Below, one piece after another: positions 1 through 64,000 of a stretch of DNA of 64,000 bases. The notes beneath the pieces were generated by a model that ran no database searches, had not been told where the DNA came from, and saw only the letters and a list, made by a program, of their open reading frames with translations. How positions within the stretch are numbered: the stretch's first letter is position 1; every line of letters begins with the position of its first letter. The translations under genes were made by a program, and so were the position numbers. Origin of the DNA: Paracoccaceae bacterium (GTDB lineage Bacteria; Pseudomonadota; Alphaproteobacteria; Rhodobacterales; Rhodobacteraceae). Location of the stretch: assembly GCA_033344815.1 (NCBI GenBank), contig JAWPMR010000001.1:482136-546135 (forward strand), given 5' to 3'.

Positions 1-312
1 GCGGCCTACATCAAGACTCTGGGTCTCAGCCGGATCCAACATGTGGCCACACATGCGGCATTCATGACCCTGCAACATCTGCTGAAAACGATTGCCTTTG
101 GGGTGTTGGGATTTGCATTTTCAAAATGGGCAGGACTCATCGGTTTGCTTATTGCATCCGGCTTTCTGGGCACCGTCGCCGGGCGTCATATCCTGTTCAA
201 GATCAACGAGGCGCGCTTCAAGCTGATCCTGAATGCCATCCTGATCATTCTGGCGCTGCGTTTGATCTATGCGGGCGGGATCGAGCTTTGGACCGGCGGG
301 TCGACCTCATGA
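1..312 (+). CDS. TauE/SafE-family permease, C-terminal fragment (cut by window edge)
   Basis: The frame is open from base 1 and ends with TGA at 310-312, so this is the last ~103 residues of a gene that starts outside the window. The visible part has two strongly hydrophobic stretches (around AGLIGLLIASGFLGTVAG and ILNAILIILALRLIYAGG) separated by a short loop with Lys and Arg. This is how the C-terminus of TauE/SafE (sulfite exporter-like) anion permeases looks. The substrate cannot be told from this piece. It converges on the ABC transporter genes that follow on the other strand, 17 bases away. Confidence 0.6.
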   Translation, partial: AAYIKTLGLSRIQHVATHAAFMTLQHLLKTIAFGVLGFAFSKWAGLIGLLIASGFLGTVAGRHILFKINEARFKLILNAILIILALRLIYAGGIELWTGGSTS

Positions 313-329
313 ATTTTCAACGTCGCGCC

Positions 330-1175
330 TCAGCGTTTCAAAAGCAACGATAGCAAACCCAGCACAGCCGAGACTACGATCAGCAAAAGCGATACTGCAT
401 TCAGCACAGGCGTGGAGCCCAGCTTCAAGCGATCAAACATGGTCACCGTCAGTGGCGCATCCGATCCGACCAGCATCAGTGTCGTGTTGAAATTCTCAAA
501 GCTCATCAACACGGCGACAACCGCGGCTGCCAGCATCGCGGGAAGCAAAAACGGCAGTGTCACCTGACGGATCGCGCCCCATTTTGTTGCCCCAAGGTTC
601 AGCGCTGCCTCTTCGAGGCTGGAATCGAACTTCTGCAACCGCGCGGAAATCACCAGCGTCGCAAAGGTGGTGATAAATGAAAACTGCCCCAGTACGACAA
701 GGATCAGGCCCGGGCGCAGCCCGTCAAACCAAAGCCCCGTGGCCTCTTCGAGGGTGTTGGCGATGGTGCTCGAAAACACAAGGATCGAGATACCCAGAAT
801 AATGCCCGGAATGATCAGCGGCAACAGCATGAGGATATAAAGCAGGTTTTTGCCCCGGAAATCGTGGCGCACAAACAAAAATGCGTTACATGTCCCGACG
901 ATCACCGACAGGCCTGACACCCAAATCGCGACAACGCCTGATATCACGATAGACCGAAGGATGGGCCGTTCGTGAAAGACCCCAATGCGCGGGGCCTCAG
1001 TCCCGAAAAACCAATCCCACGTGAAGCCGTCCCAAGGCAGCGAGGGAAAGACGCTGTCGTTGAAGGCAAAGACACAGACGGTCACAAGCGGCAGAGCCAG
1101 ATAGATGAAGAACAGGGTCACATAGGCCCGGTAAGACCAGCGAAACGGGGCGGATTGTGGGATAGTGGTGATCAT
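330..1175 (-). CDS. ABC transporter permease, PotC type (spermidine/putrescine-like)
   Basis: 281-residue inner-membrane protein with about six hydrophobic helices. The loop EEAALNLGATKWGAIRQVTLP (residues near 190) is the EAA motif by which type I ABC permeases dock onto the ATPase. Length and N-terminus (a basic lead, then a first helix, then a large periplasmic loop) fit PotC/PotI. It is the last gene of a four-gene reverse-strand unit: the preceding permease gene stops one base upstream of its ATG, so translation is probably coupled. The partner permease, ATPase and binding protein all belong to the polyamine/opine group. The exact substrate (spermidine, putrescine or another cationic amine) is an inference from family only. 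Confidence 0.85.
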   Translation of the reverse strand: MITTIPQSAPFRWSYRAYVTLFFIYLALPLVTVCVFAFNDSVFPSLPWDGFTWDWFFGTEAPRIGVFHERPILRSIVISGVVAIWVSGLSVIVGTCNAFLFVRHDFRGKNLLYILMLLPLIIPGIILGISILVFSSTIANTLEEATGLWFDGLRPGLILVVLGQFSFITTFATLVISARLQKFDSSLEEAALNLGATKWGAIRQVTLPFLLPAMLAAAVVAVLMSFENFNTTLMLVGSDAPLTVTMFDRLKLGSTPVLNAVSLLLIVVSAVLGLLSLLLKR

Positions 1176-1176
1176 T

Positions 1177-2040
1177 TCAACGCCCCATCGTCTTGCCGAG
1201 CGATTGTCCGGAAATTTTCAATGCCAAGAACACGATCAGCGAGGACAACCCCAAGAGCAGGAAGCCAAATGCCGACCCAAGCTCCCAATTAAACCGCGTG
1301 ATGAACTGGTTATAAATCAACCCGGTGAACCACAGGCTGTCCTTGCCGCCCAGCAGGATCGGCGTCAGGTAATTGCCCAGCGACAACATGAACACCACGA
1401 TACAGCCCGATACGATCCCCGGCATGGCATGTGGGATGACAATTTCGCGCAGAATCGACAGGCTGGAGCCGCCCAGATCATAGCCTGCCTCAATCAGGCT
1501 GTCATCGAGGCTGTCCAGCGTGGTCACCAGCGGCACGACCATGAACAGCATCGAGGTATAAACCAGCCCGGTCATAATCGCGGCATCGTTATAAAGGAAC
1601 TCCACCGGACCGCTGACCGCGCCGATGTATTGTAAGAACGATGACAAAACGCCGGTTTCGCGCAGCAGGATCATCCAGCCAAAAGTACGCACCAACTCGC
1701 TGACCCAAAACGGGATCAGGCACATCAGAAAAAGCGTAGTCTTAGCGCGCCCGCGCGTCAGTTTCGCGATGTAATAGGCAATGGGAAAGCCGATGATCAG
1801 CGTCAGAAAGGTCGCTGTGATCGACATATAGGCGGTGCGCGCAAAGGTATTCCAATAGAGCGGTTCATTGAAAAACACCGCGTAATTGGCAAAGCTGGTT
1901 TCGTATTGCCGGATGCCGACCTTTTCCTGCAAGGATACAAAAAACATCCCCACATGCGGCAAGACGATCAGCGTCGTCAGCCAGATCAGCAGCGGCGCCA
2001 GCAACAGAAAAAACCCAAGTTTTGATTTGTCCGAACGCAT
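1177..2040 (-). CDS. ABC transporter permease, PotB type
   Basis: 287 residues from the ATG at 2040. A longer frame runs to 2100 but would overlap the end of the ATPase gene by about 60 bases, while the 2040 start sits just after that gene's TGA (2042-2044). The protein opens with a short basic segment (MRSDKSK) and a first membrane helix and carries an EAA-type loop (EAGYDLGGSSLSILREIVIP). It is the inner-membrane partner of the next permease and belongs with the ATPase and binding protein in one import operon. PotB-type permeases carry polyamines or related cations; the substrate here is not determined. Confidence 0.85.
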   Translation of the reverse strand: MRSDKSKLGFFLLLAPLLIWLTTLIVLPHVGMFFVSLQEKVGIRQYETSFANYAVFFNEPLYWNTFARTAYMSITATFLTLIIGFPIAYYIAKLTRGRAKTTLFLMCLIPFWVSELVRTFGWMILLRETGVLSSFLQYIGAVSGPVEFLYNDAAIMTGLVYTSMLFMVVPLVTTLDSLDDSLIEAGYDLGGSSLSILREIVIPHAMPGIVSGCIVVFMLSLGNYLTPILLGGKDSLWFTGLIYNQFITRFNWELGSAFGFLLLGLSSLIVFLALKISGQSLGKTMGR

Positions 2041-2041
2041 G

Positions 2042-3145
2042 TCAGGACACCTGCCGATAACAGCGCGTTTGATCAGGTTGCCATCCGAAATAAACCTCAT
2101 CGCCCTGCGCTAGATCGCGGAATTCGGCGGTTTGTGGCAAGGCCACGCTCATCTCGCTGCCATTGGCCGCATCGCGCAGGATCAATTGGCTGTTGGCACC
2201 ATTAAACAGCACGCTTTCAACCCGTCCGCTGCCAACATTGGCCATTTCTGCCAGATCGGTATGCGCGCGTGACAGGCGGATCGCTTCGGGGCGCACAAAA
2301 ATCTGCGCGGTTTCGCCCTTGGAGAGCCCGTCCCCGGCATCCACACCGCGCAATTGCAATCCATCCGACGTCACAAGGTGCAAGGCCGCGCCATTAGCGC
2401 TTTCAACTTTGGCCACATGTTTATTGGCCTCGCCCACAAAACCCGCCACAAAAGACGTATCCGGTTGATAATACAAATCCTTTGCGGATCCTATTTGTTC
2501 GAATTTTCCGTGATTCATGACCGCGATCTGATCGCTCATCACCAGCGCTTCGGATTGATCATGGGTGATGTAGACAAAGGTTGTGTTGAACTCAGATTGC
2601 AGCTTTTTAAGCTCTACCTTCATGTGTTCGCGCAGTTTGAGATCTAAAGCGCCCAACGGTTCATCCAGCAACAACACATCAGGCTCCAAAACCATGCAAC
2701 GCGCAATGGCGACGCGCTGTTTTTGCCCGCCTGACAGCGAATCTACCGGCCTGTCGGACACCCCGCCCAGACCAACGCGCTCAAGCACGCGTTCGACTTG
2801 TATTTTGATGTCACTCTTGTTCACGCCGCGTTGGCGCAGGCCAAAACCGACATTTGCACCGATGCTCATCATCGGAAATAGCGCGAGATGCTGAAACACC
2901 ATGGAGACCGGACGTTTGTTGGGCGGCACATCCAGCATGGATTTACCTTTGATCAGCAAATCGCCCCCGGTCGGGTTCTGAAACCCCGCGATCATGCGCA
3001 AAAGCGTGGTTTTGCCACACCCGGATGGTCCAAGGATTGAGAAAAATGTACCCTTTGGGACGCTGAAACTCACATCCTTAACGGCTTGAAAATCATCATA
3101 ACTTTTGCTGAGTGCACGGCACTCAAGATCGGACGTGTCAGACAT
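2042..3145 (-). CDS. ABC transporter ATPase, PotA type
   Basis: 367-residue cytoplasmic ATPase. Visible motifs in order: Walker A GPSGCGKT near residue 40, Q-loop in MVFQHLALFP, signature LSGGQKQR, Walker B VLLLDEP, D-loop and switch His in ITHDQ. The last ~110 residues form the TOBE-type domain of PotA/MalK-like ATPases (GFVGEANKH onward). A 17-codon extension upstream (to 3196) is open but would run into the hairpin at 3171-3197; the ATG at 3145 (MSDTSDLE) is the better start. It energises the two permeases encoded just downstream. Confidence 0.9.
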   Translation of the reverse strand: MSDTSDLECRALSKSYDDFQAVKDVSFSVPKGTFFSILGPSGCGKTTLLRMIAGFQNPTGGDLLIKGKSMLDVPPNKRPVSMVFQHLALFPMMSIGANVGFGLRQRGVNKSDIKIQVERVLERVGLGGVSDRPVDSLSGGQKQRVAIARCMVLEPDVLLLDEPLGALDLKLREHMKVELKKLQSEFNTTFVYITHDQSEALVMSDQIAVMNHGKFEQIGSAKDLYYQPDTSFVAGFVGEANKHVAKVESANGAALHLVTSDGLQLRGVDAGDGLSKGETAQIFVRPEAIRLSRAHTDLAEMANVGSGRVESVLFNGANSQLILRDAANGSEMSVALPQTAEFRDLAQGDEVYFGWQPDQTRCYRQVS

Positions 3146-3163
3146 TTGAATTTGGGCTTTCGC

Positions 3164-3197
3164 AAAAAAACATGGAGCGCGGGACCCGCGCTCCATG
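3164..3197 (-). terminator. Rho-independent terminator or attenuator between binding-protein and ATPase genes
   Basis: A near-perfect inverted repeat (13-base arms at 3171-3183 and 3185-3197) is followed, in the reverse-strand direction, by a run of seven T (A at 3164-3170 on the plus strand). It lies 20 bases after the binding-protein stop and 18 bases before the ATPase start. Partial termination here would make the binding protein more abundant than the membrane parts, a common arrangement in ABC import operons. Confidence 0.8.
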
Positions 3198-3216
3198 TTC
3201 TTGTTAAATCAACGAC

Positions 3217-4278
3217 TTACTTGGCAGCGTTGATCCGGTCGAGCGCGGCCCCTTCAAGGGCTTCGAGACCAGCCGGAACAGCGGGATACCATTTAATGTT
3301 ATCAATAGCTTCTGCCGGAAAGCTCGCCTGATACTTTACCTTTAGCGCGTCATCGACACCTGCGTCACCGCCTTGCGACGCTGTGAAATTGCCCGCCGTG
3401 TTGGTGATCATGGCCGCAATTTCCGGACGCATTACAAAGTTGATCCAGTCATAGGCCGCATCATCAGCCCGACCGCGCGACGGAATAACAAACGTGTCGA
3501 TCCAGCCTAATGCGCCTGCTTTTGGGGCAACAAAGGTGATGTCCGCATTGTCGTCATTCAACTGCCAGCCGCCAGTATCCCACGCCATGGAGGCGGTGAC
3601 TTCACCGGAACGCAGCAGGTTTTTGATTTCATCGCCACCGTCCCAATAGGTTTTCACATTGGACTTGCACTCGATCAATTTGGCTTCGACCTGATCGAGC
3701 ACTTTCTTGTACTCATCCGGGTCGGCGTAAGCCGCAAAAGGGTCGAGCCCCATGGAAAACGCAAATCCGATCAGCGTTGGGCGCTTCAGACGGTAGGACA
3801 CTTTGCCTGCGACGTCCGGACCGCACAGATCCGCGTAGTCCTGCACGCCGCCCGCTTCGGCAGTGTTCACCACAAGACCGCTGGTTCCCCAGACATGGGG
3901 CACGCCATAGATCTCGCCCTCAAAGGAGGTGTTGATCTGTGTCGCCTGCATCATCGAAGGGATAAACAGGCTGGAATCGATCTTGGAAAGATCAATTGGC
4001 TTATAGATGCCAAATTCCGCCTGCGCCCCGGCGACACGGTCCTGGCTTGGTTGGGCCAGATCGAACCCGCCGCCATTGGTGGCGCGCAACTTGGCGATCA
4101 TCTCTTCATTGTTGGATTTCGTGACTTCGACCGTGTGGCCTGTTTCTGCTTCAAACATGGCAATAACGTCTTCGGGCGCATAGCCACCCCAGGTCAGCAG
4201 CCGCAGAGTATCTGCCTGAACCGCAACCGATGACAGCATAACTGCGGTTGCCGTAGATAAAATTAGAGTTGTTCTCAT
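3217..4278 (-). CDS. Periplasmic substrate-binding protein, PotD/PotF-like
   Basis: 353 residues from the ATG at 4278, which is preceded by a clear ribosome site (AAGGAGAAGA). A 7-codon extension to 4299 is open but has no such site. The N-terminus (MRTTLILSTATAVMLSSVAVQA) is a Sec signal peptide cut after AQA/VQA. The mature start DTLRLLTWGGYAPEDVIAMF is typical of the spermidine/putrescine-binding group (PotD/PotF, SBP_bac_8 class). First gene of the operon. It captures the substrate in the periplasm and hands it to the permeases. Whether it binds polyamines, betaine-like compounds or something else is not visible. Confidence 0.85.
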   Translation of the reverse strand: MRTTLILSTATAVMLSSVAVQADTLRLLTWGGYAPEDVIAMFEAETGHTVEVTKSNNEEMIAKLRATNGGGFDLAQPSQDRVAGAQAEFGIYKPIDLSKIDSSLFIPSMMQATQINTSFEGEIYGVPHVWGTSGLVVNTAEAGGVQDYADLCGPDVAGKVSYRLKRPTLIGFAFSMGLDPFAAYADPDEYKKVLDQVEAKLIECKSNVKTYWDGGDEIKNLLRSGEVTASMAWDTGGWQLNDDNADITFVAPKAGALGWIDTFVIPSRGRADDAAYDWINFVMRPEIAAMITNTAGNFTASQGGDAGVDDALKVKYQASFPAEAIDNIKWYPAVPAGLEALEGAALDRINAAK

Positions 4279-4734
4279 GATCTTCTCCTTGTTGTACAAA
4301 ATAGCTTTTGTTTTGTCTTTTTGGCGGCTCTATCGCGTCGACATTGCCTCGCTTTTCCCTTTGGTAGGCCCGGCGTTTGGAAAGCGCAAGTTGACTTCCT
4401 GACGACCTGCACAACGCACTGACCACAAGCGTGCAACAAATGTGCGACAAATACTGGCGCTTTTTCCAGAAGCAGACAACTGCGATTGCACCAATTGGCG
4501 TCCAAAACGATCCATAGACCCGTCACGCCCAAACCATGAAAAGCGGCGAGCTCGCTAAGAATGGGACGCGATTCCAACTTTTAATCAGTATGATGCAATG
4601 CAAATCCTCAAACAGAGTGACAAAAAACCTCTACGGCCAATGCTCTTTTGTGCGTGTAAAAATACTTCATGACGCCGGGGGTTTGACGAGCTACGGTGCA
4701 GATCGATACGCAAGGCAAGGAAGAAAGACCAGTC
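4279..4734. other. Divergent intergenic region
   Basis: 456 bases between the ABC operon (leftward) and the glycerophosphodiesterase gene (rightward). It must hold both promoters. The stretch next to the binding-protein gene is T/A rich. I see no convincing operator, RNA gene or conserved reading frame in it. Confidence 0.5.
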
Positions 4735-6555
4735 ATGCCCGTTCTTCAAGCCTTTTTGGACACATGGGCGCGACGCGGCGTGGTGGTACCGATCTTCATT
4801 GCTGTGCGCGTGCTGAGCCTTGCAATCCTGATACCCGCCACCACGCTCATTGTGGGATTTGCCATATCGCTATCGGGCCAGTCAGCATTGACGGATCAGG
4901 CAATTGCGCATTTCTTTGTTTCCCCGTTGGGCCTGCCCGTATTTTTATTCATCGCAGCCGTGCTGCTAGTCGGATCGGTGATTGGCCTTGCCGCAATGAC
5001 CGTGGATCTCACACAAGAAAACGCATCAACCGCAGCCGCGCTCAAATCCACATTTGCTCTGCTGGCGCGTCGCCTGCCCGCGCTTATTCAATATGCCGTC
5101 CGGCTCGTGATACGCATCCTTTTGATCGTCGCGCCAGTCGCCATAGCCTCGCTATTGATCGCACAAAACCTGTTCGGGCAATATGACATCAATTTTTACC
5201 TGTCCACACACCCACCCGAATTTCTGATCGGCGCAGGGATCATTGCGGGTTTGATGGCCATCATGGGCGTCATACTGTTGAACCGCCTGCTGTTGTGGGC
5301 CGTTTCCCTGCACTGCGTCTTGTTGGATGGCGTGACGCCGCGCGCATCCTTTGAGGAAAGCGCGCAGATCATGCGGGGAAAGCGCTTGCGTTTGCTCAAG
5401 ACACTGGCTCTGTGGTTCGCCATTCGCACGCTGCTTGCGCTGTGCATTGCTTTGATCTTTGAGTGGCTGATCAGCGACGGTGCCGCCTTGGCAGGCACCG
5501 GGTTTCGCATAAAACTGACCATCGCACTTGGTCTCGGAGCGCTGTGGAGCCTTTGCAGCATGGTGTTGGGCGCCATTTCGCTGGGAGCTTTGGCCCGCCT
5601 TTTGTACCAAGTTCAGTCCCAATTGCGCCATCGCGCACCTGTTCAAGGCAGCCCATTGATGTCTACGGGGCGGTTGGCCGCAGGTCTCATCGGGTTGGTT
5701 GTCTTTGGTCTGGTGGCCGGCGGAGTGATGATCAACAGCGTGCAGACAAATCCCACGGTGGAAGTCATTGCGCACCGGGGCGCAGCGGGCGCGCGGCCGG
5801 AAAATACATTGGCATCAATACGAAAAGCAATTGAGGACGGCGCCGACTGGGTGGAGATTGACGTCCAAGAAACGGCTGATGGCGATGTGGTCGTCATGCA
5901 CGACAGCGATTTCATGAAAATTGCCGGAGTAGATCTGAAGATATGGGAGGCCACGCGCGCGCAGTTGGATGACATTGACATCGGCAGTTGGTTTGATCCG
6001 GTCTACGCCGGCGAACGCACCCCGATGCTCGCAGACGTTCTTGAAATCACACGTGACAAAGCGCAGTTGCTGATCGAACTGAAGTACTACGGCCATGACA
6101 CGTCCCTTGAGGAACGCACTATTGCCCTTGTCGAAAACGCAGGTCTGGCGGATCAGGTTGCCACCATGTCTCTGAAGTACCCGGCCGTCACCAAGATGAA
6201 GCAACTGCGTCCGGAGTGGCGTGCAGGCGTGCTCGCAGCCACTGCCATAGGGGATCTGTCGAGACTGGATGCTGATTTCATTGCTGTAAGCACGAATATG
6301 GCGGGGCCAAGACTGGTCCGTTCGGCGCGCAGACAGGGCAAGAAACTCTATGTCTGGACGGTGAACGATCCGCTTGAGATGTCGGCGATGATGTCATTGG
6401 GTGTGGATGGAATCATCACGGACGAGCCCGGCATGGCACGCCAAGTCATGCAGGTTCGTTCAGAGCTGAGCACACCGGAACGGCTGTTTGTGCTTTTGGC
6501 AGAACGTTTTGGTCTGACCCAAGACGCCGGAGAATATCGTGATGATGCACCTTAA
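4735..6555 (+). CDS. Membrane-anchored glycerophosphodiester phosphodiesterase
   Basis: 606 residues from ATG 4735 (AAGGAAG about 11 bases upstream); a GTG 13 codons earlier is possible. Residues ~1-340 hold about eight hydrophobic helices, the membrane domain found in front of some GDPD enzymes. Residues ~345-600 are the catalytic barrel: VIAHRGAAGARPENT (HRG and EN), WVEIDVQ (metal-binding E.D) and VVMHD (second catalytic His). The domain ends with LYVWTVND and GVDGIITDEP, typical of the family. It hydrolyses glycerophosphodiesters to glycerol-3-phosphate and an alcohol. The next gene, a phospholipase A2-like protein, overlaps its end, which suggests joint phospholipid breakdown or remodelling. 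Confidence 0.88.
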   Translation: MPVLQAFLDTWARRGVVVPIFIAVRVLSLAILIPATTLIVGFAISLSGQSALTDQAIAHFFVSPLGLPVFLFIAAVLLVGSVIGLAAMTVDLTQENASTAAALKSTFALLARRLPALIQYAVRLVIRILLIVAPVAIASLLIAQNLFGQYDINFYLSTHPPEFLIGAGIIAGLMAIMGVILLNRLLLWAVSLHCVLLDGVTPRASFEESAQIMRGKRLRLLKTLALWFAIRTLLALCIALIFEWLISDGAALAGTGFRIKLTIALGLGALWSLCSMVLGAISLGALARLLYQVQSQLRHRAPVQGSPLMSTGRLAAGLIGLVVFGLVAGGVMINSVQTNPTVEVIAHRGAAGARPENTLASIRKAIEDGADWVEIDVQETADGDVVVMHDSDFMKIAGVDLKIWEATRAQLDDIDIGSWFDPVYAGERTPMLADVLEITRDKAQLLIELKYYGHDTSLEERTIALVENAGLADQVATMSLKYPAVTKMKQLRPEWRAGVLAATAIGDLSRLDADFIAVSTNMAGPRLVRSARRQGKKLYVWTVNDPLEMSAMMSLGVDGIITDEPGMARQVMQVRSELSTPERLFVLLAERFGLTQDAGEYRDDAP

Positions 6556-7129
6556 GGCATGTGCCACGTTTCTGGTGGCGTCTGTCCCCATCGCCGCTGT
6601 GTCCCAAACAGCAACGAGCATTGGCGAAATGGCGGAACTACCTGCACACCAAACACTTATGACAATGATCCCCGATGGCCCATTGGCCGAATTTACGACC
6701 GATGGTTGTAGCGGCGGCATGTCAGACATCTGGTCCGCCAGTGCTGCCAAGTTCCCTGAATGGGCAAAAAGCCAAGGGGAAAAACCACCCTGGGAAGCCT
6801 GTTGCGTGAGCCATGATCGCGCCTATCACAATGCCGCTGGCGCAACCGACGCCAAAAAGAGCTTTGATGCCCGCAGGAGTGCGGATGAAACCCTGCGCAG
6901 TTGCGTTCTGACACAAGGCACGCGCGACAGAGCCGCACTGGCGCAGCGCTTTGATGTAAGCGGCACAACCATTGACACGGCCTATGCCGGGATCGCTCAG
7001 GCGATGTATCTCGCTGTCCGTTTGGGGGGTGGGCCTTGTTCCGGACTGCCATGGCGCTGGGGATATGGCTTTCCCAATTGCTCCATCCTGCATCGCGCAT
7101 GGCCAAGCTTGGGATCGAAAGAGGACTAA
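6542..7129 (+). CDS. Secreted phospholipase A2-like protein
   Basis: About 195 residues. Start is one of GTG 6539, ATG 6542 or ATG 6545; GGAG at 6529-6532 favours 6542. It begins inside the end of the preceding GDPD gene (14-base overlap), so the two are probably translated together. The N-terminus is a short signal peptide ending near AAVSQ. The middle has TDGCSGG and, about 25 residues later, CCVSHDRAYH, matching the PLA2 pattern (Cys-Cys-x-x-His-Asp, His about residue 91) and the DGCS element of bacterial PLA2s. More Cys follow (RSCV, GPCSG, FPNCS), so disulfides are likely. Activity is inferred; homologues are often listed as hypothetical. Confidence 0.6.
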   Translation: MMHLKACATFLVASVPIAAVSQTATSIGEMAELPAHQTLMTMIPDGPLAEFTTDGCSGGMSDIWSASAAKFPEWAKSQGEKPPWEACCVSHDRAYHNAAGATDAKKSFDARRSADETLRSCVLTQGTRDRAALAQRFDVSGTTIDTAYAGIAQAMYLAVRLGGGPCSGLPWRWGYGFPNCSILHRAWPSLGSKED

Positions 7130-7371
7130 CGGGAGTGATCTCCTCGCGCACACAGACAATATTTTTTTGCAACCAGAACGTTAGAGAACTTGAGTATTTG
7201 TAAAAAGCCATTAAGGGTCGCGACGGGACATTTTCGGCTCGGTCACAACAAAATGCGCTAGCGACAACAAGCAAGCAACGCGCACCGGGTCAGGAAAAAT
7301 CGGTTTCGCTGCGTGACCTTCATGCTGCGGATATGGTGATAAAATAAAAAACTCGCTGCGGGGACACGCTC

Positions 7372-9648
7372 ATGAAACACGCTTTTGAATTCTTTTTTGT
7401 GCTGCTTACTGCGTGTTTCATCACCTCTGCAGCGCAGGCACAGGTCGCTTTGCCGGGATCAGGGGGGAGTGAAACAGAAGCTGCGGCAGACCCGGAACTC
7501 GACAGCCCTGCCGCCGTGCGCGAGATGGTTGCCACCATGTCAGACGATCAGGTGCGGCAAATGCTGCTGGATCGCCTTGATGCTGTGGCCGCGGCAGAAG
7601 CCGAAGTCAGCAGTGCACAGCCAACGTTTTCGGACATCTTGAGTGACACATGGGAAGCGTTTTACCGGCCCAATCTCGAAGTTCTCCAAGTCGTGCCCAC
7701 ATTGTTGGCCAAGCAAGTCGAAGCGTTTTCGAATTTCCTGAGCACATTTGGGGCGGCAGGCATTCTGACCTTGCTGGGATTGACGGCTGTCGCTCTTGCC
7801 GCCGGGTACGCCGCAGAACGTGGCGTGCTGGCGATTTTCCAACGCCGTCACAGCGATGCCGTCGACCCGGATACCAGCTCGCTTGCGAGCACCCTTGGGT
7901 TTCTGGTGCGCAGGCTTTGGCGCGAAATTCTGGGCCTCGTCGTTTTCTATGTGGTTACGCGGGCAGTCGGGCAACTGCTTTTGACGCCTGAACAAATCGC
8001 AGTCGTCGCACCAGCAGTAAGAAACGTCATTCTCATTCCACGTGTTGCGGCAGCCTTGTTGCGTTTCGCACTGGCACCCAAACAACCAATGTACCGGCTG
8101 GTCAGTGTCGATGACGCATGGGCTGCGTTCTTTTACCGGCACTTCTTTTACCTGTCGCTGCTGATGGGTGTTGGGTTCTTTGTCATGGCTTTCAACATTC
8201 GCTTTGGCGTGCCCTTGTCCGAAACCCGCATTGGTGCATGGTTTGGCTTCGCCTTCCACGTTTATATCATTGCGATTGCCTGGTATGGCAGAGAAGGCCT
8301 CACCAAAATGATGCTTGGCACGGACCCTGATCGCACCGCATTTGATGCGCAGCTCGCCTATGCTTACCCGATCTTTGCTATTGTTGCTTCGGCTATGACG
8401 TGGGCTGCGGCAAACATCGTGGCCGGATATGGCCATTATGGTTTGCTGTCCTCTGCCCCACACCTCAAGACAATGTTCTGGTTGCTGCTGACACCCCTGA
8501 TAGACACCGCAATTCGCGGGTTGGTTCGCCATTTGCAACCGCCGATGATTGGCACCGGCGCCGTGGCGGAGCAGGCACATAAAGCCAACAAACGCAGCCT
8601 GGTCCGCATTGGGCGTGTTGTTGCCCTCGGCGCGATTGCCTTGATCATTGCCGGAACATGGAACATCAACCTGTCCAATGTGGGCGCGACAGATGGGGGC
8701 TCGTCCCTGGCCGGCAACATCGTCGAGTTTATCATTATCGCTGCGGTCGGCTACGTCATCTATGAGCTGACCTCGCTTTGGATCAACCGTCGCCTGACGC
8801 GTGAGAACAGTTCGGCATTGACCTCCGATCAGGAAGCCGGCGAAGGCGGTGGCGCCGGAGGATCGCGTCTGGCGACCGTCCTGCCATTGGTGCTGATGGC
8901 GGCGCAAGCAGCGATTGCGACGATCTTTGTCCTGCTGGCTGTGGGAAGCCTCGGGATCGACATCACGCCGCTGCTGGCCGGTGCTGGTATCCTTGGTCTG
9001 GCCATTGGTTTTGGCGCGCAAAAACTGGTAACCGATATTGTGTCCGGCGTTTTCTTCCTGATCGATGATGCCTTCCGTGTCGGAGAATACGTCGATGTCG
9101 GCGGCACCATGGGGGCGGTGGAAAAGATCTCAATCCGCTCGATGCAACTGCGCCATCACCGCGGAAACGTGCACACGATACCCTATGGCAGCATTGAGAA
9201 GGTCACCAACTTCAGCCGCGACTGGGTGATCATGAAACTGATGTTCACCGTTCCCTTCGATACAGATCCCAATCGGGTCAAGAAAATCTTCAAGAAGATC
9301 GGCGCTGAGATGCTCGAAGATCCCCTGTTCAAGGATGATTTCCTTGAGCCTTTCAAAAGTCAGGGCGTCTTCCAGTTTGACGATGTGGGCATTGTGATGC
9401 GCGGTAAGTTCATGGCCAAACCGGGCACGCAATTCACCATTCGCAAGGAAATCTATAATCGCGTGCGCAACGAATTCAAAGCCAACGGGATCGAATTTGC
9501 GCGCCGCGAAGTGCGCGTTGATATTCCCGGGATGGAAGACATCGAGCATCTGGATGAGACAGGTAAGGCTGCTGTACAGGCCGCAGCCTCCAGCGCGGTG
9601 GATCAACAAATCGCGCACCAGGAAGCTGAAGCGGCCGCCAAGAAATAG
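7372..9648 (+). CDS. Large mechanosensitive channel, MscS superfamily (YbiO/MscM-like)
   Basis: 758 residues with a signal peptide (cut after AAQA), a periplasmic N-terminal part, about nine to ten membrane helices and a C-terminal cytoplasmic vestibule. The pore helix and beta domain are clear: LLAGAGILGLAIGFGAQKL, then DIVSGVFFLIDDAFRVGEYV and NVHTIPYGSIEKVTNFSRDW. E. coli MscS itself has 286 residues; this length matches the YbiO-type channels, which open at moderate membrane tension to release solutes on osmotic downshock. The tail after residue ~735 is Ala/Glu-rich. It stands alone, with 242 bases upstream holding its promoter. Two further, shorter MscS genes lie at 51.1-54.1 kb. Confidence 0.92.
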   Translation: MKHAFEFFFVLLTACFITSAAQAQVALPGSGGSETEAAADPELDSPAAVREMVATMSDDQVRQMLLDRLDAVAAAEAEVSSAQPTFSDILSDTWEAFYRPNLEVLQVVPTLLAKQVEAFSNFLSTFGAAGILTLLGLTAVALAAGYAAERGVLAIFQRRHSDAVDPDTSSLASTLGFLVRRLWREILGLVVFYVVTRAVGQLLLTPEQIAVVAPAVRNVILIPRVAAALLRFALAPKQPMYRLVSVDDAWAAFFYRHFFYLSLLMGVGFFVMAFNIRFGVPLSETRIGAWFGFAFHVYIIAIAWYGREGLTKMMLGTDPDRTAFDAQLAYAYPIFAIVASAMTWAAANIVAGYGHYGLLSSAPHLKTMFWLLLTPLIDTAIRGLVRHLQPPMIGTGAVAEQAHKANKRSLVRIGRVVALGAIALIIAGTWNINLSNVGATDGGSSLAGNIVEFIIIAAVGYVIYELTSLWINRRLTRENSSALTSDQEAGEGGGAGGSRLATVLPLVLMAAQAAIATIFVLLAVGSLGIDITPLLAGAGILGLAIGFGAQKLVTDIVSGVFFLIDDAFRVGEYVDVGGTMGAVEKISIRSMQLRHHRGNVHTIPYGSIEKVTNFSRDWVIMKLMFTVPFDTDPNRVKKIFKKIGAEMLEDPLFKDDFLEPFKSQGVFQFDDVGIVMRGKFMAKPGTQFTIRKEIYNRVRNEFKANGIEFARREVRVDIPGMEDIEHLDETGKAAVQAAASSAVDQQIAHQEAEAAAKK

Positions 9649-9654
9649 CGCAAT

Positions 9655-9679
9655 GCCGCGCGGTTACCCGCTGCGCGGC
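9655..9679. terminator. GC-rich hairpin between convergent genes
   Basis: Inverted repeat GCCGCGC...GCGCGGC lies seven bases after the MscS stop and seven before the end of the convergent phospholipase D gene. No T-run follows on either side, so it is at best a weak bidirectional terminator. Confidence 0.35.
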
Positions 9680-9685
9680 CTGTGC

Positions 9686-11230
9686 CTAAAGCTGTTTACC
9701 GATGGGCAAGACACCAAACAAGCGCGCCATAAACATCCGCCACGCAGATGAAACCGGTTCGGAGAGATACAGCACACGCTGGCCGTTTTCTTCCGTCCCA
9801 AGCCAGTTGATCGTGCCTTTTTCGTCCAGGGACAATTCGTAGGCCGCCAGCGGCAGGTTTTTCTCAAAAGCGTCCACAACGCGCTGCGCCAGAGCTGGCG
9901 CTTCGATGAGCACGCCCATTTCGGTGTTGATGTTGATGGATCGCGGATCCCAGTTTACTGACCCCACAAAGACATACCGGCGATCGATAATGAAAGCCTT
10001 GGTATGCAGTCCGGATTGGGACAATCCCAGTTTCAGGCGCTCGCGATCCGAACGCGTGCGATCTGATCGCAGTTCCCACAATTCGACTCCGGACGCCAAC
10101 AGCGGCCTGCGAGACCGGGCGTAATGACCATACACCGGCAATACGTCGTTGGAATCCACCGAGTTTGTCAGAATTGTCACATCAACCCCCCGCGCCTCCA
10201 GATCGGCCAACGCTGTTTCGCCCTGAGTCCGCGGTACGAAATAGGCAGAGGCGACATAGATGCTTTTTTCAGCACCTTGCATGTAGGGACGCATCATGTC
10301 CCTGATAATGGGCAAGCCTTGCGTGTCACCGGATATCTTCTCAGGCGGATCAGACATGAGCCTGTAGGCCGCCCAGTTCAGTTTCAGGGTGCTGCGTCGC
10401 AGGGATTGATTGAACTCATGATCAAGTGCCGCGCCATATTCGGTCTTGCTGGCTTTTTCTGCCAGATCGGCCAGCACCACACGCGCATAGTCGGGCGTGA
10501 GTTCGGTGTCGCGCGACCGCACAACCACCTCTGCGGGAACCGCATAGGGGCTGTTCCAATAGGCGTCAAAGTCATTGGAAACATCTGTCGCCACCGGTCC
10601 CACACCAAGCACATCGAGATCATCGTAATTGCTGCGTTCGTTGGCTGCGAAATACTCCGCCCCGATGTTGCGCCCGCCGACAATTGTGACCGCGTTGTCA
10701 AAGGTCATGGACTTGTTATGCATCCGGTGGTTGATGCGGTTGAAATCCAGCACCGCATTCAACGCCTTGCCACGTTCGCGCCAGAATGGATTGAACAGCC
10801 TGATTTGGACGTTCGGATGGTCGTTCAACGAGGCCGTCATCGCATCGTAGCCGGATGTATCCATGTCATCGATGAGCAATCGAACACGTACGCCCCGATC
10901 CGCAGCTTTCAAAAGTTCGGATGCAAAAAGATGTCCCGCCACATCATCATGCACCAGATAATACTGGGCATCTATGGATCTTTCGGCACGTCTGGACAGA
11001 CCAATGCGTGCACCAAGGGCCTCGGGACCGTCCGACAAAAGGTAAAACCCGGATCGCCCGTCGCGTGGATCCCCCAAATCGCGGGCCTTTTGCGCCAGAA
11101 ATGTCGACTCTGTTTTTGTGATCGCCTTGCTTGGGGTGCGCGCATAATCCTTTGGTATCGGCGTACAGGCGCCCAGGCCAAGACTTAAAGTCAATAGTGC
11201 TATTCCTATGACGGACTGTCGTTTTCTCAT
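9686..11230 (-). CDS. Phospholipase D-family lipoprotein (cardiolipin synthase-like)
   Basis: 514 residues from ATG 11230; a 10-codon upstream extension is open but lacks support. The N-terminus is a lipoprotein signal with lipobox LGAC (Cys 22), so the protein is probably anchored in the periplasm. It has two HKD motifs: HNKSMTFD near residue 171, followed by GGRNIG, and HTKAFIID near 420, followed by GSVNWDPRS. The two-HKD layout makes one active site for phosphatidyl transfer or hydrolysis. Related proteins are called ClsC/YmdC-like or PLD family. It is the third phospholipid-acting gene within 7 kb. Transferase versus hydrolase activity is not decided by sequence. Confidence 0.85.
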   Translation of the reverse strand: MRKRQSVIGIALLTLSLGLGACTPIPKDYARTPSKAITKTESTFLAQKARDLGDPRDGRSGFYLLSDGPEALGARIGLSRRAERSIDAQYYLVHDDVAGHLFASELLKAADRGVRVRLLIDDMDTSGYDAMTASLNDHPNVQIRLFNPFWRERGKALNAVLDFNRINHRMHNKSMTFDNAVTIVGGRNIGAEYFAANERSNYDDLDVLGVGPVATDVSNDFDAYWNSPYAVPAEVVVRSRDTELTPDYARVVLADLAEKASKTEYGAALDHEFNQSLRRSTLKLNWAAYRLMSDPPEKISGDTQGLPIIRDMMRPYMQGAEKSIYVASAYFVPRTQGETALADLEARGVDVTILTNSVDSNDVLPVYGHYARSRRPLLASGVELWELRSDRTRSDRERLKLGLSQSGLHTKAFIIDRRYVFVGSVNWDPRSININTEMGVLIEAPALAQRVVDAFEKNLPLAAYELSLDEKGTINWLGTEENGQRVLYLSEPVSSAWRMFMARLFGVLPIGKQL

Positions 11231-11357
11231 CCGGTCGCTCTCTTGTGGGGTATTCCGCACAAAACCAAACCTAGCCTTGCCAGGCTGGTGAATGGCTTAT
11301 GCGTGCAGTCTGATCTGGCAGCGCTTGGATTGTGGTACAGGGCTTTTTGCAGAGGCA

Positions 11358-12254
11358 CTATTGAACGGGGCTCCAGTCCGCCGTTGGATCATAGGCCGTC
11401 ATTTCCGCAGCAAGGTCCAACGTATCCTCCCCCAGAACAGCCTCCAGCACGACCCCATTTTCGGAGACCATAAAGCTGTGGATACCCGTTTCACCATAGA
11501 TCGCCGGGACCGCCAGCAAGGCATGTCCCCCAAGCATGTTGCCATTGATCTGATATTCCATCGCCCCGCCCGGTGCTGCATCCGATTGCGACGTCAGAAT
11601 GCGAAAGTAGTAACCGGCGTAAGGTTCAGGCGCGTGGTCCGTTTCGCCATCGCTGAACCCCTCAGCCGACGCTCGCGCAAACAGCTCCCCAAACAGAGCG
11701 TCCGGCCCGGGCCAAAACAATCCGTCACGCATTTCAGGCGAGCTGGAAATGATCGTGCTGGCAAATTCCATTACACCGTCACCATCGCGATCCTGGGAAC
11801 GAAACAATGCTTGAACATCGACATAGGCGCGCAACAATTCCACCACGTCCAGCTCATTCAGGCCAATCTCTCTGGCCTCGACTTCTGCGCGGCCGGTTTC
11901 GATGTCGAAGGCCCAGGTGTCCCCGGTCCTGGCCACGGGAATTGGGAACGGCCAGCCGTCCACTCCAAGTGCGATGAGCACCGCGCCGTCCTCTTGCGGC
12001 ACAAGGCGATACCCCTCGCGATACAGCTCCAGCAATGCTTGACGATTGGCGGCGTCTTCCGCCGGGTCGCCGTCCGACAGAAAGTCGCGCGACGCCTCAC
12101 CGAACACTTTCAGCGCTGCTCCGTCCCCCTCTTTCAGTGCTGTCATCATGGTTTCCAGCGCTTCCTGAGGAGTGGCAAATTGCATTGGTTCCGCGCTCAG
12201 ACCGGTGGCAAGGCAACACGTCAAAACGAATGATTTGAAGGAAAATTTTTGCAT
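11358..12254 (-). CDS. DUF2950 family secreted protein
   Basis: 298 residues. N-terminal Sec signal peptide ends near GLSAEP. The body has the DUF2950 pattern: an opening QFATPQEALETMMTALKEGD, a central DRDGDGVMEFA, then PYAGYYFRILTSQ and a late GVVLEAVLG. Function of the family is unknown. It starts three bases after the DUF3300 gene stops, the usual pairing of these two families, so they form one operon and probably act together at the cell envelope. DRDGDGVMEFA resembles a calcium loop, but the family role does not confirm this. Confidence 0.88.
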   Translation of the reverse strand: MQKFSFKSFVLTCCLATGLSAEPMQFATPQEALETMMTALKEGDGAALKVFGEASRDFLSDGDPAEDAANRQALLELYREGYRLVPQEDGAVLIALGVDGWPFPIPVARTGDTWAFDIETGRAEVEAREIGLNELDVVELLRAYVDVQALFRSQDRDGDGVMEFASTIISSSPEMRDGLFWPGPDALFGELFARASAEGFSDGETDHAPEPYAGYYFRILTSQSDAAPGGAMEYQINGNMLGGHALLAVPAIYGETGIHSFMVSENGVVLEAVLGEDTLDLAAEMTAYDPTADWSPVQ

Positions 12255-12257
12255 GTC

Positions 12258-13568
12258 CTACCTCCGCCCTTTGATTTTACGCGCCCCGGCGCCGCCGCGT
12301 TTGGACCCGGCCCTTGCTCTCGGCGCTGCGGCGCGCTTATGCGTGGCTTTGGGTTTCTTATGTGCGATCTTCTTGGGTGCGGTTGCCTTGCGCACCGGCG
12401 ATTTCTTGACGGCAGGTTTTTTTATCGCAGGTTTGGCTTTCGCAGTTCGGTTTGCAGCCTTGGCCACGCCTTGCTTCTTGGGCAATGTCTTTTTGACTGC
12501 AGCGGCAGACGCGGCACCGCCGGGGAGCGAGATATCTGCTGCACCGGATTTTGAGGATAGCTTATTGCGCAAATCATCCGACCGGGTCTGCGGTTTATTG
12601 ATGGGCAATTTGGTTTTGCCGGCCTCGTCCCGCTTGTTCGAAATCTTGTTACGTGCTTCGTTCTTGCGATTGTCATCCGCTTTCCAACCCCCGTCAGGCC
12701 GGCGGTCCGGGCGATTGCCCAGATCAACAGAATTCCCGATATTTACGTTTCCATCCACATCAATGTCGATGTCGGGTCGCGGATAAATCGGCCCGCCACC
12801 CCATCCACCGCAATTGCGACACCCCCAATAGTTGTTCCAGTCATCGTCATCATCGAAAATGGCATCAATCAGAGCGAATGTGCCAAAGGCAATCGCGCCC
12901 GTCACAATGGCGTCGCCGACCACATTGCTGTTGTTTTGTGCATAGACGACCTGCGGGTCATATTGCGGGACATAAACCACCTCAGGCGATGCCGGTTGGA
13001 TAATCACTTCTTCCTCTTCGGTGACTTCCACTGTCTGTTCTTCACCGCTGATCAGTGCGCCGCTGTTGATGGCTTGGGTTCGCATGGTTTGTATCGCCAC
13101 CATTACGTCGTCTGATTGCGCCAGCATTGCGTCCCCGACGGTTTCCGTCCACTCAATATGCGTGGCCATATCGGCGAGCACATCCGGAAAGGCTTTGGCG
13201 AGCACAGCAACACTCTCGTCCCATTCCTCCGCATCGACGGCCGCCTCAATCACCTCCGGCTCAGCACCCTCGTTCGTCGCCAGCAACCGATCCCCTTTGA
13301 CAACCTGCAAGGGGTTTGTGGCTGCGACTAGAATTTGAATAAGCAAGGTATCAGGATAGAGCGCAACAGGAGCCACAAGGTTTTCCAGTTCGGCCTGCGT
13401 CAACAGGTTCGCTTCATCACCGTCAACGTCCGAGGCGGCCTCGGTTGTCTCCGTGGCATCCGTCGTTTGCGCACTCAAAACAGCGGGCGTTGCCGCCAAA
13501 AGTGTTACCATAAAAAGCACGCCAGCGGTCTTCACGCCGTGCTCCCATTTCCACGCAATTTCATGCAC
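12258..13568 (-). CDS. DUF3300 family secreted protein with histone H1-like basic tail
   Basis: 436 residues. A first hydrophobic segment (GVLFMVTLLAATPAVLSAQ) is a signal peptide. Residues ~55-240 are the DUF3300 domain (LVAPVALYPDTLLIQILVA, VVYVPQYDPQVVY). An acidic DDDDD patch and a Gly/Trp/Cys stretch (GCRNCGGWGGG) follow. From about residue 355 the protein is a long Lys/Ala/Pro-rich tail with repeats such as KKPAVKKSPVRKA and HKKPKATHKRAA. Paired with DUF2950 downstream. The tail looks like histone H1 but sits on an exported protein, so binding to anionic envelope polymers or extracellular DNA is more likely than a chromosomal role. Confidence 0.85.
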   Translation of the reverse strand: MHEIAWKWEHGVKTAGVLFMVTLLAATPAVLSAQTTDATETTEAASDVDGDEANLLTQAELENLVAPVALYPDTLLIQILVAATNPLQVVKGDRLLATNEGAEPEVIEAAVDAEEWDESVAVLAKAFPDVLADMATHIEWTETVGDAMLAQSDDVMVAIQTMRTQAINSGALISGEEQTVEVTEEEEVIIQPASPEVVYVPQYDPQVVYAQNNSNVVGDAIVTGAIAFGTFALIDAIFDDDDDWNNYWGCRNCGGWGGGPIYPRPDIDIDVDGNVNIGNSVDLGNRPDRRPDGGWKADDNRKNEARNKISNKRDEAGKTKLPINKPQTRSDDLRNKLSSKSGAADISLPGGAASAAAVKKTLPKKQGVAKAANRTAKAKPAIKKPAVKKSPVRKATAPKKIAHKKPKATHKRAAAPRARAGSKRGGAGARKIKGRR

Positions 13569-13796
13569 AGACTATCCCCCATTTTTTTTGACCTGAGTGG
13601 ATGGAAGTCACCCCGAGAGTATTAGTCGGGCCCACACCGCAATCAGTCACTGACTGCCAATCAAACGCAGTGTTGCAAGAAAAGCAATTGTAAGTTGAGC
13701 ACCGCTCGCCTCATCGCCGATCGGACGGGCCAAAAAATTGGAACCATTGCCGCGATGAAAACGGTTCGACAGAAAAACAGTGCTTCAACACGACTC

Positions 13797-14537
13797 TCAG
13801 TCACAGGTGCTGAGGAGATAAGTGTCCATGATCCAGCCGTGCTGTTCTCTGGCATTTTGACGTTTTTCCACGATACGTGCTCCGACTTCAGACAGCGGCC
13901 CGTGATCCAGAATTTCCTCGGGCATTCCCAGATAAGCGCCCCACCAGATTTTGAGATCATTCTGTGGAAGTGTTTGAAACGCGGCCTCGCCATCCAACAT
14001 GACCACAACCCGTGTTGCGCCTGTCGGCCAACCATGATCGCGCAGCTGCCGCCCGGTTGTGATAACAACCGGCCCGTTGACGGTATTCAACGGTATTGCA
14101 TGTGCCGCTGTCAGGGCCTGAATGGCCGTCACGCCGGGGACGACCCTGATGTCAGGCTGGGGTTTCAAACGTCGGGCAATCCGCATTGTGCTGTCATAAA
14201 GCGATGGATCGCCCCAGACCAGAAGAGCAACCGGCCCCGTTCGGGGGGCGTCGCCGAGGGCGGCCTGCCAGCGTTGTGCAATTGCTTCATGCCAGCGTTC
14301 CACCCGTTCAAGGTAGGGCAGTTCCGGGTTACGGACCGGGTATTCAAAAGGGATAATCTCGGCCTTGGATCCGCTGACGGCAATAATCCGGTGGCGCAAT
14401 TCAGCAAGATCATCTTTGCCCGGCCCCTTATGGGGCACCAGAATAACTGCGGCATCACGAATTGCGGCCATGCCCTGCCCGGTCACATGATCCGGTGATC
14501 CGGTGCCGATCCCCACCAGCCAAAGCGTTTCGATCAA
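13797..14537 (-). CDS. cobF: Precorrin-6A synthase (deacetylating)
   Basis: 246 residues. The tetrapyrrole methylase fold is clear: LWLVGIGTGSPDHVTGQGM at the start, LVWGDPSLYD in the middle and VVPGVTAIQAL. This glycine/acid pattern with a ~245-residue length is CobF, which methylates C-1 of precorrin-5 and releases acetate in the aerobic cobalamin pathway. It lies downstream of cbiM, after a terminator-like hairpin, away from the main cob blocks. Expression probably depends on readthrough from the B12-riboswitch-controlled cbiM transcript or on a promoter of its own. It completes the set of ring methyltransferases found in this window. Confidence 0.88.
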   Translation of the reverse strand: MIETLWLVGIGTGSPDHVTGQGMAAIRDAAVILVPHKGPGKDDLAELRHRIIAVSGSKAEIIPFEYPVRNPELPYLERVERWHEAIAQRWQAALGDAPRTGPVALLVWGDPSLYDSTMRIARRLKPQPDIRVVPGVTAIQALTAAHAIPLNTVNGPVVITTGRQLRDHGWPTGATRVVVMLDGEAAFQTLPQNDLKIWWGAYLGMPEEILDHGPLSEVGARIVEKRQNAREQHGWIMDTYLLSTCD

Positions 14538-14551
14538 AGGTAAAACCTCAC

Positions 14552-14584
14552 AAAAAATCCCGGACCCCGCTCAGGGATCCGGGA
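14552..14584 (-). terminator. Rho-independent terminator after cbiM
   Basis: Stem of TCCCGGA (14558-14564) with TCCGGGA (14578-14584), extended by CCC/GGG with one bulge, followed in reverse-strand direction by six T (A at 14552-14557). It lies 17 bases past the cbiM stop and 15 before the cobF start. Confidence 0.75.
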
Positions 14585-14600
14585 CAGGATTTTCAAGCGC

Positions 14601-15278
14601 TCAAGAAGCGTTATACAGGCGCTGTGTGAACAGGTCGGCTAGCTTGCCAGACCGCGCAGCCTTGGCAGCGGCCAGCACAGCGAGGTCTGCGATTGGCTCA
14701 ATCAGGACCACCAGCATATAGGCGGCACCGAAGGTCAGGACCGATTGGAACGTATCGGCACCGACACCCTGACCGTAAAACGCCCAGAATGCGACCCAAG
14801 CGACAACACCGCCCTGATACATCGCAGACAGCTTGAACACATCCGCATAGGCCAGATCGACGTAAGCCTTGTCTTCGGGAATGAAGCGGTTCGCCAGCGC
14901 GCTGATCGCAAAAAGCGGCACCAGCAAAGTGGTCACGTTCACAAAGAACATCGGTAGGTCGCTTGGCGCGAAAAACGCGCCTTGAATCAACAATCCAAGC
15001 GCCAGGCCAAGAGCTGCTGGAGCCGCGCCCATCAACAGGAACAAGGTCGTGCCCAGAATGAAATGAACTTCAGAGATGCCAACGGCAAAATGCGGCATGA
15101 CTTCGAAGAATATAAACGTCCCGATCATTGCGAGCACTGTGCGCAGACCAAATGACACGAAGCTGTGCCCTTTCAGATCGTCGATCGCCAGCTTGGCGGT
15201 GTATCCGGCGGCACCTGCTGCTGTTGCGTAGGCAAAGACCATCTTGGCTCCGTCGACCACGCCCGGTTCGATATGCAT
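14601..15278 (-). CDS. cbiM: Solitary CbiM-type cobalt ECF permease
   Basis: 225 residues, six to seven hydrophobic helices. The N-terminus MHIEPGVVDG keeps the Met1-His2 pair that CbiM uses to coordinate Co(II). Conserved His/Glu lie in the helices (FFEVMPHFAVGISEVHFILG). It follows a cobalamin riboswitch at 15341-15495 and a good ribosome site (AGAAAGGAAA). No cbiN, cbiQ or cbiO gene is near, so either the energising parts are encoded elsewhere or the protein works alone. Role: cobalt uptake feeding the CobN chelatase. A separate name may be used for the Rhodobacterales subgroup; the family call is firm. Confidence 0.82.
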   Translation of the reverse strand: MHIEPGVVDGAKMVFAYATAAGAAGYTAKLAIDDLKGHSFVSFGLRTVLAMIGTFIFFEVMPHFAVGISEVHFILGTTLFLLMGAAPAALGLALGLLIQGAFFAPSDLPMFFVNVTTLLVPLFAISALANRFIPEDKAYVDLAYADVFKLSAMYQGGVVAWVAFWAFYGQGVGADTFQSVLTFGAAYMLVVLIEPIADLAVLAAAKAARSGKLADLFTQRLYNAS

Positions 15279-15340
15279 GTTGTTTTCCTTTCTGTGCTGC
15301 CCCTCCGGCAGCGAATGATCCGTGACCTCACGGGGTTATG

Positions 15341-15495
15341 GTTCTACGGCAGGTCTCCTGACTTGCGGGTCATAGCGCTTGGGTCCTTCCCAGCCTTTCG
15401 GCCAGTGGGTCTTGCCGTTGCGCTCGCCGCTTACAGTTGCGGGGGCAGTCTGAGCCTCTCACTCAGTTCCCTTTTCAGCTACAGAATGTAGCACC
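15341..15495 (-). promoter_or_regulatory. Cobalamin (AdoCbl) riboswitch upstream of cbiM
   Basis: In reverse-strand direction the RNA opens with GGTGCTAC (15488-15495), which pairs with GTAGAACC (15341-15348) as P1. Between them are CTGAAAAGGGAA, the core ACTGCCCCCGCAACTG, GGGAAGG and the B12 box AGTCAGGAGACCTGCC. These are the conserved elements in the right order. A short CCGTGA/TCACGG hairpin follows toward the cbiM start. High cobalamin should repress cbiM. Confidence 0.95.
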
Positions 15496-15547
15496 GTGTT
15501 TCATTGGTATCCTTGATTGCGACGCGCGAACAAGAAAAAAACGACTT

Positions 15548-16267
15548 TCAAATCCCTGCAAACGGCCCATAAAGGATCAAAGCAGGTTTCTCACCAATTT
15601 GATGGCTCAAATCCTCAGCCAGTCTGCTGATTGTCGTCCGCGTGATCTGTTGTTCGGGCCCGCTGACACTTTCCGCGAGAATCGCAGGTGTATCTCCGGG
15701 CAGCCCCTTTGCGATCAGCGCCTCAACCAGCTTGGGAAAGGTCCGCTTACCCATGAAGACCACAGTCGAGGCCGATGCGTCAGCCAACGCCTCAAGGTTC
15801 AGATCTTCGGGAAGTGCGCCGGTCACATCATGACCCGTCACGAATTGCACCCGGCGCGATGTGAGGCGTCTCGTCAGGGGAATACCAGCCGCCGCTGCCG
15901 CCGCAAAAGCCGACGGCACACCGGGGATGATTTCGTAAGGAATCCCCGCGTCCTGCAGCGCGACCAGTTCTTCTTCGAGGCGGCCAAAAAGCCCGCTGTC
16001 ACCCGATTTAAGTCGCACAACGCGTTGATTGAGCTGGGCGTATTCAACCAGCAAACGGCTGACGTGGCGCTGTTTTGGAGAGGGGCGTCCGGCGCGTTTG
16101 CCGACCCCGACCAGATCCGCGCCGGGTTTTGCATGTGTCAGGATGGGCCCTGAGGAGAGATCATCAAACAGCACCGCATCCGCACGTTTCAAACGGTCCA
16201 CGGCCTTGAGCGTCAGTAATTCGGGGTCCCCGGGGCCGGACCCGACAAAGCTTACGAAACCAGTCAC
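15548..16267 (-). CDS. cobA: Uroporphyrinogen-III C-methyltransferase (SUMT)
   Basis: 239 residues. VSFVGSGPGDPELLTLKA at the N-terminus, LKSGDSGLFGR, and YEIIPGVPSAFAAAAAAGIPLT are the diagnostic SUMT motifs. It adds methyl groups to C-2 and C-7 of uroporphyrinogen III to give precorrin-2, the entry to cobalamin (and siroheme). There is no CysG dehydrogenase/chelatase domain, so it is the stand-alone CobA. Its ATG overlaps the TGA of cobB (ATGA at 16264-16267), so it is the last gene of the cobL-cobE-cobM-cobB-cobA run. Confidence 0.95.
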   Translation of the reverse strand: MTGFVSFVGSGPGDPELLTLKAVDRLKRADAVLFDDLSSGPILTHAKPGADLVGVGKRAGRPSPKQRHVSRLLVEYAQLNQRVVRLKSGDSGLFGRLEEELVALQDAGIPYEIIPGVPSAFAAAAAAGIPLTRRLTSRRVQFVTGHDVTGALPEDLNLEALADASASTVVFMGKRTFPKLVEALIAKGLPGDTPAILAESVSGPEQQITRTTISRLAEDLSHQIGEKPALILYGPFAGI

Positions 16268-17583
16268 ACGCGTTCTTCCGCCGTGATCAGATGAAAGAAT
16301 GTCCCGGAGACATTGCCGCGATAGGACCCCGTCTCGGGTACCGGATTGCCATCTGCATCAGCCACCTGTGCCAAAGGTGCATCGGGCTGTTCCAGAATGG
16401 TCGAATAATGAAACTCATGACCGCGTAGCGCTGCGCCGGGGTTGTGTCCCGGCAGGGCGGCATCCAAAATGGCGCGCCGATAGCCAAGGTGAAACTTGCG
16501 CTTTTCATAGCTGGTCACAAGACCCAGCAATCCGGCCATCTGGTGGGCAACGCCCTCTTTGTCGATCAATGTTTCGCCAAGGGCCATATAGCCGCCGCAC
16601 TCGCCGTGTACAGGGCGCGTTTCAGCGTGCTTTTTCAATCCAATCAAAAACCTATCTGCACCAGCTAAAGTGCCCGCGTTGAGTTCGGGATACCCTCCCG
16701 GCAACCAGACAAGATCAGCCGTTGCATCAGGCGCTTCATTGGAAAGCGGCGAAAACGGCAGGATTTCTGCACCTGCCCTGCGCCACCCTTCCAGCACATG
16801 CGGATAAGTAAAGGAAAAGGCCGCGTCTTGCGCCAGAGCAATCCGCTGGGCGGGCGGATCGGGTAGCTTTGCATCACCGTGTTTGGGAATTTGACCGCGG
16901 GCGGCTGCGCGAATGGCGTCAATGTCCACATGCTCTCGCAGAAAAGTGGCATAACCTGCAATGGCCGCATCCAGATCCGGGTGTTCAACTGCTTGGATCA
17001 AACCCAAATGCCGTTCCGGCAGGCTTAGATCTCCACGACGCGGTAAAACGCCCAAAACCGTTAGCCCTGCATTTTCCATACCCAAGCGCGCAAGGCGTTC
17101 ATGGCGCGGCGAGGCACAGCGGTTCAGGATCACCCCGGCAAAAGGCACATCCGGATTGTAGGCTTGAAAACCCATCGCTGTGGCGGCAGCGGATTGCGCC
17201 TGACCACTGACATCAACCACCAGAACCACAGGCCACCCCATGCGCTGTGCGGTCTCAGCACTGCTGCCAAATCCGGCCTGTCCACGCGTGGCTACCCCGT
17301 CATAGAGCCCCATGGACCCTTCGGCGACACAGATCTCAGCACCCTGTGCCTGACCCGAAATGGCCGCCAGCAAATTTGGCCCCATTGCCCAACTGTCCAG
17401 ATTGAACGACGCGCGCCCGCTCGCGGCATGGTGAAACGCGGGATCAATATAGTCGGGTCCGGATTTGAAGGGTTGTACGCGCAGACCATCATCGGCCAGC
17501 GCCCGTAAAAGACCCAACATTACAGTGGTTTTGCCCGTCCCCGAAGAGGGCGCGGATATCATGATCCCCGGCATATCAGTCAT
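16264..17583 (-). CDS. cobB: Hydrogenobyrinic acid a,c-diamide synthase
   Basis: 439 residues from ATG 17583 ([11 protein letters not shown]); the frame is open to 17670, but that would overlap cobM by 95 bases. Overlap with cobM is 8 bases from the chosen start. N-terminal ATP-binding part has [12 protein letters not shown] (P-loop). The C-terminal type-1 glutaminase domain has [10 protein letters not shown] (nucleophile Cys) and RGHEFHYS (His). It amidates the a and c side chains using glutamine and ATP. In the aerobic route this precedes cobalt insertion by CobN-CobS-CobT. Confidence 0.93.
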
Positions 17584-18370
17584 CATTATGGTTCCAACTT
17601 GCCCAAGGGCTTTCCGCACTCTGGGGACGGTATCGACGATCATAATCCGCAGCATACAGGCAGCTTTCATCGAAACCCTCGCCGGCCAATGCGGGACCGA
17701 CCAAGATCAATGCTGTGCGCGATATGCCATCATCCAATGCCTGTGCAATATCGCTGAGGGTGCTGCGGATGATACGTTCATCTGGCCAACTGGCGCGGTA
17801 GACCACCGCCACTGGACATTCAGCGCCATAGGCGGGCAACAGTTCTGCGACGACCGTGTCGATGTTCTGGATCGAGAGGTGGATCGCCAATGTGGCTCCG
17901 GTTGCTGCGAAATTACTGAGTGTTTCGACCTCTGGCATGGATGAGGCTCGACCCGATGTGCGGGTTAATACAACAGACTGGGCCAGCCCGGGAAGCGTCA
18001 ATTCCGCCCCAAGGGATGCGGCCGCTGCAGCAAAAGATGGCACGCCCGGCGTCACCGAGACAGGAATGTTCAGATCCCGCAGCCTGCGCATTTGCTCGCC
18101 CATGGCCGACCAGACAGACAGATCGCCAGAATGCAGCCGCGCCACATCCTGACCCGCCGCATGGGCCGTGACGATTGCCTCGATGATGTCATCAAGCGCC
18201 ATGGAGGCCGTATTGACGATTTCGGCACCTTCCGGGCAATGCGTCAGAATGGCCTCAGGCACCAAAGACCCGGCAAAAAGGCATACGGGGCAAGACGCGA
18301 TCAGATCACGACCGCGCAGCGTTAAAAGGTCCGGCGCGCCAGGACCTGCGCCAATAAAATGTACTGTCAT
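17576..18370 (-). CDS. cobM: Precorrin-4 C11-methyltransferase
   Basis: 264 residues. [33 protein letters not shown] and [20 protein letters not shown] are the CobM/CbiF motifs; the HSGD (rather than SGD) form is typical of this enzyme. It methylates C-11 of precorrin-4 with S-adenosylmethionine. ATG at 18370 overlaps the cobE stop (ATGA), and its own end overlaps cobB. Tight packing indicates translational coupling in the cobL-to-cobA unit. Confidence 0.94.
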
Positions 18371-18735
18371 GATGTCTCCCTGACCGCCAAAGCGCAGGTG
18401 GCCAGCCTGTCCGCTGAAACATGCCTTTCGGTCATTAAACGTGCGCCGGGACCCGCTGCTGACAGCGCCGCGGCCTCTGCGACGGATCCAACGCCGCGCT
18501 CCGCAAGAGATTTCAGCGATTGTGTGAGCGTATTTTGCTGGGTGAGCATATCTGCAGGCACGGCCTTGATCGGCAGGTCGATCTCATCAGAAAACAAGCG
18601 AAACACTTCTGTGGTTGCTTTGTCATCCGACGTCGCAATCGCATCCGGGCGCGCAGCCACGCAAGCCCTATCAAAAGCGTCTTGCAAGCTGCCAAGGGTG
18701 GCGTCTTTCTTGAACCCAAATCCCGCAACGATCAT
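18367..18735 (-). CDS. cobE: CobE / CbiG C-terminal-like cobalamin biosynthesis protein
   Basis: 122 residues from ATG 18735; the open extension to 18777 would overlap cobL by 46 bases. It opens with [13 protein letters not shown] and contains [11 protein letters not shown] and a [15 protein letters not shown] segment, the CobE/CbiG-C pattern. CbiG-C homologues open the ring delta-lactone in the anaerobic pathway; the role of CobE in the aerobic route is less clear and may be intermediate binding. Overlaps cobL and cobM by ATGA at both ends. Confidence 0.88.
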
Positions 18736-19931
18736 AGTGTTACACTCCATTGCACAATAGGATAGCTGGCTTTCCAACCGCGCCGGGACCCCAGTGGCTC
18801 GGCATGTGACAGGGCCACGCGCATCAGATCGCCGCCTTGCTGAACTTGCGTTGCGACCAGCAAGGCTTCCGTCTCAAGCGTCACGGCATTGGCCACAATG
18901 CGTGTGCCCGCGCCCAGGTTGTCATAGATCCAGTCTAGCAGATGTTGTGACAAACCGCCGCCAATAAAAACAGCGTCGGGTTTTTCGAGACCCATCAAAG
19001 CGTCTGGCGCGGAACCGGTGATGATCTTCAGACGATCCACCCCAAGTCGCGCGGCATTTGCAGCGATACGCTCGGCGCGCTCACGGCGGGGTTCAATTGT
19101 GGTCGCGCGCAAGGTTGGGTGCGACAAAAGCCATTCAATCCCAATAGACCCTGATCCACCACCGATGTCCCAAAGATGTTCGAACGGCACGGGCGCGAGT
19201 GCGGATAACGTCAAGGCGCGAATGGGGCGTTTTGTGATCTGACCATCGCTGTCAAACCAATCATCCGCGCGTCCAGTGGCAACCGGCAAAACACGTGCGC
19301 TGCCTGAGATTTCGCAGGCGACACAAACGGGGTGTTGATACTCCAAGTCAGGCAAAGCACTGGCCCGCCCGGTGCTCACACGCTCTCGCGGTCCGCCAAT
19401 GGCTTCAAAAACATGCAACGCACTATCCGGGAACCCCTCTGACGTCAGATAGGTTGCAAGGTCGCCCACTGCCACACCATCCCGCAGCAGCACAATCACC
19501 TGTACGCCCTGCGCCAGATCGGGTCGCAACCGGCTTAGAGGTGCTGCGTGCAATCCGACACAATGTGATTTCTCCAACGACCACCCCAGACGGTTGGCCA
19601 CCAGCGAAAACGTTGAAGGTGCCGGGTAACTTTGCCACTCCTGCGGCTCTATATGAGGCGCCAGCGTTGCCCCCGCCCCATACCAAAACGGATCGCCCGA
19701 CGCCAAAACGACGACCCGCCGCCCCCGCAAGGCGATCAAACGCTCAATGCCTTCCGAGAATGGCACCGGCCATGTGATCACTTCAGCATTCAAATCCCCC
19801 AACAGCGCAAGGTGGCGCGCGGGCCCCATAACTATTTCGGCCGCCGCGAGCGCACTACGGCTTGCGGATGCCAGCCCTTTGAGGCCATCTTCGCCCAAGC
19901 CGATTATTGTTAACCAAGGGGTCTCAGACAT
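18732..19931 (-). CDS. cobL: Precorrin-6Y C5,15-methyltransferase (decarboxylating)
   Basis: 399 residues from ATG 19931 (MSETPWLTIIGLGEDG); the open frame continues to 20102 but that would lie antisense inside cobK. N-terminal half is the CbiE-type methylase (IIGLGEDGLKGL, VVLASGDPFWYG). C-terminal half is CbiT-like with a Rossmann SAM site (HLWDIGGGSGSIGIEWLL). The fused enzyme methylates C-5 and C-15 and decarboxylates the C-12 acetate. Its start codon interlocks with that of cobK on the other strand (CATG at 19929-19932), so its promoter and ribosome site lie inside cobK, or it is read from farther upstream. Confidence 0.94.
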   Translation of the reverse strand: MSETPWLTIIGLGEDGLKGLASASRSALAAAEIVMGPARHLALLGDLNAEVITWPVPFSEGIERLIALRGRRVVVLASGDPFWYGAGATLAPHIEPQEWQSYPAPSTFSLVANRLGWSLEKSHCVGLHAAPLSRLRPDLAQGVQVIVLLRDGVAVGDLATYLTSEGFPDSALHVFEAIGGPRERVSTGRASALPDLEYQHPVCVACEISGSARVLPVATGRADDWFDSDGQITKRPIRALTLSALAPVPFEHLWDIGGGSGSIGIEWLLSHPTLRATTIEPRRERAERIAANAARLGVDRLKIITGSAPDALMGLEKPDAVFIGGGLSQHLLDWIYDNLGAGTRIVANAVTLETEALLVATQVQQGGDLMRVALSHAEPLGSRRGWKASYPIVQWSVTL

Positions 19932-20685
19932 GACGCCAAACCTGCTCGTTCTTGGTGGTACTACCGAAGCCACAGCGCTGTGTCGCGTATTGGCTGAACG
20001 TGGCTTGCAAGCCACGATCTCTTTTGCCGGACGTGTCGCGCGCCCGGTGCGCCAACCCCTGCCCCAACGCGTCGGAGGATTTGGCGGCGTTAACGGTCTC
20101 ACGGGGTATCTGACGGCTCAAAACATCACGCATGTGGTCGATGCCACACACCCTTTTGCCGCGCAGATGAGCCGAAATGCCATGACCGCTTGCGCGCGCG
20201 CGGACATACCGCTGGTCGCGCTGACCCGCTCGCCTTGGGTGGCTGACTCCGGGGATCGCTGGGCCTGCGTGCCAGACATGGATGCCGCCGTTGATGCGCT
20301 CGACAGACCCAAAGAACATGTCATGTTGGCCATAGGACGCATGCATCTGATGGATTTCGCCCCGCATCCGCAGCATTTCTATCTGTTGCGCCTTGTGGAT
20401 CCACCTGAAATCACACCGCCGTTTCCCGACCACCGCATTGTGGTGGATCGAGGCCCGTTCAGCCTGCAAGGCGATCTTGATCTGATGCGCGCGCACAACA
20501 TTTCGCTGGTTGTTTCCAAAAACTCGGGCGGTACAGGGGCTTATGCCAAACTCCTTGCGGCGCGTCAGTTGGATTTGCCCGTGATCATGATCGACCGCCC
20601 CCAATTGCCGCAACGCCAGGAATTGCATAGCGCCGAGGCCGTTTTGGATTGGATTGCTCATGCCTCCACCGATCTTGGCGTATAG
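19930..20685 (+). CDS. cobK: Precorrin-6A reductase
   Basis: 251 residues from ATG 19930, with AAGGGG about nine bases upstream (inside cobL). LLVLGGTTEATALCRVLAERGL is the N-terminal dinucleotide site; VVDATHPFAAQMSRNA, ITPPFPDHRIVVDRGPFS and SKNSGG(T)GAYAKL are diagnostic CobK/CbiJ motifs. It reduces precorrin-6A with NADPH. It is the only plus-strand gene in the cob island: it starts head-to-head with cobL (2-base overlap of start codons) and its end overlaps the end of cobJ by 28 bases. See findings for the operon consequence. Confidence 0.95.
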   Translation: MTPNLLVLGGTTEATALCRVLAERGLQATISFAGRVARPVRQPLPQRVGGFGGVNGLTGYLTAQNITHVVDATHPFAAQMSRNAMTACARADIPLVALTRSPWVADSGDRWACVPDMDAAVDALDRPKEHVMLAIGRMHLMDFAPHPQHFYLLRLVDPPEITPPFPDHRIVVDRGPFSLQGDLDLMRAHNISLVVSKNSGGTGAYAKLLAARQLDLPVIMIDRPQLPQRQELHSAEAVLDWIAHASTDLGV

Positions 20686-21410
20686 ACAATCGGCGCGCCG
20701 TTACGGACGATCATCCGGGTCGTAGAGGATCCAACAATCACCATGGTGCGCATATCGGCCATCTCCGGGCGCGCCTCTGGCAACGGCACGATCCGAATAT
20801 TCTGCTCTGGTGTGGAGACAGCGCGCGCGAAAATCACCGGGCGCGCATCCGCGCAGGCCTCTTTGAGAATATCGAGGGTTCTGACAAACCCCTCGGGGCG
20901 CGATTTGGAGCGCGGGTTGTAAAACGCCATGGCAAAATCCGCCTCAGCTGCGAGGCGCAATCGCTTTTCGATCATGGACCACGGTTTCAGATTATCGCTG
21001 AGGTTTATGGCACAAAAATCATGCCCCAGCGGCGCCCCTGCTGCGGCAGCCGCTGCCAGCATCGCGGTGATGCCGGGGGCCACGCGAATATCGAGATTGC
21101 GCCAGGCGGCAGGCCCGGCCTCAACGGCTTCATAGACCGCGGCCGCCATGGCAAAGACGCCGGGATCACCAGAGGACACAACCACGACGCGCGCGCCCCG
21201 TGCGGCCAATTCCAGCGCATGTTTTGAGCGATCCATTTCCACGCGATTGTCCGTGGCATGCAATGTCAGCCCGTCTCTCGGAGCCACACGCGCCACATAA
21301 GGAATGTAACCGACAACATCCGTTGCCGTGTCTAAAGCATGGCGCACCTCTGGCGTGATCAGGTTTTCGGCACCCGGACCAAGGCCCGCGATCACCAACC
21401 AGCCGCTCAT
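20658..21410 (-). CDS. cobJ: Precorrin-3B C17-methyltransferase
   Basis: 250 residues from ATG 21410 (MSGWLVIAGLGPGAENLITPEV); the longer frame to 21527 overlaps cobI too far. VVSSGDPGVFAMAAAVYEA, VAPGITAMLAAAAAAGAPLGHDFCAINLSD and FYNPRSKSRP are CobJ/CbiH signatures. It methylates C-17 and contracts the ring. ATGA overlap with cobI at its start; its 3' end overlaps the end of the opposing cobK. Last gene of the DUF1636-to-cobJ run. Confidence 0.95.
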   Translation of the reverse strand: MSGWLVIAGLGPGAENLITPEVRHALDTATDVVGYIPYVARVAPRDGLTLHATDNRVEMDRSKHALELAARGARVVVVSSGDPGVFAMAAAVYEAVEAGPAAWRNLDIRVAPGITAMLAAAAAAGAPLGHDFCAINLSDNLKPWSMIEKRLRLAAEADFAMAFYNPRSKSRPEGFVRTLDILKEACADARPVIFARAVSTPEQNIRIVPLPEARPEMADMRTMVIVGSSTTRMIVRNGAPIVYTPRSVEA

Positions 21411-22135
21411 GGCCGGCGCCCCTGCCCGTGTACGACTATGATCGAAAAATAAGGGGTGATTTTGTCGCCCGCCTCGGCCAGCTTTTGCACAGTCTGGTTT
21501 GGCATACTGGCGAATTCGATCAACCAAGCGGTGTCAAATTTGCCCGCTTGCTTCAGGGCTGATTTGACTTTTTCAATGTGGCGCCCGATTTTCATCACGA
21601 CAATGGCATCGCTTTGGGTCATTTGGTCCACCAGCGTGTCTTCGGGCAATGTTCCCATCATGACCGTCAGAATATCATCCCCCCAGGTCACGGGTTGGCC
21701 CGTGGCGGTCCAGGCACCGGACATACCCGTTATGGCAGGTACGACCTCAACCGGCACCACATCTTTCAAGCGCATGTAAATATGCATGAAAGATCCGAAA
21801 AAGAACGGATCTCCCTCACACAAGACCACCACATCCTTACCGTTTTGGATCAGGGCGCGCAGATGATCCACGCAATCGGTGTAAAAGGCGGATAGCGCCG
21901 CGTTGTACCCCGGGTCACTGACCGGAATTTCGGTGGTAACCGGGTATTCCATTGGAAACTCGACGGCCTCATCATGCAGCATGCCTTCAACAATGCGTCG
22001 TGCCTGGCCTGATCGACCCGCTTTGCGAAAAAACGCGACATGGCGCGCCGAGCGCAGCAACCTATCGGCCCGCACGCTCATCAGATCGGGATCGCCGGGC
22101 CCAAGGCCCACGCCGTAAAGTGTGCCTGTGCTCAT
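21407..22135 (-). CDS. cobI: Precorrin-2 C20-methyltransferase
   Basis: 242 residues from ATG 22135 (MSTGTLYGVGLGPGDPDLMSVRA). CEGDPFFFGSFMHIYMRL and VEVVPAITGMSGAWTATGQPVTWGDD are CobI motifs; GDPFFFGS is especially typical. It makes precorrin-3A. The open frame runs to 22396 but all of that lies within cobH. ATGA overlaps at both ends (cobH upstream, cobJ downstream). Confidence 0.95.
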   Translation of the reverse strand: MSTGTLYGVGLGPGDPDLMSVRADRLLRSARHVAFFRKAGRSGQARRIVEGMLHDEAVEFPMEYPVTTEIPVSDPGYNAALSAFYTDCVDHLRALIQNGKDVVVLCEGDPFFFGSFMHIYMRLKDVVPVEVVPAITGMSGAWTATGQPVTWGDDILTVMMGTLPEDTLVDQMTQSDAIVVMKIGRHIEKVKSALKQAGKFDTAWLIEFASMPNQTVQKLAEAGDKITPYFSIIVVHGQGRRP

Positions 22136-22761
22136 TCTGCGCGGCTCGCAATTGCGTTGATTGCCGCGACAGTGATGGCGCTGCCGCCCAAGCGCCCCTG
22201 CACGATGCAGCAAGGCACGGGCTGATCCGCCCAAAGCGCGTCTTTGCTCTCGACTGCGCCGACAAAACCAACCGGACATCCGATGATTGCCGCCGGTCGC
22301 GGGCAGTCGGGGTCTTGCAACATGTTCAGCAAATGAAACAAGGCTGTCGGTGCATTGCCAATCGCGACCAGCGCGCCCGCCAGATGGGGGCGCCAAAGCT
22401 CCAACGCCGCTGCGGACCGGGTGTTTTGCATTTCAGCCGCCAAGGGGCGGACCTGCGCGTCATGCAATGTGCAGATGACTTCGTTTTCAACAGGCAAGCG
22501 CGTGCGCGTCACCCCTTCGCTGACCATGCGCGCGTCACATAGGATCGGTGCGCCCGCCTCAAGGGCTGCGCGCGCAGTGGTCGCAAAACCAGGTGAAAAC
22601 CGGATGTGTTTTTCCAGACCCACCATACCAGCCGCATGGATCATGCGCACCGCGACCTGCTCTTCGTCGGGTGCAAAAGCGGCAAGTTCAGCCTCGGATC
22701 GGATCATCGCAAAAGACTGTTTGTAGATGGCTGCGCCGTCGGTCTGGTAGGTGTAGGTCAT
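22132..22761 (-). CDS. cobH: Precorrin-8X methylmutase
   Basis: 209 residues. The catalytic His (His42) sits in VRMIHAAGMVG. ARMVSEGVTRTRLP and AIIGCPVGFVGAVESKDAL are further family signatures. It moves the C-11 methyl to C-12 to form hydrogenobyrinic acid. Start overlaps the cobG stop by ATGA (22758-22761). Confidence 0.96.
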   Translation of the reverse strand: MTYTYQTDGAAIYKQSFAMIRSEAELAAFAPDEEQVAVRMIHAAGMVGLEKHIRFSPGFATTARAALEAGAPILCDARMVSEGVTRTRLPVENEVICTLHDAQVRPLAAEMQNTRSAAALELWRPHLAGALVAIGNAPTALFHLLNMLQDPDCPRPAAIIGCPVGFVGAVESKDALWADQPVPCCIVQGRLGGSAITVAAINAIASRAE

Positions 22762-23894
22762 CTTTGGCCTGTCAATTCCGCCTTGAGGTCATCAGGCGTG
22801 AGCCCTGTTTTTTCAGGGGCATCCCATGCATGTCCGTTTGAAACAAGATCAAAACGTCCCTGATTACCCACAAACGTTGTGTTTGCCTCGGATTTGCGGG
22901 CGCAGCCTTTGGCGCATCCGGAAATATGCAGGCTGCCGTTTGATCGTGTTGCAAGGTCGCGCGCCAGATCTCTTGTTGGAACGGTCGCGCTGGCGCAAAA
23001 AGGCGCGCCGGGGCAGGCATCGACATGCAGCAACGGATCATCCGGTTTCGTAACAAAGGTCGTCGTGTCCAGCGACGCAACACCTTCGAGGAGAAACAAC
23101 CGCCAGGGCGTAATACGCAGCGCAGGCGCCCCTGTCTGCTGCATCAGATTGGCAAGCTCGGCAGAGTCCAACTGCCCAAAAGCGGCACCAAGCAAAAAGC
23201 CCTGTTGGCAAGGCCCCGGCACCAGAGGATTTGCTGGTTCAAGCGGCGCAATCGCTGTCCAGTCCGCCGGCAAATCGCGCGCTGCCACGACATCCGCCAT
23301 TCTGCGTTGTTCTGGCGTTCGATGCGCGGCAAACCACTGCGCCATGTCATGTACGGCACTCACGGCTGTGTCCCGCGTGACCGCCCGCCCGCGCGCCGCA
23401 CCTTGCGCGCGGACAATCAAGCCATCGCAACCGCGTTCAATACGAATATCGCCAGAGGTCTGCGTCAACAAAGGCGCTTCACATGCCTCAATCGAAAATC
23501 CAAACTTCGCTGGCAATTCAGGTAGTTGCGACAGTGTGTTCATCAAGTCGCGACACAGCGAAACGGTGTCATCTCCCATCGCCCAGAAAGGCGTGATCAC
23601 AATGTTGCGGCGGCTTTCGGTCTCCGCTTGATCATCCAACAAGTTCAAATCGGCCAAAGCGGATAGCAGGTTATCCAGACGCGCTTGCTGCACACCGCGA
23701 ATCTGTATGTTGGCTCGGTTGGTAAGGTCCAGAAACCCGTTGCCAAATTCCTGTGACAACGCGCATAGTCCAAACACCTGTGCGCTGTCCAGCCGGGCGA
23801 AAAATGGCCGCACGCGCACGATCAGCCCGTCGCCCGACATCATGGGCCGATACGCCCCCGGGCACCACCCCTTGACAGCGGAGGTGTTGTTCAC
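22758..23894 (-). CDS. cobG: Precorrin-3B synthase
   Basis: 378 residues. The nitrite/sulfite reductase-like fold starts with KGWCPGAYRPMMSGDGLIVRVRP. The Fe-S/siroheme cysteines are visible in DACPGAPFCAS and SGCAKGCARK. CobG uses oxygen to make precorrin-3B, so this marks the pathway as the aerobic one. ATGA overlaps with cobN upstream and cobH downstream. Confidence 0.93.
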   Translation of the reverse strand: MNNTSAVKGWCPGAYRPMMSGDGLIVRVRPFFARLDSAQVFGLCALSQEFGNGFLDLTNRANIQIRGVQQARLDNLLSALADLNLLDDQAETESRRNIVITPFWAMGDDTVSLCRDLMNTLSQLPELPAKFGFSIEACEAPLLTQTSGDIRIERGCDGLIVRAQGAARGRAVTRDTAVSAVHDMAQWFAAHRTPEQRRMADVVAARDLPADWTAIAPLEPANPLVPGPCQQGFLLGAAFGQLDSAELANLMQQTGAPALRITPWRLFLLEGVASLDTTTFVTKPDDPLLHVDACPGAPFCASATVPTRDLARDLATRSNGSLHISGCAKGCARKSEANTTFVGNQGRFDLVSNGHAWDAPEKTGLTPDDLKAELTGQR

Positions 23895-26800
23895 TGTGCC
23901 GCCTCAAGACCCGCAAGGATGGAATTTCGGCGGGTTTGCCACAGGCCCGCGGCATGCAGTTCGCCAAACCTTTGCACCATGGCTTCGCGCGCTTCGGGAT
24001 TGGCATCCTGCAAAAAATGATCGGTGTCCTCATGACCCAAGGTCGCATCGTGATAAAGATCGAACAGATGCGGCGACACAGCCCCCGCCAAATGCGCAAA
24101 AGCCGCCATATGATCCAAGGTCGCGGCAATCTCAGCAGCACCTCGAAACCCATGCGCCCGCATGCCTTTGATCCATGCTGGGTTCGCTGCGCGGGCCTGC
24201 ACCACACGGGCGATTTCTTCGGGCAGTGCGCGGGCACGCGGGCGATCAGGATTGGTGTTGTCCAGATGATAAAGTGACGATTGCCCGCCCGTGACCGCTT
24301 GCGCAGCGGCGAAACCGGCCTCATGGGCGGCATAGTCCGCGGCCAATAACAGATCCGTTTCCGGCAAGTCCTGCGCATGTACAAATGTGTCTGCCTGTGC
24401 GACGCGGTCCCGAATGCCTTGATCGTGTTTTTCGACTTTTTCACCGTCCAAGGCCCAGGCGCTGGCCTTCAGCCAAGCTTCTCCAGCCGCTTTGCGCCCC
24501 TCTGCTGTGAAAGTTTGCGCAGCATCGCTCATGCCAACGCCGAAACTCCCCGGTGCCGGACCATAGACCCGCGCAAGATCAGAACCCTCAACATAAGGGT
24601 TCCAATCAGGCGCCTCATCACGCGCAGCCAAGGCCCGCACGGCTTGGGCAAAAAGGGCCGAAAGCGTTGGAAACACATCGCGAAACAGTCCTGACACCCG
24701 CAAGGTCACGTCAATCCGAGGGCGATCCAGATCCGTGATCGGCAAAACCTCGATGCCCGATACCCGTTCAGATCCCGCATCCCAGATGGGCCGCACGCCC
24801 AGCAGATGCAACGCCATGGCGAAGTCCTCACCGGCAGTGCGCATGGTTGCAGAGCCCCAGAGATCAACGATGAGACCTCGCGGCCAATCACCTGCGTCCT
24901 GTAGCTGCCGACGGACCAATTCCTCAGCCAGCTTGACGCCTTGAGCATAGGCCGCCCGTGTGGGGACGGACCTTGGATCCGTGGTGTAAAGGTTACGTCC
25001 GGTTGGCAGTACATCCCTGCGTCCGCGATAGGGTGACCCGGAGGGACCGGGCGCAATACGGCGTCCCTCCAAAGCGTCCAGAAGCGCGCGTTGTTCTGCC
25101 GTGCTGGAGGATGCCGTTTCAAAACCGCTCTGATTTTGCGTTGCACGCCCCCAGATGTGAAGCCCTTCGCCAAACTGGCTTTCTTTGATGTCACAGACAA
25201 ATCGGTCGATGCGTGTAATCGCCTCGGCACTACAAGCCGCGCGCGCCAATCCAAGATCATCCTCCACCCCCAAGGCTTGCGCCTCCAGACGGATATCTTC
25301 CTGCAAGCGGTCCCGCCGCCTGGGGTCCAGACCGTCAGCATTCGAGAATTCATCCAGCAGGGCTTCCAGTCGTACCAATTTTTCGGGCGTCCCACTGTCC
25401 CGCATTGGCGGCGGGATATGTCCCAAAGTGACCGCACCAATACGACGTTTGGCTTGCGCCGCTTCGCCCGGATCATTGACGATGAATGGATAGATGACCG
25501 GCAAGGCCCCGGTAAGCACCTCGGGCCAACAGGTTTCAGAGAGAGCCACGGATTTACCAGGCAGCCATTCCAAGGTGCCATGCGCGCCAATGTGCACCAG
25601 CGCATCCATCTGCGATTGGAGCCAGAGGTAGAACGCCACATAGGCGTGGCGCGGCGTGCGCGATAGATCGTGATACTCATCACCCCGGTTCTTTGGCGTG
25701 CCGCGTTCAGGTTGCAACGCAACCATGACCTTGCCGCATTGGATTGCGGAAAAATGGAACGCGCTATCTTCTATATCGGGGTCGTTTTCGGGTGGACCCC
25801 AGGCGTCATGCAAATCCTGCTGCAATGCGCTGGGTAGGTTTTCCAGTGCCTTTTGATAGTCCGAAAGCGCCCATGCCTGAGACCGCGCAAGTAACCTCTG
25901 AGGCAGATCTGACCCTGGCACCGTGGTGTCATATCCCGCCTCAGTCAGGTCCTGCAAGATCGCCTGCGCAGAGGCCGGTGCATCCAAACCCACCGCGTGG
26001 CCCATGTTCCAGTCTTTGCCCGGATAGGTAGACAAAACCAGCGCGATGTGGCGGTCGCGCGCAGGTGTTTCTGCCAGTGTAAGCCAACCATGCACCCGGT
26101 CTGCCGTGGCGGCAACACGCGCGGTTTCCGGTCGGTGCCCAAAGCGGGAATACTCAAGGTCCGGGTCTCGCAATCCCGGCTCTTTGAACGAGACCACACC
26201 GCCCATGATCCGACCATCCACTTCGGGCAAGACAACATGCATTGCCAGATCAGAGGGAGACAGCCCGCGTTCGGCACCCGCCCAGGCTTTGCGCGTCGAG
26301 GTGGCAAGAGCCACTTGAAACACTGGAACATTACTTGCATCCAGCGGCGATGACCCATCCGCGCCTTTTCCACTAAAGGCCGTTGCATTCACAATAGCTG
26401 CGGGCTTTAGATGTGCGATTTGACGTCGGAGCCAAGTGGCCGCTTGTGGGGCCTTCAATGAGGGCGCAAAAAGCCCGATTACTTGGTACCCACGAGATCT
26501 GAATGCCTCGAAAAGCGCCGCAATCGGTGCCAAATCCGCCGCCACCAGATACGAGCGATAGAATGTAATGGCGATGAGTGGCGTCGACACGTTGGTCTGC
26601 GCCAGAACGGGACAGGTCACGCCGTGCTCTGGCGTCCAAGCTCCAACGGAGGGCAAAACCTTCGATCCACTGACCGGCCCCGCATAGAGGCCTGCGGCCA
26701 GCGACAATTGCGCCAGTGCTGCCTGCGCTGCAATCGCGCCGCCCGTATCACATAAATGCGCCAACCGGCGCAAAGTGGACACAGGGAGCGTGGAAAATTC

Positions 26801-27184
26801 ATCAAGGCGCGCGTCAACCCGACCGTCCGCTGGCAATACTGCCAATGCTATTCCCTTGCGCTTTGCCAATGTGCAAACCTGTTGCAAACCATAGGCCCAA
26901 TAAGGCACGCCACCGATCAAGCGGATCAGGATGCCTTTGGCCCCCTCAAGCGTCTGCTCGACATAGGTATCCACCGACAAGGGATGTTTGAGGGCCACCA
27001 GATTGGCCAGCCGTAAGGTGGGCATTTTGGCCACCGCTCCGCCCCCGCGTCGCCAGCCTTCCGCGAAAGCCCCAAGGTCGCTGTCCGAAAACGACAACAC
27101 CACCAGATCCGCAGTCGTCTGACCCAGATCCATTGGCGTCTCGGTTTCTTCCAACCCATGACTTTCGCGGAATACGACGTGCAT
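23891..27184 (-). CDS. cobN: Cobaltochelatase large subunit
   Basis: 1097 residues, usual for Rhodobacterales CobN (a little shorter than the ~1250-residue Pseudomonas form). The start MHVVFRESHGLEETETPMDLG is typical. Later segments VHIGAHGTLEWLPGKSVALS (metal-binding His/Glu region), FIVNDPGEAAQAKRRIGAV and GSATMRTAGEDFAMAL are CobN/ChlH hallmarks. With CobS and CobT, which are not in this window, it inserts Co(II) into hydrogenobyrinic acid diamide using ATP. It sits after cobW, which is thought to deliver cobalt. Confidence 0.95.
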   Translation of the reverse strand: MHVVFRESHGLEETETPMDLGQTTADLVVLSFSDSDLGAFAEGWRRGGGAVAKMPTLRLANLVALKHPLSVDTYVEQTLEGAKGILIRLIGGVPYWAYGLQQVCTLAKRKGIALAVLPADGRVDARLDEFSTLPVSTLRRLAHLCDTGGAIAAQAALAQLSLAAGLYAGPVSGSKVLPSVGAWTPEHGVTCPVLAQTNVSTPLIAITFYRSYLVAADLAPIAALFEAFRSRGYQVIGLFAPSLKAPQAATWLRRQIAHLKPAAIVNATAFSGKGADGSSPLDASNVPVFQVALATSTRKAWAGAERGLSPSDLAMHVVLPEVDGRIMGGVVSFKEPGLRDPDLEYSRFGHRPETARVAATADRVHGWLTLAETPARDRHIALVLSTYPGKDWNMGHAVGLDAPASAQAILQDLTEAGYDTTVPGSDLPQRLLARSQAWALSDYQKALENLPSALQQDLHDAWGPPENDPDIEDSAFHFSAIQCGKVMVALQPERGTPKNRGDEYHDLSRTPRHAYVAFYLWLQSQMDALVHIGAHGTLEWLPGKSVALSETCWPEVLTGALPVIYPFIVNDPGEAAQAKRRIGAVTLGHIPPPMRDSGTPEKLVRLEALLDEFSNADGLDPRRRDRLQEDIRLEAQALGVEDDLGLARAACSAEAITRIDRFVCDIKESQFGEGLHIWGRATQNQSGFETASSSTAEQRALLDALEGRRIAPGPSGSPYRGRRDVLPTGRNLYTTDPRSVPTRAAYAQGVKLAEELVRRQLQDAGDWPRGLIVDLWGSATMRTAGEDFAMALHLLGVRPIWDAGSERVSGIEVLPITDLDRPRIDVTLRVSGLFRDVFPTLSALFAQAVRALAARDEAPDWNPYVEGSDLARVYGPAPGSFGVGMSDAAQTFTAEGRKAAGEAWLKASAWALDGEKVEKHDQGIRDRVAQADTFVHAQDLPETDLLLAADYAAHEAGFAAAQAVTGGQSSLYHLDNTNPDRPRARALPEEIARVVQARAANPAWIKGMRAHGFRGAAEIAATLDHMAAFAHLAGAVSPHLFDLYHDATLGHEDTDHFLQDANPEAREAMVQRFGELHAAGLWQTRRNSILAGLEAAQ

Positions 27185-27190
27185 TGTGCG

Positions 27191-28249
27191 CTACTCTGCG
27201 GGCTCGATGGCTTTCACACCCAGCACCGATTTGATTGTCTCGGTCTTGATGTCGTCATGTTCTGCGATCACCACCAAACGCCCCTGACGCGCCTCGCCGG
27301 GCTGCCATGGTCGGTCATATTGGTGCCGCACGCGCGCCCCCACCGCCTGTACCAACAAACGCATCGGCTTACCCGCAACCGCCGCATAGCCTTTCACCCG
27401 AAGGGTATTATGCGCATTGGCCAATTCCTGCACGGCGCGCACCAAATCTTCTGGGTCGGATAGCTCTGGAATATCGACCACAATGCTCTCAAAGTCTTCA
27501 TGATCGTGGTCATGCGGGCCGTCGTGATGGCTGGGGCGTGCATCCATGTCGTCTTCTGCTGCGGCCTCCAACCCCAGAATAATACGCGGATCCACAACGC
27601 CCTCGGCCACTTCGACCACCGGCAATGGGCGGGGTACTTCGGCGGCGATGACAGCCTTGGCTTTTGCGATGCCCTCAGGACCCGCCAGATCGGGTTTGGT
27701 CAGCAATATAATGTCCGCACAGGAAATCTGATCCTCGAACACCTCAGACAAAGGCGTTTCGTGATCAATGCTTTCATCCGCTTCACGCTGGGCATCCACG
27801 GCGGCCACATTCGGCGCAAAACGCCCTGCCGCCACGGCCTCGGCGTCCGCCAATGCGATCACACCATCCACGGTGATTTTTGAACGGATATCGGGCCAGT
27901 CAAACGCCTTCAACAACGGTTTGGGCAAAGCAAGGCCAGAGGTTTCGATCAATATATGATCCGGGCGCGGTTCCAACGCCATCAGCGCCTCAATGGTTGG
28001 AATGAAATCATCCGCCACCGTGCAACAGATACATCCATTGGCCAGTTCCATAATGTTTTCCGCCGGGCAATCCGGGATTGCGCAGCTTTTGAGGATATCG
28101 CCATCCACGCCCACATCGCCAAATTCATTGACAACAATCGCCAGACGTTTGCCGCCCGGGTTCTGCATCAACTGGCGGATCAGCGTGGTCTTACCAGAGC
28201 CGAGAAAACCGGTGACGACGGTTACAGGGAGTTTTGCAAGATCAGTCAT
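27191..28249 (-). CDS. cobW: CobW, G3E-family GTPase (metallochaperone)
   Basis: 352 residues from ATG 28249; eight-base overlap with the DUF1636 gene. Walker A is GFLGSGKTTL; the CXCC metal site is GCICC in ELANGCICCTVADDF; ILIETSGLALP is the switch region. A His/Asp loop (SHHDGPHDHDHED, near residue 220) is a metal sensor or sink. The C-terminal domain follows (NTLRVKGYAAV). It is placed directly before cobN, consistent with loading Co(II) for chelation. Confidence 0.94.
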   Translation of the reverse strand: MTDLAKLPVTVVTGFLGSGKTTLIRQLMQNPGGKRLAIVVNEFGDVGVDGDILKSCAIPDCPAENIMELANGCICCTVADDFIPTIEALMALEPRPDHILIETSGLALPKPLLKAFDWPDIRSKITVDGVIALADAEAVAAGRFAPNVAAVDAQREADESIDHETPLSEVFEDQISCADIILLTKPDLAGPEGIAKAKAVIAAEVPRPLPVVEVAEGVVDPRIILGLEAAAEDDMDARPSHHDGPHDHDHEDFESIVVDIPELSDPEDLVRAVQELANAHNTLRVKGYAAVAGKPMRLLVQAVGARVRHQYDRPWQPGEARQGRLVVIAEHDDIKTETIKSVLGVKAIEPAE

Positions 28250-28640
28250 TTTGAATCTCCAGCGGCGGTATGCGCGCGATACAGTTGCGTTTGAAATGTT
28301 CAGGTCGTTCACGCCAAGGAATTAACCCATCCGTTGTGGCGTTGTAGCGTGCAGCGCCGTCCAGCAGAATGTCAGGATGCGACACTTCGTCGATGTTTCC
28401 GTAAATATAGGTCCAACGGTCCCCACCGCGCAGGGCAATCGTGCACCCGTGATTGCAGTTTTGCAGGCATTCCACCGCTTTAATCCGCACACCGGCGGGC
28501 ATTTCTTGTCCGGCCAGAGTATCAAACAAACGCTGGCCGGGGCGGCGTTCGTCTTCAGGAATTTCCATGCCACGCCTGCATTTCACGCAGACCAGTAATT
28601 CCGTTGTCTGACCGTCAAACGCGGTCGCCTCTGTCGTCAT
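28242..28640 (-). CDS. DUF1636 Cys-rich metal-binding protein
   Basis: 132 residues from ATG 28640 (another ATG lies at 28655, inside a hairpin). Five Cys in two groups: CVKC near the N-terminus and CLQNCNHGC in the middle, the pattern of a thioredoxin-like [2Fe-2S] or metal-binding fold. DUF1636 genes commonly precede cobW/cobN. This is the first gene after the second B12 riboswitch, so it is made when cobalamin is scarce. The exact task is unknown; handling cobalt or electrons for the CobG/CobN steps is an inference from position. Confidence 0.85.
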   Translation of the reverse strand: MTTEATAFDGQTTELLVCVKCRRGMEIPEDERRPGQRLFDTLAGQEMPAGVRIKAVECLQNCNHGCTIALRGGDRWTYIYGNIDEVSHPDILLDGAARYNATTDGLIPWRERPEHFKRNCIARIPPLEIQND

Positions 28641-28648
28641 AATATCCT

Positions 28649-28667
28649 GTCCCATCTGATATGGGAC
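28649..28667 (-). promoter_or_regulatory. Hairpin at the translation start of the B12 operon
   Basis: GTCCCAT (28649-28655) and ATGGGAC (28661-28667) form a 7-base stem eight bases before the chosen DUF1636 ATG. It is placed to be the expression platform of the riboswitch or to mask the ribosome site. Confidence 0.5.
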
Positions 28668-28739
28668 GTGGGTCTGATGGCGAGAAGAGCCTGATCGTTC
28701 AGGGCATGTCCCGACACCGGAGCACCCCGCCCGGTTCCT

Positions 28740-28945
28740 TCACGTTCCGCTGGCAGGTCTCCCGGCTCACGGATTTCAACAGCTTCGCTGCCTTCGGTCT
28801 GTTCGGCCTTCCCGGATAGCTATCCAGTGGCAATGACAGACCTTTCCGTTCACGGTCGCGGGGGCGGCTGTGGTTTATCAAATTGCTTTGAACACACATT
28901 CCCTTTTCACTTGGGCAAAGCCAAGCACCAACGAGCCTCAACTGT
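28740..28945 (-). promoter_or_regulatory. Cobalamin (AdoCbl) riboswitch upstream of the cob operon
   Basis: Read on the reverse strand: TTGCCCAAGTGAAAAGGGAA, then CACAGCCGCCCCCGCGACCGTGA, GCCACTGG, CGGGAAGGC and the B12 box GAGCCGGGAGACCTGCC followed by AGC. All conserved blocks occur in order. It controls DUF1636-cobW-cobN-cobG-cobH-cobI-cobJ. Ends are approximate to about 20 bases. Confidence 0.95.
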
Positions 28946-29000
28946 GTCGGAACGCCGTGTAATGTCAAGCGCTAGCGCGTCGAGTCACGAGGTCATCTTC

Positions 29001-29909
29001 TCAGATGTCGGTATTGTGCCGAGCACTGGCGTTTTTGCCACGCCACAGGATGAACAATCCCGACACGACAATCAAACCGCAGCCTGCAAAAACCGTCATC
29101 TCCACCTGCTCTCCAAAGAGAACAACTCCAAAACCTATCCCAAACAGCAATCGTGTATAGCGAAAGGGAGTCACTGCGGACACGTCACCACTGCGCATTG
29201 CTTTCATCAGACTGGTATATGCCACCACACCCGCGCCGGTTGCCCCCAAGAGAATGAATGCGTCGAGCCCATTTGGGTGCACAAATGACGTCTGCGCCCA
29301 AAGGGAATACAATCCACCTGCAATGGTGACCGACAAAAATCCATAAAGCCCCAAAATGGCAGCGCTCAAGGACGCGGGTGCAGCGCGACTGGCAAGATCG
29401 CGACCAGCAAAACCCAACATGCCAATGACCGCCAAGACCGAGAGCATTGAAAAACTGTCCGATCCGGGACGGATGATCACCAGGACGCCGGCCATTCCGA
29501 TCAGAATGGCACACCATCTGCGCGGTCCGACATTTTCGCCAAAAAACCACGCGGCTCCCGCGACCACGACCAGAGGCGTCGCCTGCAAAATCACAGTGGC
29601 CGATGACAGGGGTGTTAAAGTGATGGCGAGTACAAAAAACAATCGCCCGATGATCTCAAAGAAAACCCGCAAGCGCATCGGGCGTGATATCACATCTTTC
29701 GTGAACAAAGGGTCTTTGTTCAGCAGGGACATGCCGGCAAAAAGGACGCTGCCCCCCAGTCCGAATATTACCAGGATCTGACCAACCGGAAGGTTCTGCG
29801 ATGCAGCCTTGATGAAAACGTCCTCAACGGCAAAGGCTGCCATGGCAAAAACCATCCACATGCTGCCGACCGCATTGGCGCGGGTGTCGGTGGCGATGTC
29901 CGGACGCAC
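29001..29909 (-). CDS. EamA/DMT-family transporter
   Basis: 302 residues with about ten hydrophobic helices in two repeats, as in the drug/metabolite transporter superfamily (EamA). The first repeat begins MVFAMAAFAVEDVFIKAAS; the second contains SLSAAILGLYGFLSVTIAGG. Substrate unknown. It lies between the B12 riboswitch region and the DUF2478 gene with room on both sides, so it is probably its own transcription unit. Placement beside B12 genes does not by itself imply cobalamin transport. Confidence 0.85.
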   Translation of the reverse strand: MRPDIATDTRANAVGSMWMVFAMAAFAVEDVFIKAASQNLPVGQILVIFGLGGSVLFAGMSLLNKDPLFTKDVISRPMRLRVFFEIIGRLFFVLAITLTPLSSATVILQATPLVVVAGAAWFFGENVGPRRWCAILIGMAGVLVIIRPGSDSFSMLSVLAVIGMLGFAGRDLASRAAPASLSAAILGLYGFLSVTIAGGLYSLWAQTSFVHPNGLDAFILLGATGAGVVAYTSLMKAMRSGDVSAVTPFRYTRLLFGIGFGVVLFGEQVEMTVFAGCGLIVVSGLFILWRGKNASARHNTDI

Positions 29910-30037
29910 TCAGTCTCCAATGTCAGTGAGGCCGTTAGGGCATTTGTTCAATGCCTGTCGCATGGAGGAATGTTTGAACTGCGTCAACGCAAAAGCAACG
30001 GTGGCGTGGAAATTCCTCGCGCTCGGGTCCGACAGTA

Positions 30038-30559
30038 CTAAGCGGTGGCAGTCACCGCGCGGCCTTGCTGGTCAAACCATTCCATCAAGGCTGTTTCTGT
30101 TGCATCCAGCGGCTGCGCCAAATCGCCGGTGAATTCGTCGAATGCAGAGAGGTTCAAGGCGTTCAATCCAACCAGAACCGGAACATCCAGACTGAGGGCT
30201 TCCGCAATCACCGGACGAAACCCTCGCCCGCCTGCCTCGTGCTTGCCGAACTTGTTGACGATGAGCAGGTCAGCGCCTTTTTGCAACTCTGTACTCACAA
30301 GCCCCACTGCGTTTTCCAGCGCGTCGGGATCCAATCGGCATCCCTTTGCGGCAGGGCCCAGATTTTGAGAAATCCGTATGATCGGTCCGCCTGGCATGAT
30401 TTTGACGTCCATGTCGCACAGACCGCTGCCGCAGGTTTCCGAATTCTCCTGCACCGCCCCGCACACTCGCAGGCCTTGCGCCAAAACACGGCGCGCAAAC
30501 CCGAAGAGCAACAGATCGGTATCGCCCTTTCCAGGCGCCATTGTATAAGCAATTCTCAT
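30038..30559 (-). CDS. DUF2478 nucleotide-binding protein (molybdenum-linked family)
   Basis: 173 residues from ATG 30559, 13 bases after the HEAT-repeat gene stops. It opens MRIAYTMAPGKGDTDLLLFGFA, a degenerate P-loop, and has ADLLIVNKFGKHEAGGRGFRP and DVPVLVGLN, the DUF2478 pattern. A Cys pair (ETCGSGLCDMD) may bind metal. Family members are often found next to molybdate transport or molybdoenzyme genes. Here it is last in the operon of the molybdopterin oxidoreductase, so a role in Mo/cofactor supply to that enzyme is a reasonable inference. Confidence 0.75.
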   Translation of the reverse strand: MRIAYTMAPGKGDTDLLLFGFARRVLAQGLRVCGAVQENSETCGSGLCDMDVKIMPGGPIIRISQNLGPAAKGCRLDPDALENAVGLVSTELQKGADLLIVNKFGKHEAGGRGFRPVIAEALSLDVPVLVGLNALNLSAFDEFTGDLAQPLDATETALMEWFDQQGRAVTATA

Positions 30560-30572
30560 ATTAGGACGCAGA

Positions 30573-32687
30573 TTAGGATAAATCTTGTGACGACGCCAGA
30601 GCTCGCAAAATGACAAGGGCGCGCCGATGGTTTGCGCCGCATTCCGCGAGCATTGAAAGCGCCTTTTGCAGAGCAGAACGGGATTGCCTTGCCAAGACCG
30701 CCAGCGTATCTGAACGCTCGGCCATGATCACCTGCACAACGGCCGCTTCGACCAGATCAGCCTTGCCGCAGTTCAGGATCCTCTGTGCCACATTCTGGCG
30801 CACCGAAACCGCGTTGTCTTTGATGTAATCCACCGCTTTGGCCGGCGGCAGGCTCAGAGCAGCTTCGGCGCGGATCAGGGCATCTTCGTCTTTTAATGCC
30901 GGCTCAAGGATGTCGCTGTCCGGGCACCGCGTGAGGACCCGTAAGGCAGACATTCGGATCAGCGGGTCATCTCCTGCAAATGCGGCGCGCGCCTTGTCGG
31001 TAATCTCGGGCGTCAGGTCCCGCCCCGAGAGCGCTTCCCACGCCCTGCGGCGCACCGTGTCATCCGGATCTTCAATCCGTGATATCATGGCCTCTGTCAG
31101 GGATGGCGCATCACAAGCTCTAAAGACCCGCATGGCATCAATTGCCAAAGACAGGGCCAGATCATCGGATCCTTCCACGGCTCGGCGTCTGGCGCGTTTT
31201 GCGCCAGACTCTTCGGGTGTTTCACCGGCTTGTGACTGCGGCGCGATCACGTTTCCATCCGACAAAATGGAGTCCAGAGTGCTTTGCCCCTCAAGCGCTG
31301 GCGTTTCGTCGCGCTCCATGATGTCGCCCTCGGGCGTGATCCATATCTTGCGCGGACCCGCGCCCTCTTTTGGCGTACCGGCGTCCGGACCGCTTTGCAG
31401 ACCACTTTCGTCAGGGTCTCTTTTCGGCATCGCCACCGCGCCGGCAATAAAGGCCGCCGCGAGGTCGAGCGCAGCTTCATCGCTGTCACTGCGCACCAAC
31501 AGAGTGGTCAAAAGCGTGGCGCGGACCTGACGCGCCGGGTTTTCCAACAGCTCGGCAAGCAAATCCGTCGATACACTCAGTTCGGGTGCCGCCAGGGCTT
31601 TTGATGCCGCCACCCGCACCTCAAGATCGCTTTGCCCAGTTTCCAGAATCTGAACCAGAGGGCCCACTGCGCGATCGGGGGCCAAATGCACCAACCTGTC
31701 GATTACCCCCATGGCCAGCTCAGGCGTACAGCGTGGCAGCCAGGACAACATGTTATCGACCAATGCCTCATGGAATTCCGGTTCAAGGGGAAAACTCAGA
31801 CATTCCAATGCTGCCGCCTTGACGGTATCACTGGGATCGCCAAGACAGGTTTGGGCCAGACCTAGAAAGGCGGATGATGCGCGTCGCAGAGCAGCCGCGC
31901 GCACCAACGCGCTTGCATCGCTTTGCGCAAGTGATTGAAGACCTGGATCATCTGCCGCCATCGCCTTGATCGCCAGCAATCGTAATTCGGCCTCGGGGGC
32001 TGCGAGAATCTCATCGAGCCGTAACATGAAATCCTCGGGGGCCGCGCGGGCCAATGCCGCCGCGGCGCGGCGCCGTGACGCCCCCGTGGTGAGATTGAAC
32101 ACTTCTATCAGGGTCGCAACCCCCACCGCGCCCATTTGCGAAAGCGCGTGAAAGACAGGCACGTCAAGCGACTGGCCAAACTCATCCATCAAAGCCGCTG
32201 TCATGTCATCAATGGCTTCTTCTGCGCCAATCTCCCCCAAAGCCCGGATCGCAGCCGTTTGAATGTCCAGCCATTCTTCCCAGTCGCTGCCTTCATCTTC
32301 CCAGGCGACCTGATCTTCGGATCGCGACCGTACCAGGGATCGCAACAGCGGAATGGCCTCCGGGGCACACAGATGCGACAAAGCGCTGATCGCGGCCAAT
32401 TTGACTTCGCGCACCGGATCATCTTTCAGAGAATGCAAAATGTCTGCGGTGTCACCACCACGTACCAGAGGGACCAATGCCTCCATGGCATCGCTGCGCA
32501 CATCCGGGTCAGGATCCAGCCGGGCGGTTAACAAGGCGTCGCGCACGCCTTCGATGTCCTGTGAAAGGACGGTCGGAAGCGCACAAATGGCGGCAGAGCG
32601 CAGCACCTCGTTTTGCGAGTTCAAAAATGGTGCGAACGGCGCAAGCGCCGCCTGCGCATCAGGGGCAGTCAGGGTATTCGTTTGCAT
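30573..32687 (-). CDS. HEAT-repeat protein of the Mo-oxidoreductase operon
   Basis: 704 residues, cytoplasmic (no signal peptide). It consists of many ~31-residue alpha-helical HEAT repeats with the DPDPDVRSDAMEALVPL and DDPVREVKLAAISALSHL type consensus, from residue ~20 to ~430, then an acidic, Pro/Gly-rich linker (~430-500), then more repeats (CPDSDILEPALKDEDALIRAEAALSL) to the end. GGAGAC precedes the ATG. It sits 59 bases after the catalytic subunit gene and just before DUF2478. HEAT scaffolds bind other proteins, so a dedicated chaperone or assembly platform for the molybdoenzyme before Tat export is plausible. No known name. Confidence 0.8.
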   Translation of the reverse strand: MQTNTLTAPDAQAALAPFAPFLNSQNEVLRSAAICALPTVLSQDIEGVRDALLTARLDPDPDVRSDAMEALVPLVRGGDTADILHSLKDDPVREVKLAAISALSHLCAPEAIPLLRSLVRSRSEDQVAWEDEGSDWEEWLDIQTAAIRALGEIGAEEAIDDMTAALMDEFGQSLDVPVFHALSQMGAVGVATLIEVFNLTTGASRRRAAAALARAAPEDFMLRLDEILAAPEAELRLLAIKAMAADDPGLQSLAQSDASALVRAAALRRASSAFLGLAQTCLGDPSDTVKAAALECLSFPLEPEFHEALVDNMLSWLPRCTPELAMGVIDRLVHLAPDRAVGPLVQILETGQSDLEVRVAASKALAAPELSVSTDLLAELLENPARQVRATLLTTLLVRSDSDEAALDLAAAFIAGAVAMPKRDPDESGLQSGPDAGTPKEGAGPRKIWITPEGDIMERDETPALEGQSTLDSILSDGNVIAPQSQAGETPEESGAKRARRRAVEGSDDLALSLAIDAMRVFRACDAPSLTEAMISRIEDPDDTVRRRAWEALSGRDLTPEITDKARAAFAGDDPLIRMSALRVLTRCPDSDILEPALKDEDALIRAEAALSLPPAKAVDYIKDNAVSVRQNVAQRILNCGKADLVEAAVVQVIMAERSDTLAVLARQSRSALQKALSMLAECGANHRRALVILRALASSQDLS

Positions 32688-32708
32688 AATGTCTCCGCAG
32701 ATCTCGCA

Positions 32709-32735
32709 CAGGCCCGACCTTTCTGATTGGGCCTG
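32709..32735 (-). promoter_or_regulatory. Hairpin between catalytic subunit and HEAT gene
   Basis: CAGGCCC (32709-32715) pairs with GGGCCTG (32729-32735), 12 bases past the catalytic subunit stop. There is no T-run, so it may act in mRNA processing or stability to lower expression of the two accessory genes rather than as a full terminator. Confidence 0.4.
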
Positions 32736-32746
32736 CGCATTCAGGT

Positions 32747-35422
32747 TCAGGCAATGTCACGGCGCGCAAAGGACATGGAACGGAACTGCGATTTATAGGG
32801 GCTATCGCCCATTTTCCGAACCTTGCCGACACCCATCTTGTAGTTGTAATTCCCGCTGATCCAATCAACGACCCGCCCGGCCAGCGCATTCGCGGGCTGC
32901 GCAGTATGCAGAAAATCCATATACCCAAGGTTTTCTTTCACTGCTGGGGTCACAATCGCCACGGCCGTGATGGAGGCCTTGGTCAGCTCGATATGACCGT
33001 TCTTGAGCAGGGACGCGAAATCGAAATCGCTGCCCTCCACGCCGACGATCGTATCGGTCTGCACCGGAATGCGATCTGAATAAATCTGAACGTAATCACC
33101 ACTCTCAATGCCGCGCGCTTCGGCCACCGAAGGGTGGATTTCGATCCAGTTTTCCGGCCAGCGCTGCACGATATAGGGGCGGCGGCGGTCATCATAGCCC
33201 GATTGCCAACGCTCGTTTATACGACCTGAAGAAATCCAGATCTCATCCTCGCGCGGTTTGAGCCATTCCCAATAGCTGGAAAACAGATCCCAAGGCGCTT
33301 TCTGAATGTTGCACTTGCCGGTCTGCGTGTTGAAATGCGTCAGTTTCTTGTTGAACACATTCGCGCCAATCGGCCCCTCTTCGGGTAACACACGGCCAAC
33401 GTCATGCAGGCGTTTAGTTTCCACCAAAGCACCATCTTTGTCCATCAAAACAGGGCCTTGAATACCGTTGGTTCCGAATTCACCCAACTTCTGGTGCAGC
33501 GTCTTGCCTTCACGGTCAGCCTTGACCTTGACCATGAAGAAATCCTTGCGCGAGCCGCGCGAATGCCGCGCGCCCTCTTCCAGCACCTCGTTTGAATCCT
33601 TCCAGTCAAACCCTTCAAAACCCATCTTCTTTGCAAGCTGCGCAATAATCCACCAATCGGGTTTCGCCTCGCCGGGCGCATCATAGAATTTCGGATAGAG
33701 ACGAATACGGCGCTCACCATTGGCGCGGGTGAATGTTTCCTCGCCCCACCCGGAGGCCGGAAACACGATATCCGCATAGCGCGCGCCAATCGGGTCCACC
33801 ATGTAGATGTCCTGGTTCCAAACCACCATGCCGCCTGAATCTGCACGCCGTTTCAACGTATCGATGATGTCCTTCTTCTCGAAACTCTGGACCTGATGCG
33901 GGTTGCGCGTCGTCAACTCGTCAAACTTGGCCTGCAGGCTTTGGGACCCACACATCGCCTGCACCCAGGTGGTGCCGATCACATGTGCCAGCCGCGTGTG
34001 ACCGCTCATCAGATACCGATCCGTGTCCATCGCGCGGCGCCGGCGCCCGGGCAGTTTTTCGGGCGATTTGTTGCGCGGATACCCGCCCCCGCGCAGACCC
34101 CCGCGCTGGTGACCCCCTGCCCGGCCAATGACCTGACCGGGACGCCCGCCACAGCCGGTAATGATGCCAAGCGCAGAAATCGCCTGCGTGTTGCCGGTGT
34201 TATTGGACCAATAGAAGCCCTTCTCGATCATGATCGAGGTCTTGGGTTTGGTGCCATCCTCGCGCGGTTTGGCCATCCATTCCGCTGCCGTATAGATTTT
34301 CTGTACGTCAATCTGGGCGATCTCAGCCGCTTTTTCCGGCTCGGCGTAATCCTGGCTCAACAGCCATTCTTTCCAATCCTCGAAACCGGCCGTCTGGAAC
34401 TTGCCCCAAGTCGTGCGCCACTGCCAAGGTGTGTTGCGTGTGCCCTGGCCGAAACCAGATGAGCTTTCCCATTTGTTGTTGACCCAGTCTTTGATCCAGT
34501 CGCCATCTTCCCAGCCGTTTTCGACAATTACCCGCGCGATGGCCAAGACCACAGGCAAATCCGTGCCCGGCTGGATGTCGATGACCATACCGCCGTTTTT
34601 CTCCGCAAAAGCGGTGCCGGAGGTGCGGCGCGGCAACAGGAAGATCGCCTTTTGCCCGCCTTGGATCGCGGGCATGATATAATCAGTGTATAGGATCGTC
34701 TTGGACTCGTAGGGGTCCGTGCCACACATCAGCAGCGTGTCGGCCTCTGCCCAATCATCGTAACTGGGACCGAAATTATCAAACCCTGCATCTCGGAAAC
34801 CGGGCGTCGAGGTCACATCAGAGGGCGTATCATGGAAGGTAAAATTCGCCGTGCGCACGTGGCGCAGCGCATATTTGGTAATGGCGTAAGTGTTTTCCAT
34901 ATAGCCATAGGAGAAGGTCTTCACGCCGTAGGCATTGGTCCCGTGCTTTTCGAGCACGTGGTTGCCGACCTCTGCTGCGATTTCCAGCGCGAACTCCCAT
35001 GTGACGGGCATCAATACGCCAAACATCCGCACCATAGGTGATTTCAAACGATCCCGCGTCGGCGTCTGCGGGTTATAGACCTTCTGGGCCAGCGCTCCGC
35101 CCCGGATCGAGGAGTTGCCCGAGTAATTGACAAAATCCGTGTCCTTATCAGGGATGATGACCACATGGTGCGGTTCCCCGTTGTGCAGCACAATGTTGTG
35201 TTGATTGGGCGCCACCCAAGCGCCCAAAGGGGCGACGGGGAAATCCTCGCCAAAGGCATTGTCTTCGGCTTTGGGACCGCCGACCTTACCGCCTGCAACA
35301 GGCCAGCGGTAAACTTTGTACCCGCAGGCAACAATGCAATAATCACAAGCGGTTGAAATCACGTCGGCATCTGGTGGCGGCAGCGGAACCGAGGATTCAG
35401 GGACATAATATGGCGTGGACAT
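32747..35422 (-). CDS. idrA: Iodate reductase-like molybdopterin subunit (AioA/IdrA clade)
   Basis: 891 residues, DMSO-reductase superfamily. C26-x2-C29-x3-C33 (CDYCIVACGY) with Ser at ~101-105 (SGNSS) is the 3Fe-4S site of the arsenite oxidase group. RAGGHQ at 434-439 keeps the Arg/His pair that lines the AioA pocket. No Cys/SeCys ligand is evident at the Mo site, as in AioA. There is no signal peptide; export would be with the Tat-bearing Rieske partner. AioA proteins are about 825 residues; this is longer, and the two neighbouring di-heme peroxidases are the mark of the iodate reductase cluster. I therefore call IdrA over AioA. No ars or aioX genes are present. Confidence 0.75.
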   Translation of the reverse strand: MSTPYYVPESSVPLPPPDADVISTACDYCIVACGYKVYRWPVAGGKVGGPKAEDNAFGEDFPVAPLGAWVAPNQHNIVLHNGEPHHVVIIPDKDTDFVNYSGNSSIRGGALAQKVYNPQTPTRDRLKSPMVRMFGVLMPVTWEFALEIAAEVGNHVLEKHGTNAYGVKTFSYGYMENTYAITKYALRHVRTANFTFHDTPSDVTSTPGFRDAGFDNFGPSYDDWAEADTLLMCGTDPYESKTILYTDYIMPAIQGGQKAIFLLPRRTSGTAFAEKNGGMVIDIQPGTDLPVVLAIARVIVENGWEDGDWIKDWVNNKWESSSGFGQGTRNTPWQWRTTWGKFQTAGFEDWKEWLLSQDYAEPEKAAEIAQIDVQKIYTAAEWMAKPREDGTKPKTSIMIEKGFYWSNNTGNTQAISALGIITGCGGRPGQVIGRAGGHQRGGLRGGGYPRNKSPEKLPGRRRRAMDTDRYLMSGHTRLAHVIGTTWVQAMCGSQSLQAKFDELTTRNPHQVQSFEKKDIIDTLKRRADSGGMVVWNQDIYMVDPIGARYADIVFPASGWGEETFTRANGERRIRLYPKFYDAPGEAKPDWWIIAQLAKKMGFEGFDWKDSNEVLEEGARHSRGSRKDFFMVKVKADREGKTLHQKLGEFGTNGIQGPVLMDKDGALVETKRLHDVGRVLPEEGPIGANVFNKKLTHFNTQTGKCNIQKAPWDLFSSYWEWLKPREDEIWISSGRINERWQSGYDDRRRPYIVQRWPENWIEIHPSVAEARGIESGDYVQIYSDRIPVQTDTIVGVEGSDFDFASLLKNGHIELTKASITAVAIVTPAVKENLGYMDFLHTAQPANALAGRVVDWISGNYNYKMGVGKVRKMGDSPYKSQFRSMSFARRDIA

Positions 35423-35433
35423 GGGTGTGCTCC

Positions 35434-36021
35434 TCAGCCTTGCAGATTGTCGAAACGGCCATAAATCAGGCCAAACATGCCGACGGCGTAGATATCGTCA
35501 CCATCCAGTTCGAGCAAAACCTGCGGCAGCGATTGATAGGCCTGTCCGGCGATGAAAATACCGTGGCGCGTCAGATCAAAGGTTGTCAGGTGCAGCGGAC
35601 ATGGACCCAGCGCCTTGTCAGCCGCCTGATAGGTGCCCTGCAGCGGGCCGCCCTGATGAGTGCAGGTGTAGTTGAAGGCCACCACGTCCTTGTCCGGCCC
35701 GAGGCCCCCACCCGCTTCCCGACCCAGTTTGACCAGAATGGATTCTGCATATTCGCCTTCATCTGGGTATTCGAAATCGAGTGGTTCATCGACGCTGAGA
35801 TCGCTGAGTTTCGCGATCAGTTTACGGGGGTATGTGGAGACCACGGCCGGTGTTTGCGCCTGTGGCATGCCCGGCACGCCGACCATCACGACGCTTGTTG
35901 CGATGCCGCTGGTCAGCAGGAATTCGCGCCGGCTCATCAGGCACTTACGCGTGCCGGCCTTCTTGGCTTCGCCGTTGGTGCCGTTGATCGCGGCACGGAT
36001 CCTGGGATCAACCTGGTTCAT
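35434..36021 (-). CDS. idrB: Tat-exported Rieske [2Fe-2S] subunit (AioB/IdrB-like)
   Basis: 195 residues from ATG 36021. Tat signal: SRREFLL at 30-36 followed by a hydrophobic segment (TSGIATSVVMVGVPG). Rieske ligands: C120-T-H122 and C141-P-L-H144. The two extra Cys that form a disulfide in bc1-type Rieske proteins are missing (CTHQGG, CPLH). It begins 13 bases after the first peroxidase gene stops and ends 11 bases before the catalytic subunit gene. It should pass electrons between a cytochrome c pool and the Mo subunit in the periplasm and carry that subunit across by Tat. Confidence 0.82.
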   Translation of the reverse strand: MNQVDPRIRAAINGTNGEAKKAGTRKCLMSRREFLLTSGIATSVVMVGVPGMPQAQTPAVVSTYPRKLIAKLSDLSVDEPLDFEYPDEGEYAESILVKLGREAGGGLGPDKDVVAFNYTCTHQGGPLQGTYQAADKALGPCPLHLTTFDLTRHGIFIAGQAYQSLPQVLLELDGDDIYAVGMFGLIYGRFDNLQG

Positions 36022-36034
36022 GACTGTTTCCTCA

Positions 36035-37162
36035 TCAATTTTGTGGGGCTGGCAGGGGCTGCATTTCTGGCAAATCCGGCTCCTCGACCAGGATCTCATC
36101 TCCGCTCAGGCTTTCGAGAAAGGCAACCAGGTCGTCGACCTGCGCCTCTTCAAGGCCCAAGGGCTGGATCAACTCGGACTTATTCGCGCTGAACTCATTC
36201 TCGCCGCCGCCCTCATTGTAGAACACGACCACATCGCGCAATGTCTCCAACATGCCGTTATGCATGTAGGGATAGGTGTATTTGGTATACCGCAGGCTCG
36301 GCACGCGAAATTTGCCTTTGTCAGCTTTCTGTTTGGTGCGGAAATAAAGACCGGGGTCATCCTTGGTTTCACGGTACATTTCCTCTGTCGAGCCCTTGGC
36401 ATAAAGCTCGAACCGAAAGGTGATCTGTGCCAGCGCATCGTCTTCCCACCCGTCATAGGGCGGCACACCGATGTTGTAATAGGCCTCATTGGACAACAGC
36501 GCTCCACTGTGGCAGGCGGTACAATTTGCCGCGCCCGTGAATAGATCCAGCCCGCGTTTTTGTGCCTCACTCAGCGCGGCATCATCCCCACGCATGTAAG
36601 TGTCAAATGGCGTATCAGTTTGCACGATCGAGCGTTGATAGGCCGCCAGCGCCATATAGGCGTGGCGCACGAGCGGGTATTTATCGCCGTAGACCTCGCG
36701 GAACGCGGCGCGGTATTCCGGCACAAAGGCCAGACGCGCCTCCATCATATCATCCTCGCCGTTACCCGCCACGCCCCCGCGCGCAGCCGACCTTGCCTGA
36801 TGTTCCAGCGATCCTGACGCCCCGGCCCAGAACAGCTTTTTGTAGTAAGCTGAGTTCACGATTGTCTGGCTGTTGCGCCAATGGGTGGTGCCGGGATAGC
36901 CAAAACTGATCTTGTCCTGCACGGCCCAACCCGCTTCGGGGCGGTGGCAAGAGGCGCAGGACATCTCACCATTGCCTGACAGGATCGGGTCAAAGAACAG
37001 TTTTTCCCCTAACGCGATTTTTGCAGGCGTTTGCGGGTTGTCCGCCGGGGCTGTTGGGGGGTCCAATGCGGCCAGTTCCGAGGGGCGATGCCCATCCGCC
37101 AGAGCCGCGCCGGAAATGCAGGTGGCCAGAAAAAGCGCGGAGATCCGAGTTTTATGTGTCAT
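36035..37162 (-). CDS. idrP1: Di-heme cytochrome c peroxidase / MauG family (IdrP-like, copy 1)
   Basis: 375 residues from ATG 37162 with a Sec signal (ALFLATCISGAALA). Two c-type heme sites: CASCH (69-73) and CTACH (214-218). YPYMHNGMLETL near the C-terminus is the conserved YMHNG/MxTL block of the family. It follows the second peroxidase gene by 11 bases. In the iodate reductase system two such peroxidases are thought to remove hydrogen peroxide made at the Mo enzyme. Assignment of the P1 and P2 labels to the two copies is arbitrary here. Confidence 0.8.
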   Translation of the reverse strand: MTHKTRISALFLATCISGAALADGHRPSELAALDPPTAPADNPQTPAKIALGEKLFFDPILSGNGEMSCASCHRPEAGWAVQDKISFGYPGTTHWRNSQTIVNSAYYKKLFWAGASGSLEHQARSAARGGVAGNGEDDMMEARLAFVPEYRAAFREVYGDKYPLVRHAYMALAAYQRSIVQTDTPFDTYMRGDDAALSEAQKRGLDLFTGAANCTACHSGALLSNEAYYNIGVPPYDGWEDDALAQITFRFELYAKGSTEEMYRETKDDPGLYFRTKQKADKGKFRVPSLRYTKYTYPYMHNGMLETLRDVVVFYNEGGGENEFSANKSELIQPLGLEEAQVDDLVAFLESLSGDEILVEEPDLPEMQPLPAPQN

Positions 37163-37173
37163 GATGACCTCCA

Positions 37174-38250
37174 TCAGTTGGGTTGCTCACGCCAGTTTTC
37201 GATCACTTCGTAGTCAAAATCGTCTTCGCGCCACACGTAGGCATCGGTATCGAAACTCTCGCCAGACAGGCTTTCCAGAAACGCGATCAGATCGGCTTTT
37301 TCGCTGGGCACCAGGCCGATGGGTTTCAGGCGCGGATCTTTCAGAGTGTCATTGCCACCGCCCGCATCATAGAAATCAACCACATCGCCGAGCGTCGCCA
37401 TCGAGCCGTTGTGCATGTAAGGTGCGGTCCATGTCAGTTCGCGCAGCGAGGGGGTGAGGAAAGTCCGCTTGGTGTCGGAACTATGGGTCCGGATATAGGC
37501 CCCCAGATCCTCACGCAGGTTCATATAATTCTCAACGCCCATGAATTTGGCATAGGTGACAAAGGCGGAATGGCGCATGGGATCCGCCCAGATATCTGGG
37601 CTTGTTGCCACACCCGTATTGTGCGGCTGGTCATCAGTGAAACGCGATCCGGAATGGCAGGCGATGCACCCGCCCTTGCCCTCAAAGATCCCCTGCCCGC
37701 GCGTTGCGGCCGCCGACATTTCGCCGGTGTCAAACGGCGCATTGCGCGACTGGATCGTCTTCATGAAATCCATCAACGCATTGCGAGCGCCGCCATTGGA
37801 AGGCTCCGACATGCCAGCGGCAGCGAACATTTCCACATAGATCGGATCCTGTTTCATGCGTTCCTGCATGATCCGCATGTCCATGTTCATCAGATAGGTT
37901 TCGGTGATCATCTCACGTGCGACATCGTTCAGGTTGGTCCCCAAACGACCATCATGCATCCAGGCGTCACGAAATCCGACATTCGCCAGGGTTGGCGCGT
38001 TTCTGAAATGACCCGCTCCGGTGTAGGCCTGTGACAGCGCCTCGCCGTCGGTAAACGCCTTGTCGGGTTGATGGCAGCTAGAGCAGGACAGGGATGTGTC
38101 GCCCGACAGGCGCGTATCATAAAACATGCGCTTGCCCAACTCGGCGCGCGCGGCGTCCACCTCTATGGCGGGGTCTGGTGTGACATCCTGTGCGTTTCCC
38201 GCACCCGCCCCCAAAACCAGCACGCAAACCGCTTGCAGTGTTCGTTTCAT
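37174..38250 (-). CDS. idrP2: Di-heme cytochrome c peroxidase / MauG family (IdrP-like, copy 2)
   Basis: 358 residues from ATG 38250, preceded by AAGGAGAGCT. Sec signal ends at GNAQD. Heme sites CSSCH (56-60) and CIACH (195-199); APYMHNGSMATL near the C-terminus. Related to the neighbouring copy but clearly diverged (different spacing and loops), not a recent duplicate. First gene of the six-gene operon idrP2-idrP1-idrB-idrA-HEAT-DUF2478. Periplasmic; electrons would come from cytochrome c. Confidence 0.8.
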   Translation of the reverse strand: MKRTLQAVCVLVLGAGAGNAQDVTPDPAIEVDAARAELGKRMFYDTRLSGDTSLSCSSCHQPDKAFTDGEALSQAYTGAGHFRNAPTLANVGFRDAWMHDGRLGTNLNDVAREMITETYLMNMDMRIMQERMKQDPIYVEMFAAAGMSEPSNGGARNALMDFMKTIQSRNAPFDTGEMSAAATRGQGIFEGKGGCIACHSGSRFTDDQPHNTGVATSPDIWADPMRHSAFVTYAKFMGVENYMNLREDLGAYIRTHSSDTKRTFLTPSLRELTWTAPYMHNGSMATLGDVVDFYDAGGGNDTLKDPRLKPIGLVPSEKADLIAFLESLSGESFDTDAYVWREDDFDYEVIENWREQPN

Positions 38251-38573
38251 CGAGCTCTCCTTCTTACTGGGCATGTGTGGCCTAGCGACTGTGCAGCGAC
38301 TGGATACGTGCCAGCCGCCATCATGCGGCGCACCAAAGCACCGACTTGAAAAAAGCTTGAAAGTTCAGACAGATATTGCCTTCACTTTTTATTTTTGAAT
38401 TGGGTATTTGCGAAATGAACCCGCCACTGTGGCGAGAGCCAACCGTTCCCCTGAGCAAAGGTTAACAACCAAAACCGGGAAAGATGTTGCGCGCAGGATT
38501 GCGGTTTGTAACAAATTGCGACGATTTGTTGCGATGACCCGCTGCTTTTCGCAAACGATCCGCACTCAGGAAA
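38251..38573. promoter_or_regulatory. Regulatory region upstream of the idr-like operon
   Basis: 323 bases between the operon start and the end of the sensor-kinase gene on the same strand. It contains a perfect palindrome CGCCACTGTGGCG (38422-38434) and, nearer the kinase gene, four copies of TTGCG starting at 38487, 38499, 38516 and 38529. An AT-rich stretch (around 38370-38400) could hold a promoter. The repeats are candidate sites for the OmpR-type regulator encoded next door. No gene is seen here. Confidence 0.45.
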
Positions 38574-40775
38574 TCAATTCAATAAGATACGTATTTGCTG
38601 CGCAAGTGTTGCAGGTTGTACTGGTTTGTCGATCATCACGGGAGCCGGTCCCGGAACTGTAACCTTGCGCGGTTTGTAAGCAGAGCAATAAATCACCGGG
38701 ATGTTTTGGTGTAACGCGCGCACCGCCCGCACCAGTTCTTCCCCGCTCAATCCCGGCATGACCATATCGGATATCACCAAATCAAACCGTTTTGGGTCTG
38801 CTCGAAACCTTTCCAGCGCCGTCAACGGCGAGGAAAATGCCTCGACCCTATAACCAAGCCGCGTCAGAAGACGGCGAAACGTGGCAAGGACCTCGGTTTC
38901 GTCATCCACAAGCAATATACGCTCGCTCCCCCGGGGCGTTGAATCGTCTGCAGAGACCGCGCTTTGATCTTCTGCCACAGCGCCCGGCAGAATGATCGAA
39001 AAACAGCTACCTGCGCCAAGGTCGCTGGTGAAAGAAATTTCGCCGCCCATCTCGTTGACCAGGCCGTAAACGACAGAAAGCCCCAGCCCCGAGCTTTTAC
39101 CCAACGGTTTGGTCGTGAAAAACGGCTCAAACAAATGCCGTTGTGTTTCGGAGGACATGCCGGGCCCATCATCTTTTACCGTCAAACAGATCCATCCGTC
39201 CGCCCGTTCTGCCGCGTCCTTGGGGGCACTGCACGGGGCCACAGACAGATCAATCCGTCCCTCGGCCCCTTCCATGGCTTCGGCTGCATTTCGGCACAGG
39301 TTCATCACAATCTGGTGTAGATGGGTCTGATCCCCGCGCACAAAATGCGGCTCCCCCTTGGGGATGTATTCAATTGTGATCATCGGCGGCGTGGACGCTT
39401 TTAGAAGCCCCGTCACCTCCTCAATGATTGTGCCAAGATTCACCGCACGCATCTCACTGGGCTCGCGGCGCGCAAATGTCAGCAATTCGCGCACGAGACT
39501 CTGGGCGCGGCGCGCGGCGATATCAATCTGGGCAATCTCGCCGGCCAGATCGCTGCCCTCGGAGGCATCCAGCGACGCCAGATGGGCCGACCCGACGATG
39601 GTCGTCAGAATATTGTTGAAATCATGCGCGACCCCGCCAGCCAATTGTCCGACAGCCTCGAGCTTTTGGGCGCGCACCACCTGATCATGGGCTTGCCGCT
39701 TTTCGGTGATGTCTTCGCCGATTGCGATGTAATTCTGAATGCCGCCTTCGGGCGACACCAACGGCAGAATAGTAGTATCCGCCCAATAGTTCGTGCCATC
39801 CTTCTTGCGGTTCCGAAATATGCCGTGCCAGGCTTCGCCCTTGGCCAGCCCAACGCGAATGTCACGATATACATGGTCTTCCGTGTCACCGGATTGCAAG
39901 AACGCCGGAGTTTGCCCTTTCACATCCTCCAGCGCCCAGCCCGTCAATTCAGCAAACTTGCTGTTTACATATTGAATGCGGGCCTCGGTATCCGTGATGA
40001 TAATCGTCGCCGGACTTTGCTCGACAGCTGTGGCCAGACGCCCTTCAGACGCTTCCAACCTTTTGCGTTCAGACAGCTCTTCAGCCAAATCCGCCACCGC
40101 ATGCCGCAAATCACGAAATAATAAGAGCAAAAGCCATCCCACGACCATTGCAGCCATCACAAGCGCGGCAATTGACAGAAATCCGATCCAGATCAGCTGC
40201 TGTCCCTGCCCCACCGCAGCCAGCAGTCGTCGCGTACTGCTGGCCTGCAAACCTGCCCATATCCTTTCCAGATTGGCCAAACCCGCGATGGCCGCCTGAT
40301 CGTCGACACGAACAAGTGCGTCGGTCGTTTCAGCCGACCACGCGGCCTCGGCAGCGCGAATGGCAATCGGCAGCTTTCGGGCATATTCATCGATGGTGCT
40401 TTCAATGGACTGAAGGGCGTCCTTTTCCGCGCTCGATAACTCGAGGTTGCGAAACCGGGATAAAATGGCGTCGAGTTCCGAGAGTTGTCTTTCCGTAATC
40501 TCCAGATACACCGGATCCTGGCGCAGCACGAAATTCTTGTAGTTGTGGATCACACCGCCATAGCCCAAAAGCTCGCGCACTTCGCTGAGCAGGATGCCTT
40601 TGCGCTCCGCCCCTTCCGAATATTCAAGCCAGCTTTGACGTATGTCATTGAACTGTGCCTGCGTCAGAACACCCAGTGCGCCGCCCAGTAAAACAGTCAC
40701 CACAACAAGCGCCATCGCAGACAAGGCCGCCCTGAGCGGGTGTCGCATCGAGACGTTTGCTGCGGATTTGGTCAT
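38574..40775 (-). CDS. Hybrid PAS sensor histidine kinase
   Basis: 733 residues from ATG 40775 (a GTG 11 codons earlier is possible). Two membrane helices (~16-38 and ~195-220) enclose a ~155-residue, mainly helical periplasmic sensor. Then a PAS domain (~250-360: IIITDTEARIQYVNSKFAELTGW), HisKA with His384 in LAGGVAHDFNNIL, HATPase_c (NLCRNAAEAM, VKDDGPGM, SSGLGLSVVYG) and a C-terminal receiver (ILLVDDETEV, acceptor Asp in VISDMVMPG). No Hpt domain follows. It is divergent from the response regulator gene (78-base gap) and upstream of the idr-like operon on the same strand, so it probably controls that operon. Confidence 0.9.
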   Translation of the reverse strand: MTKSAANVSMRHPLRAALSAMALVVVTVLLGGALGVLTQAQFNDIRQSWLEYSEGAERKGILLSEVRELLGYGGVIHNYKNFVLRQDPVYLEITERQLSELDAILSRFRNLELSSAEKDALQSIESTIDEYARKLPIAIRAAEAAWSAETTDALVRVDDQAAIAGLANLERIWAGLQASSTRRLLAAVGQGQQLIWIGFLSIAALVMAAMVVGWLLLLLFRDLRHAVADLAEELSERKRLEASEGRLATAVEQSPATIIITDTEARIQYVNSKFAELTGWALEDVKGQTPAFLQSGDTEDHVYRDIRVGLAKGEAWHGIFRNRKKDGTNYWADTTILPLVSPEGGIQNYIAIGEDITEKRQAHDQVVRAQKLEAVGQLAGGVAHDFNNILTTIVGSAHLASLDASEGSDLAGEIAQIDIAARRAQSLVRELLTFARREPSEMRAVNLGTIIEEVTGLLKASTPPMITIEYIPKGEPHFVRGDQTHLHQIVMNLCRNAAEAMEGAEGRIDLSVAPCSAPKDAAERADGWICLTVKDDGPGMSSETQRHLFEPFFTTKPLGKSSGLGLSVVYGLVNEMGGEISFTSDLGAGSCFSIILPGAVAEDQSAVSADDSTPRGSERILLVDDETEVLATFRRLLTRLGYRVEAFSSPLTALERFRADPKRFDLVISDMVMPGLSGEELVRAVRALHQNIPVIYCSAYKPRKVTVPGPAPVMIDKPVQPATLAQQIRILLN

Positions 40776-40853
40776 GCCGACAGCCTGTCGCGAGTTGCGG
40801 TGCACCACAAGTTAAAATACGGTTAGCGCGCAGGGTGCGGGAGTGCGACAGAC

Positions 40854-41561
40854 ATGGAACAGAAGATTCTGGTTGTTGATGACGACCAGCAGGTGACATC
40901 TTTTTTGGACCGGTTTCTTACCCGCCACGGTTACAGGGCCGCGACCGCGTCAACGGCAGCCGAACTGTTCAAAATCCTCGAGACGGAACAGTTCGATCTG
41001 ATCGTTCTGGATCTGATCCTGCCGGATGAGGACGGATTTGACGTCGCAAAACGCATTCGCGGTGACACGGACACGCCCCTGATCATGCTCACCGCGCGCG
41101 ATGAGGTGTTTGACCGTATCGTTGGGTTGGAACTGGGGGCGGATGACTATGTGACCAAACCCTATGAGCCGCGGGAATTGCTGGCGCGGATCCGCTCTGT
41201 CATGCGGCGTTACAACACTGCACATCCGCGGGGCGGCACCGCGACAAATGTACTGCGCTTTGACAATCTGGAAATTGACCTGATCCGCTCGGTTGTGCGC
41301 AACATCAGCGATCAAAAGGAACTGGGGCTGACAAGCACGGAATTTGCGCTTCTGCGGGCGCTTGCGGATGCTCAGGGAAACGTTCTGAGCCGCGAACAGA
41401 TCCTGGCCAGCGTATATGGTAATTCCGTGCAGATCACGGATCGGGCAATAGATGCCCATATGGTGCGCTTGCGAAAAAAGCTGGGCGGCGCCAGCCAAAG
41501 TGACGATCTGATCCGCACCGTTCATGGGGTTGGCTACAAGCTGGCGGCTCTTGTGGTGTGA
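40854..41561 (+). CDS. OmpR-family response regulator
   Basis: 235 residues. Receiver domain: acidic DDD at 9-11, acceptor Asp53 (FDLIVLDLILPD), Lys102 (YVTKPYEP). C-terminal winged helix (LTSTEFALLRALADAQGNVLSREQIL, VRLRKKLG, IRTVHGVGYKL). It is the presumed partner of the divergent kinase. The kinase has its own receiver but no Hpt, so either direct transfer to this regulator or a separate Hpt is needed. Likely target: the idr-like operon. Confidence 0.92.
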   Translation: MEQKILVVDDDQQVTSFLDRFLTRHGYRAATASTAAELFKILETEQFDLIVLDLILPDEDGFDVAKRIRGDTDTPLIMLTARDEVFDRIVGLELGADDYVTKPYEPRELLARIRSVMRRYNTAHPRGGTATNVLRFDNLEIDLIRSVVRNISDQKELGLTSTEFALLRALADAQGNVLSREQILASVYGNSVQITDRAIDAHMVRLRKKLGGASQSDDLIRTVHGVGYKLAALVV

Positions 41562-41622
41562 ATATTTGCATGGATGCGCCCATCTTGCGCGCCAAGCCTG
41601 ATCCTTGTGAGAAAAACGCCTT

Positions 41623-41650
41623 ATTCTGGGTTTACGTTTCCACCCAGAAT
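41623..41650. promoter_or_regulatory. Inverted repeat between regulator and LLM oxidoreductase genes
   Basis: ATTCTGGGT and ACCCAGAAT form a 9-base stem with a 10-base loop, about 60 bases past the regulator stop. No T-run follows, so it may be a weak terminator or an operator for the next gene. Confidence 0.4.
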
Positions 41651-41731
41651 TGAATTGGCGTAAATGAAACGTTGCGTTAACCTTTCCGGAGCCGAGCGCA
41701 ATCTGCCTTGGCCCAAAGGGAGGAAGACCGA

Positions 41732-42922
41732 ATGACAGATCGTATGCGTTTTGGCATATTTCTGGCCCCGTTTCACAAGCCGGGCATCAACCCCACACTC
41801 GCTCTTGAACAAGACCTTGAACTGGTCGAATGGCTGGACCGATGTGATTACGACGAAGTCTGGTTTGGCGAACATCACTCAGCCGGATCCGAAATCTCGG
41901 CCAGCCCGGAACTGATGATTGCCACATCGGCACCGCGCACACGGCGCATCAAACTGGGCACCGGGGTTGTATCGGTCAGCTATCACAATCCCCTGTGGGT
42001 CGCCGAAAAGATCGTGCAACTCGATCATCTGACACGGGGCCGGGTCATGTTGGGCCTTGGGCCTGGCTCTCTGCCCACAGACGCCGCGATGATCGGATTG
42101 TCGCAAAAGGACACGCGCGGGCTGCTGGCGGATGGGCTTGATGTCATCACGCGGTTACTGCGCTCGGATGAACCCGTGAATTTTGAAAATGACCGCTGGA
42201 CGTTGAAAGACGCGCGATTGCATCTGCGCCCCTATTCCAACTTCGATCTCGCAACAGCCGCTGTGGCCTCACCGACAGGGCCAAAACTGGCGGGTAAATA
42301 CGGCACCGGGATGATCTCCATCGGGGCCACAACTGCTGCCGGCTTTGATGCGCTTGCCTTGCATTGGGATGTGATCGAGGAAGAGGCCAAACATTACGGT
42401 CACACGCCGGATCGCTCCAAATGGCGACTTGTCGGGCTGTGCCACATCGCGGAAACGATGGAACAGGCCAAACGTGACGTGGAATATGGCATTGAACACT
42501 GGTTCAACTATTTTCAGGAAATCGCCGCCTTCCCGCAAATGTCGATGCCCGGCCAAAACGCAAAGGAGATGATTGATTTCATAAACGACAGCGGATTTGG
42601 CGCCATTGGCACGCCAGAAATGTGCCGCGCACAAATTGACCGTCTGTGGACGCAAAGCAATGGCGGGTTCGGTGCCTATCTGATGCTCGCTCACAACTGG
42701 GCAAATTTTGATGCCACACGGCGCAGTTATGAACTCATTGCACGAGAGGTTTTCCCGCATTTTCAGGGTCAACATCTCTCGACAATGAATGCCGCCATGC
42801 GGGCGCAGAAAATGCGTCCGGAGCTCGCCGAAATTCATGCGAAAGCGGTCGAAACAGCGCAGAACAACTACGCCGTCGAAAAGGAAACACGTGCAAAATC
42901 GGTCAGCGAACCGGCTGAGTAA
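41732..42922 (+). CDS. LLM-class flavin-dependent monooxygenase (luciferase-like)
   Basis: 396 residues from ATG 41732 (GGGAGGAAG upstream; an in-frame TTG at 41708 is less likely). MRFGIFLAPFHKPGINPTLAL is the typical first strand and helix; WFGEHHSAGSEISASPELM, VSVSYHNPLWVAEKI and GRVMLGLGPGSLPTDAAMIGL are bacterial-luciferase-like FMN/F420 motifs. Uses reduced flavin and oxygen; substrate unknown. Same strand as the response regulator, 170 bases apart. A strong terminator follows directly. Link with iodate reduction is positional only. Confidence 0.88.
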   Translation: MTDRMRFGIFLAPFHKPGINPTLALEQDLELVEWLDRCDYDEVWFGEHHSAGSEISASPELMIATSAPRTRRIKLGTGVVSVSYHNPLWVAEKIVQLDHLTRGRVMLGLGPGSLPTDAAMIGLSQKDTRGLLADGLDVITRLLRSDEPVNFENDRWTLKDARLHLRPYSNFDLATAAVASPTGPKLAGKYGTGMISIGATTAAGFDALALHWDVIEEEAKHYGHTPDRSKWRLVGLCHIAETMEQAKRDVEYGIEHWFNYFQEIAAFPQMSMPGQNAKEMIDFINDSGFGAIGTPEMCRAQIDRLWTQSNGGFGAYLMLAHNWANFDATRRSYELIAREVFPHFQGQHLSTMNAAMRAQKMRPELAEIHAKAVETAQNNYAVEKETRAKSVSEPAE

Positions 42923-42930
42923 CCATAGAT

Positions 42931-42970
42931 GGTCGGCTTGGGTTTCCAAGCCGACCAGCGTTAGCGGTTT
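42931..42970 (+). terminator. Rho-independent terminator after the LLM gene
   Basis: Perfect 11-base stem GGTCGGCTTGG / CCAAGCCGACC (42931-42941, 42946-42956) with GTTT loop, nine bases past the stop codon. A T-rich stretch (GGTTTGTTTTTA) follows 10 bases later. Confidence 0.75.
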
Positions 42971-43620
42971 GTTTTTAGCAAACTATGCTTTCACGCTCCG
43001 CCGAGCATCCTGCAAACCGCCTGTGGATGCATCAGATGGCCCTCCTTAGACAGTGGCCCTGTTCCCAGACCTCCAACGCGATTGTGTAGATTTGCCCAAT
43101 CTCTCGGAACACTTTCTATAAATTCACTGACTTGGGGTGGACGACGCTTTTTGTGACGAACGAAAAACGCGATAATCAACGCAAGTTCAGAATACCTCAG
43201 TACGCCGAGAAGTTCTGCAGTGCCCGCAACGCCTGTTGCTCTTTCGGAATGGGCGGGTCCAGCTTTTATGGTCGGCGGGATGCCTTCCAAACGTCTGGTG
43301 GCGCGGCCTGACGATTGCCAGGTCAGTTCCGAAGTACCCCGCCAATCAAACACCTGCTGAGATCTTCAAGACCTCCCGTAACTGCGCGACAGGTATTACC
43401 TGAGGTCCTTCCGGATCGTCTGGTACTGGGCGCACCATACCGACATCAAGATCGACCGGCAAAAGGTGAAGGGTATTGAAGCAGCATCGCGGTTTGCTCG
43501 CAACCGTGGCACTGAAGGTTCGCTGGAAAAACCGGAAAATGCAATCGGGATGCTCGGTATCCAGTGTTACCCATTCATCGACCTGAATGAGTGCATCGAC
43601 GGCCAGCGACCAAACGAAGT
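42971..43620. other. Gene-poor, degenerate stretch
   Basis: 650 bases without a recognisable gene. Overlapping short frames on the minus strand (42991-43353 and 43346-43654) read into one another through a frame change and could be a broken gene of about 200 codons, but I cannot match them to a family. Confidence 0.4.
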
Positions 43621-43845
43621 CCGGCGGTCGAGGCCACCGCACGCACCACATCAAGCGGCGCTCTGGAAGCCTTTGCGCCGCCGCGCAGCCTAGTCGCGTT
43701 TCGCCAGATGCATTCCGGTATCAGCATCGAACTGGTTCTGTCCAATTGGAGGAATGACCTCACCGGGCGCAATGCGGAGATCGCAATCGGGCATGCCTAC
43801 CCCGACCCGCCTGATCGGGCGGCAAACCGCATCGCCAATTTTTAA
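43621..43845 (+). pseudogene. LysR-type regulator remnant (part of effector domain)
   Basis: A frame ending at 43845 reads SLVAFRQMHSGISIELVLSN followed by WRNDLTGRNAEIAIG. This is the first part of a LysR substrate-binding domain (compare the usual AFRxRHPGIxIELxLSNR...L.RREADIAIR). There is no DNA-binding domain in front and the frame stops soon after, so only a fragment remains. It lies about 250 bases from the insertion sequence. Confidence 0.6.
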
Positions 43846-44096
43846 CTAGTGTTCTTTGCATCTGAAACCTATCTGCATATACTTAGCCTGATTGAGGCAC
43901 CGGCGGATTGAGCAGAGGCGTCTTTCATTTGTTACGAGGCGACCGAACGCCTCGTTTCGCGACCGCCCAACATGGGCCTCCCAGCAACGAAGAAGAGTTT
44001 TGGCATCACCACGACGACGGGAAGTGCGAAGTTGAATTTAACCCGCCACGGCGCAAACATTGCACATCTGCCAGTCGTTACTTCTAAGGCCCCTAA

Positions 44097-44111
44097 CAGG
44101 CTGCTGAAAAA
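44097..44111 (+). repeat. Insertion sequence terminal inverted repeat, left
   Basis: CAGGCTGCTGAAAAA, exact inverse complement of 45440-45454. Confidence 0.85.
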
Positions 44112-44220
44112 GTTGTGTTTTTGAGTAGTTTTGGACCCTCTTTGTTAGGGCGGTTGTGCGGTTTTCCATTGCTAGTGGGGCGCAGCACTATGATCTGTCA
44201 CCGCATCCATTTTCTGGCTG

Positions 44221-45377
44221 TTATGCCACCAGCAGCCTTGGTAACCTCGCCAGATTGTTAGCCACCATCGTCATAGTGAACTTGGCGCGGACCTTTTCGA
44301 TACCTCGATGAACAGTCTGGGTCATTCCGCCGACGGTCTTGGCCCAGTCGAACGGTTCTTCGATCTTCTTTAGTGCTTTTTGAGACAGAGTGTAGCCGGG
44401 GTGCCGGGTGGTTCGACCGTCGATAGCAGAATATCGAGCCTTCTGCACGATATGCGGTGTCACGCAAGCCTGCCGCAGTTCGGCGACAAAATCTGCGTTG
44501 TCGTATCCCTTATCCGCGCCAAGCGTGAGCTGCCGCATCAAACCAGGTGCATGGCGGTGGACCATGTCAAGCGCGGCTGTGCGCTCGGCGCGTCCGGTCG
44601 CGTCGATAGCTAAGCCTGCACGATCATTCCGTTTCGGTTTTCCATCAACGTATGCCCCATGAAGCACAGCACAGCGCCCGAGCCGGATGATTTCTTGTAG
44701 AACCGCGCGTCCTGATCTGTGACCGAGGCATGGGTGGCGTTTGATCGTTTCTCACCTTTGAAGCTAATGTCGGCGTTGCGGGATTTGCTGTGCATTGGCG
44801 GGGTCTCGGGCATGTAGGGTTTTTCGGATTTGGCTGGGGTTTTGTCAGATGGCGGCGGCGGGTCATGCGGATTGCTCCCTTCCGGCAGCGCTTTGGGTTG
44901 AAAGCTCTTCATAGAAGCCCGTGCCTTGATGAGGGTACCATCGACCGAGAAGTGCTCATCCGACAACGACGGCGCGACCTCGGGGTGGGCCAAAATCGCG
45001 GCCATCACCTTGCGGGACATATCTGTGGTCAGTAGCCAATCGCGGTTCTTGGTGAAGACCGTTGCGACCCAGACTGGATCGTCGATGCCAAGCCCGACAA
45101 ACCAGCGAAACATCAGGTTGTAATTCATTTGTTCCATCATCTGCCGCTCAGAGCGGATCGAAAACAGAATTTGCAACAAGCTTGCCCGGATCAGCCTCTC
45201 CGGCGCGATGGAGGGGCGGCCTTCATCGGAATAATGCGCCGCGAAATCAGTATCCAGACCGCGAAGCGCGTCATTCACAATACGCCTGATCAAGCGCAGT
45301 GGGTGTTTTGCTGGTATCCGCTCTTCGAAATCAACATAACTGAATAAGGCACCCATCGTCTCGTCCGATCCACGCAT
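44221..45377 (-). pseudogene. Transposase, DUF772/DDE type, frameshifted
   Basis: First part (45377 down to 44610) starts MRGSDETMGALFSYVDFEER and contains RPSIAPERLIRASLLQILFS (DUF772), LSDEHFSVDGTLI (DDE first Asp) and ends GHTLMENRNGMIVQA then stop. The second part continues in the -1 frame: GLAIDATGRAERTAALDM, LTLGADKGYDNADFVAELR (second Asp) and IEEPFDWAKTVGGM (last Glu), ending at 44221. Joined, they give a normal ~380-residue transposase. The shift falls around 44610-44625 and no classic slippery heptamer is there, so a one-base mutation is more likely than programmed frameshifting. Confidence 0.8.
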
Positions 45378-45439
45378 TCGCAACTCCAGTATCCTCCAAA
45401 ACATTTGAATCACGGGCGAAAAGCCATGTCGATAAGGGG

Positions 45440-45454
45440 TTTTTCAGCAGCCTG
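45440..45454 (-). repeat. Insertion sequence terminal inverted repeat, right
   Basis: TTTTTCAGCAGCCTG, exact inverse complement of 44097-44111. Confidence 0.85.
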
Positions 45455-45476
45455 CTGAAGGCCCAAAAAACGAGTT

Positions 45477-45979
45477 CTACCAACGATCCCGGCTCTCAGC
45501 GTCCTGACCTGGCGTGTCACGTATCGGGGCATGCAAACAGGTCGCCGCATACGACTGAGCCTCGATCAACTCTGCTTTGATTTGGGGCAAGACGGCTGGC
45601 CAAGCCTTGTTGCCAAAATTAAATCGTATCCAGAGAGCCCGCACGTTTCTATGGCTCCACCGCCGAAAAGGCCGCGCGCCATGACTTATCTCATAGTTCA
45701 TGAGCTTGAACTGCCGGGCTCCGGCTTCGTGTTCCCAAAGATCCACATGCGTTGGGATATCCCGTTCATTGAGCCATCTACCGATCTGGCTAATACCAAA
45801 TTCATAAACGGTTTCACCGAGGTCGATGGTTTCATTCGCGCCTTCCTGAATGTCTTTTGTCTGATGTCAGACAGGTTCAAACTGCCGACCAAGCGCAAGC
45901 TCGCGTCTCGACAAGGACGTTGAAAGTGTTGTTGAACATCCCGAGATCGCACTTTAAATTCTGCGGAAACAATATACAC
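45477..45979 (-). pseudogene. Broken unrecognised gene next to the insertion sequence
   Basis: On the minus strand a frame reading YEFGISQIGRWLNERDIPTH, then VDLWEHEAGARQFKLMNYE, ends with TAG at 45477. Going upstream it meets an in-frame TGA near 45870, but the reading continues in another frame (45698-45979: SLNLSDIRQK then DIQEGANETIDLGETV after the shift). This suggests one gene of about 160 codons with a frame mutation. I do not recognise the family. Confidence 0.4.
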
Positions 45980-46050
45980 TTTGCCTCTATGCTAGTTCTG
46001 GTTTCGAGTGAGAATCCGGATGAGCTCGCTCTTACGCTTCGGAGTTCCAT

Positions 46051-46548
46051 TTGAGGTTTGTCTTTCCGATACTCTTTCTCTTGATCTTGCCAGAATTGGT
46101 CATCGCCAACCAGCTATGGAAGAGCCTTGGCGAGTGGACGATCCAAGTAAAGACTGATGATGCCAGTCGATGCTTTGCCTCCCGAAAACTCGGAGACGGT
46201 AGTGAAGTCCAATTGGGAGCCGAGCCGACTTTGGATGGCGGATTTTTTGCAATTTACAATTCCGATTGGACGCATATTTCTGACGGGGTGACGGGCGAAG
46301 TCGAATTTGACTTTGGTCGTTCTCGATTTGGCGGGGCAGCGCTCGGAAAAATCGAAAACGGCATGCCTGGCGGCTACGTCTTTTTCAACAATCCAGCCTT
46401 CGTTCAAGAATTTGCACGCAGGCAAACAGTCCGCATCATCGGCAGTGGCGGCGCGCAATTCGAGCTTGATCTGACAGGAACAAGCCGGGCTATCCGTGAG
46501 GTTCTCGCGTGTCAGGACGCCCAGCCCGTGCCAGTAAACAGCGAGTGA
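46051..46548 (+). CDS. Secreted protein of unknown function
   Basis: 165 residues from a TTG at 46051, with GGAG six bases upstream; no ATG in a better place. The N-terminus (MRFVFPILFLLILPELVIA) is a signal peptide. The mature part has one Cys early (ASRCFASR) and one late (LACQD), likely a disulfide, and repeated short beta-type segments (GEVEFDFGRSRFGGAALG). Small exported proteins of this shape are common in Rhodobacterales without assigned role. It converges on the AsmA-family gene with a 9-base gap. Confidence 0.6.
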   Translation: MRFVFPILFLLILPELVIANQLWKSLGEWTIQVKTDDASRCFASRKLGDGSEVQLGAEPTLDGGFFAIYNSDWTHISDGVTGEVEFDFGRSRFGGAALGKIENGMPGGYVFFNNPAFVQEFARRQTVRIIGSGGAQFELDLTGTSRAIREVLACQDAQPVPVNSE

Positions 46549-46557
46549 CGCAAAATC

Positions 46558-49347
46558 CTAACGCAGTTGGAAAATATCCGGCCGACAAGGTTCGCGGTCA
46601 GCAGGCATTTCATCTGCACCGTCAGCGCGTACGCTCCGAGACCCACCAATATCAAGTTTGAAACGCGGATCCGACAGTTTTCCCGTTACGTCAAATGGCC
46701 AAGCCGACCGTGCGAGCGGTTTGCCTACAGGACGGGGCTCAGCTCTGACGGCAACGGTATCCCGTTTCAGGTCGACAGATCCCTTGGCGACCAGTTGGAC
46801 ACTTTCTGTTTCGGCAACAACCGCATCAAAAGATACACCTTCGCCGTTGATGTCGATGGGAATGTCTACGCAAACCACATTTGTGTAACCCTGCCTGAGT
46901 TCTTCCGAGAAAAGCCATGGAAAAACACCCAGACCGGCAAGCTCCAACAGGCTTGTGGCGACCTGACCGTTGCGCATCTCGATCTGGGCCGTGCCCACCA
47001 TCGTCTCGAGAAAGACGGTCGCAGAAGAAAGGTTACCTGAAACATTGAACCGTCCGCTTAAATCTCCATCGGCGTCGAAGTCAACATTGACCTCTTTCAG
47101 TATTTCTCCAAGCGTCCAGCCCGAAGTTGATCCTGAAAGTGAAACATACTTTGGGTTTTCCATTGCGTCTGCATTGGCTTCAAATTCGAAAACTCCCCCA
47201 CCATAAGAGAACTTAACAGGCCCGAGGCGCGCTTTGCCGCCCTCAGATACGAAATCACTCGACAGGCTGGTAATGCCTTGGACGCCTTGGATCTTCTTGA
47301 ATTCCAACCGTCCATAAAGGTCCGTGTTTCGCAAAAAACTGTCGAAATCAGTGAGATCTCCCGCCGACGTGTCTGTCTTGTTCTCGCCGTCATCCGCAGC
47401 CGGGGTATCTTTGGTTACTTCGTCCGCTACGCTGGCTTCGGGAAGCACCAAAGGCTGTAACGCGACCTCGTTGGCGTCAGGCGTCGCAGCATTTTCTGAA
47501 GACCCGGATTGTTGCCCGATTTTGCCGAGTTCACGCAGCCCGGCCACGGCATTCTGCAAATCGCTTAACACCAAATCGTCGCTGACCATTGAAATTCGCA
47601 GCACCTGACGATCGTTTTCCTCTCTCGCCGTTACTGCGCTTTTAACTTCCGAGGTTCCGGCTGCAAGTCCCAAATCGCCGGACCAACCGCCCGCCTCACC
47701 CCGCGCTGAAACATCGAAAGCAAAAGCACCGGTGTCAACGGGTTCGAGGCCCAAGGCTCGCAGGAAATCCGCCCCGCTCGCAATCCCCAAACTGAAATCC
47801 GCCCGCAGATCGTCCAACGCTCTCACATCGCCGGTATGGATATTTGCCTGCATACGCCAAACGTCAGTATCAACAGCACGCGCCTGCAGTTTTGTCAGTG
47901 CCAGCGCCCCGGCCGAGTCATCCAGTGCGAATTCCGCCTCAACACCGCCAAATGCGTCCGCAGCGCTCGCATCCAGGCCCGTCAAAACCAGCGATGCCGG
48001 TGCGTCGATCCGACCCTCCAAGTCAAGATCCTGCAGGTCGAGAACATTATAGATGTTCCCATTCGCCACCAATATCGGGCTTTCTTCTGGTCCCGCTTGC
48101 AGAAAAATGTCCTCGAGAGCCAGTGTGCCTTCTTCCGTGCGGCGAATTTGACCGATGGAAACCGGCCCAACTTTCTCCAACCCCTGTTCAAAAGCGTTGG
48201 TCGAAAGAACCAAGCCGTCCAGTTCCAAAGCGTCTTCCCGCGTGATGATCCGGCTTGAAATTTGCGTGAGCTTCAACTCAGAAAGCTCTTTTGCACGCGG
48301 TGGCGCATTGTTTTCACCGTGTAGCCGTGCATCAAATGTCAAGTCAACGCCAAGCAGTTTGGTTGCATTTTCAATGCGCCCGTTGATCGATATCAGCTGT
48401 CCTTCCTCCAATTCCAATGCGGCACTCAGGTCAGAGAATTTGGTCCCACCCGAACTGTTGTCGATCTGTGCCTTCAAAGTGCCCGATCCGTCGAAAGACC
48501 GTTTGAGCTTCAAAACATCCAGCAAGTCTCCCGCGCCTGCCACGTTGATGTCGAGCTGGCCGGTGAAACCCGTTGCGTAATCTGACCCTGCCGGTGCGCC
48601 GTCAAAGGACAGAGAAACAGAACTGAATTCCGCATGCGTCTCAAAGGGGGCAGATTCCGGATAATTCCCTTCAAGCACAAAGGGTTGCCCATTTACCATA
48701 CCGGTGCTCGAAACCTTTAAAGTCTTCCCGGCATCAAGCTGTTCAAGAGTAAAATCGTCGAGCAAAAATGCAAACTCGAAACCGGTAATCTCATCATCCA
48801 CGACCAGGCCAACATTGCTCAACGAGACAGTCCGCGATTTCAAAAACGCAAGAAGCCCTTCTTGTCCCGCGTCTGTGTCCCGATTTTGCGTTGCCGATGT
48901 GTCCGGTGCGTCAGCCGACCCGGAAGGACCCGGGGCCATCGAGGTCATTTCACGCTCACTGAAGCTCGTTGCGCCATCCTCCCGCACAAACAGATTCACC
49001 TGCAGACCGTCGACAAAGAGATTGTTCAAATCCAGACGCCCGTCCAGAAGCGCCAACAGATCAATGTCAAAGTCCAGACTATCAAGCTTTGCAAGATCTA
49101 CTTCAGTCAGGTTCTCACTGGGAATTTGCACGCCCTTTGCGCGAATACGGCTTGTCGGGCCTACGGCAACACTCACGTCTCCGTTTACGAGAAGCGGTTG
49201 GCCAATCTGTTCGGTCAACAAGTCGGAAACCAGAGCACTCCGAAACCCGCTAAAAAAGGGAACCGCGAGGACGGCCCACGCCAACCCGATCAGGATCAAG
49301 AGAAGAGCGATGGCGGCCAATGTTATGCGTGCGATCGGCTTCAGCAT
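46558..49347 (-). CDS. AsmA-family envelope protein
   Basis: 929 residues. A single N-terminal membrane helix (ITLAAIALLLILIGLAWAVLAVPFF) is followed by the AsmA N-terminal domain (LTEQIGQPLLVNGDVSVAVGPTSRIRAKGVQIP). A long periplasmic beta-rich region follows, with a Ser/Asp/Thr-rich linker near residue 130-160 and another at ~640-680. The AsmA-C region is near 750-880 (FNVSGNLSSATVFLETMVGT). AsmA-like proteins are bridge-like proteins thought to move phospholipids between inner and outer membrane. This fits the phospholipid theme of the window but the gene is alone here. Confidence 0.88.
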   Translation of the reverse strand: MLKPIARITLAAIALLLILIGLAWAVLAVPFFSGFRSALVSDLLTEQIGQPLLVNGDVSVAVGPTSRIRAKGVQIPSENLTEVDLAKLDSLDFDIDLLALLDGRLDLNNLFVDGLQVNLFVREDGATSFSEREMTSMAPGPSGSADAPDTSATQNRDTDAGQEGLLAFLKSRTVSLSNVGLVVDDEITGFEFAFLLDDFTLEQLDAGKTLKVSSTGMVNGQPFVLEGNYPESAPFETHAEFSSVSLSFDGAPAGSDYATGFTGQLDINVAGAGDLLDVLKLKRSFDGSGTLKAQIDNSSGGTKFSDLSAALELEEGQLISINGRIENATKLLGVDLTFDARLHGENNAPPRAKELSELKLTQISSRIITREDALELDGLVLSTNAFEQGLEKVGPVSIGQIRRTEEGTLALEDIFLQAGPEESPILVANGNIYNVLDLQDLDLEGRIDAPASLVLTGLDASAADAFGGVEAEFALDDSAGALALTKLQARAVDTDVWRMQANIHTGDVRALDDLRADFSLGIASGADFLRALGLEPVDTGAFAFDVSARGEAGGWSGDLGLAAGTSEVKSAVTAREENDRQVLRISMVSDDLVLSDLQNAVAGLRELGKIGQQSGSSENAATPDANEVALQPLVLPEASVADEVTKDTPAADDGENKTDTSAGDLTDFDSFLRNTDLYGRLEFKKIQGVQGITSLSSDFVSEGGKARLGPVKFSYGGGVFEFEANADAMENPKYVSLSGSTSGWTLGEILKEVNVDFDADGDLSGRFNVSGNLSSATVFLETMVGTAQIEMRNGQVATSLLELAGLGVFPWLFSEELRQGYTNVVCVDIPIDINGEGVSFDAVVAETESVQLVAKGSVDLKRDTVAVRAEPRPVGKPLARSAWPFDVTGKLSDPRFKLDIGGSRSVRADGADEMPADREPCRPDIFQLR

Positions 49348-50702
49348 TCCGACCCTTCCTTGTTTTTAGCGTTCCGCGTCAGATCGCCAGCATGACATCC
49401 GCAATGGAAAAGGCAAACCCAAGATGCGTTGATTTTACGCCGTAACTACACCTATTTTTCGGTCAATTCCGGAATACGCAAAGACGTTTCAAGTACAGCC
49501 GGTTGCTCATGCGGATCGTCTCGCGATGATCGAAAGGTCGCTCGAAGTTCTCTACTGCATTGGGATCAGCTTTTGCGTCGTTCCGACCGCCGCAGTGATT
49601 GCGGCGTCAATCACGTGGCTGGCCGTTCGTGACTTGGGCGTTGTTTGACGCAAGGAGAGTTGCGTCCCGCGACCGACCAAGTGTCAATAATCTCTTCCAG
49701 TGCGGCACGCCTCATTTCAGATCGGCCCCATCACTCGCCACGCTTTTGTCGAGAAAATGCCGACGCCGCTGGCTTGTGTTGATCTCTTTGGAACATGAGC
49801 TTAGCGCCTCGGGTTTTTGACCCCGCCGGATTGCGCTTGATGCGCAGCATCGCCAGCCCGGCTTTTTCCAAACCTTTATGAAATCCTTTGTTCACTTTAC
49901 CTTCCCTTGTGAAGCTGGGCCATGGATGGGCCGGTCGCATGTGTCGAGGATGCAGGACCTGATGTAAGAGATCGCGCGACTGACAAAGAATGCGCCTTTG
50001 TCCGCGATGGATTTGGAGACAACGGGCGACTGCCGAGCGCGCCGTCATGGTTCGACCCAGAATCGGAGTCGAGGACATCCCTGAAGCGGCTTGGCCGCGG
50101 CACCTGAAGCACGGCGCGCCAGAATATGTCCCGTGAAGCAAGGGCCCCGCGCATATCGTCGGGGCCGTGCAGAGCGGATTGAGAAAGCCCCGGCATCACG
50201 CTGACCCGCATCTGCCCAGGATGACGTCGGAAGATCGGACAGATTAAACATTTCAAAACGGCTCTCATCACGAAAACCTCAGTTTCGAAAGGTTCAGGAC
50301 AACACAGCAAGCGCAAAGCGCAACCCATGGAAGGTTCAGAGCACCACCACTCGCCTTAGCTAGCCACTGCCCGACATGCTCCCAAGTGCGCCCCGAAACG
50401 CCACTCAGAAATGGCCCAGAATTTGCGGGTGCGGTGGCGGTATGAGACATCCCTTTCGCCCTGCACCGACGGCGCAACGATTGAGGAATAACGTCCCCCC
50501 ACCCCCCCTCCAGAAACACCGAATTTCGCTTCCGATGACGAAATTGCATCCGCGTGGTGGATGTGCCGGTATCAACGTTTTTTAAGATCAGCGCTCTTCA
50601 TGGTCTTATTTGACGGTGCATGCTTCAGGGCTTTTCAGGCGCCGTCAGCGCTTTCGCGGCCACCAAACCGAGTTGGGCGCGTAAGTGTTGACCCAGGAAA
50701 GT
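49348..50702. other. 1.35 kb without a recognisable gene
   Basis: Only short, low-quality frames on both strands. Longest are minus-strand frames at 49731-50141 and 49897-50328, with unusual composition and no family resemblance. One short plus-strand frame with a membrane helix is listed separately. The stretch has no clear terminator and looks like decayed sequence. Confidence 0.45.
49526..49648 (+). CDS. Possible 40-residue membrane peptide
   Basis: ATG 49526 to TGA 49648 encodes a peptide with one hydrophobic helix (ISFCVVPTAAVIAASITWLA) between a charged start (MIERSLEV) and VRDLGVV. The frame is open about 28 codons upstream without a good start. No strong ribosome site. It may be a real small protein or a scrap of a longer lost gene. 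Confidence 0.25.
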   Translation: MIERSLEVLYCIGISFCVVPTAAVIAASITWLAVRDLGVV

Positions 50703-51068
50703 TTAAGCTTGCAAGACCATTAAACGCACGGGCACTTCGCCCACAACTTCCAACATATGACGGGAACCCGCCGCTTTCGGAACGGAAAAAATTTGCCCTG
50801 CTTCAAGGTGCCTTACATCATCCTCTCGCGCCATGATGCGTAGTGAACCACTCAGGACGACTGCTGTCTGATCGATGTCAGGGCTACGGTTTGCACTTTT
50901 AAATCCGACAGGTAATTCGACAAAGACCATGCGCCGGCAGTCCGTTGGCTCAGACATGCCAGACATGTTTTGCAAGAGAGCGTGATCGCCGAATTTAAAC
51001 CCGACAGTCTTCGATCCAAGACTTGGGCTGCCGGCCTCATCTGAAAGGAGTTCCACTACTTCTAACAC
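50703..51068 (-). CDS. Small cupin-domain protein
   Basis: 121 residues from a GTG at 51068 with GAAGGGA about nine bases upstream. The cupin barrel shows in IDQTAVVLSGSLRIMAREDD, AGQIFSVPKAAGSRHMLEV (late His). The first metal motif is weak (SPDIDQT instead of HxH). It follows the MscS gene by 41 bases on the same strand, so it is probably the last gene of the MscS-MscS-cupin unit. Role unknown; possible ligand sensing or a small isomerase/dioxygenase. Confidence 0.65.
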   Translation of the reverse strand: MLEVVELLSDEAGSPSLGSKTVGFKFGDHALLQNMSGMSEPTDCRRMVFVELPVGFKSANRSPDIDQTAVVLSGSLRIMAREDDVRHLEAGQIFSVPKAAGSRHMLEVVGEVPVRLMVLQA

Positions 51069-51109
51069 CTATTACTTTCCCTTCTTTTCCTGAACGTGAG
51101 GACGCTTTT

Positions 51110-52786
51110 TCAGTTTGGTTTTCGTACGGCAAGTTCTCCGTTCCAGTTTTCAGCGGGTATCTTTGCCTCTGCAGGGTCGGCTTCATAAGATGGGGTCATG
51201 ATCTGCACACCGTTTTCATTAAACACATCTACAATATTGCGATGCAGATCAGACAGGATACGCGGCATGCTGGACCCTCTCGTCGTGAACGCATTGATCT
51301 GATAATTGATCGCATAATCCGCCAATTGCGACCACAGTACAAAAGGCGGCGGTGCTTTTTTGAGGTCGCGTGTGCGATGGGCGGCCTCGATCAACATCGC
51401 CTCCACCTTGTCCTGCGCCTCTTCGTACCCGATCCCGACGGTGGTGTGGACAAGCAATCCGCGCCCGTCAATCTTGCGGGAATAGTTCACGACTTCGGAA
51501 TTCAGAAGCTGCGCGTTGGGTATGCTCACCATTTCGTTTTTGACTGATTTGATCAGGGTTTCCATCATTTTGATTTCCACCACATCCCCTACCTGATTGC
51601 CAACTTTGATACGGTCTCCGATATTTGTACTGCGTCGATAGATGACAAAGAGACCGGCCATCATGTTGCTGACAACGGTGTTGGACCCCAGAGAGACCAT
51701 CAGACCTGCCAGAATGGTAAGACCCTGAAATGCTCTGCTGTCTGAACCTGGGATGTGAGGATAGGCAAAAACAATCGCAATCGCGATGATCACAACGCGC
51801 GCAATGTTGAACGTTGGCCTGATCCAACTCTTTTCAAAGTCTTTCCATTCGATTGTGCCGGCTTCGATATTGTCCATCAAGAGCCGCAAGCCTCTTATGA
51901 GGTACCTTGTCACGAACAGGATTATTACCAATGTGATCAAGTCAGGCAGATAGCCGGCAAAACCGACAATGACATCGATCAGGGGTTGCGACACATATGT
52001 CAGCAGCAATTGTGCGAAAGGTCGGGTCTGGGCGAAAGACAACAAAACAAAGGTCAAATAACCGTAAAGTATAAAGAAATATGCGATCCACATGAACAAG
52101 CTGACCGCAAACCCGATCAACTGAGCAACAGCCTTTCCTTTTACGACAGCGTTGGTCGCCTCTTCTACTTGAGTGAATTTTTTGATCGTAAGACGCTGAA
52201 TCCATTCAATGGGTCGCAACCGCCCTTTCAGGAACAAGATCGTCAGCACCGCAAATCCAACTGTCCAGACCACTGCAACCAACGCGCTTTCGACCAGCGC
52301 CTCGTTCGATCTGCCTGATCGGTAAGTGGCAATTGAGGTTTTGATGGCCTCTAGATGTAGTTCTCCCAATATCTCAAGTTCAACTTGCTCATACTCTGCA
52401 TCAGCTTGTGTGGTGATCGTCAGAAGACGCCCATTTGCCAGAACCGCAAAGCCCAGCTCGTTTGGGGTCAACTCATATTCAAGTTCGATGAATTCGGGCA
52501 GCTCAGCTGTTTCGAGTATCCGCCTTACGATAGCTGCCGCTCTTTCTTCGGCAGGCAACGCGCTGAAACCTCGCACCAAGAACAGCGTTTCCCCGTCAAC
52601 GACCACAGGCGCTGCGAATACGTCGCTGGGAAGTTCGGTGCTCGCATCAGATGCATCGTCTTCCAAGGCACTTTCCTGCGCGGATAACCCAGCAGAAAAC
52701 AGCGTGAATAGCATCAATACAGATGCTATGACAAATGCGGGTGCCTTGAGTTGAAAGCTTTTCTGACCAGTTGGTTTCGTCATCAC
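51110..52786 (-). CDS. Mechanosensitive channel, MscS family (medium length)
   Basis: 558 residues. Signal-type N-terminal helix (FVIASVLMLFTLFSAGLSAQ), periplasmic domain to ~170, then about five membrane helices. The pore and beta domain read GLTILAGLMVSLGSNTVVSN, MMAGLFVIYRRSTNIGDRIK, VKNEMVSIPNAQLLNSEVVNYSR. The pore helix is Gly/Ser/Ala spaced as usual. C-terminal vestibule follows to ~530. Located 41 bases after another MscS gene, so a tandem pair with different gating is likely. Confidence 0.9.
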   Translation of the reverse strand: MMTKPTGQKSFQLKAPAFVIASVLMLFTLFSAGLSAQESALEDDASDASTELPSDVFAAPVVVDGETLFLVRGFSALPAEERAAAIVRRILETAELPEFIELEYELTPNELGFAVLANGRLLTITTQADAEYEQVELEILGELHLEAIKTSIATYRSGRSNEALVESALVAVVWTVGFAVLTILFLKGRLRPIEWIQRLTIKKFTQVEEATNAVVKGKAVAQLIGFAVSLFMWIAYFFILYGYLTFVLLSFAQTRPFAQLLLTYVSQPLIDVIVGFAGYLPDLITLVIILFVTRYLIRGLRLLMDNIEAGTIEWKDFEKSWIRPTFNIARVVIIAIAIVFAYPHIPGSDSRAFQGLTILAGLMVSLGSNTVVSNMMAGLFVIYRRSTNIGDRIKVGNQVGDVVEIKMMETLIKSVKNEMVSIPNAQLLNSEVVNYSRKIDGRGLLVHTTVGIGYEEAQDKVEAMLIEAAHRTRDLKKAPPPFVLWSQLADYAINYQINAFTTRGSSMPRILSDLHRNIVDVFNENGVQIMTPSYEADPAEAKIPAENWNGELAVRKPN

Positions 52787-52827
52787 AAACGCGTCCTATT
52801 TTGCTTGGGCATTGCAATGACCATCTG

Positions 52828-54141
52828 TTACGCCTTTGACGATGCCACAGTCGGGACCGGATCTTGGTGAAAAAGATGTACGTCGCGCTGTGGGAAAGGA
52901 ATGGTAATCCCTTCTTGGTCAAATTGCTCTTTTGCCTGCCCCGTCAAATCCCAATAGACCGTCCAATAGTCATCTGATTTTGACCACGGGCGGCAAAAGA
53001 TGTTGACGGAATTGTCGCCAAGTTCTCCTACAAATATCTCGGGTGCCGGATCTTTGAGACACTTCGGGTGGGCCGCGACCAGCTTCTGCAAAACGTCGAT
53101 CGCCTGCATAGCACTGTCGGAGTAACCGATACCAAAAACCAGATCCACACGCCGCTCGGGCGAAGCGCTGACATTGGTTATGACGTCTCCCCAGATCTTC
53201 GAGTTCGGGACAACTATGATTTGATTGTCAAATGTACGGATCTGGGTTGAGACAACCGTCATTTCGTCCACAAAGCCGGATGCGCCGCTAACCTCAATGT
53301 AGTCGCCCGTGTCAAAGGGTTTCAAAATCATGATCATCAACCCGCTGGCCAGATTGCCCAGCGTATCCTGCATGGCAAACCCAAGGATGAATGTCAGGCC
53401 ACCAAAAACCGCAAACAACGGGGTGACGTTAACGCCAAATACGCCCAGTACGATCAGAATTCCCAAGCCAAAGGTCGACCAGTAAACGGTATTGACAATA
53501 AACACCTGAAGCAGGCGAGAGAGATTATGTATCCGTGCCAGACCACGGCTCGCGCCACGGCGCAAAAGGCGCGCAATGAACATCATCGCCCACAGGGCTA
53601 TGAGGAATCCAACAATCTTGAGCAAAAATGCGAGCCCGCCTTCCGCGGAGAGTAACCATCGCGTCCCCAATCGGAAAAGCGTGCGTGGATCGGTGGTGCG
53701 TACCGCTTCCAACTTCAGTGCATTGAGATAGGTTTCATGGATTTCAGTCTCTTCAACAGGCCCACCCTTTGAACGCCAGGCTTCGATCACCACGGCATAG
53801 CTGTCCTGAACTTCATTTTGTTGGTCCAGAGCATTTGTCAGCTCTTCACGTGCAACTGCACTGCGCGCCTCATCGGCCGTTTCCAGTTCCAGATTGAGAA
53901 CGGCGATGTTTTGCAAGACAGATTTGATGTTGCCTTGCCAATCGTCTGCCAATTCTGCCAGTTCGCTGACTGTCATCGGTACTGTCAGGATCTCGAGTTG
54001 CCTGGCAGTCGTTGTGATTGCGGTGGGTTCCGGCGGCGTATATTTGGGAACAACCTGGTCCTGTGCCTCGGTTTTTTGGCCCAATCCGATGAACACGCCG
54101 ACACAGAAAAATAGAACTGACGTGGCACGAAGAAGGGTCAT
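52828..54141 (-). CDS. Mechanosensitive channel, MscS family (short form)
   Basis: 437 residues from ATG 54141 (MTLLRATSVLFFCVGVFIGL is a signal peptide); the open frame to 54321 has no better signal. A helical periplasmic section (~60-140) precedes about four membrane helices. FAVFGGLTFILGFAMQDTLG and NLASGLMIMILKPFDTGDYI are the pore helix and linker, then NQIIVVPNSKIWGDVITN. Resembles MscS/YnaI-type channels with FAMQDTL in the gating helix. First gene of the tandem channel unit. Confidence 0.9.
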   Translation of the reverse strand: MTLLRATSVLFFCVGVFIGLGQKTEAQDQVVPKYTPPEPTAITTTARQLEILTVPMTVSELAELADDWQGNIKSVLQNIAVLNLELETADEARSAVAREELTNALDQQNEVQDSYAVVIEAWRSKGGPVEETEIHETYLNALKLEAVRTTDPRTLFRLGTRWLLSAEGGLAFLLKIVGFLIALWAMMFIARLLRRGASRGLARIHNLSRLLQVFIVNTVYWSTFGLGILIVLGVFGVNVTPLFAVFGGLTFILGFAMQDTLGNLASGLMIMILKPFDTGDYIEVSGASGFVDEMTVVSTQIRTFDNQIIVVPNSKIWGDVITNVSASPERRVDLVFGIGYSDSAMQAIDVLQKLVAAHPKCLKDPAPEIFVGELGDNSVNIFCRPWSKSDDYWTVYWDLTGQAKEQFDQEGITIPFPQRDVHLFHQDPVPTVASSKA

Positions 54142-54269
54142 TGAAAACTCATTTTTTGAAAAAATTCGATCAAACGCTGCCCCTTTTTGCCCCGAAGCGT
54201 CGATCAGCGAAGATGTAGAAACCCTCCGCATCGTTGTTTCTTGACACGAACATAACTCACTTTTTTGTG

Positions 54270-54846
54270 ATAGGCGATAGCGAATGCCCTGAATGTCGTT
54301 GATACACCGGAGACCTTCCACAGGCCGCCGAACCCGGGTTGATCCACCGGATTCGTCGGTGCTGCAAGTCGATGCGTAACCCGATCCCAGGCATCACCGA
54401 CTTGTCCTCAGACCCTCTCAGTTTCCTCAAGTCTTGAATCTCTGTGGTCAGTGCCGAAGTGTCTGAATGGTCCAAACGGTTTAATGCCCCCCCCCTGTCT
54501 TCTGCGTATCCGATGTGCGGTCGGCTGGGTCTGCGAAAGCAGTGCCAATTCCAAAGAGATCATCAGAGAACCCCGGTCGCCACCTCAATCCCGCATTCAT
54601 TGCGCGCAGTGCAATGGGCGCCCCGGCATTTGCCCAGCCCAAGCGGCCAAACAACATCAAATTTCCGTTCAGGGTGACATTGCCTGGCAGCATCGCCCAT
54701 GTCGTGCCTGGCACGCCCGCGTCATCACGGACGTCTACACGATAAAGCCCTAAACATGCATTGGTCAGATGCCGTTGGTCTTTTGCGCACGTCCAGGCCA
54801 ATCCCGGCGTATTTGAGCAACCCTGCCACGCCCTGAAACCACTCAA
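54270..54846 (-). pseudogene. OprB-like porin remnant
   Basis: A minus-strand frame (stop at 54481) reads LPGNVTLNGNLMLFGRLGWA and ALRAMNAGLRWRPGFSDDLF then GIGTAFADPADRTSD. This is the late beta-barrel region of carbohydrate-selective OprB porins (LxLFARLGW... SAGLxWxGPF..DDLGIG). Before and after it the reading breaks into other frames; the expected C-terminal strands are scattered down to about 54270. No intact start. Probably once the outer-membrane channel of the amidohydrolase locus beside it. Confidence 0.5.
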
Positions 54847-54989
54847 CGGCTGTCAATGAGCCATTTACATCACTCAAGGCACCAAGCGCATAGATCTGAT
54901 CGGTGATTTACTCACCGGCAGCGCCCCTAAACCAGGATCGAGGATCTTCAGACCTGGGCTGAATACTATTGAAAACGTCGAGAAGCCTG

Positions 54990-55740
54990 TGCGCGGATTG
55001 ACCTGACCAAGGGTGAACAACGAAACTCCGCTACCCTGTGATCGGCTTGATCTGGGACGCATCGCGCCCGAGGTTCGTTCACATGGCGTTGCGCATCTCG
55101 TCCGGTCCATCTGCGATAGTCGCAAATGCATAACGGTAAAGGTTTGCGTGCGTCTGGTCCGCAGCCCCCATGGCCATGAAGTCTGCTTGTCCGATGATCT
55201 GTGAGAAAGAAGCCCCCGCAGGATAGATGCGCGACCCTTCGACACAGCTTTCGTCAATGACTTGCTTGAGACCGCCGGCAATCGACCCAACACCCATTGC
55301 GCGCCCGGTTGGAAAGCCGTTCATCAGGTTTTCCTCGGCAGAGAGGCGCACCATCGCGCCAGTCCTCTGCCAGTTCGCAGTCTCAAAACCCGGAACGCCA
55401 CGACCCTGCGGGCAGTGGTTGGAATGCGTGTGGCTTTCGATCAGACCGGGCATCAGCGTACGCCCTTCTGCGTCGATAACATCCACCTTGTCACTTTGTG
55501 TTCGACAATTTCTGTGCCAATGCCCTTGTTTTCAGCTCAAAACGTGAACCCACCCGAAAAATCGCCAGATGGGGTGAAAACACGAGTCGTTTCTTAGATT
55601 TCGGCTTCCACTTCCCACGTCCCCACTTCCTCGATGTCTTTGGCGACGCGGTGGATCTTGTTGCGCACGACGAGCACGTCGAGGTTCTGCAACGCGGCGG
55701 TGACACCCTCAAAAACTACCACATTTGTGAATAATGTGAC
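54990..55740 (-). pseudogene. Amidohydrolase remnant, N-terminal half
   Basis: Begins near 55740 with LFTNVVVFEGVTAALQNLDV and LVVRNKIHRVAKDIEEV, then a stop and frame change. It resumes as VIDAEGRTLMPGLIESHTHS (metal-binding HTH), RLSAEENLMNGFPTGRAMGV and QADFMAMGAADQTHANLYRY, up to GPDEMRNAM and a stop at 55079; scraps (TNLGRDASQIK) follow. This is the first half of an imidazolonepropionase-like amidohydrolase with at least two inactivating changes. Confidence 0.75.
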
Positions 55741-55898
55741 CTCTCAAAGCGAGGTTCAGGTCTTGTGCAAGCCTAACACGCGCGGTTATCGAGAGCGCAC
55801 CGGCGAATATCGTTGCTTTGATCAATTGCGTTACGGGTTTTATGTCTCGGATAATTTAGTACGCGGGGCACCGAGGCATGATCACCGCACGCGACGCT

Positions 55899-56500
55899 CA
55901 GTTGGGTGTATTCTTGCGGATAACGCTGTCTTTCCTGTTGATCTTGATGGACGCCACATTCTGGCCGCTTGGCGGGGCGTCAAACCACTGATACGCAACC
56001 CCAACAAAGTGGATATCTTCGAGAGGATTGCCATCCAAGATCAAAATGTCCGCTAAGCGCCTTCTTCCATGACGCGGAGTCTATCCTGAGGATGCAGATT
56101 GCCCCGCTCCATAAGTGCAGCCAAATCTTTATCGTTCTAAATCAGCAACTTGATAGCCGCGAAGTTTCCAGAACAATTGGCCACGACATACGTGCTGACA
56201 TCTATCGACTGAAGCAAAACTCAAGTTTTGCAAACGCTCTCATCGCCTTTACGTTGGATACCCCATCCTGCCCAAAAAAAGTGTCCTAAGGAACAATCCA
56301 AACATCGTTTTTATTGATGGCCTGCGCAGGAACCTCGGTCATCACCAGCGGGTACTAAAGTTTTGCGGTGCCGCCTCGACAGGCCGAAGGATACCTGCGT
56401 CATTGCAAACATTTGCGAAAACAAAACTGTCCCGATTAGCGGCGATCTTGACCGAAGTTTCCAGTTCCTCGCGGAAAAATAAGCAGTGTGCAGCGGACTG
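55899..56500 (-). pseudogene. Amidohydrolase remnant, C-terminal half
   Basis: Minus-strand pieces in order: FREELETSVKIAANRDSFVF, ANVCNDAGILRPVEAAP (barrel His replaced or lost), MTEVPAQAINKNDVWIVP, LRVMEEGAY then, after loss of one T, ADILILDGNPLEDIHFVGVA and YQWFDAPPSGQNVASIKI to the TGA at 55899-55901. The one-base deletion around 56053-56056 is plain because both sides fit the usual EEGAYADIL. It covers roughly the half of the enzyme that is missing from the fragment downstream. Confidence 0.72.
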
Positions 56501-56689
56501 GCCGATGAAGGTACGCCGCGGCCAGTCACAGCGTAGATCGTCGTTGCTCCCAGACGAAGGGCTGCGCGTGGCACCTGCGGAATTCTGTCGGCCAGATATT
56601 CGAGGTGCTGTTCGAAGAAGGAGGGTTTTGCGCCCTCAAAGTTTGGACGTGGTTCGTTGTAGAAGCCATGCTCACCAAGGTCCGGGGCC

Positions 56690-57120
56690 TTTGAAATTGT
56701 AGGCTCGGACGGCTAAGTTGGCGGTTGCGCGGCCGTGCCCCGGTTGATTTCTTCCCGTAGGCCCGCCGGCTTCGCGCATGTAGTGAAGCCGTGCAGTAGC
56801 ATCCTATCGGCTTTTACTGTCTAGACTGCACCCCCGCACGCCCAATCACAATGGTCGTGTAAGTCCGCAGTTGGCTCTGCAATTGTCATATGAACAGGCG
56901 CATAGAAGAAATAAGGCATCAACGCCTTTGCGCCGCGTTGTAGTTCCGTGCATTGGCATCCTCAATGCGTGCCTCGTTCAAGCCATCAAAAACATTGACG
57001 TCGGCCAAAAGGATTGGAAAAGCGCCGTCCCGCGCGCAAGCAATTCATAAAAAAAGAATTGCAGCAGCGCAATTTCGCACCTGATGACCTAAAGACGACA
57101 AACAGCAAAAGTCCAACCCG
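56690..57120. other. Gap without recognisable gene
   Basis: About 430 bases between the amidohydrolase remnant and the AraC-type remnant, which point away from each other. It may contain their old divergent promoters. Nothing else seen. Confidence 0.4.
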
Positions 57121-57129
57121 AGCGGTTTT

Positions 57130-57990
57130 GCCAGGTGTTTCATGTGCGAGGGGGCCCGCCCGTTTTTATCGAATGGTTTGGATCATGAGGTGCCGGTTGC
57201 AAAACTACTTGAGCGAAACGAACTGGACGATAGCCAGATCCGGACAGGCGAAGAATTCATACGGGACCAACACTGCTATGATCTGATGCACGGTGTCGCC
57301 ACAAAAGTGCGCGACCCTTGGCGAAGTTCTCAGCACATTGGTGACCGACGTGGGATGGATCTCAACAATGGCCAGGTATGTTTGCAAGCTGACGGGACAA
57401 CGACGCAACTGACCACCACCTCGTCGGACGTCTCCGCTGCGGTATGAGGACGTTTGTTATGCGGGATTCCTCATGCGGCTGTGCCACGAGAGCTGTGGGG
57501 CGGATTGGCGACCCTATCAGTTCCGCATCCGGCGTTTTGATCCCTCCGAGGTCCCCATACAAATGTATGACCAGTCGAAAGCAACACAGTACAAAAGGCC
57601 TGGGGTGCATTTCATTCCCCCCGCGCGATGGTCGCTCTTGAGACATGACGCTGGACTGGCCATGCCACACGCCGCCGCCCACAAGGGTCATTTTCCGGAA
57701 CAGTCAAAGCGTCTGATCGATAAGCACCTTGAAAAAACCGACGTGTCATTGGACCACTTCCGCGCGCTCACAAATCAGAACCCGGGCAGACAGAAGCGCG
57801 CCCTGCAAAAACATGAAACCGCGCTCTACAAACTGTTCGAAGAGCACCGCAGGAAAAGAGCACTTGCCTTGATTGTCCACAGCAACTTGCCGCAAAAGGA
57901 AATCGGCGCGCCCGTCGGCATCACAAAAGAGCAGGGTTTTTCCCGCAAGTGCAGGGCATTTACAGGCCAAATCGTTCCCGATAACGAACA
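57130..57990 (+). pseudogene. AraC-family regulator remnant
   Basis: Two parts in different frames. First: VPVAKLLERNELDDSQIRTG then GVATKVRDPWRSSQHIGDRR, like the start of the arabinose-binding-type domain of AraC-family regulators, ending at 57447. Second (from ~57640): KTDVSLDHFRALTNQNPGRQ, KLFEEHRRKRALALIVHSNL, PQKEIGAPVGITKEQGFSRK and CRAFTGQ, the double helix-turn-helix. Several stops separate them. It is oriented away from the amidohydrolase remnants, as expected for a divergent regulator. Confidence 0.6.
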
Positions 57991-58980
57991 GCAACACGGT
58001 GAGTTGGATTTGCTTTGGCTCCTTTTGGACGACTTTTCAAATGTCGCCGTGCTATGGCAGTGGAAGCCAAGAGAGAGGGCCCGCTCGATTATTGGTCCAT
58101 GAACAGTTTTCTCTGTGATCGCACCATGGGCTGCTTTCTCAACTCTCCTAACGAGCGGCGGAACCGGGGACAGTGGAAGCAATCCAGAAAAGGAATTCCC
58201 CTGTGCAGCGCGACCGATCTGCAAGACGCGATTGGCTTCGTCAGAGGTTGGCCTGTCTAAACCGAGTTCAATCCCCAGAATGCACCAGACCTGCGTTCAG
58301 AGCCTGACACGGTGGATCTTTAAGCATACTGCTGTTGGTCCCATCGCGGGATTTCACGTCCAGGGTAACCCAGTGTTTTCGCTGTGTCGCCAACAACATT
58401 CCTTTCTCTGGAAGTCGAGAATGACATCCTTTTTGCGAACAGTCCCATGACCATAAGGCGCTCTGGTCCCGACATCGTTCTGGCACGGCTTTTTGAGTCC
58501 CAAGGTTGCAGAGCAATAAGCTTTCATGATTCATGCACAAAAAAGACATGTCGTCCCTATTGGTTTTACTTGCATACATCGTTGCGCCGGGCGGTTTCAA
58601 TTTCACGCTTCGGTTGCCGCTTGGCCCAATGTTCAAAAGGAAGCACCTATTGCCTTCGGGCGCGAGCTACGCATTGGCAAGTTCATCTTCAGATGACACA
58701 AGTTGCGCGACAGATTTCTGTCCAAAACAGTATTTCGCTAATAAAGACATTATGCGCCGGGATACTGGAAAATAGAATGTAACGGGCCGCGTCCTTGCAG
58801 GCTGATCAGCCCAATTGGTCCAACCGCCACAAAACCGGCAGTCTTTTTCTTGCGCATCAACGGCCCCGCGTATGCACTTGAGTGAACGACTTGCTGTTTC
58901 GCTCTTGCCAGATGAATGTAGAATTGCATTCAGACGGCCAAATGCGCCGGCGCAAGGACAAATGGAGTTGCACAAGCGTT
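57991..58980. other. ~1 kb without a recognisable gene
   Basis: Short frames only (for example 58015-58260 plus, 58268-58636 minus). None matches a family I know. The composition and frame breakage resemble the decayed stretch before it. The promoter of the next gene should lie in the last 200 bases. Confidence 0.4.
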
Positions 58981-59691
58981 ATGACCGCGGACTTGGGTGA
59001 AAACAGAACGGTGAGGATCGCAAGCTACAACATCCGCAAGGCCGTCGGGCTCGATTGGCGCAGGGACCCGCATCGAATTGTCGATGTCATCAGCGAAATC
59101 AACGCAGATATTGTCGTTTTGCAGGAAGCCGACAAACGTCTGGGCCAACGCCCGGGTGTTTTGCCATTGGACCGTCTATACGCGGAGCAGAATTACGTTC
59201 TGGGAGCCATGAATGCAGGAGGGCAAAGCCATGGCTGGCATGGCAACGCAATTTTGTACCGCAAAAAAGTGGTATCCGCGCCGGAGACCGAACGCATTAC
59301 GCTGCCAGCGCGCGAACCGCGTGGCGCAATTGCAGCGCGTTTTCAGGATGAAGGTTTTGCGGTCATTGGTACCCATCTTGCCTTGACTGCCGGCGTGCGG
59401 CGGCGCCAAATTCAAACGCTGTGTACACGCGCGGCGCATTTCGAGATGCCAACCGTAATCGGCGGTGATTTCAACCACTGGGGCAGAAAACTGCCCGCCG
59501 GAAACCACCCCGTGATCACGCCGGGCCCAAGCTTTCATGCCAGTCGCGAAATAGCCGCACTTGACCGGTTTATCTTGTGCGGTGCGATCAGACCAACCGG
59601 CTCTTTTGTCCATAAATCAATCGCTGCACGTCAGGCGTCAGATCATCTCCCCGTTGTTCTTGATTTTGAAGTCGTGAAAGGTTCTGCGTGA
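58981..59691 (+). CDS. Endonuclease/exonuclease/phosphatase family protein
   Basis: 236 residues from ATG 58981 (GGAG about 12 bases upstream). EEP-fold motifs in order: RIASYNIRKAVG, INADIVVLQEAD (metal Glu), GTHLALT, GGDFNHWG (Asp/Asn), ASDHLPVVLDFE (catalytic Asp-His). No signal peptide seen. The cardiolipin synthase gene starts within its stop codon (GTGA), a pairing common in Proteobacteria, so it may act on a phosphodiester or phospholipid head group instead of DNA. Confidence 0.85.
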   Translation: MTADLGENRTVRIASYNIRKAVGLDWRRDPHRIVDVISEINADIVVLQEADKRLGQRPGVLPLDRLYAEQNYVLGAMNAGGQSHGWHGNAILYRKKVVSAPETERITLPAREPRGAIAARFQDEGFAVIGTHLALTAGVRRRQIQTLCTRAAHFEMPTVIGGDFNHWGRKLPAGNHPVITPGPSFHASREIAALDRFILCGAIRPTGSFVHKSIAARQASDHLPVVLDFEVVKGSA

Positions 59692-61124
59692 TCCTGGCCC
59701 TTCTCGCGACCCTGCATGCGTTGCTCGTGTTGGCGTTCACGACACGCATTTTGCTGAGGGAGGACCTGTCACCTCCTGCGCGTCTGGCCTGGTTCATTGT
59801 CCTGAATGTCGTCCCGTTTTTCGGTGTGACTGTCTACTTCCTGTTTGGTGAAATTGACATTGGCCAGCGCGCGACGGCCCACCATGAACGGGTCTTTGAC
59901 GAAGTTTCCAAACGCGCGACCCACTTCATGGGAACGCAATCCTCCAGCAAATCGATGATCGTCCCTGACTACAGCCCCGCATTCGCCTATGCGGCCTCGA
60001 TCAACGGATTTCATCCTGTGCCCGGAAACAAGGTCGCGCTGATGGAGAATGCTTTGGCTACCCGCGACGGCATGATCCGCGACATAGATGCAGCCAAAAA
60101 TCATGTGCATGTGCTCTATTACATCTGGCTGGACGATCAAACCGGCACAGAGCTGGCAGAAGCTCTGATCCGTGCGGCGTCACGCGGTGTGACCTGTCGT
60201 GCCTTGGCAGATGGCCTTGGATCGCGCGCCCTGATCGAGTCGCCACTTTGGCGCAAAATGCAATCAGCCGGTGTCGACGTTGCCGTAGCGCTCCCGATCG
60301 ACAAGCCGTTCCGCACGATACTGACAAGTCGGATTGACTTGCGCAACCACCGAAAGATCACGGTGATTGATGGTCGGGTGACCTATTGTGGCAGCCGAAA
60401 TTCAGCGGACCCTGAGTTTCGGATTAAACCGCGATATGCGCCCTGGGTGGATATCATGTTGCGATTTGAGGGGCCCGTTGTGGCGCAAAACCAGGTTCTG
60501 TTTGTGGCCGACTGGACGATTGCCACCGGCGATACCATCGAACCGATTCCTGTAGACATATCGCAGTCCCCCGGCGGTTTCCCCGCACAGGTCATCGGCG
60601 ATGGTCCCACCGTGCGCCGCGGGGCGACGCCTCAGTTCTTCTCTATTTTGATCGCGAGTGCGCGACGGCAGATCACCATCTCCACACCCTATTTCGTTCC
60701 TGATGCCACGTTGCTTGAAGCACTTTGCGCCGCTGCTTTTCGTGGTGTTCAGGTGACCCTGATTTTCCCTGCGCGCAATGACAGCTGGGTGGTCGCGGCC
60801 GCGAGCCGCAGCTTTTATCGCAGGCTGCTCATGGCGGGATGTCGGATTTACGAGTTTCGGAACGGGCTGCTGCACGCAAAATCCTTGACTGTTGATGAAA
60901 CAGTCACGGTTGTCGGATCAACGAATCTGGATCTGCGCAGTTTCGATCTGAATTATGAAAACAACATCTTGTTACAAGATGAAGCAACAACAACAGAGGT
61001 TCGCGCGCGTCAGGCGGATTATATCGCGCAATCAGATTGCATTCGGATCGACACCGTATTGGCCTGGTCTCCGTTTCGCCGCGTGTGGCACAATGCAATC
61101 GCAACGATTGGCCCGATCCTGTAG
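59688..61124 (+). CDS. cls: Cardiolipin synthase, PLD type (ClsA-like)
   Basis: 478 residues from GTG 59688, overlapping the previous stop by four bases. Two N-terminal membrane helices (LALLATLHALLVLAFTTRIL; LAWFIVLNVVPFFGVTVYFL) with the PLDc_N pattern. HKD sites: HRKITVID followed by GSRNSADPEF, and HAKSLTVDETVTVVGSTNLD. The FGEIDIG segment after the second helix is typical. It joins two phosphatidylglycerol molecules to give cardiolipin. Together with the PLD lipoprotein at 9.7 kb the genome has at least two such enzymes. Confidence 0.92.
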   Translation: MILALLATLHALLVLAFTTRILLREDLSPPARLAWFIVLNVVPFFGVTVYFLFGEIDIGQRATAHHERVFDEVSKRATHFMGTQSSSKSMIVPDYSPAFAYAASINGFHPVPGNKVALMENALATRDGMIRDIDAAKNHVHVLYYIWLDDQTGTELAEALIRAASRGVTCRALADGLGSRALIESPLWRKMQSAGVDVAVALPIDKPFRTILTSRIDLRNHRKITVIDGRVTYCGSRNSADPEFRIKPRYAPWVDIMLRFEGPVVAQNQVLFVADWTIATGDTIEPIPVDISQSPGGFPAQVIGDGPTVRRGATPQFFSILIASARRQITISTPYFVPDATLLEALCAAAFRGVQVTLIFPARNDSWVVAAASRSFYRRLLMAGCRIYEFRNGLLHAKSLTVDETVTVVGSTNLDLRSFDLNYENNILLQDEATTTEVRARQADYIAQSDCIRIDTVLAWSPFRRVWHNAIATIGPIL

Positions 61125-61383
61125 CTCCGGTGTGTGTTCTGCTCGGTGTTTCGGCCGATTGCATTCTGGCACCGATTGGGGGCCCGCTGAGGTTCGGTGG
61201 TTTTGCAATAAACCATTGTGAACTGCTGCTGTGATTGAAATCGCCCTCTCCGGGGTATATTTGCCTGGACCGCTCAAGTTGCGGCAAAGCAATTCCTCCA
61301 AGGGGTGGTTTGCATCATTCAACAATCAGAAAAATCCAAGCGGGCAGATACTCCAGACTTTCTTGCCCGCACCACCGGACGTC

Positions 61384-62769
61384 CTATTGCGACCAAAGGT
61401 CGGTTTGAGGGTAAAACTGTGACCAGGCGAACCAGAAGGCCTGATGGCTGCCCACATCGGATCCATCAGCATCCACCGCTCTGATGCCACCGGCATCCAG
61501 TTCCAGCCGGACGTTCTGGTAAGCAATCTCATCGCCCTGTCTCAGAGCCAACAGTGCTTTGCTGCGCTGAAACGCCACTGGCGTGCCTGAACTTGTGACG
61601 ACACCAATAACATCCTCATGCACGGACAGGCGCGGATCGACATCACCCACCGGAAAGATCGGGCCGTTGGCATCCCGACCATTGCGGAAATCGGGATCGC
61701 GACCCAGCGCATATTTTTCCAGCAGCACCGTGGTTTGAGGATGTGCTTCTTTCCATGTCCCCCAGTCGGTGGTCACAACCGTTGCCTGCTGTAATTGCAG
61801 GTTCTTTTCGGCCAAAGGCCCTGTGAGAGCCGTCCCCAGAAACGTATCAAACACCGAGAACGTTGCGAGGTCATACATTACCTTGTTGGACCGGCTCAGC
61901 AGCCCCGATGTGCGCAGCACCGGGCGGTCGATGCCCTCTGGCAGCCCATCCGTAAAATAGGCCTGCGCGGCGCCGCATAAAGTACAATAGGGTATGCCCA
62001 GATCCCGACCGCCCAAAGTGTCATTGACCATTTCGCGCACTTCCATGATGCGCCTTGGATAAGCCCGGTATTCCCCATTCACCTCGATGCCAAATACAAT
62101 GTCATCGTCTTGCAGCCACGTTGCGTCTTTGGCGCTGCTGACGTCAGGGTTGTCTGCCGCTGGAATGCAATTGCACTGCTCATCCGTGGTATCAAAGGGG
62201 CGATCATCAATCAGCACACCGCCCCAGGATACCAACCGCCAGTCAATATCACCCTCCACAAAGATTTCATCCCAGCCCGGAATGATACTGGTAAAGATGG
62301 CCCGCTTTACCCGCAAATAGTCGGGAGGCGCCGGAATGTCCCATGCGATCAGATGATCGGTTAAATTGCCCCAGCTGTTGGTGCCGGGCAGATCCTTTCC
62401 CAGCAATTCAGAGGCAACGGTGTTGAGATCCGCGCTCAATGCACGCCCATTGGCAAAGCGCATCAGGTCACCGACAATCCAGGCGATCCGGGGATCTTTT
62501 GACTCAGCGATGTCGCTGAGGGCGAGTGTTTGATCCCTGCCCCAGGACGATTGCAAGACACTATCAACAAACGCCACCTGAACAGCCGCTTGCAGAGTTT
62601 CGGACATCGGCCCTGTCGGCACGGCAGGTGGGTTGCCATATTGCGCCGTCACATAGTCCGGCAAGGCGTCGGCATTCTGAGCCCGCGCCGTTTGAAGCCA
62701 AACCAAGGAAATCGCGACCAACCAACCAATGAAAACCAAATGAAAACGCGCGCTGATTGCTAATGCCAT
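61384..62769 (-). CDS. DUF3179 domain protein, exported
   Basis: 461 residues with a signal peptide (VFIGWLVAISLVWLQTARAQ). DUF3179 signatures: VFGIEVNGEYRAYPRRIMEV, YCTLCGAAQAYFT (conserved Cys pair C-x2-C), TSGLLSRSNKVMYD, and WGTWKEAHPQTTVL. The Cys pair and Asp/Arg residues suggest a redox or metal role, but none is proven. It converges with the cardiolipin synthase gene (259-base gap). Alone in its unit. Confidence 0.88.
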   Translation of the reverse strand: MALAISARFHLVFIGWLVAISLVWLQTARAQNADALPDYVTAQYGNPPAVPTGPMSETLQAAVQVAFVDSVLQSSWGRDQTLALSDIAESKDPRIAWIVGDLMRFANGRALSADLNTVASELLGKDLPGTNSWGNLTDHLIAWDIPAPPDYLRVKRAIFTSIIPGWDEIFVEGDIDWRLVSWGGVLIDDRPFDTTDEQCNCIPAADNPDVSSAKDATWLQDDDIVFGIEVNGEYRAYPRRIMEVREMVNDTLGGRDLGIPYCTLCGAAQAYFTDGLPEGIDRPVLRTSGLLSRSNKVMYDLATFSVFDTFLGTALTGPLAEKNLQLQQATVVTTDWGTWKEAHPQTTVLLEKYALGRDPDFRNGRDANGPIFPVGDVDPRLSVHEDVIGVVTSSGTPVAFQRSKALLALRQGDEIAYQNVRLELDAGGIRAVDADGSDVGSHQAFWFAWSQFYPQTDLWSQ

Positions 62770-63440
62770 AAACTAGCCCTTCGTGGATCAATTTGAATCT
62801 CAGACATAAATGCAGAAAACATCAGTGCCCGTGCCACGTGGTTTTCTAACAGGTCTGATCTGAAAGGCGGTCAAGCGCACACAGCACCGACAGCTTTAAG
62901 GTATCAGCTCATGGCAGCGCCAATCACGTCTCCTCAGAATTCGGTGAAGTTCGGTGATGCGATCGCCGTTTTACGCAATTGCACGAAAGGAGAATGACCT
63001 ATTATGGTTTGTTGGGTGTAAGGCTTTCTCTTGCATAATGCAGTCCAGCCGACGGTCATTCACGTCGAAATCAAAAAACATCATCAAGCCGGACCCATGA
63101 AGAAAAATTCTGCCCAAAGGAGCATTGGCTCAAAAGCTCAATTCACATGCGGCACCATGGGACAAGTGCCGCAGGCTTTTGAAAGCATGAAAGTTGATCT
63201 GCCAGTCCTGATGCGCAGGCTCAACTGGGAAGACAGGGGTACGCTAATGCCGCGCAGGGCTTTTACACTAAGACGTCAACCCATTCGCGAGAAGGTGAAA
63301 CCCGGAGTGTTGCCGCGCTTAGCCCGCACCGGCGACAGACAGCAGCGGATGCGTCTGAGTTATGACAGCTGAGTGTCCAAGGTCCCCGCGCAGAAAATGC
63401 CCCGTCGGGTGACGCAACACGGCGATTACGGATCGACCCC
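62770..63440. other. Intergenic stretch without recognisable gene
   Basis: 670 bases. It holds the upstream region of the DUF3179 gene and a plus-strand frame at 63031-63372 that I cannot match to any family and that lacks a ribosome site. Nothing else identified. Confidence 0.4.
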
Positions 63441-63920
63441 ATGGGTGCAGACAACGTTCACGAATCTGAAAGAAATAGTACTTTGGCGACCCCAACAGAA
63501 TGCCTTGGCACGTTTCAAGTCAACACCGGCCAAGCGGCAAACGGCGCCGGGCTGCAACCAAAGATCGCAGGGCTTGCCAACAGGGCCATTGTCGAGGCGT
63601 AGGTCGAGCTCATCAACAGCGTCATCGCTGGCACTGACATGGTCGGCAAAGTTAATGACCCAGAAGGCAATGCCGTTCGCGACGCTTTTCAATCCAAGGC
63701 ATCGTTTTGCAGCGATAATAAGCAGCATTTCGACCTCGCGGTGACACATGAGGGATGCGGCAGTGCGTACATGAACGACAACATCCTTTCGGTGAATGCG
63801 ACCGCAGTCCGCTATCGGCGTTTCCTGGGTAAAGGAATCGACTTCGACACGATAGTATCGGAAACCGTGGCCACCAGTTTTCTGACCAGCCCCCGACTGG
63901 CGGCTCATCAGATTGCCTAG
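63441..63920 (+). pseudogene. Unrecognised reading frame with an in-frame stop
   Basis: From ATG 63441 the frame reads MGADNVHESERNSTLATPTE and GLQPKIAGLANRAIVEA, meets TAG at 63600-63602, and continues without other stops through VELINSVIAGTDMVGKVNDP, DNILSVNATAVRYRRFLGKG and SPRLAAHQIA to the TAG ending at 63920. The protein-like flow across the stop suggests a gene of about 160 codons with a single nonsense mutation. No family recognised. Confidence 0.4.
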
Positions 63921-64000
63921 AACGACCCCGCTCATGCGGCATTTAACAATAACACGAGCGCCAAATCAGGTTTCAACGCACGCGATTGATCCGGCAGGAA

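Follow-up and report, generated by a model that had tools for sequence, protein, structure and literature searches.

The 64,000-nucleotide stretch of DNA analyzed here (the window) carries what is very probably a cassette for iodate reduction that moves horizontally and is of the alphaproteobacterial type. Sequence comparison supports the reading of its core as an idrABP1P2 operon rather than an aioAB operon, and we infer that the strain reduces iodate. The operon is a further case of the iodate reductase (Idr) already published for marine aerobic alphaproteobacteria; neither the operon type nor the ecological point is new, because a 2024 study demonstrated iodate reduction by marine aerobic alphaproteobacteria that carry idrABP1P2 (Kine et al., PMC11445184).

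Gene content and organization of the idr locus

The six reading frames described by the sequence-only reading, all on the minus strand, were found at the coordinates that it gave, and with the start codons chosen here they are as tightly spaced as it had claimed, with gaps of 16, 59, 11, 16 and -1 nt. The operon's first gene (37174-38274, likely start 38250) encodes an IdrP of the di-heme cytochrome c peroxidase family with the motifs CSSCH and CIACH and a Pfam CCP_MauG score of 122 bits; the IdrP adjoining idrB (36035-37174, likely start 37162) belongs to the same family and has CASCH and CTACH and a CCP_MauG score of 146 bits, so that each contains the two CxxCH motifs expected of a di-heme peroxidase. 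IdrB (35434-36021), the predicted Rieske [2Fe-2S] subunit, has the Tat motif SRREFL, the motif CxHx18Cx2H and a Pfam Rieske score of 24 bits. The predicted molybdopterin catalytic subunit of iodate reductase, IdrA (32747-35422; 891 aa, 99.8 kDa), contains the CDYCIVACGY reported earlier, inside a C-x2-C-x3-C-x70-S motif, and scored 116 bits to Molybdopterin and 117 bits to Rieske_3 (Pfam). It is followed by the genes for a HEAT-repeat protein (30573-32687; HEAT_2, 82 bits), a proposed IdrAB assembly factor, and a DUF2478 protein (30038-30616, likely start near 30559; PF10649, 169 bits), with a proposed role in molybdenum cofactor supply. From the N-termini, read by eye, the IdrP proteins may have a Sec signal and IdrA may lack a signal peptide.

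The earlier claim of a six-gene extent ending at 38250 did not stand, as the unit consists of eight genes (30038-41561), the kinase and regulator belonging to it too. Upstream of the operon lies a 299-bp intergenic stretch (38275-38573, a computed gap), the presumed promoter region, and beyond it the gene for a hybrid histidine kinase (38574-40808, minus strand) with a helical N-terminal sensor region, PAS, HisKA, HATPase and receiver domains, which is a proposed iodate sensor. Divergent from the kinase gene is that of an OmpR/PhoB-type response regulator (40854-41561, plus strand; Response_reg 102 bits, Trans_reg_C 83 bits).

At the window locus the two peroxidase genes directly precede idrB. 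Among 80 related loci, idrB preceded idrA in all 77 with enough sequence, and both peroxidase genes preceded idrB in all 69 with at least 3.5 kb upstream, which argues that this arrangement is not due to chance.

The islands of Denitromonas sp. IR-12, Pseudomonas sp. SCT and Azoarcus sp. DN11 (PMC8692401, PMC10149662) share the four core genes and their order with the window, together with a Tat-signal IdrB, two di-heme peroxidases, identical cofactor motifs and mobility between genomes; their IdrA is unsignalled, as that of the window, judged by eye from its N-terminus, may be. The surrounding genes differ. Upstream of its core genes, DN11 carries a sigma-54 regulator and an AtoS-like kinase; SCT has a c-type cytochrome and molybdenum cofactor genes nearby; and the Azonexus locus, whose IdrA is 50% identical to that of the window, has moaA, a c-type cytochrome and a sigma-54 regulator, with an ATP-binding protein upstream of the regulator. 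The window instead has genes for a hybrid kinase, an OmpR-type regulator, and the HEAT and DUF2478 proteins. Marine alphaproteobacteria that carry the cluster, as the host does, include Roseovarius azorensis, Notoacmeibacter marinus and Aliiroseovarius sediminilitoris (PMC11445184). The R. azorensis IdrA, WP_093034476.1, is 99.4 kDa, compared with 99.8 kDa in the window. The IdrA of an Aliiroseovarius MAG is 86% identical to that of the window, with the HEAT gene downstream.

Separation of the catalytic subunit from arsenite oxidase

Automated annotation would read this locus as an arsenite oxidase, AioAB, accompanied by two additional cytochrome genes. The cut-offs of TIGR02693 and TIGR02694 are both passed and both models carry the NCBIfam name 'arsenate reductase (azurin)', which bears out the forecast that pipelines would mislabel the large subunit; moreover, the closest solved structures are AioA, and the Fe-S motif is shared by 11 of the 16 AioA-type rows. 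The AioAB proteins of Pseudorhizobium banfieldiae NT-26 and Thermus thermophilus HB8 belong to the same superfamily and have the same two-subunit plan and a related [3Fe-4S] motif, but they differ in forming a separate clade (AioA 27.0% and 31.0% identical to the window IdrA, respectively), in a shorter Rieske linker and other pocket residues, and in having no peroxidase genes in the stretches inspected, whereas the window has two.

We consider an arsenite oxidase very unlikely. In the tree, the window IdrA and 42 other Idr-type proteins (43 rows) split from the 16 AioA-type rows with an SH-aLRT support of 100, as the sequence-only reading had led us to expect, although no phenotype-tested, named IdrA was among the rows, which were assigned as Idr-type or AioA-type by how similar they scored to the window protein and, at the loci that were read, by gene order. 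Thinning of near-copies in the set of 80 loci left 35, and the three plasmid loci were retained; L055, L073 and L095 were left out as partial, and neither L098-L102 nor the window's own copy, L113, was included. The window IdrA branch was separate from the Azonexus-type branch. The tree program flagged a meeting of long branches between the Azonexus group and AioA.

On TIGR02693 the window IdrA scored 418.6 bits (cut-off 359), compared with 1072 to 1310 bits for nine AioA-type proteins. The Rieske linker was x18 in 88 of 90 Idr-type rows, a count that is unthinned and includes near-copies and the window's own copy, while the 16 AioA-type rows had x15 (14 rows) or x13 (2 rows). The x18 of the window IdrB is also that printed for DN11 IdrB, and the window cofactor motifs as a whole match those printed for DN11, namely, CX2CX3CX70S in IdrA, CXHX18CX2H plus a Tat signal in IdrB, and two CX2CH in each IdrP (PMC10149662). 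The claim that no arsenic genes are present agreed with the Pfam results, which revealed none among 42 of the 57 window ORFs of at least 110 aa, plus IdrB; aioX/aioR or ars genes adjoin AioA in four of seven plasmid AioA controls. Several pocket residues are common to both enzymes, the window IdrA keeping those aligned with what we take to be His195, Arg419 and His423 of AioA. However, AioA Glu203 is replaced by Ser205 and HQEG by HQRG, the latter change suggesting a pocket better suited to an anion than to neutral arsenite. Identity as an arsenite oxidase was thus rejected on the tree, the TIGR02693 score range, the Rieske linker and the pocket residues.

Probable mobility of the unit

The mobile unit extends from 29901 to 41646, the stretch that is lacking at the empty site of one congener (G004). 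Since this empty site was seen in only one of 15 idr-less congeners, insertion as opposed to loss is argued rather than proven. Four congeners carry the unit at three unrelated places. Homology at the G004 junctions stops near the flanking start codons and no clean target duplication was found there; a search of 29700-41900 gave short repeats only and no convincing terminal repeats, and no tRNA gene was found in the 64-kb window. The unit does not stand out by its GC content (0.574, compared with 0.585 on the left and 0.553 on the near right).

Genes accompanying idrA

The kinase, regulator, HEAT and DUF2478 genes could be passengers that lie beside a mobile operon by happenstance. They diverge far more rapidly than idrA does (with a median identity of 36.7-53.6%, compared with 82.8%), the kinase is missing from 32 of 62 loci with 8.5 kb upstream by the threshold used, and only 9 of 63 loci have DUF2478 after idrA, with none found at two cassettes (G003 and G013). 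We nevertheless regard happenstance as unlikely. The HEAT gene lies directly 3' of idrA in every one of the 72 loci whose downstream sequence spans at least 1.5 kb, the unit runs from regulator to HEAT gene in three unrelated contexts within the genus, and the kinase and regulator accompany both deep IdrA types, which are approximately 50% identical (G588, G604). We also searched 295 family genomes for idrA, HEAT and kinase genes, scoring as a rule the best three candidates per genome, and neither HEAT nor kinase was found without idrA. The HEAT gene was present in 13 genomes, every one with idrA or a cut idrA (13 of 16 idr+ versus none of 279 idr- genomes; Fisher 3.6e-20), and the kinase in 12, all with idrA (12 of 16, counting G457, cut inside idrA, versus none of 279; Fisher 2.5e-18), both values being uncorrected for kinship and overstating independence because descent and transfer link the idr+ loci to one another. 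Among congeners, the kinase was present in all four idr+ and none of the 15 idr- genomes.

The kinase gene was within 3.4 kb of idrA in nine of the 12 kinase-bearing genomes, 8-9 kb away in G021 and G504, and on a separate contig in G671. The loci without it indicate that the kinase is not required for idr everywhere; L087 has it in broken frames, and in four of five kinase-less loci inspected a divergent Crp/FNR-type gene replaces it (absent in L026). A related regulator was near idrA in all 30 kinase-holding loci with 8.5 kb upstream, and in Ruegeria loci it is placed after the HEAT gene. The sensor region of the kinase has an invariant motif, GxGGxIHxxKNxVLR, and is predicted to be a helical bundle, with a sub-threshold Pfam match to 4HB_MCP_1. 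No sequence relative was found in the PDB (best E 1.3), and fold matches were weak (best E 0.026), including one to the four-helix periplasmic bundle of the nitrate sensor NarQ (E 0.13, TM 0.56), from which the window protein differs in having a motif of its own and in being a hybrid kinase that contains PAS and receiver domains. No close paralogue was found in the host genome (next match E 0.04).

The HEAT gene is not 3' of idrA in Vibrio, Azonexus and Thiothrix loci, nor in G588 and G604. By eye, the HEAT protein has no visible signal peptide. Its AlphaFold2 model is helical (mean pLDDT 86), and the 50 matches listed in a fold search were generic solenoids (PP2A scaffold, importins, SF3b and similar), which say nothing specific about its role. 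The DUF2478 gene, single copy in the host genome, is directly 3' of idrA in G588, and in the idr locus of Roseibium album it has moaA and moaB-like genes as neighbours; its product has a weak NTPase match (19.4 bits, cut-off 156). A literature search found no published description of a link to idrA for either the kinase or the HEAT gene.

Proposed function of the locus

In the published model, IdrAB converts iodate to hypoiodous acid, the disproportionation of which gives iodide and iodate, and the two di-heme peroxidases clear stray peroxide (PMC8692401). The window locus would work in the same way: the molybdenum subunit with its [3Fe-4S] cluster would be carried to the periplasm by the Tat-exported Rieske subunit, and periplasmic IdrAB would take electrons from the cytochrome c pool and reduce iodate to hypoiodous acid, yielding iodide and iodate, while the peroxidases would remove stray peroxide. 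The kinase may sense periplasmic iodate, or a product of iodate, upon which the OmpR-type regulator would induce the operon. The HEAT solenoid, which would be cytoplasmic, might help IdrAB to load its cofactors or to fold before it is exported by Tat, and the DUF2478 protein might help to supply molybdenum cofactor. The likely use would be as an electron sink at low oxygen and not anaerobic growth, as proposed for R. azorensis (PMC11445184).

An IdrA-type enzyme might instead act mainly on another oxyanion, such as bromate or chlorate, or as a general electron valve, with iodate as a side substrate. Activity has been shown in a few strains only, the confirmed respirers known to PMC8801600 form one small clade, with the window branch lying apart from the Azonexus-type branch, and the strains of PMC11445184 reduce iodate without anaerobic growth on it. 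This seems quite unlikely, however, given three observations in that same paper: 0.1 uM iodate induces idrA in R. azorensis, IdrA had the best coverage of the proteins in a band from an iodate-reducing gel, and seawater inorganic iodine, mainly iodate and iodide, amounts to 0.4-0.5 uM. The paper also reports that the band excised from the active gel contained 24 proteins and that R. azorensis crude extract had no significant Idr activity.

Significance

A broader proposal, which we hold to be evenly balanced, is that idr in Alphaproteobacteria goes beyond a four-gene island and forms a transferable unit with a minimum of five genes (idrP-idrP-idrB-idrA-HEAT), and often seven when a dedicated kinase and regulator are included, in which the HEAT protein would be an IdrAB-specific assembly factor and the kinase a true iodate sensor allowing induction at sub-micromolar seawater iodate. 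The HEAT gene is a candidate maturation factor, and the idr-linked kinase a candidate for the iodate sensor behind the 0.1 uM induction described for R. azorensis (PMC11445184). Labels such as the 'arsenate reductase (azurin)' of the Azonexus record could be corrected by using score range and Rieske linker to tell IdrA and AioA apart. According to PMC11445184, the primary sink of atmospheric ozone is its reaction with iodide in surface seawater, which makes the identity of iodide producers important. The host, a Roseobacter with a complete genome and an intact idr unit, lengthens the list of likely iodide makers.

Gene content and enzyme class

The six ORFs that the sequence-only reading had taken for an iodate reductase operon (30038-38250) were confirmed; they share the minus strand and are closely spaced, and domain scans identified two CCP_MauG di-heme peroxidases, a Rieske protein (IdrB), a molybdopterin subunit with a Rieske_3 3Fe-4S domain (IdrA), a HEAT-repeat protein and a DUF2478 protein. 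The host genome, a single contig of 5.08 Mb that includes the window, contains one large subunit of the IdrA type; six other matches were partial and weak and presumably represent other molybdopterin enzymes. Directly left of the idr unit lies a cobalamin synthesis run (14604-28655) with CbiM, several tetrapyrrole methylases, CobB/CobQ-like and CbiG proteins and DUF1636, in which CobN and CobW were assigned by eye. Approximately 3 kb to the right is a transposase in two overlapping frames (DUF772 and DDE_Tnp_1_6; 44221-45413), possibly a broken insertion element, and two MscS-type mechanosensitive channel genes lie in tandem at 51113-54321.

Both subunits pass the cut-offs of the NCBIfam "arsenate reductase (azurin)" models TIGR02693 and TIGR02694, the large subunit scoring 418.6 with TIGR02693 (cut-off 359), so that the forecast that pipelines would give it an arsenite oxidase family name was borne out. 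The same label stands in the database record of an Azonexus relative. The 14 TIGR02693 matches from a draw of 398 phylum genomes fell into two groups, with nine scores of 1072-1310 bits and five of 404-437; the window's own protein (415.6 bits in that draw) belonged to the lower group. In a maximum likelihood tree produced by a quick method, 43 Idr-type rows stood apart from 16 AioA-type rows with SH-aLRT support of 100, and the large subunit, for which this placement had been suggested as a check, fell on the Idr-type side; because each row was typed by its resemblance to the window protein, the labels are not independent of this clean split. The AioA controls included NT-26, with aioX and aioR adjoining, and T. 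thermophilus HB8. One deep branch of the Idr-type rows unites Azonexus, Thiothrix and two further genomes; according to a warning of the tree tool, its long branches meet those of AioA. The window IdrA lies in the other Idr branch with alphaproteobacteria, beside the Roseobacter of locus L068.

All of the motifs printed for the iodate reductase of Azoarcus strain DN11 (CX2CX3CX70S in IdrA, CXHX18CX2H and a Tat signal in IdrB, and two CX2CH per peroxidase; PMC10149662) were found at the window locus, the IdrB Tat motif being SRREFL. The IdrA motif is non-discriminating, since it is held by 11 of 16 AioA-type rows and missing in one of 90 Idr-type rows. Of the 90 Idr-type rows, 88 have a Rieske linker of x18, one of x19 and one of x20; the 16 AioA-type rows divide into 14 with x15 and two with x13. 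Close relatives were all retained in these counts. The alignment showed that the window residues matching His195, Arg419 and His423 of AioA are kept; the position of AioA Glu203 is taken by Ser205 in the window, by Ala in Vibrio, and by Asp in both Azonexus and Thiothrix. The HQEG of AioA is HQRG in 42 of 43 Idr rows and HQCG in Azonexus, and replacing Glu by Arg in the pocket would suit an anionic substrate.

Extent and mobility of the idr unit

We searched 18 kb of the window against 19 genomes of the genus. One congener without idrA (G004) has both flanks, the left one as far as window position 29900 and the right one starting at 41646, and about 150 bp separate its matches to the two. At this empty site the EamA and luciferase-like genes adjoin each other in divergent orientation. 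The stretch missing there holds DUF2478, HEAT, IdrA, IdrB, both peroxidases, a hybrid histidine kinase and an OmpR-type regulator. The six genes of the sequence-only reading stand, but the limits it gave the unit do not: there are eight genes (30038-41561), with the kinase (minus strand) and the regulator (plus strand) added.

A second congener (G014) has all eight genes at the same site as the window, and two others (G003 and G013) have seven, from regulator to HEAT and without DUF2478, in two other contexts; the flanking sequences retrieved from them, 2.5 to 6.4 kb apiece, matched neither one another nor the window. The empty site was found in one of 15 idr-less congeners. These three contexts, together with the presence of idr in four of 19 genomes, argue for insertion rather than loss. 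A resolvase N-terminal fragment (L144:17412-17867) was also seen just past the HEAT gene, at the end of the unit in G013.

The kinase and regulator

Among the congeneric genomes, the kinase, matched with E of 1e-100 or lower, was present in all four idr-positive and none of the 15 idr-negative ones. A family draw of 295 genomes, which came close to one per genus, yielded IdrA in 15 (16 with G457, where the contig breaks off within idrA) and the kinase in 12, every one idr-positive (Fisher 2.5e-18, uncorrected for kinship). In nine of these 12 the distance from the kinase to idrA is at most 3.4 kb, in G021 and G504 it is 8-9 kb, and in G671 the kinase is on another contig. G588 and G604, which are among the nine, encode an IdrA of the other deep type (51% identity), so the kinase/regulator pair goes with the function and not just with one lineage. 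Their loci (L161 and L160), from the same family as the host, are mixed islands joining that IdrA type to the same kinase and regulator.

Of the 80 idr loci taken from named records, 62 had 8.5 kb upstream; 30 of these contained both genes and 32 lacked the kinase by the threshold used, L087 among the latter carrying it in broken frames. In Ruegeria loci with both genes the regulator follows HEAT. A divergent Crp/FNR-type gene takes the kinase's place in four of five kinase-less loci examined, L026 being without it.

The sensor region of the kinase is predicted with high confidence to be a long helical bundle (mean pLDDT 92.6), and GxGGxIHxxKNxVLR is invariant in the 24 proteins compared. Fold matches were weak, and included chemoreceptor domains and the nitrate sensor NarQ. 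We propose that the kinase senses iodate; the two-component system of the island type described in PMC8801600 has likewise been proposed there as an iodate sensor.

The HEAT and DUF2478 proteins

Of the 80 loci, 72 include 1.5 kb or more of downstream sequence, and in all of these the HEAT-repeat gene is directly 3' of idrA; it does not come after idrA at the loci of Vibrio, Azonexus and Thiothrix. Using a profile of 28 HEAT proteins, and as a rule scoring the three best candidates per genome, so that a distant copy could be missed, we found it in 13 of the 295 family genomes, namely 12 idr-positive genomes and the cut G457. The idr-positive genomes without it are G528, whose contig ends in idrA, and G588 and G604, with the other IdrA type. 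Judged by its sequences the protein diverges fast, with a median identity to the window of 36.7% (22 loci, alignment over half its length) versus 82.8% for IdrA (32 loci), and 17 positions are invariant among 28 sequences, including Trp129, Trp136 and Trp139. The structure model is helical (pLDDT 86) with generic solenoids as the only fold matches, and no signal peptide was visible by eye. From its position, linkage and fold class, we prefer to read it as an assembly factor for IdrAB that would act ahead of Tat export; it may instead be a partner of the regulator. One HEAT frame (L149; G557:C18:93119-95215), from a draft genome, contains one internal TGA.

The sole DUF2478 copy of the host genome is inside the idr unit. 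DUF2478 occurs downstream in nine of 63 loci with 5 kb downstream, and directly after idrA in G588. At the Roseibium album locus (L047:2392-5864), moaA, a moaB-like gene, a weak cupredoxin match, DUF2478 and a Crp/FNR-type regulator adjoin idr on the opposite strand. A role of DUF2478 in the molybdenum cofactor is likely.

Relation to published iodate reduction

In the text of open-licence papers we did not find the linkage of the hybrid kinase pair or of the HEAT gene to alphaproteobacterial idr; idr neighbourhoods are drawn in Figure 5 of PMC8692401. According to the model published there, cytochrome c would pass electrons to IdrAB, which would reduce iodate to hypoiodous acid that then disproportionates to iodide, and the peroxidases would act against stray peroxide. 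Deletion of idrA abolished growth of Denitromonas on iodate (PMC8692401). Marine aerobic alphaproteobacteria are described as reducing 2 mM iodate near-completely in static culture; induction set in at 0.1 uM, and the strains did not grow anaerobically. Crude extract of Roseovarius azorensis had no significant activity, giving only a band on an activity gel (PMC11445184). Following the authors of that study, we consider that the system may serve as an electron sink. The operon is of a type already known, and what it means for iodine cycling in the sea has been published before.
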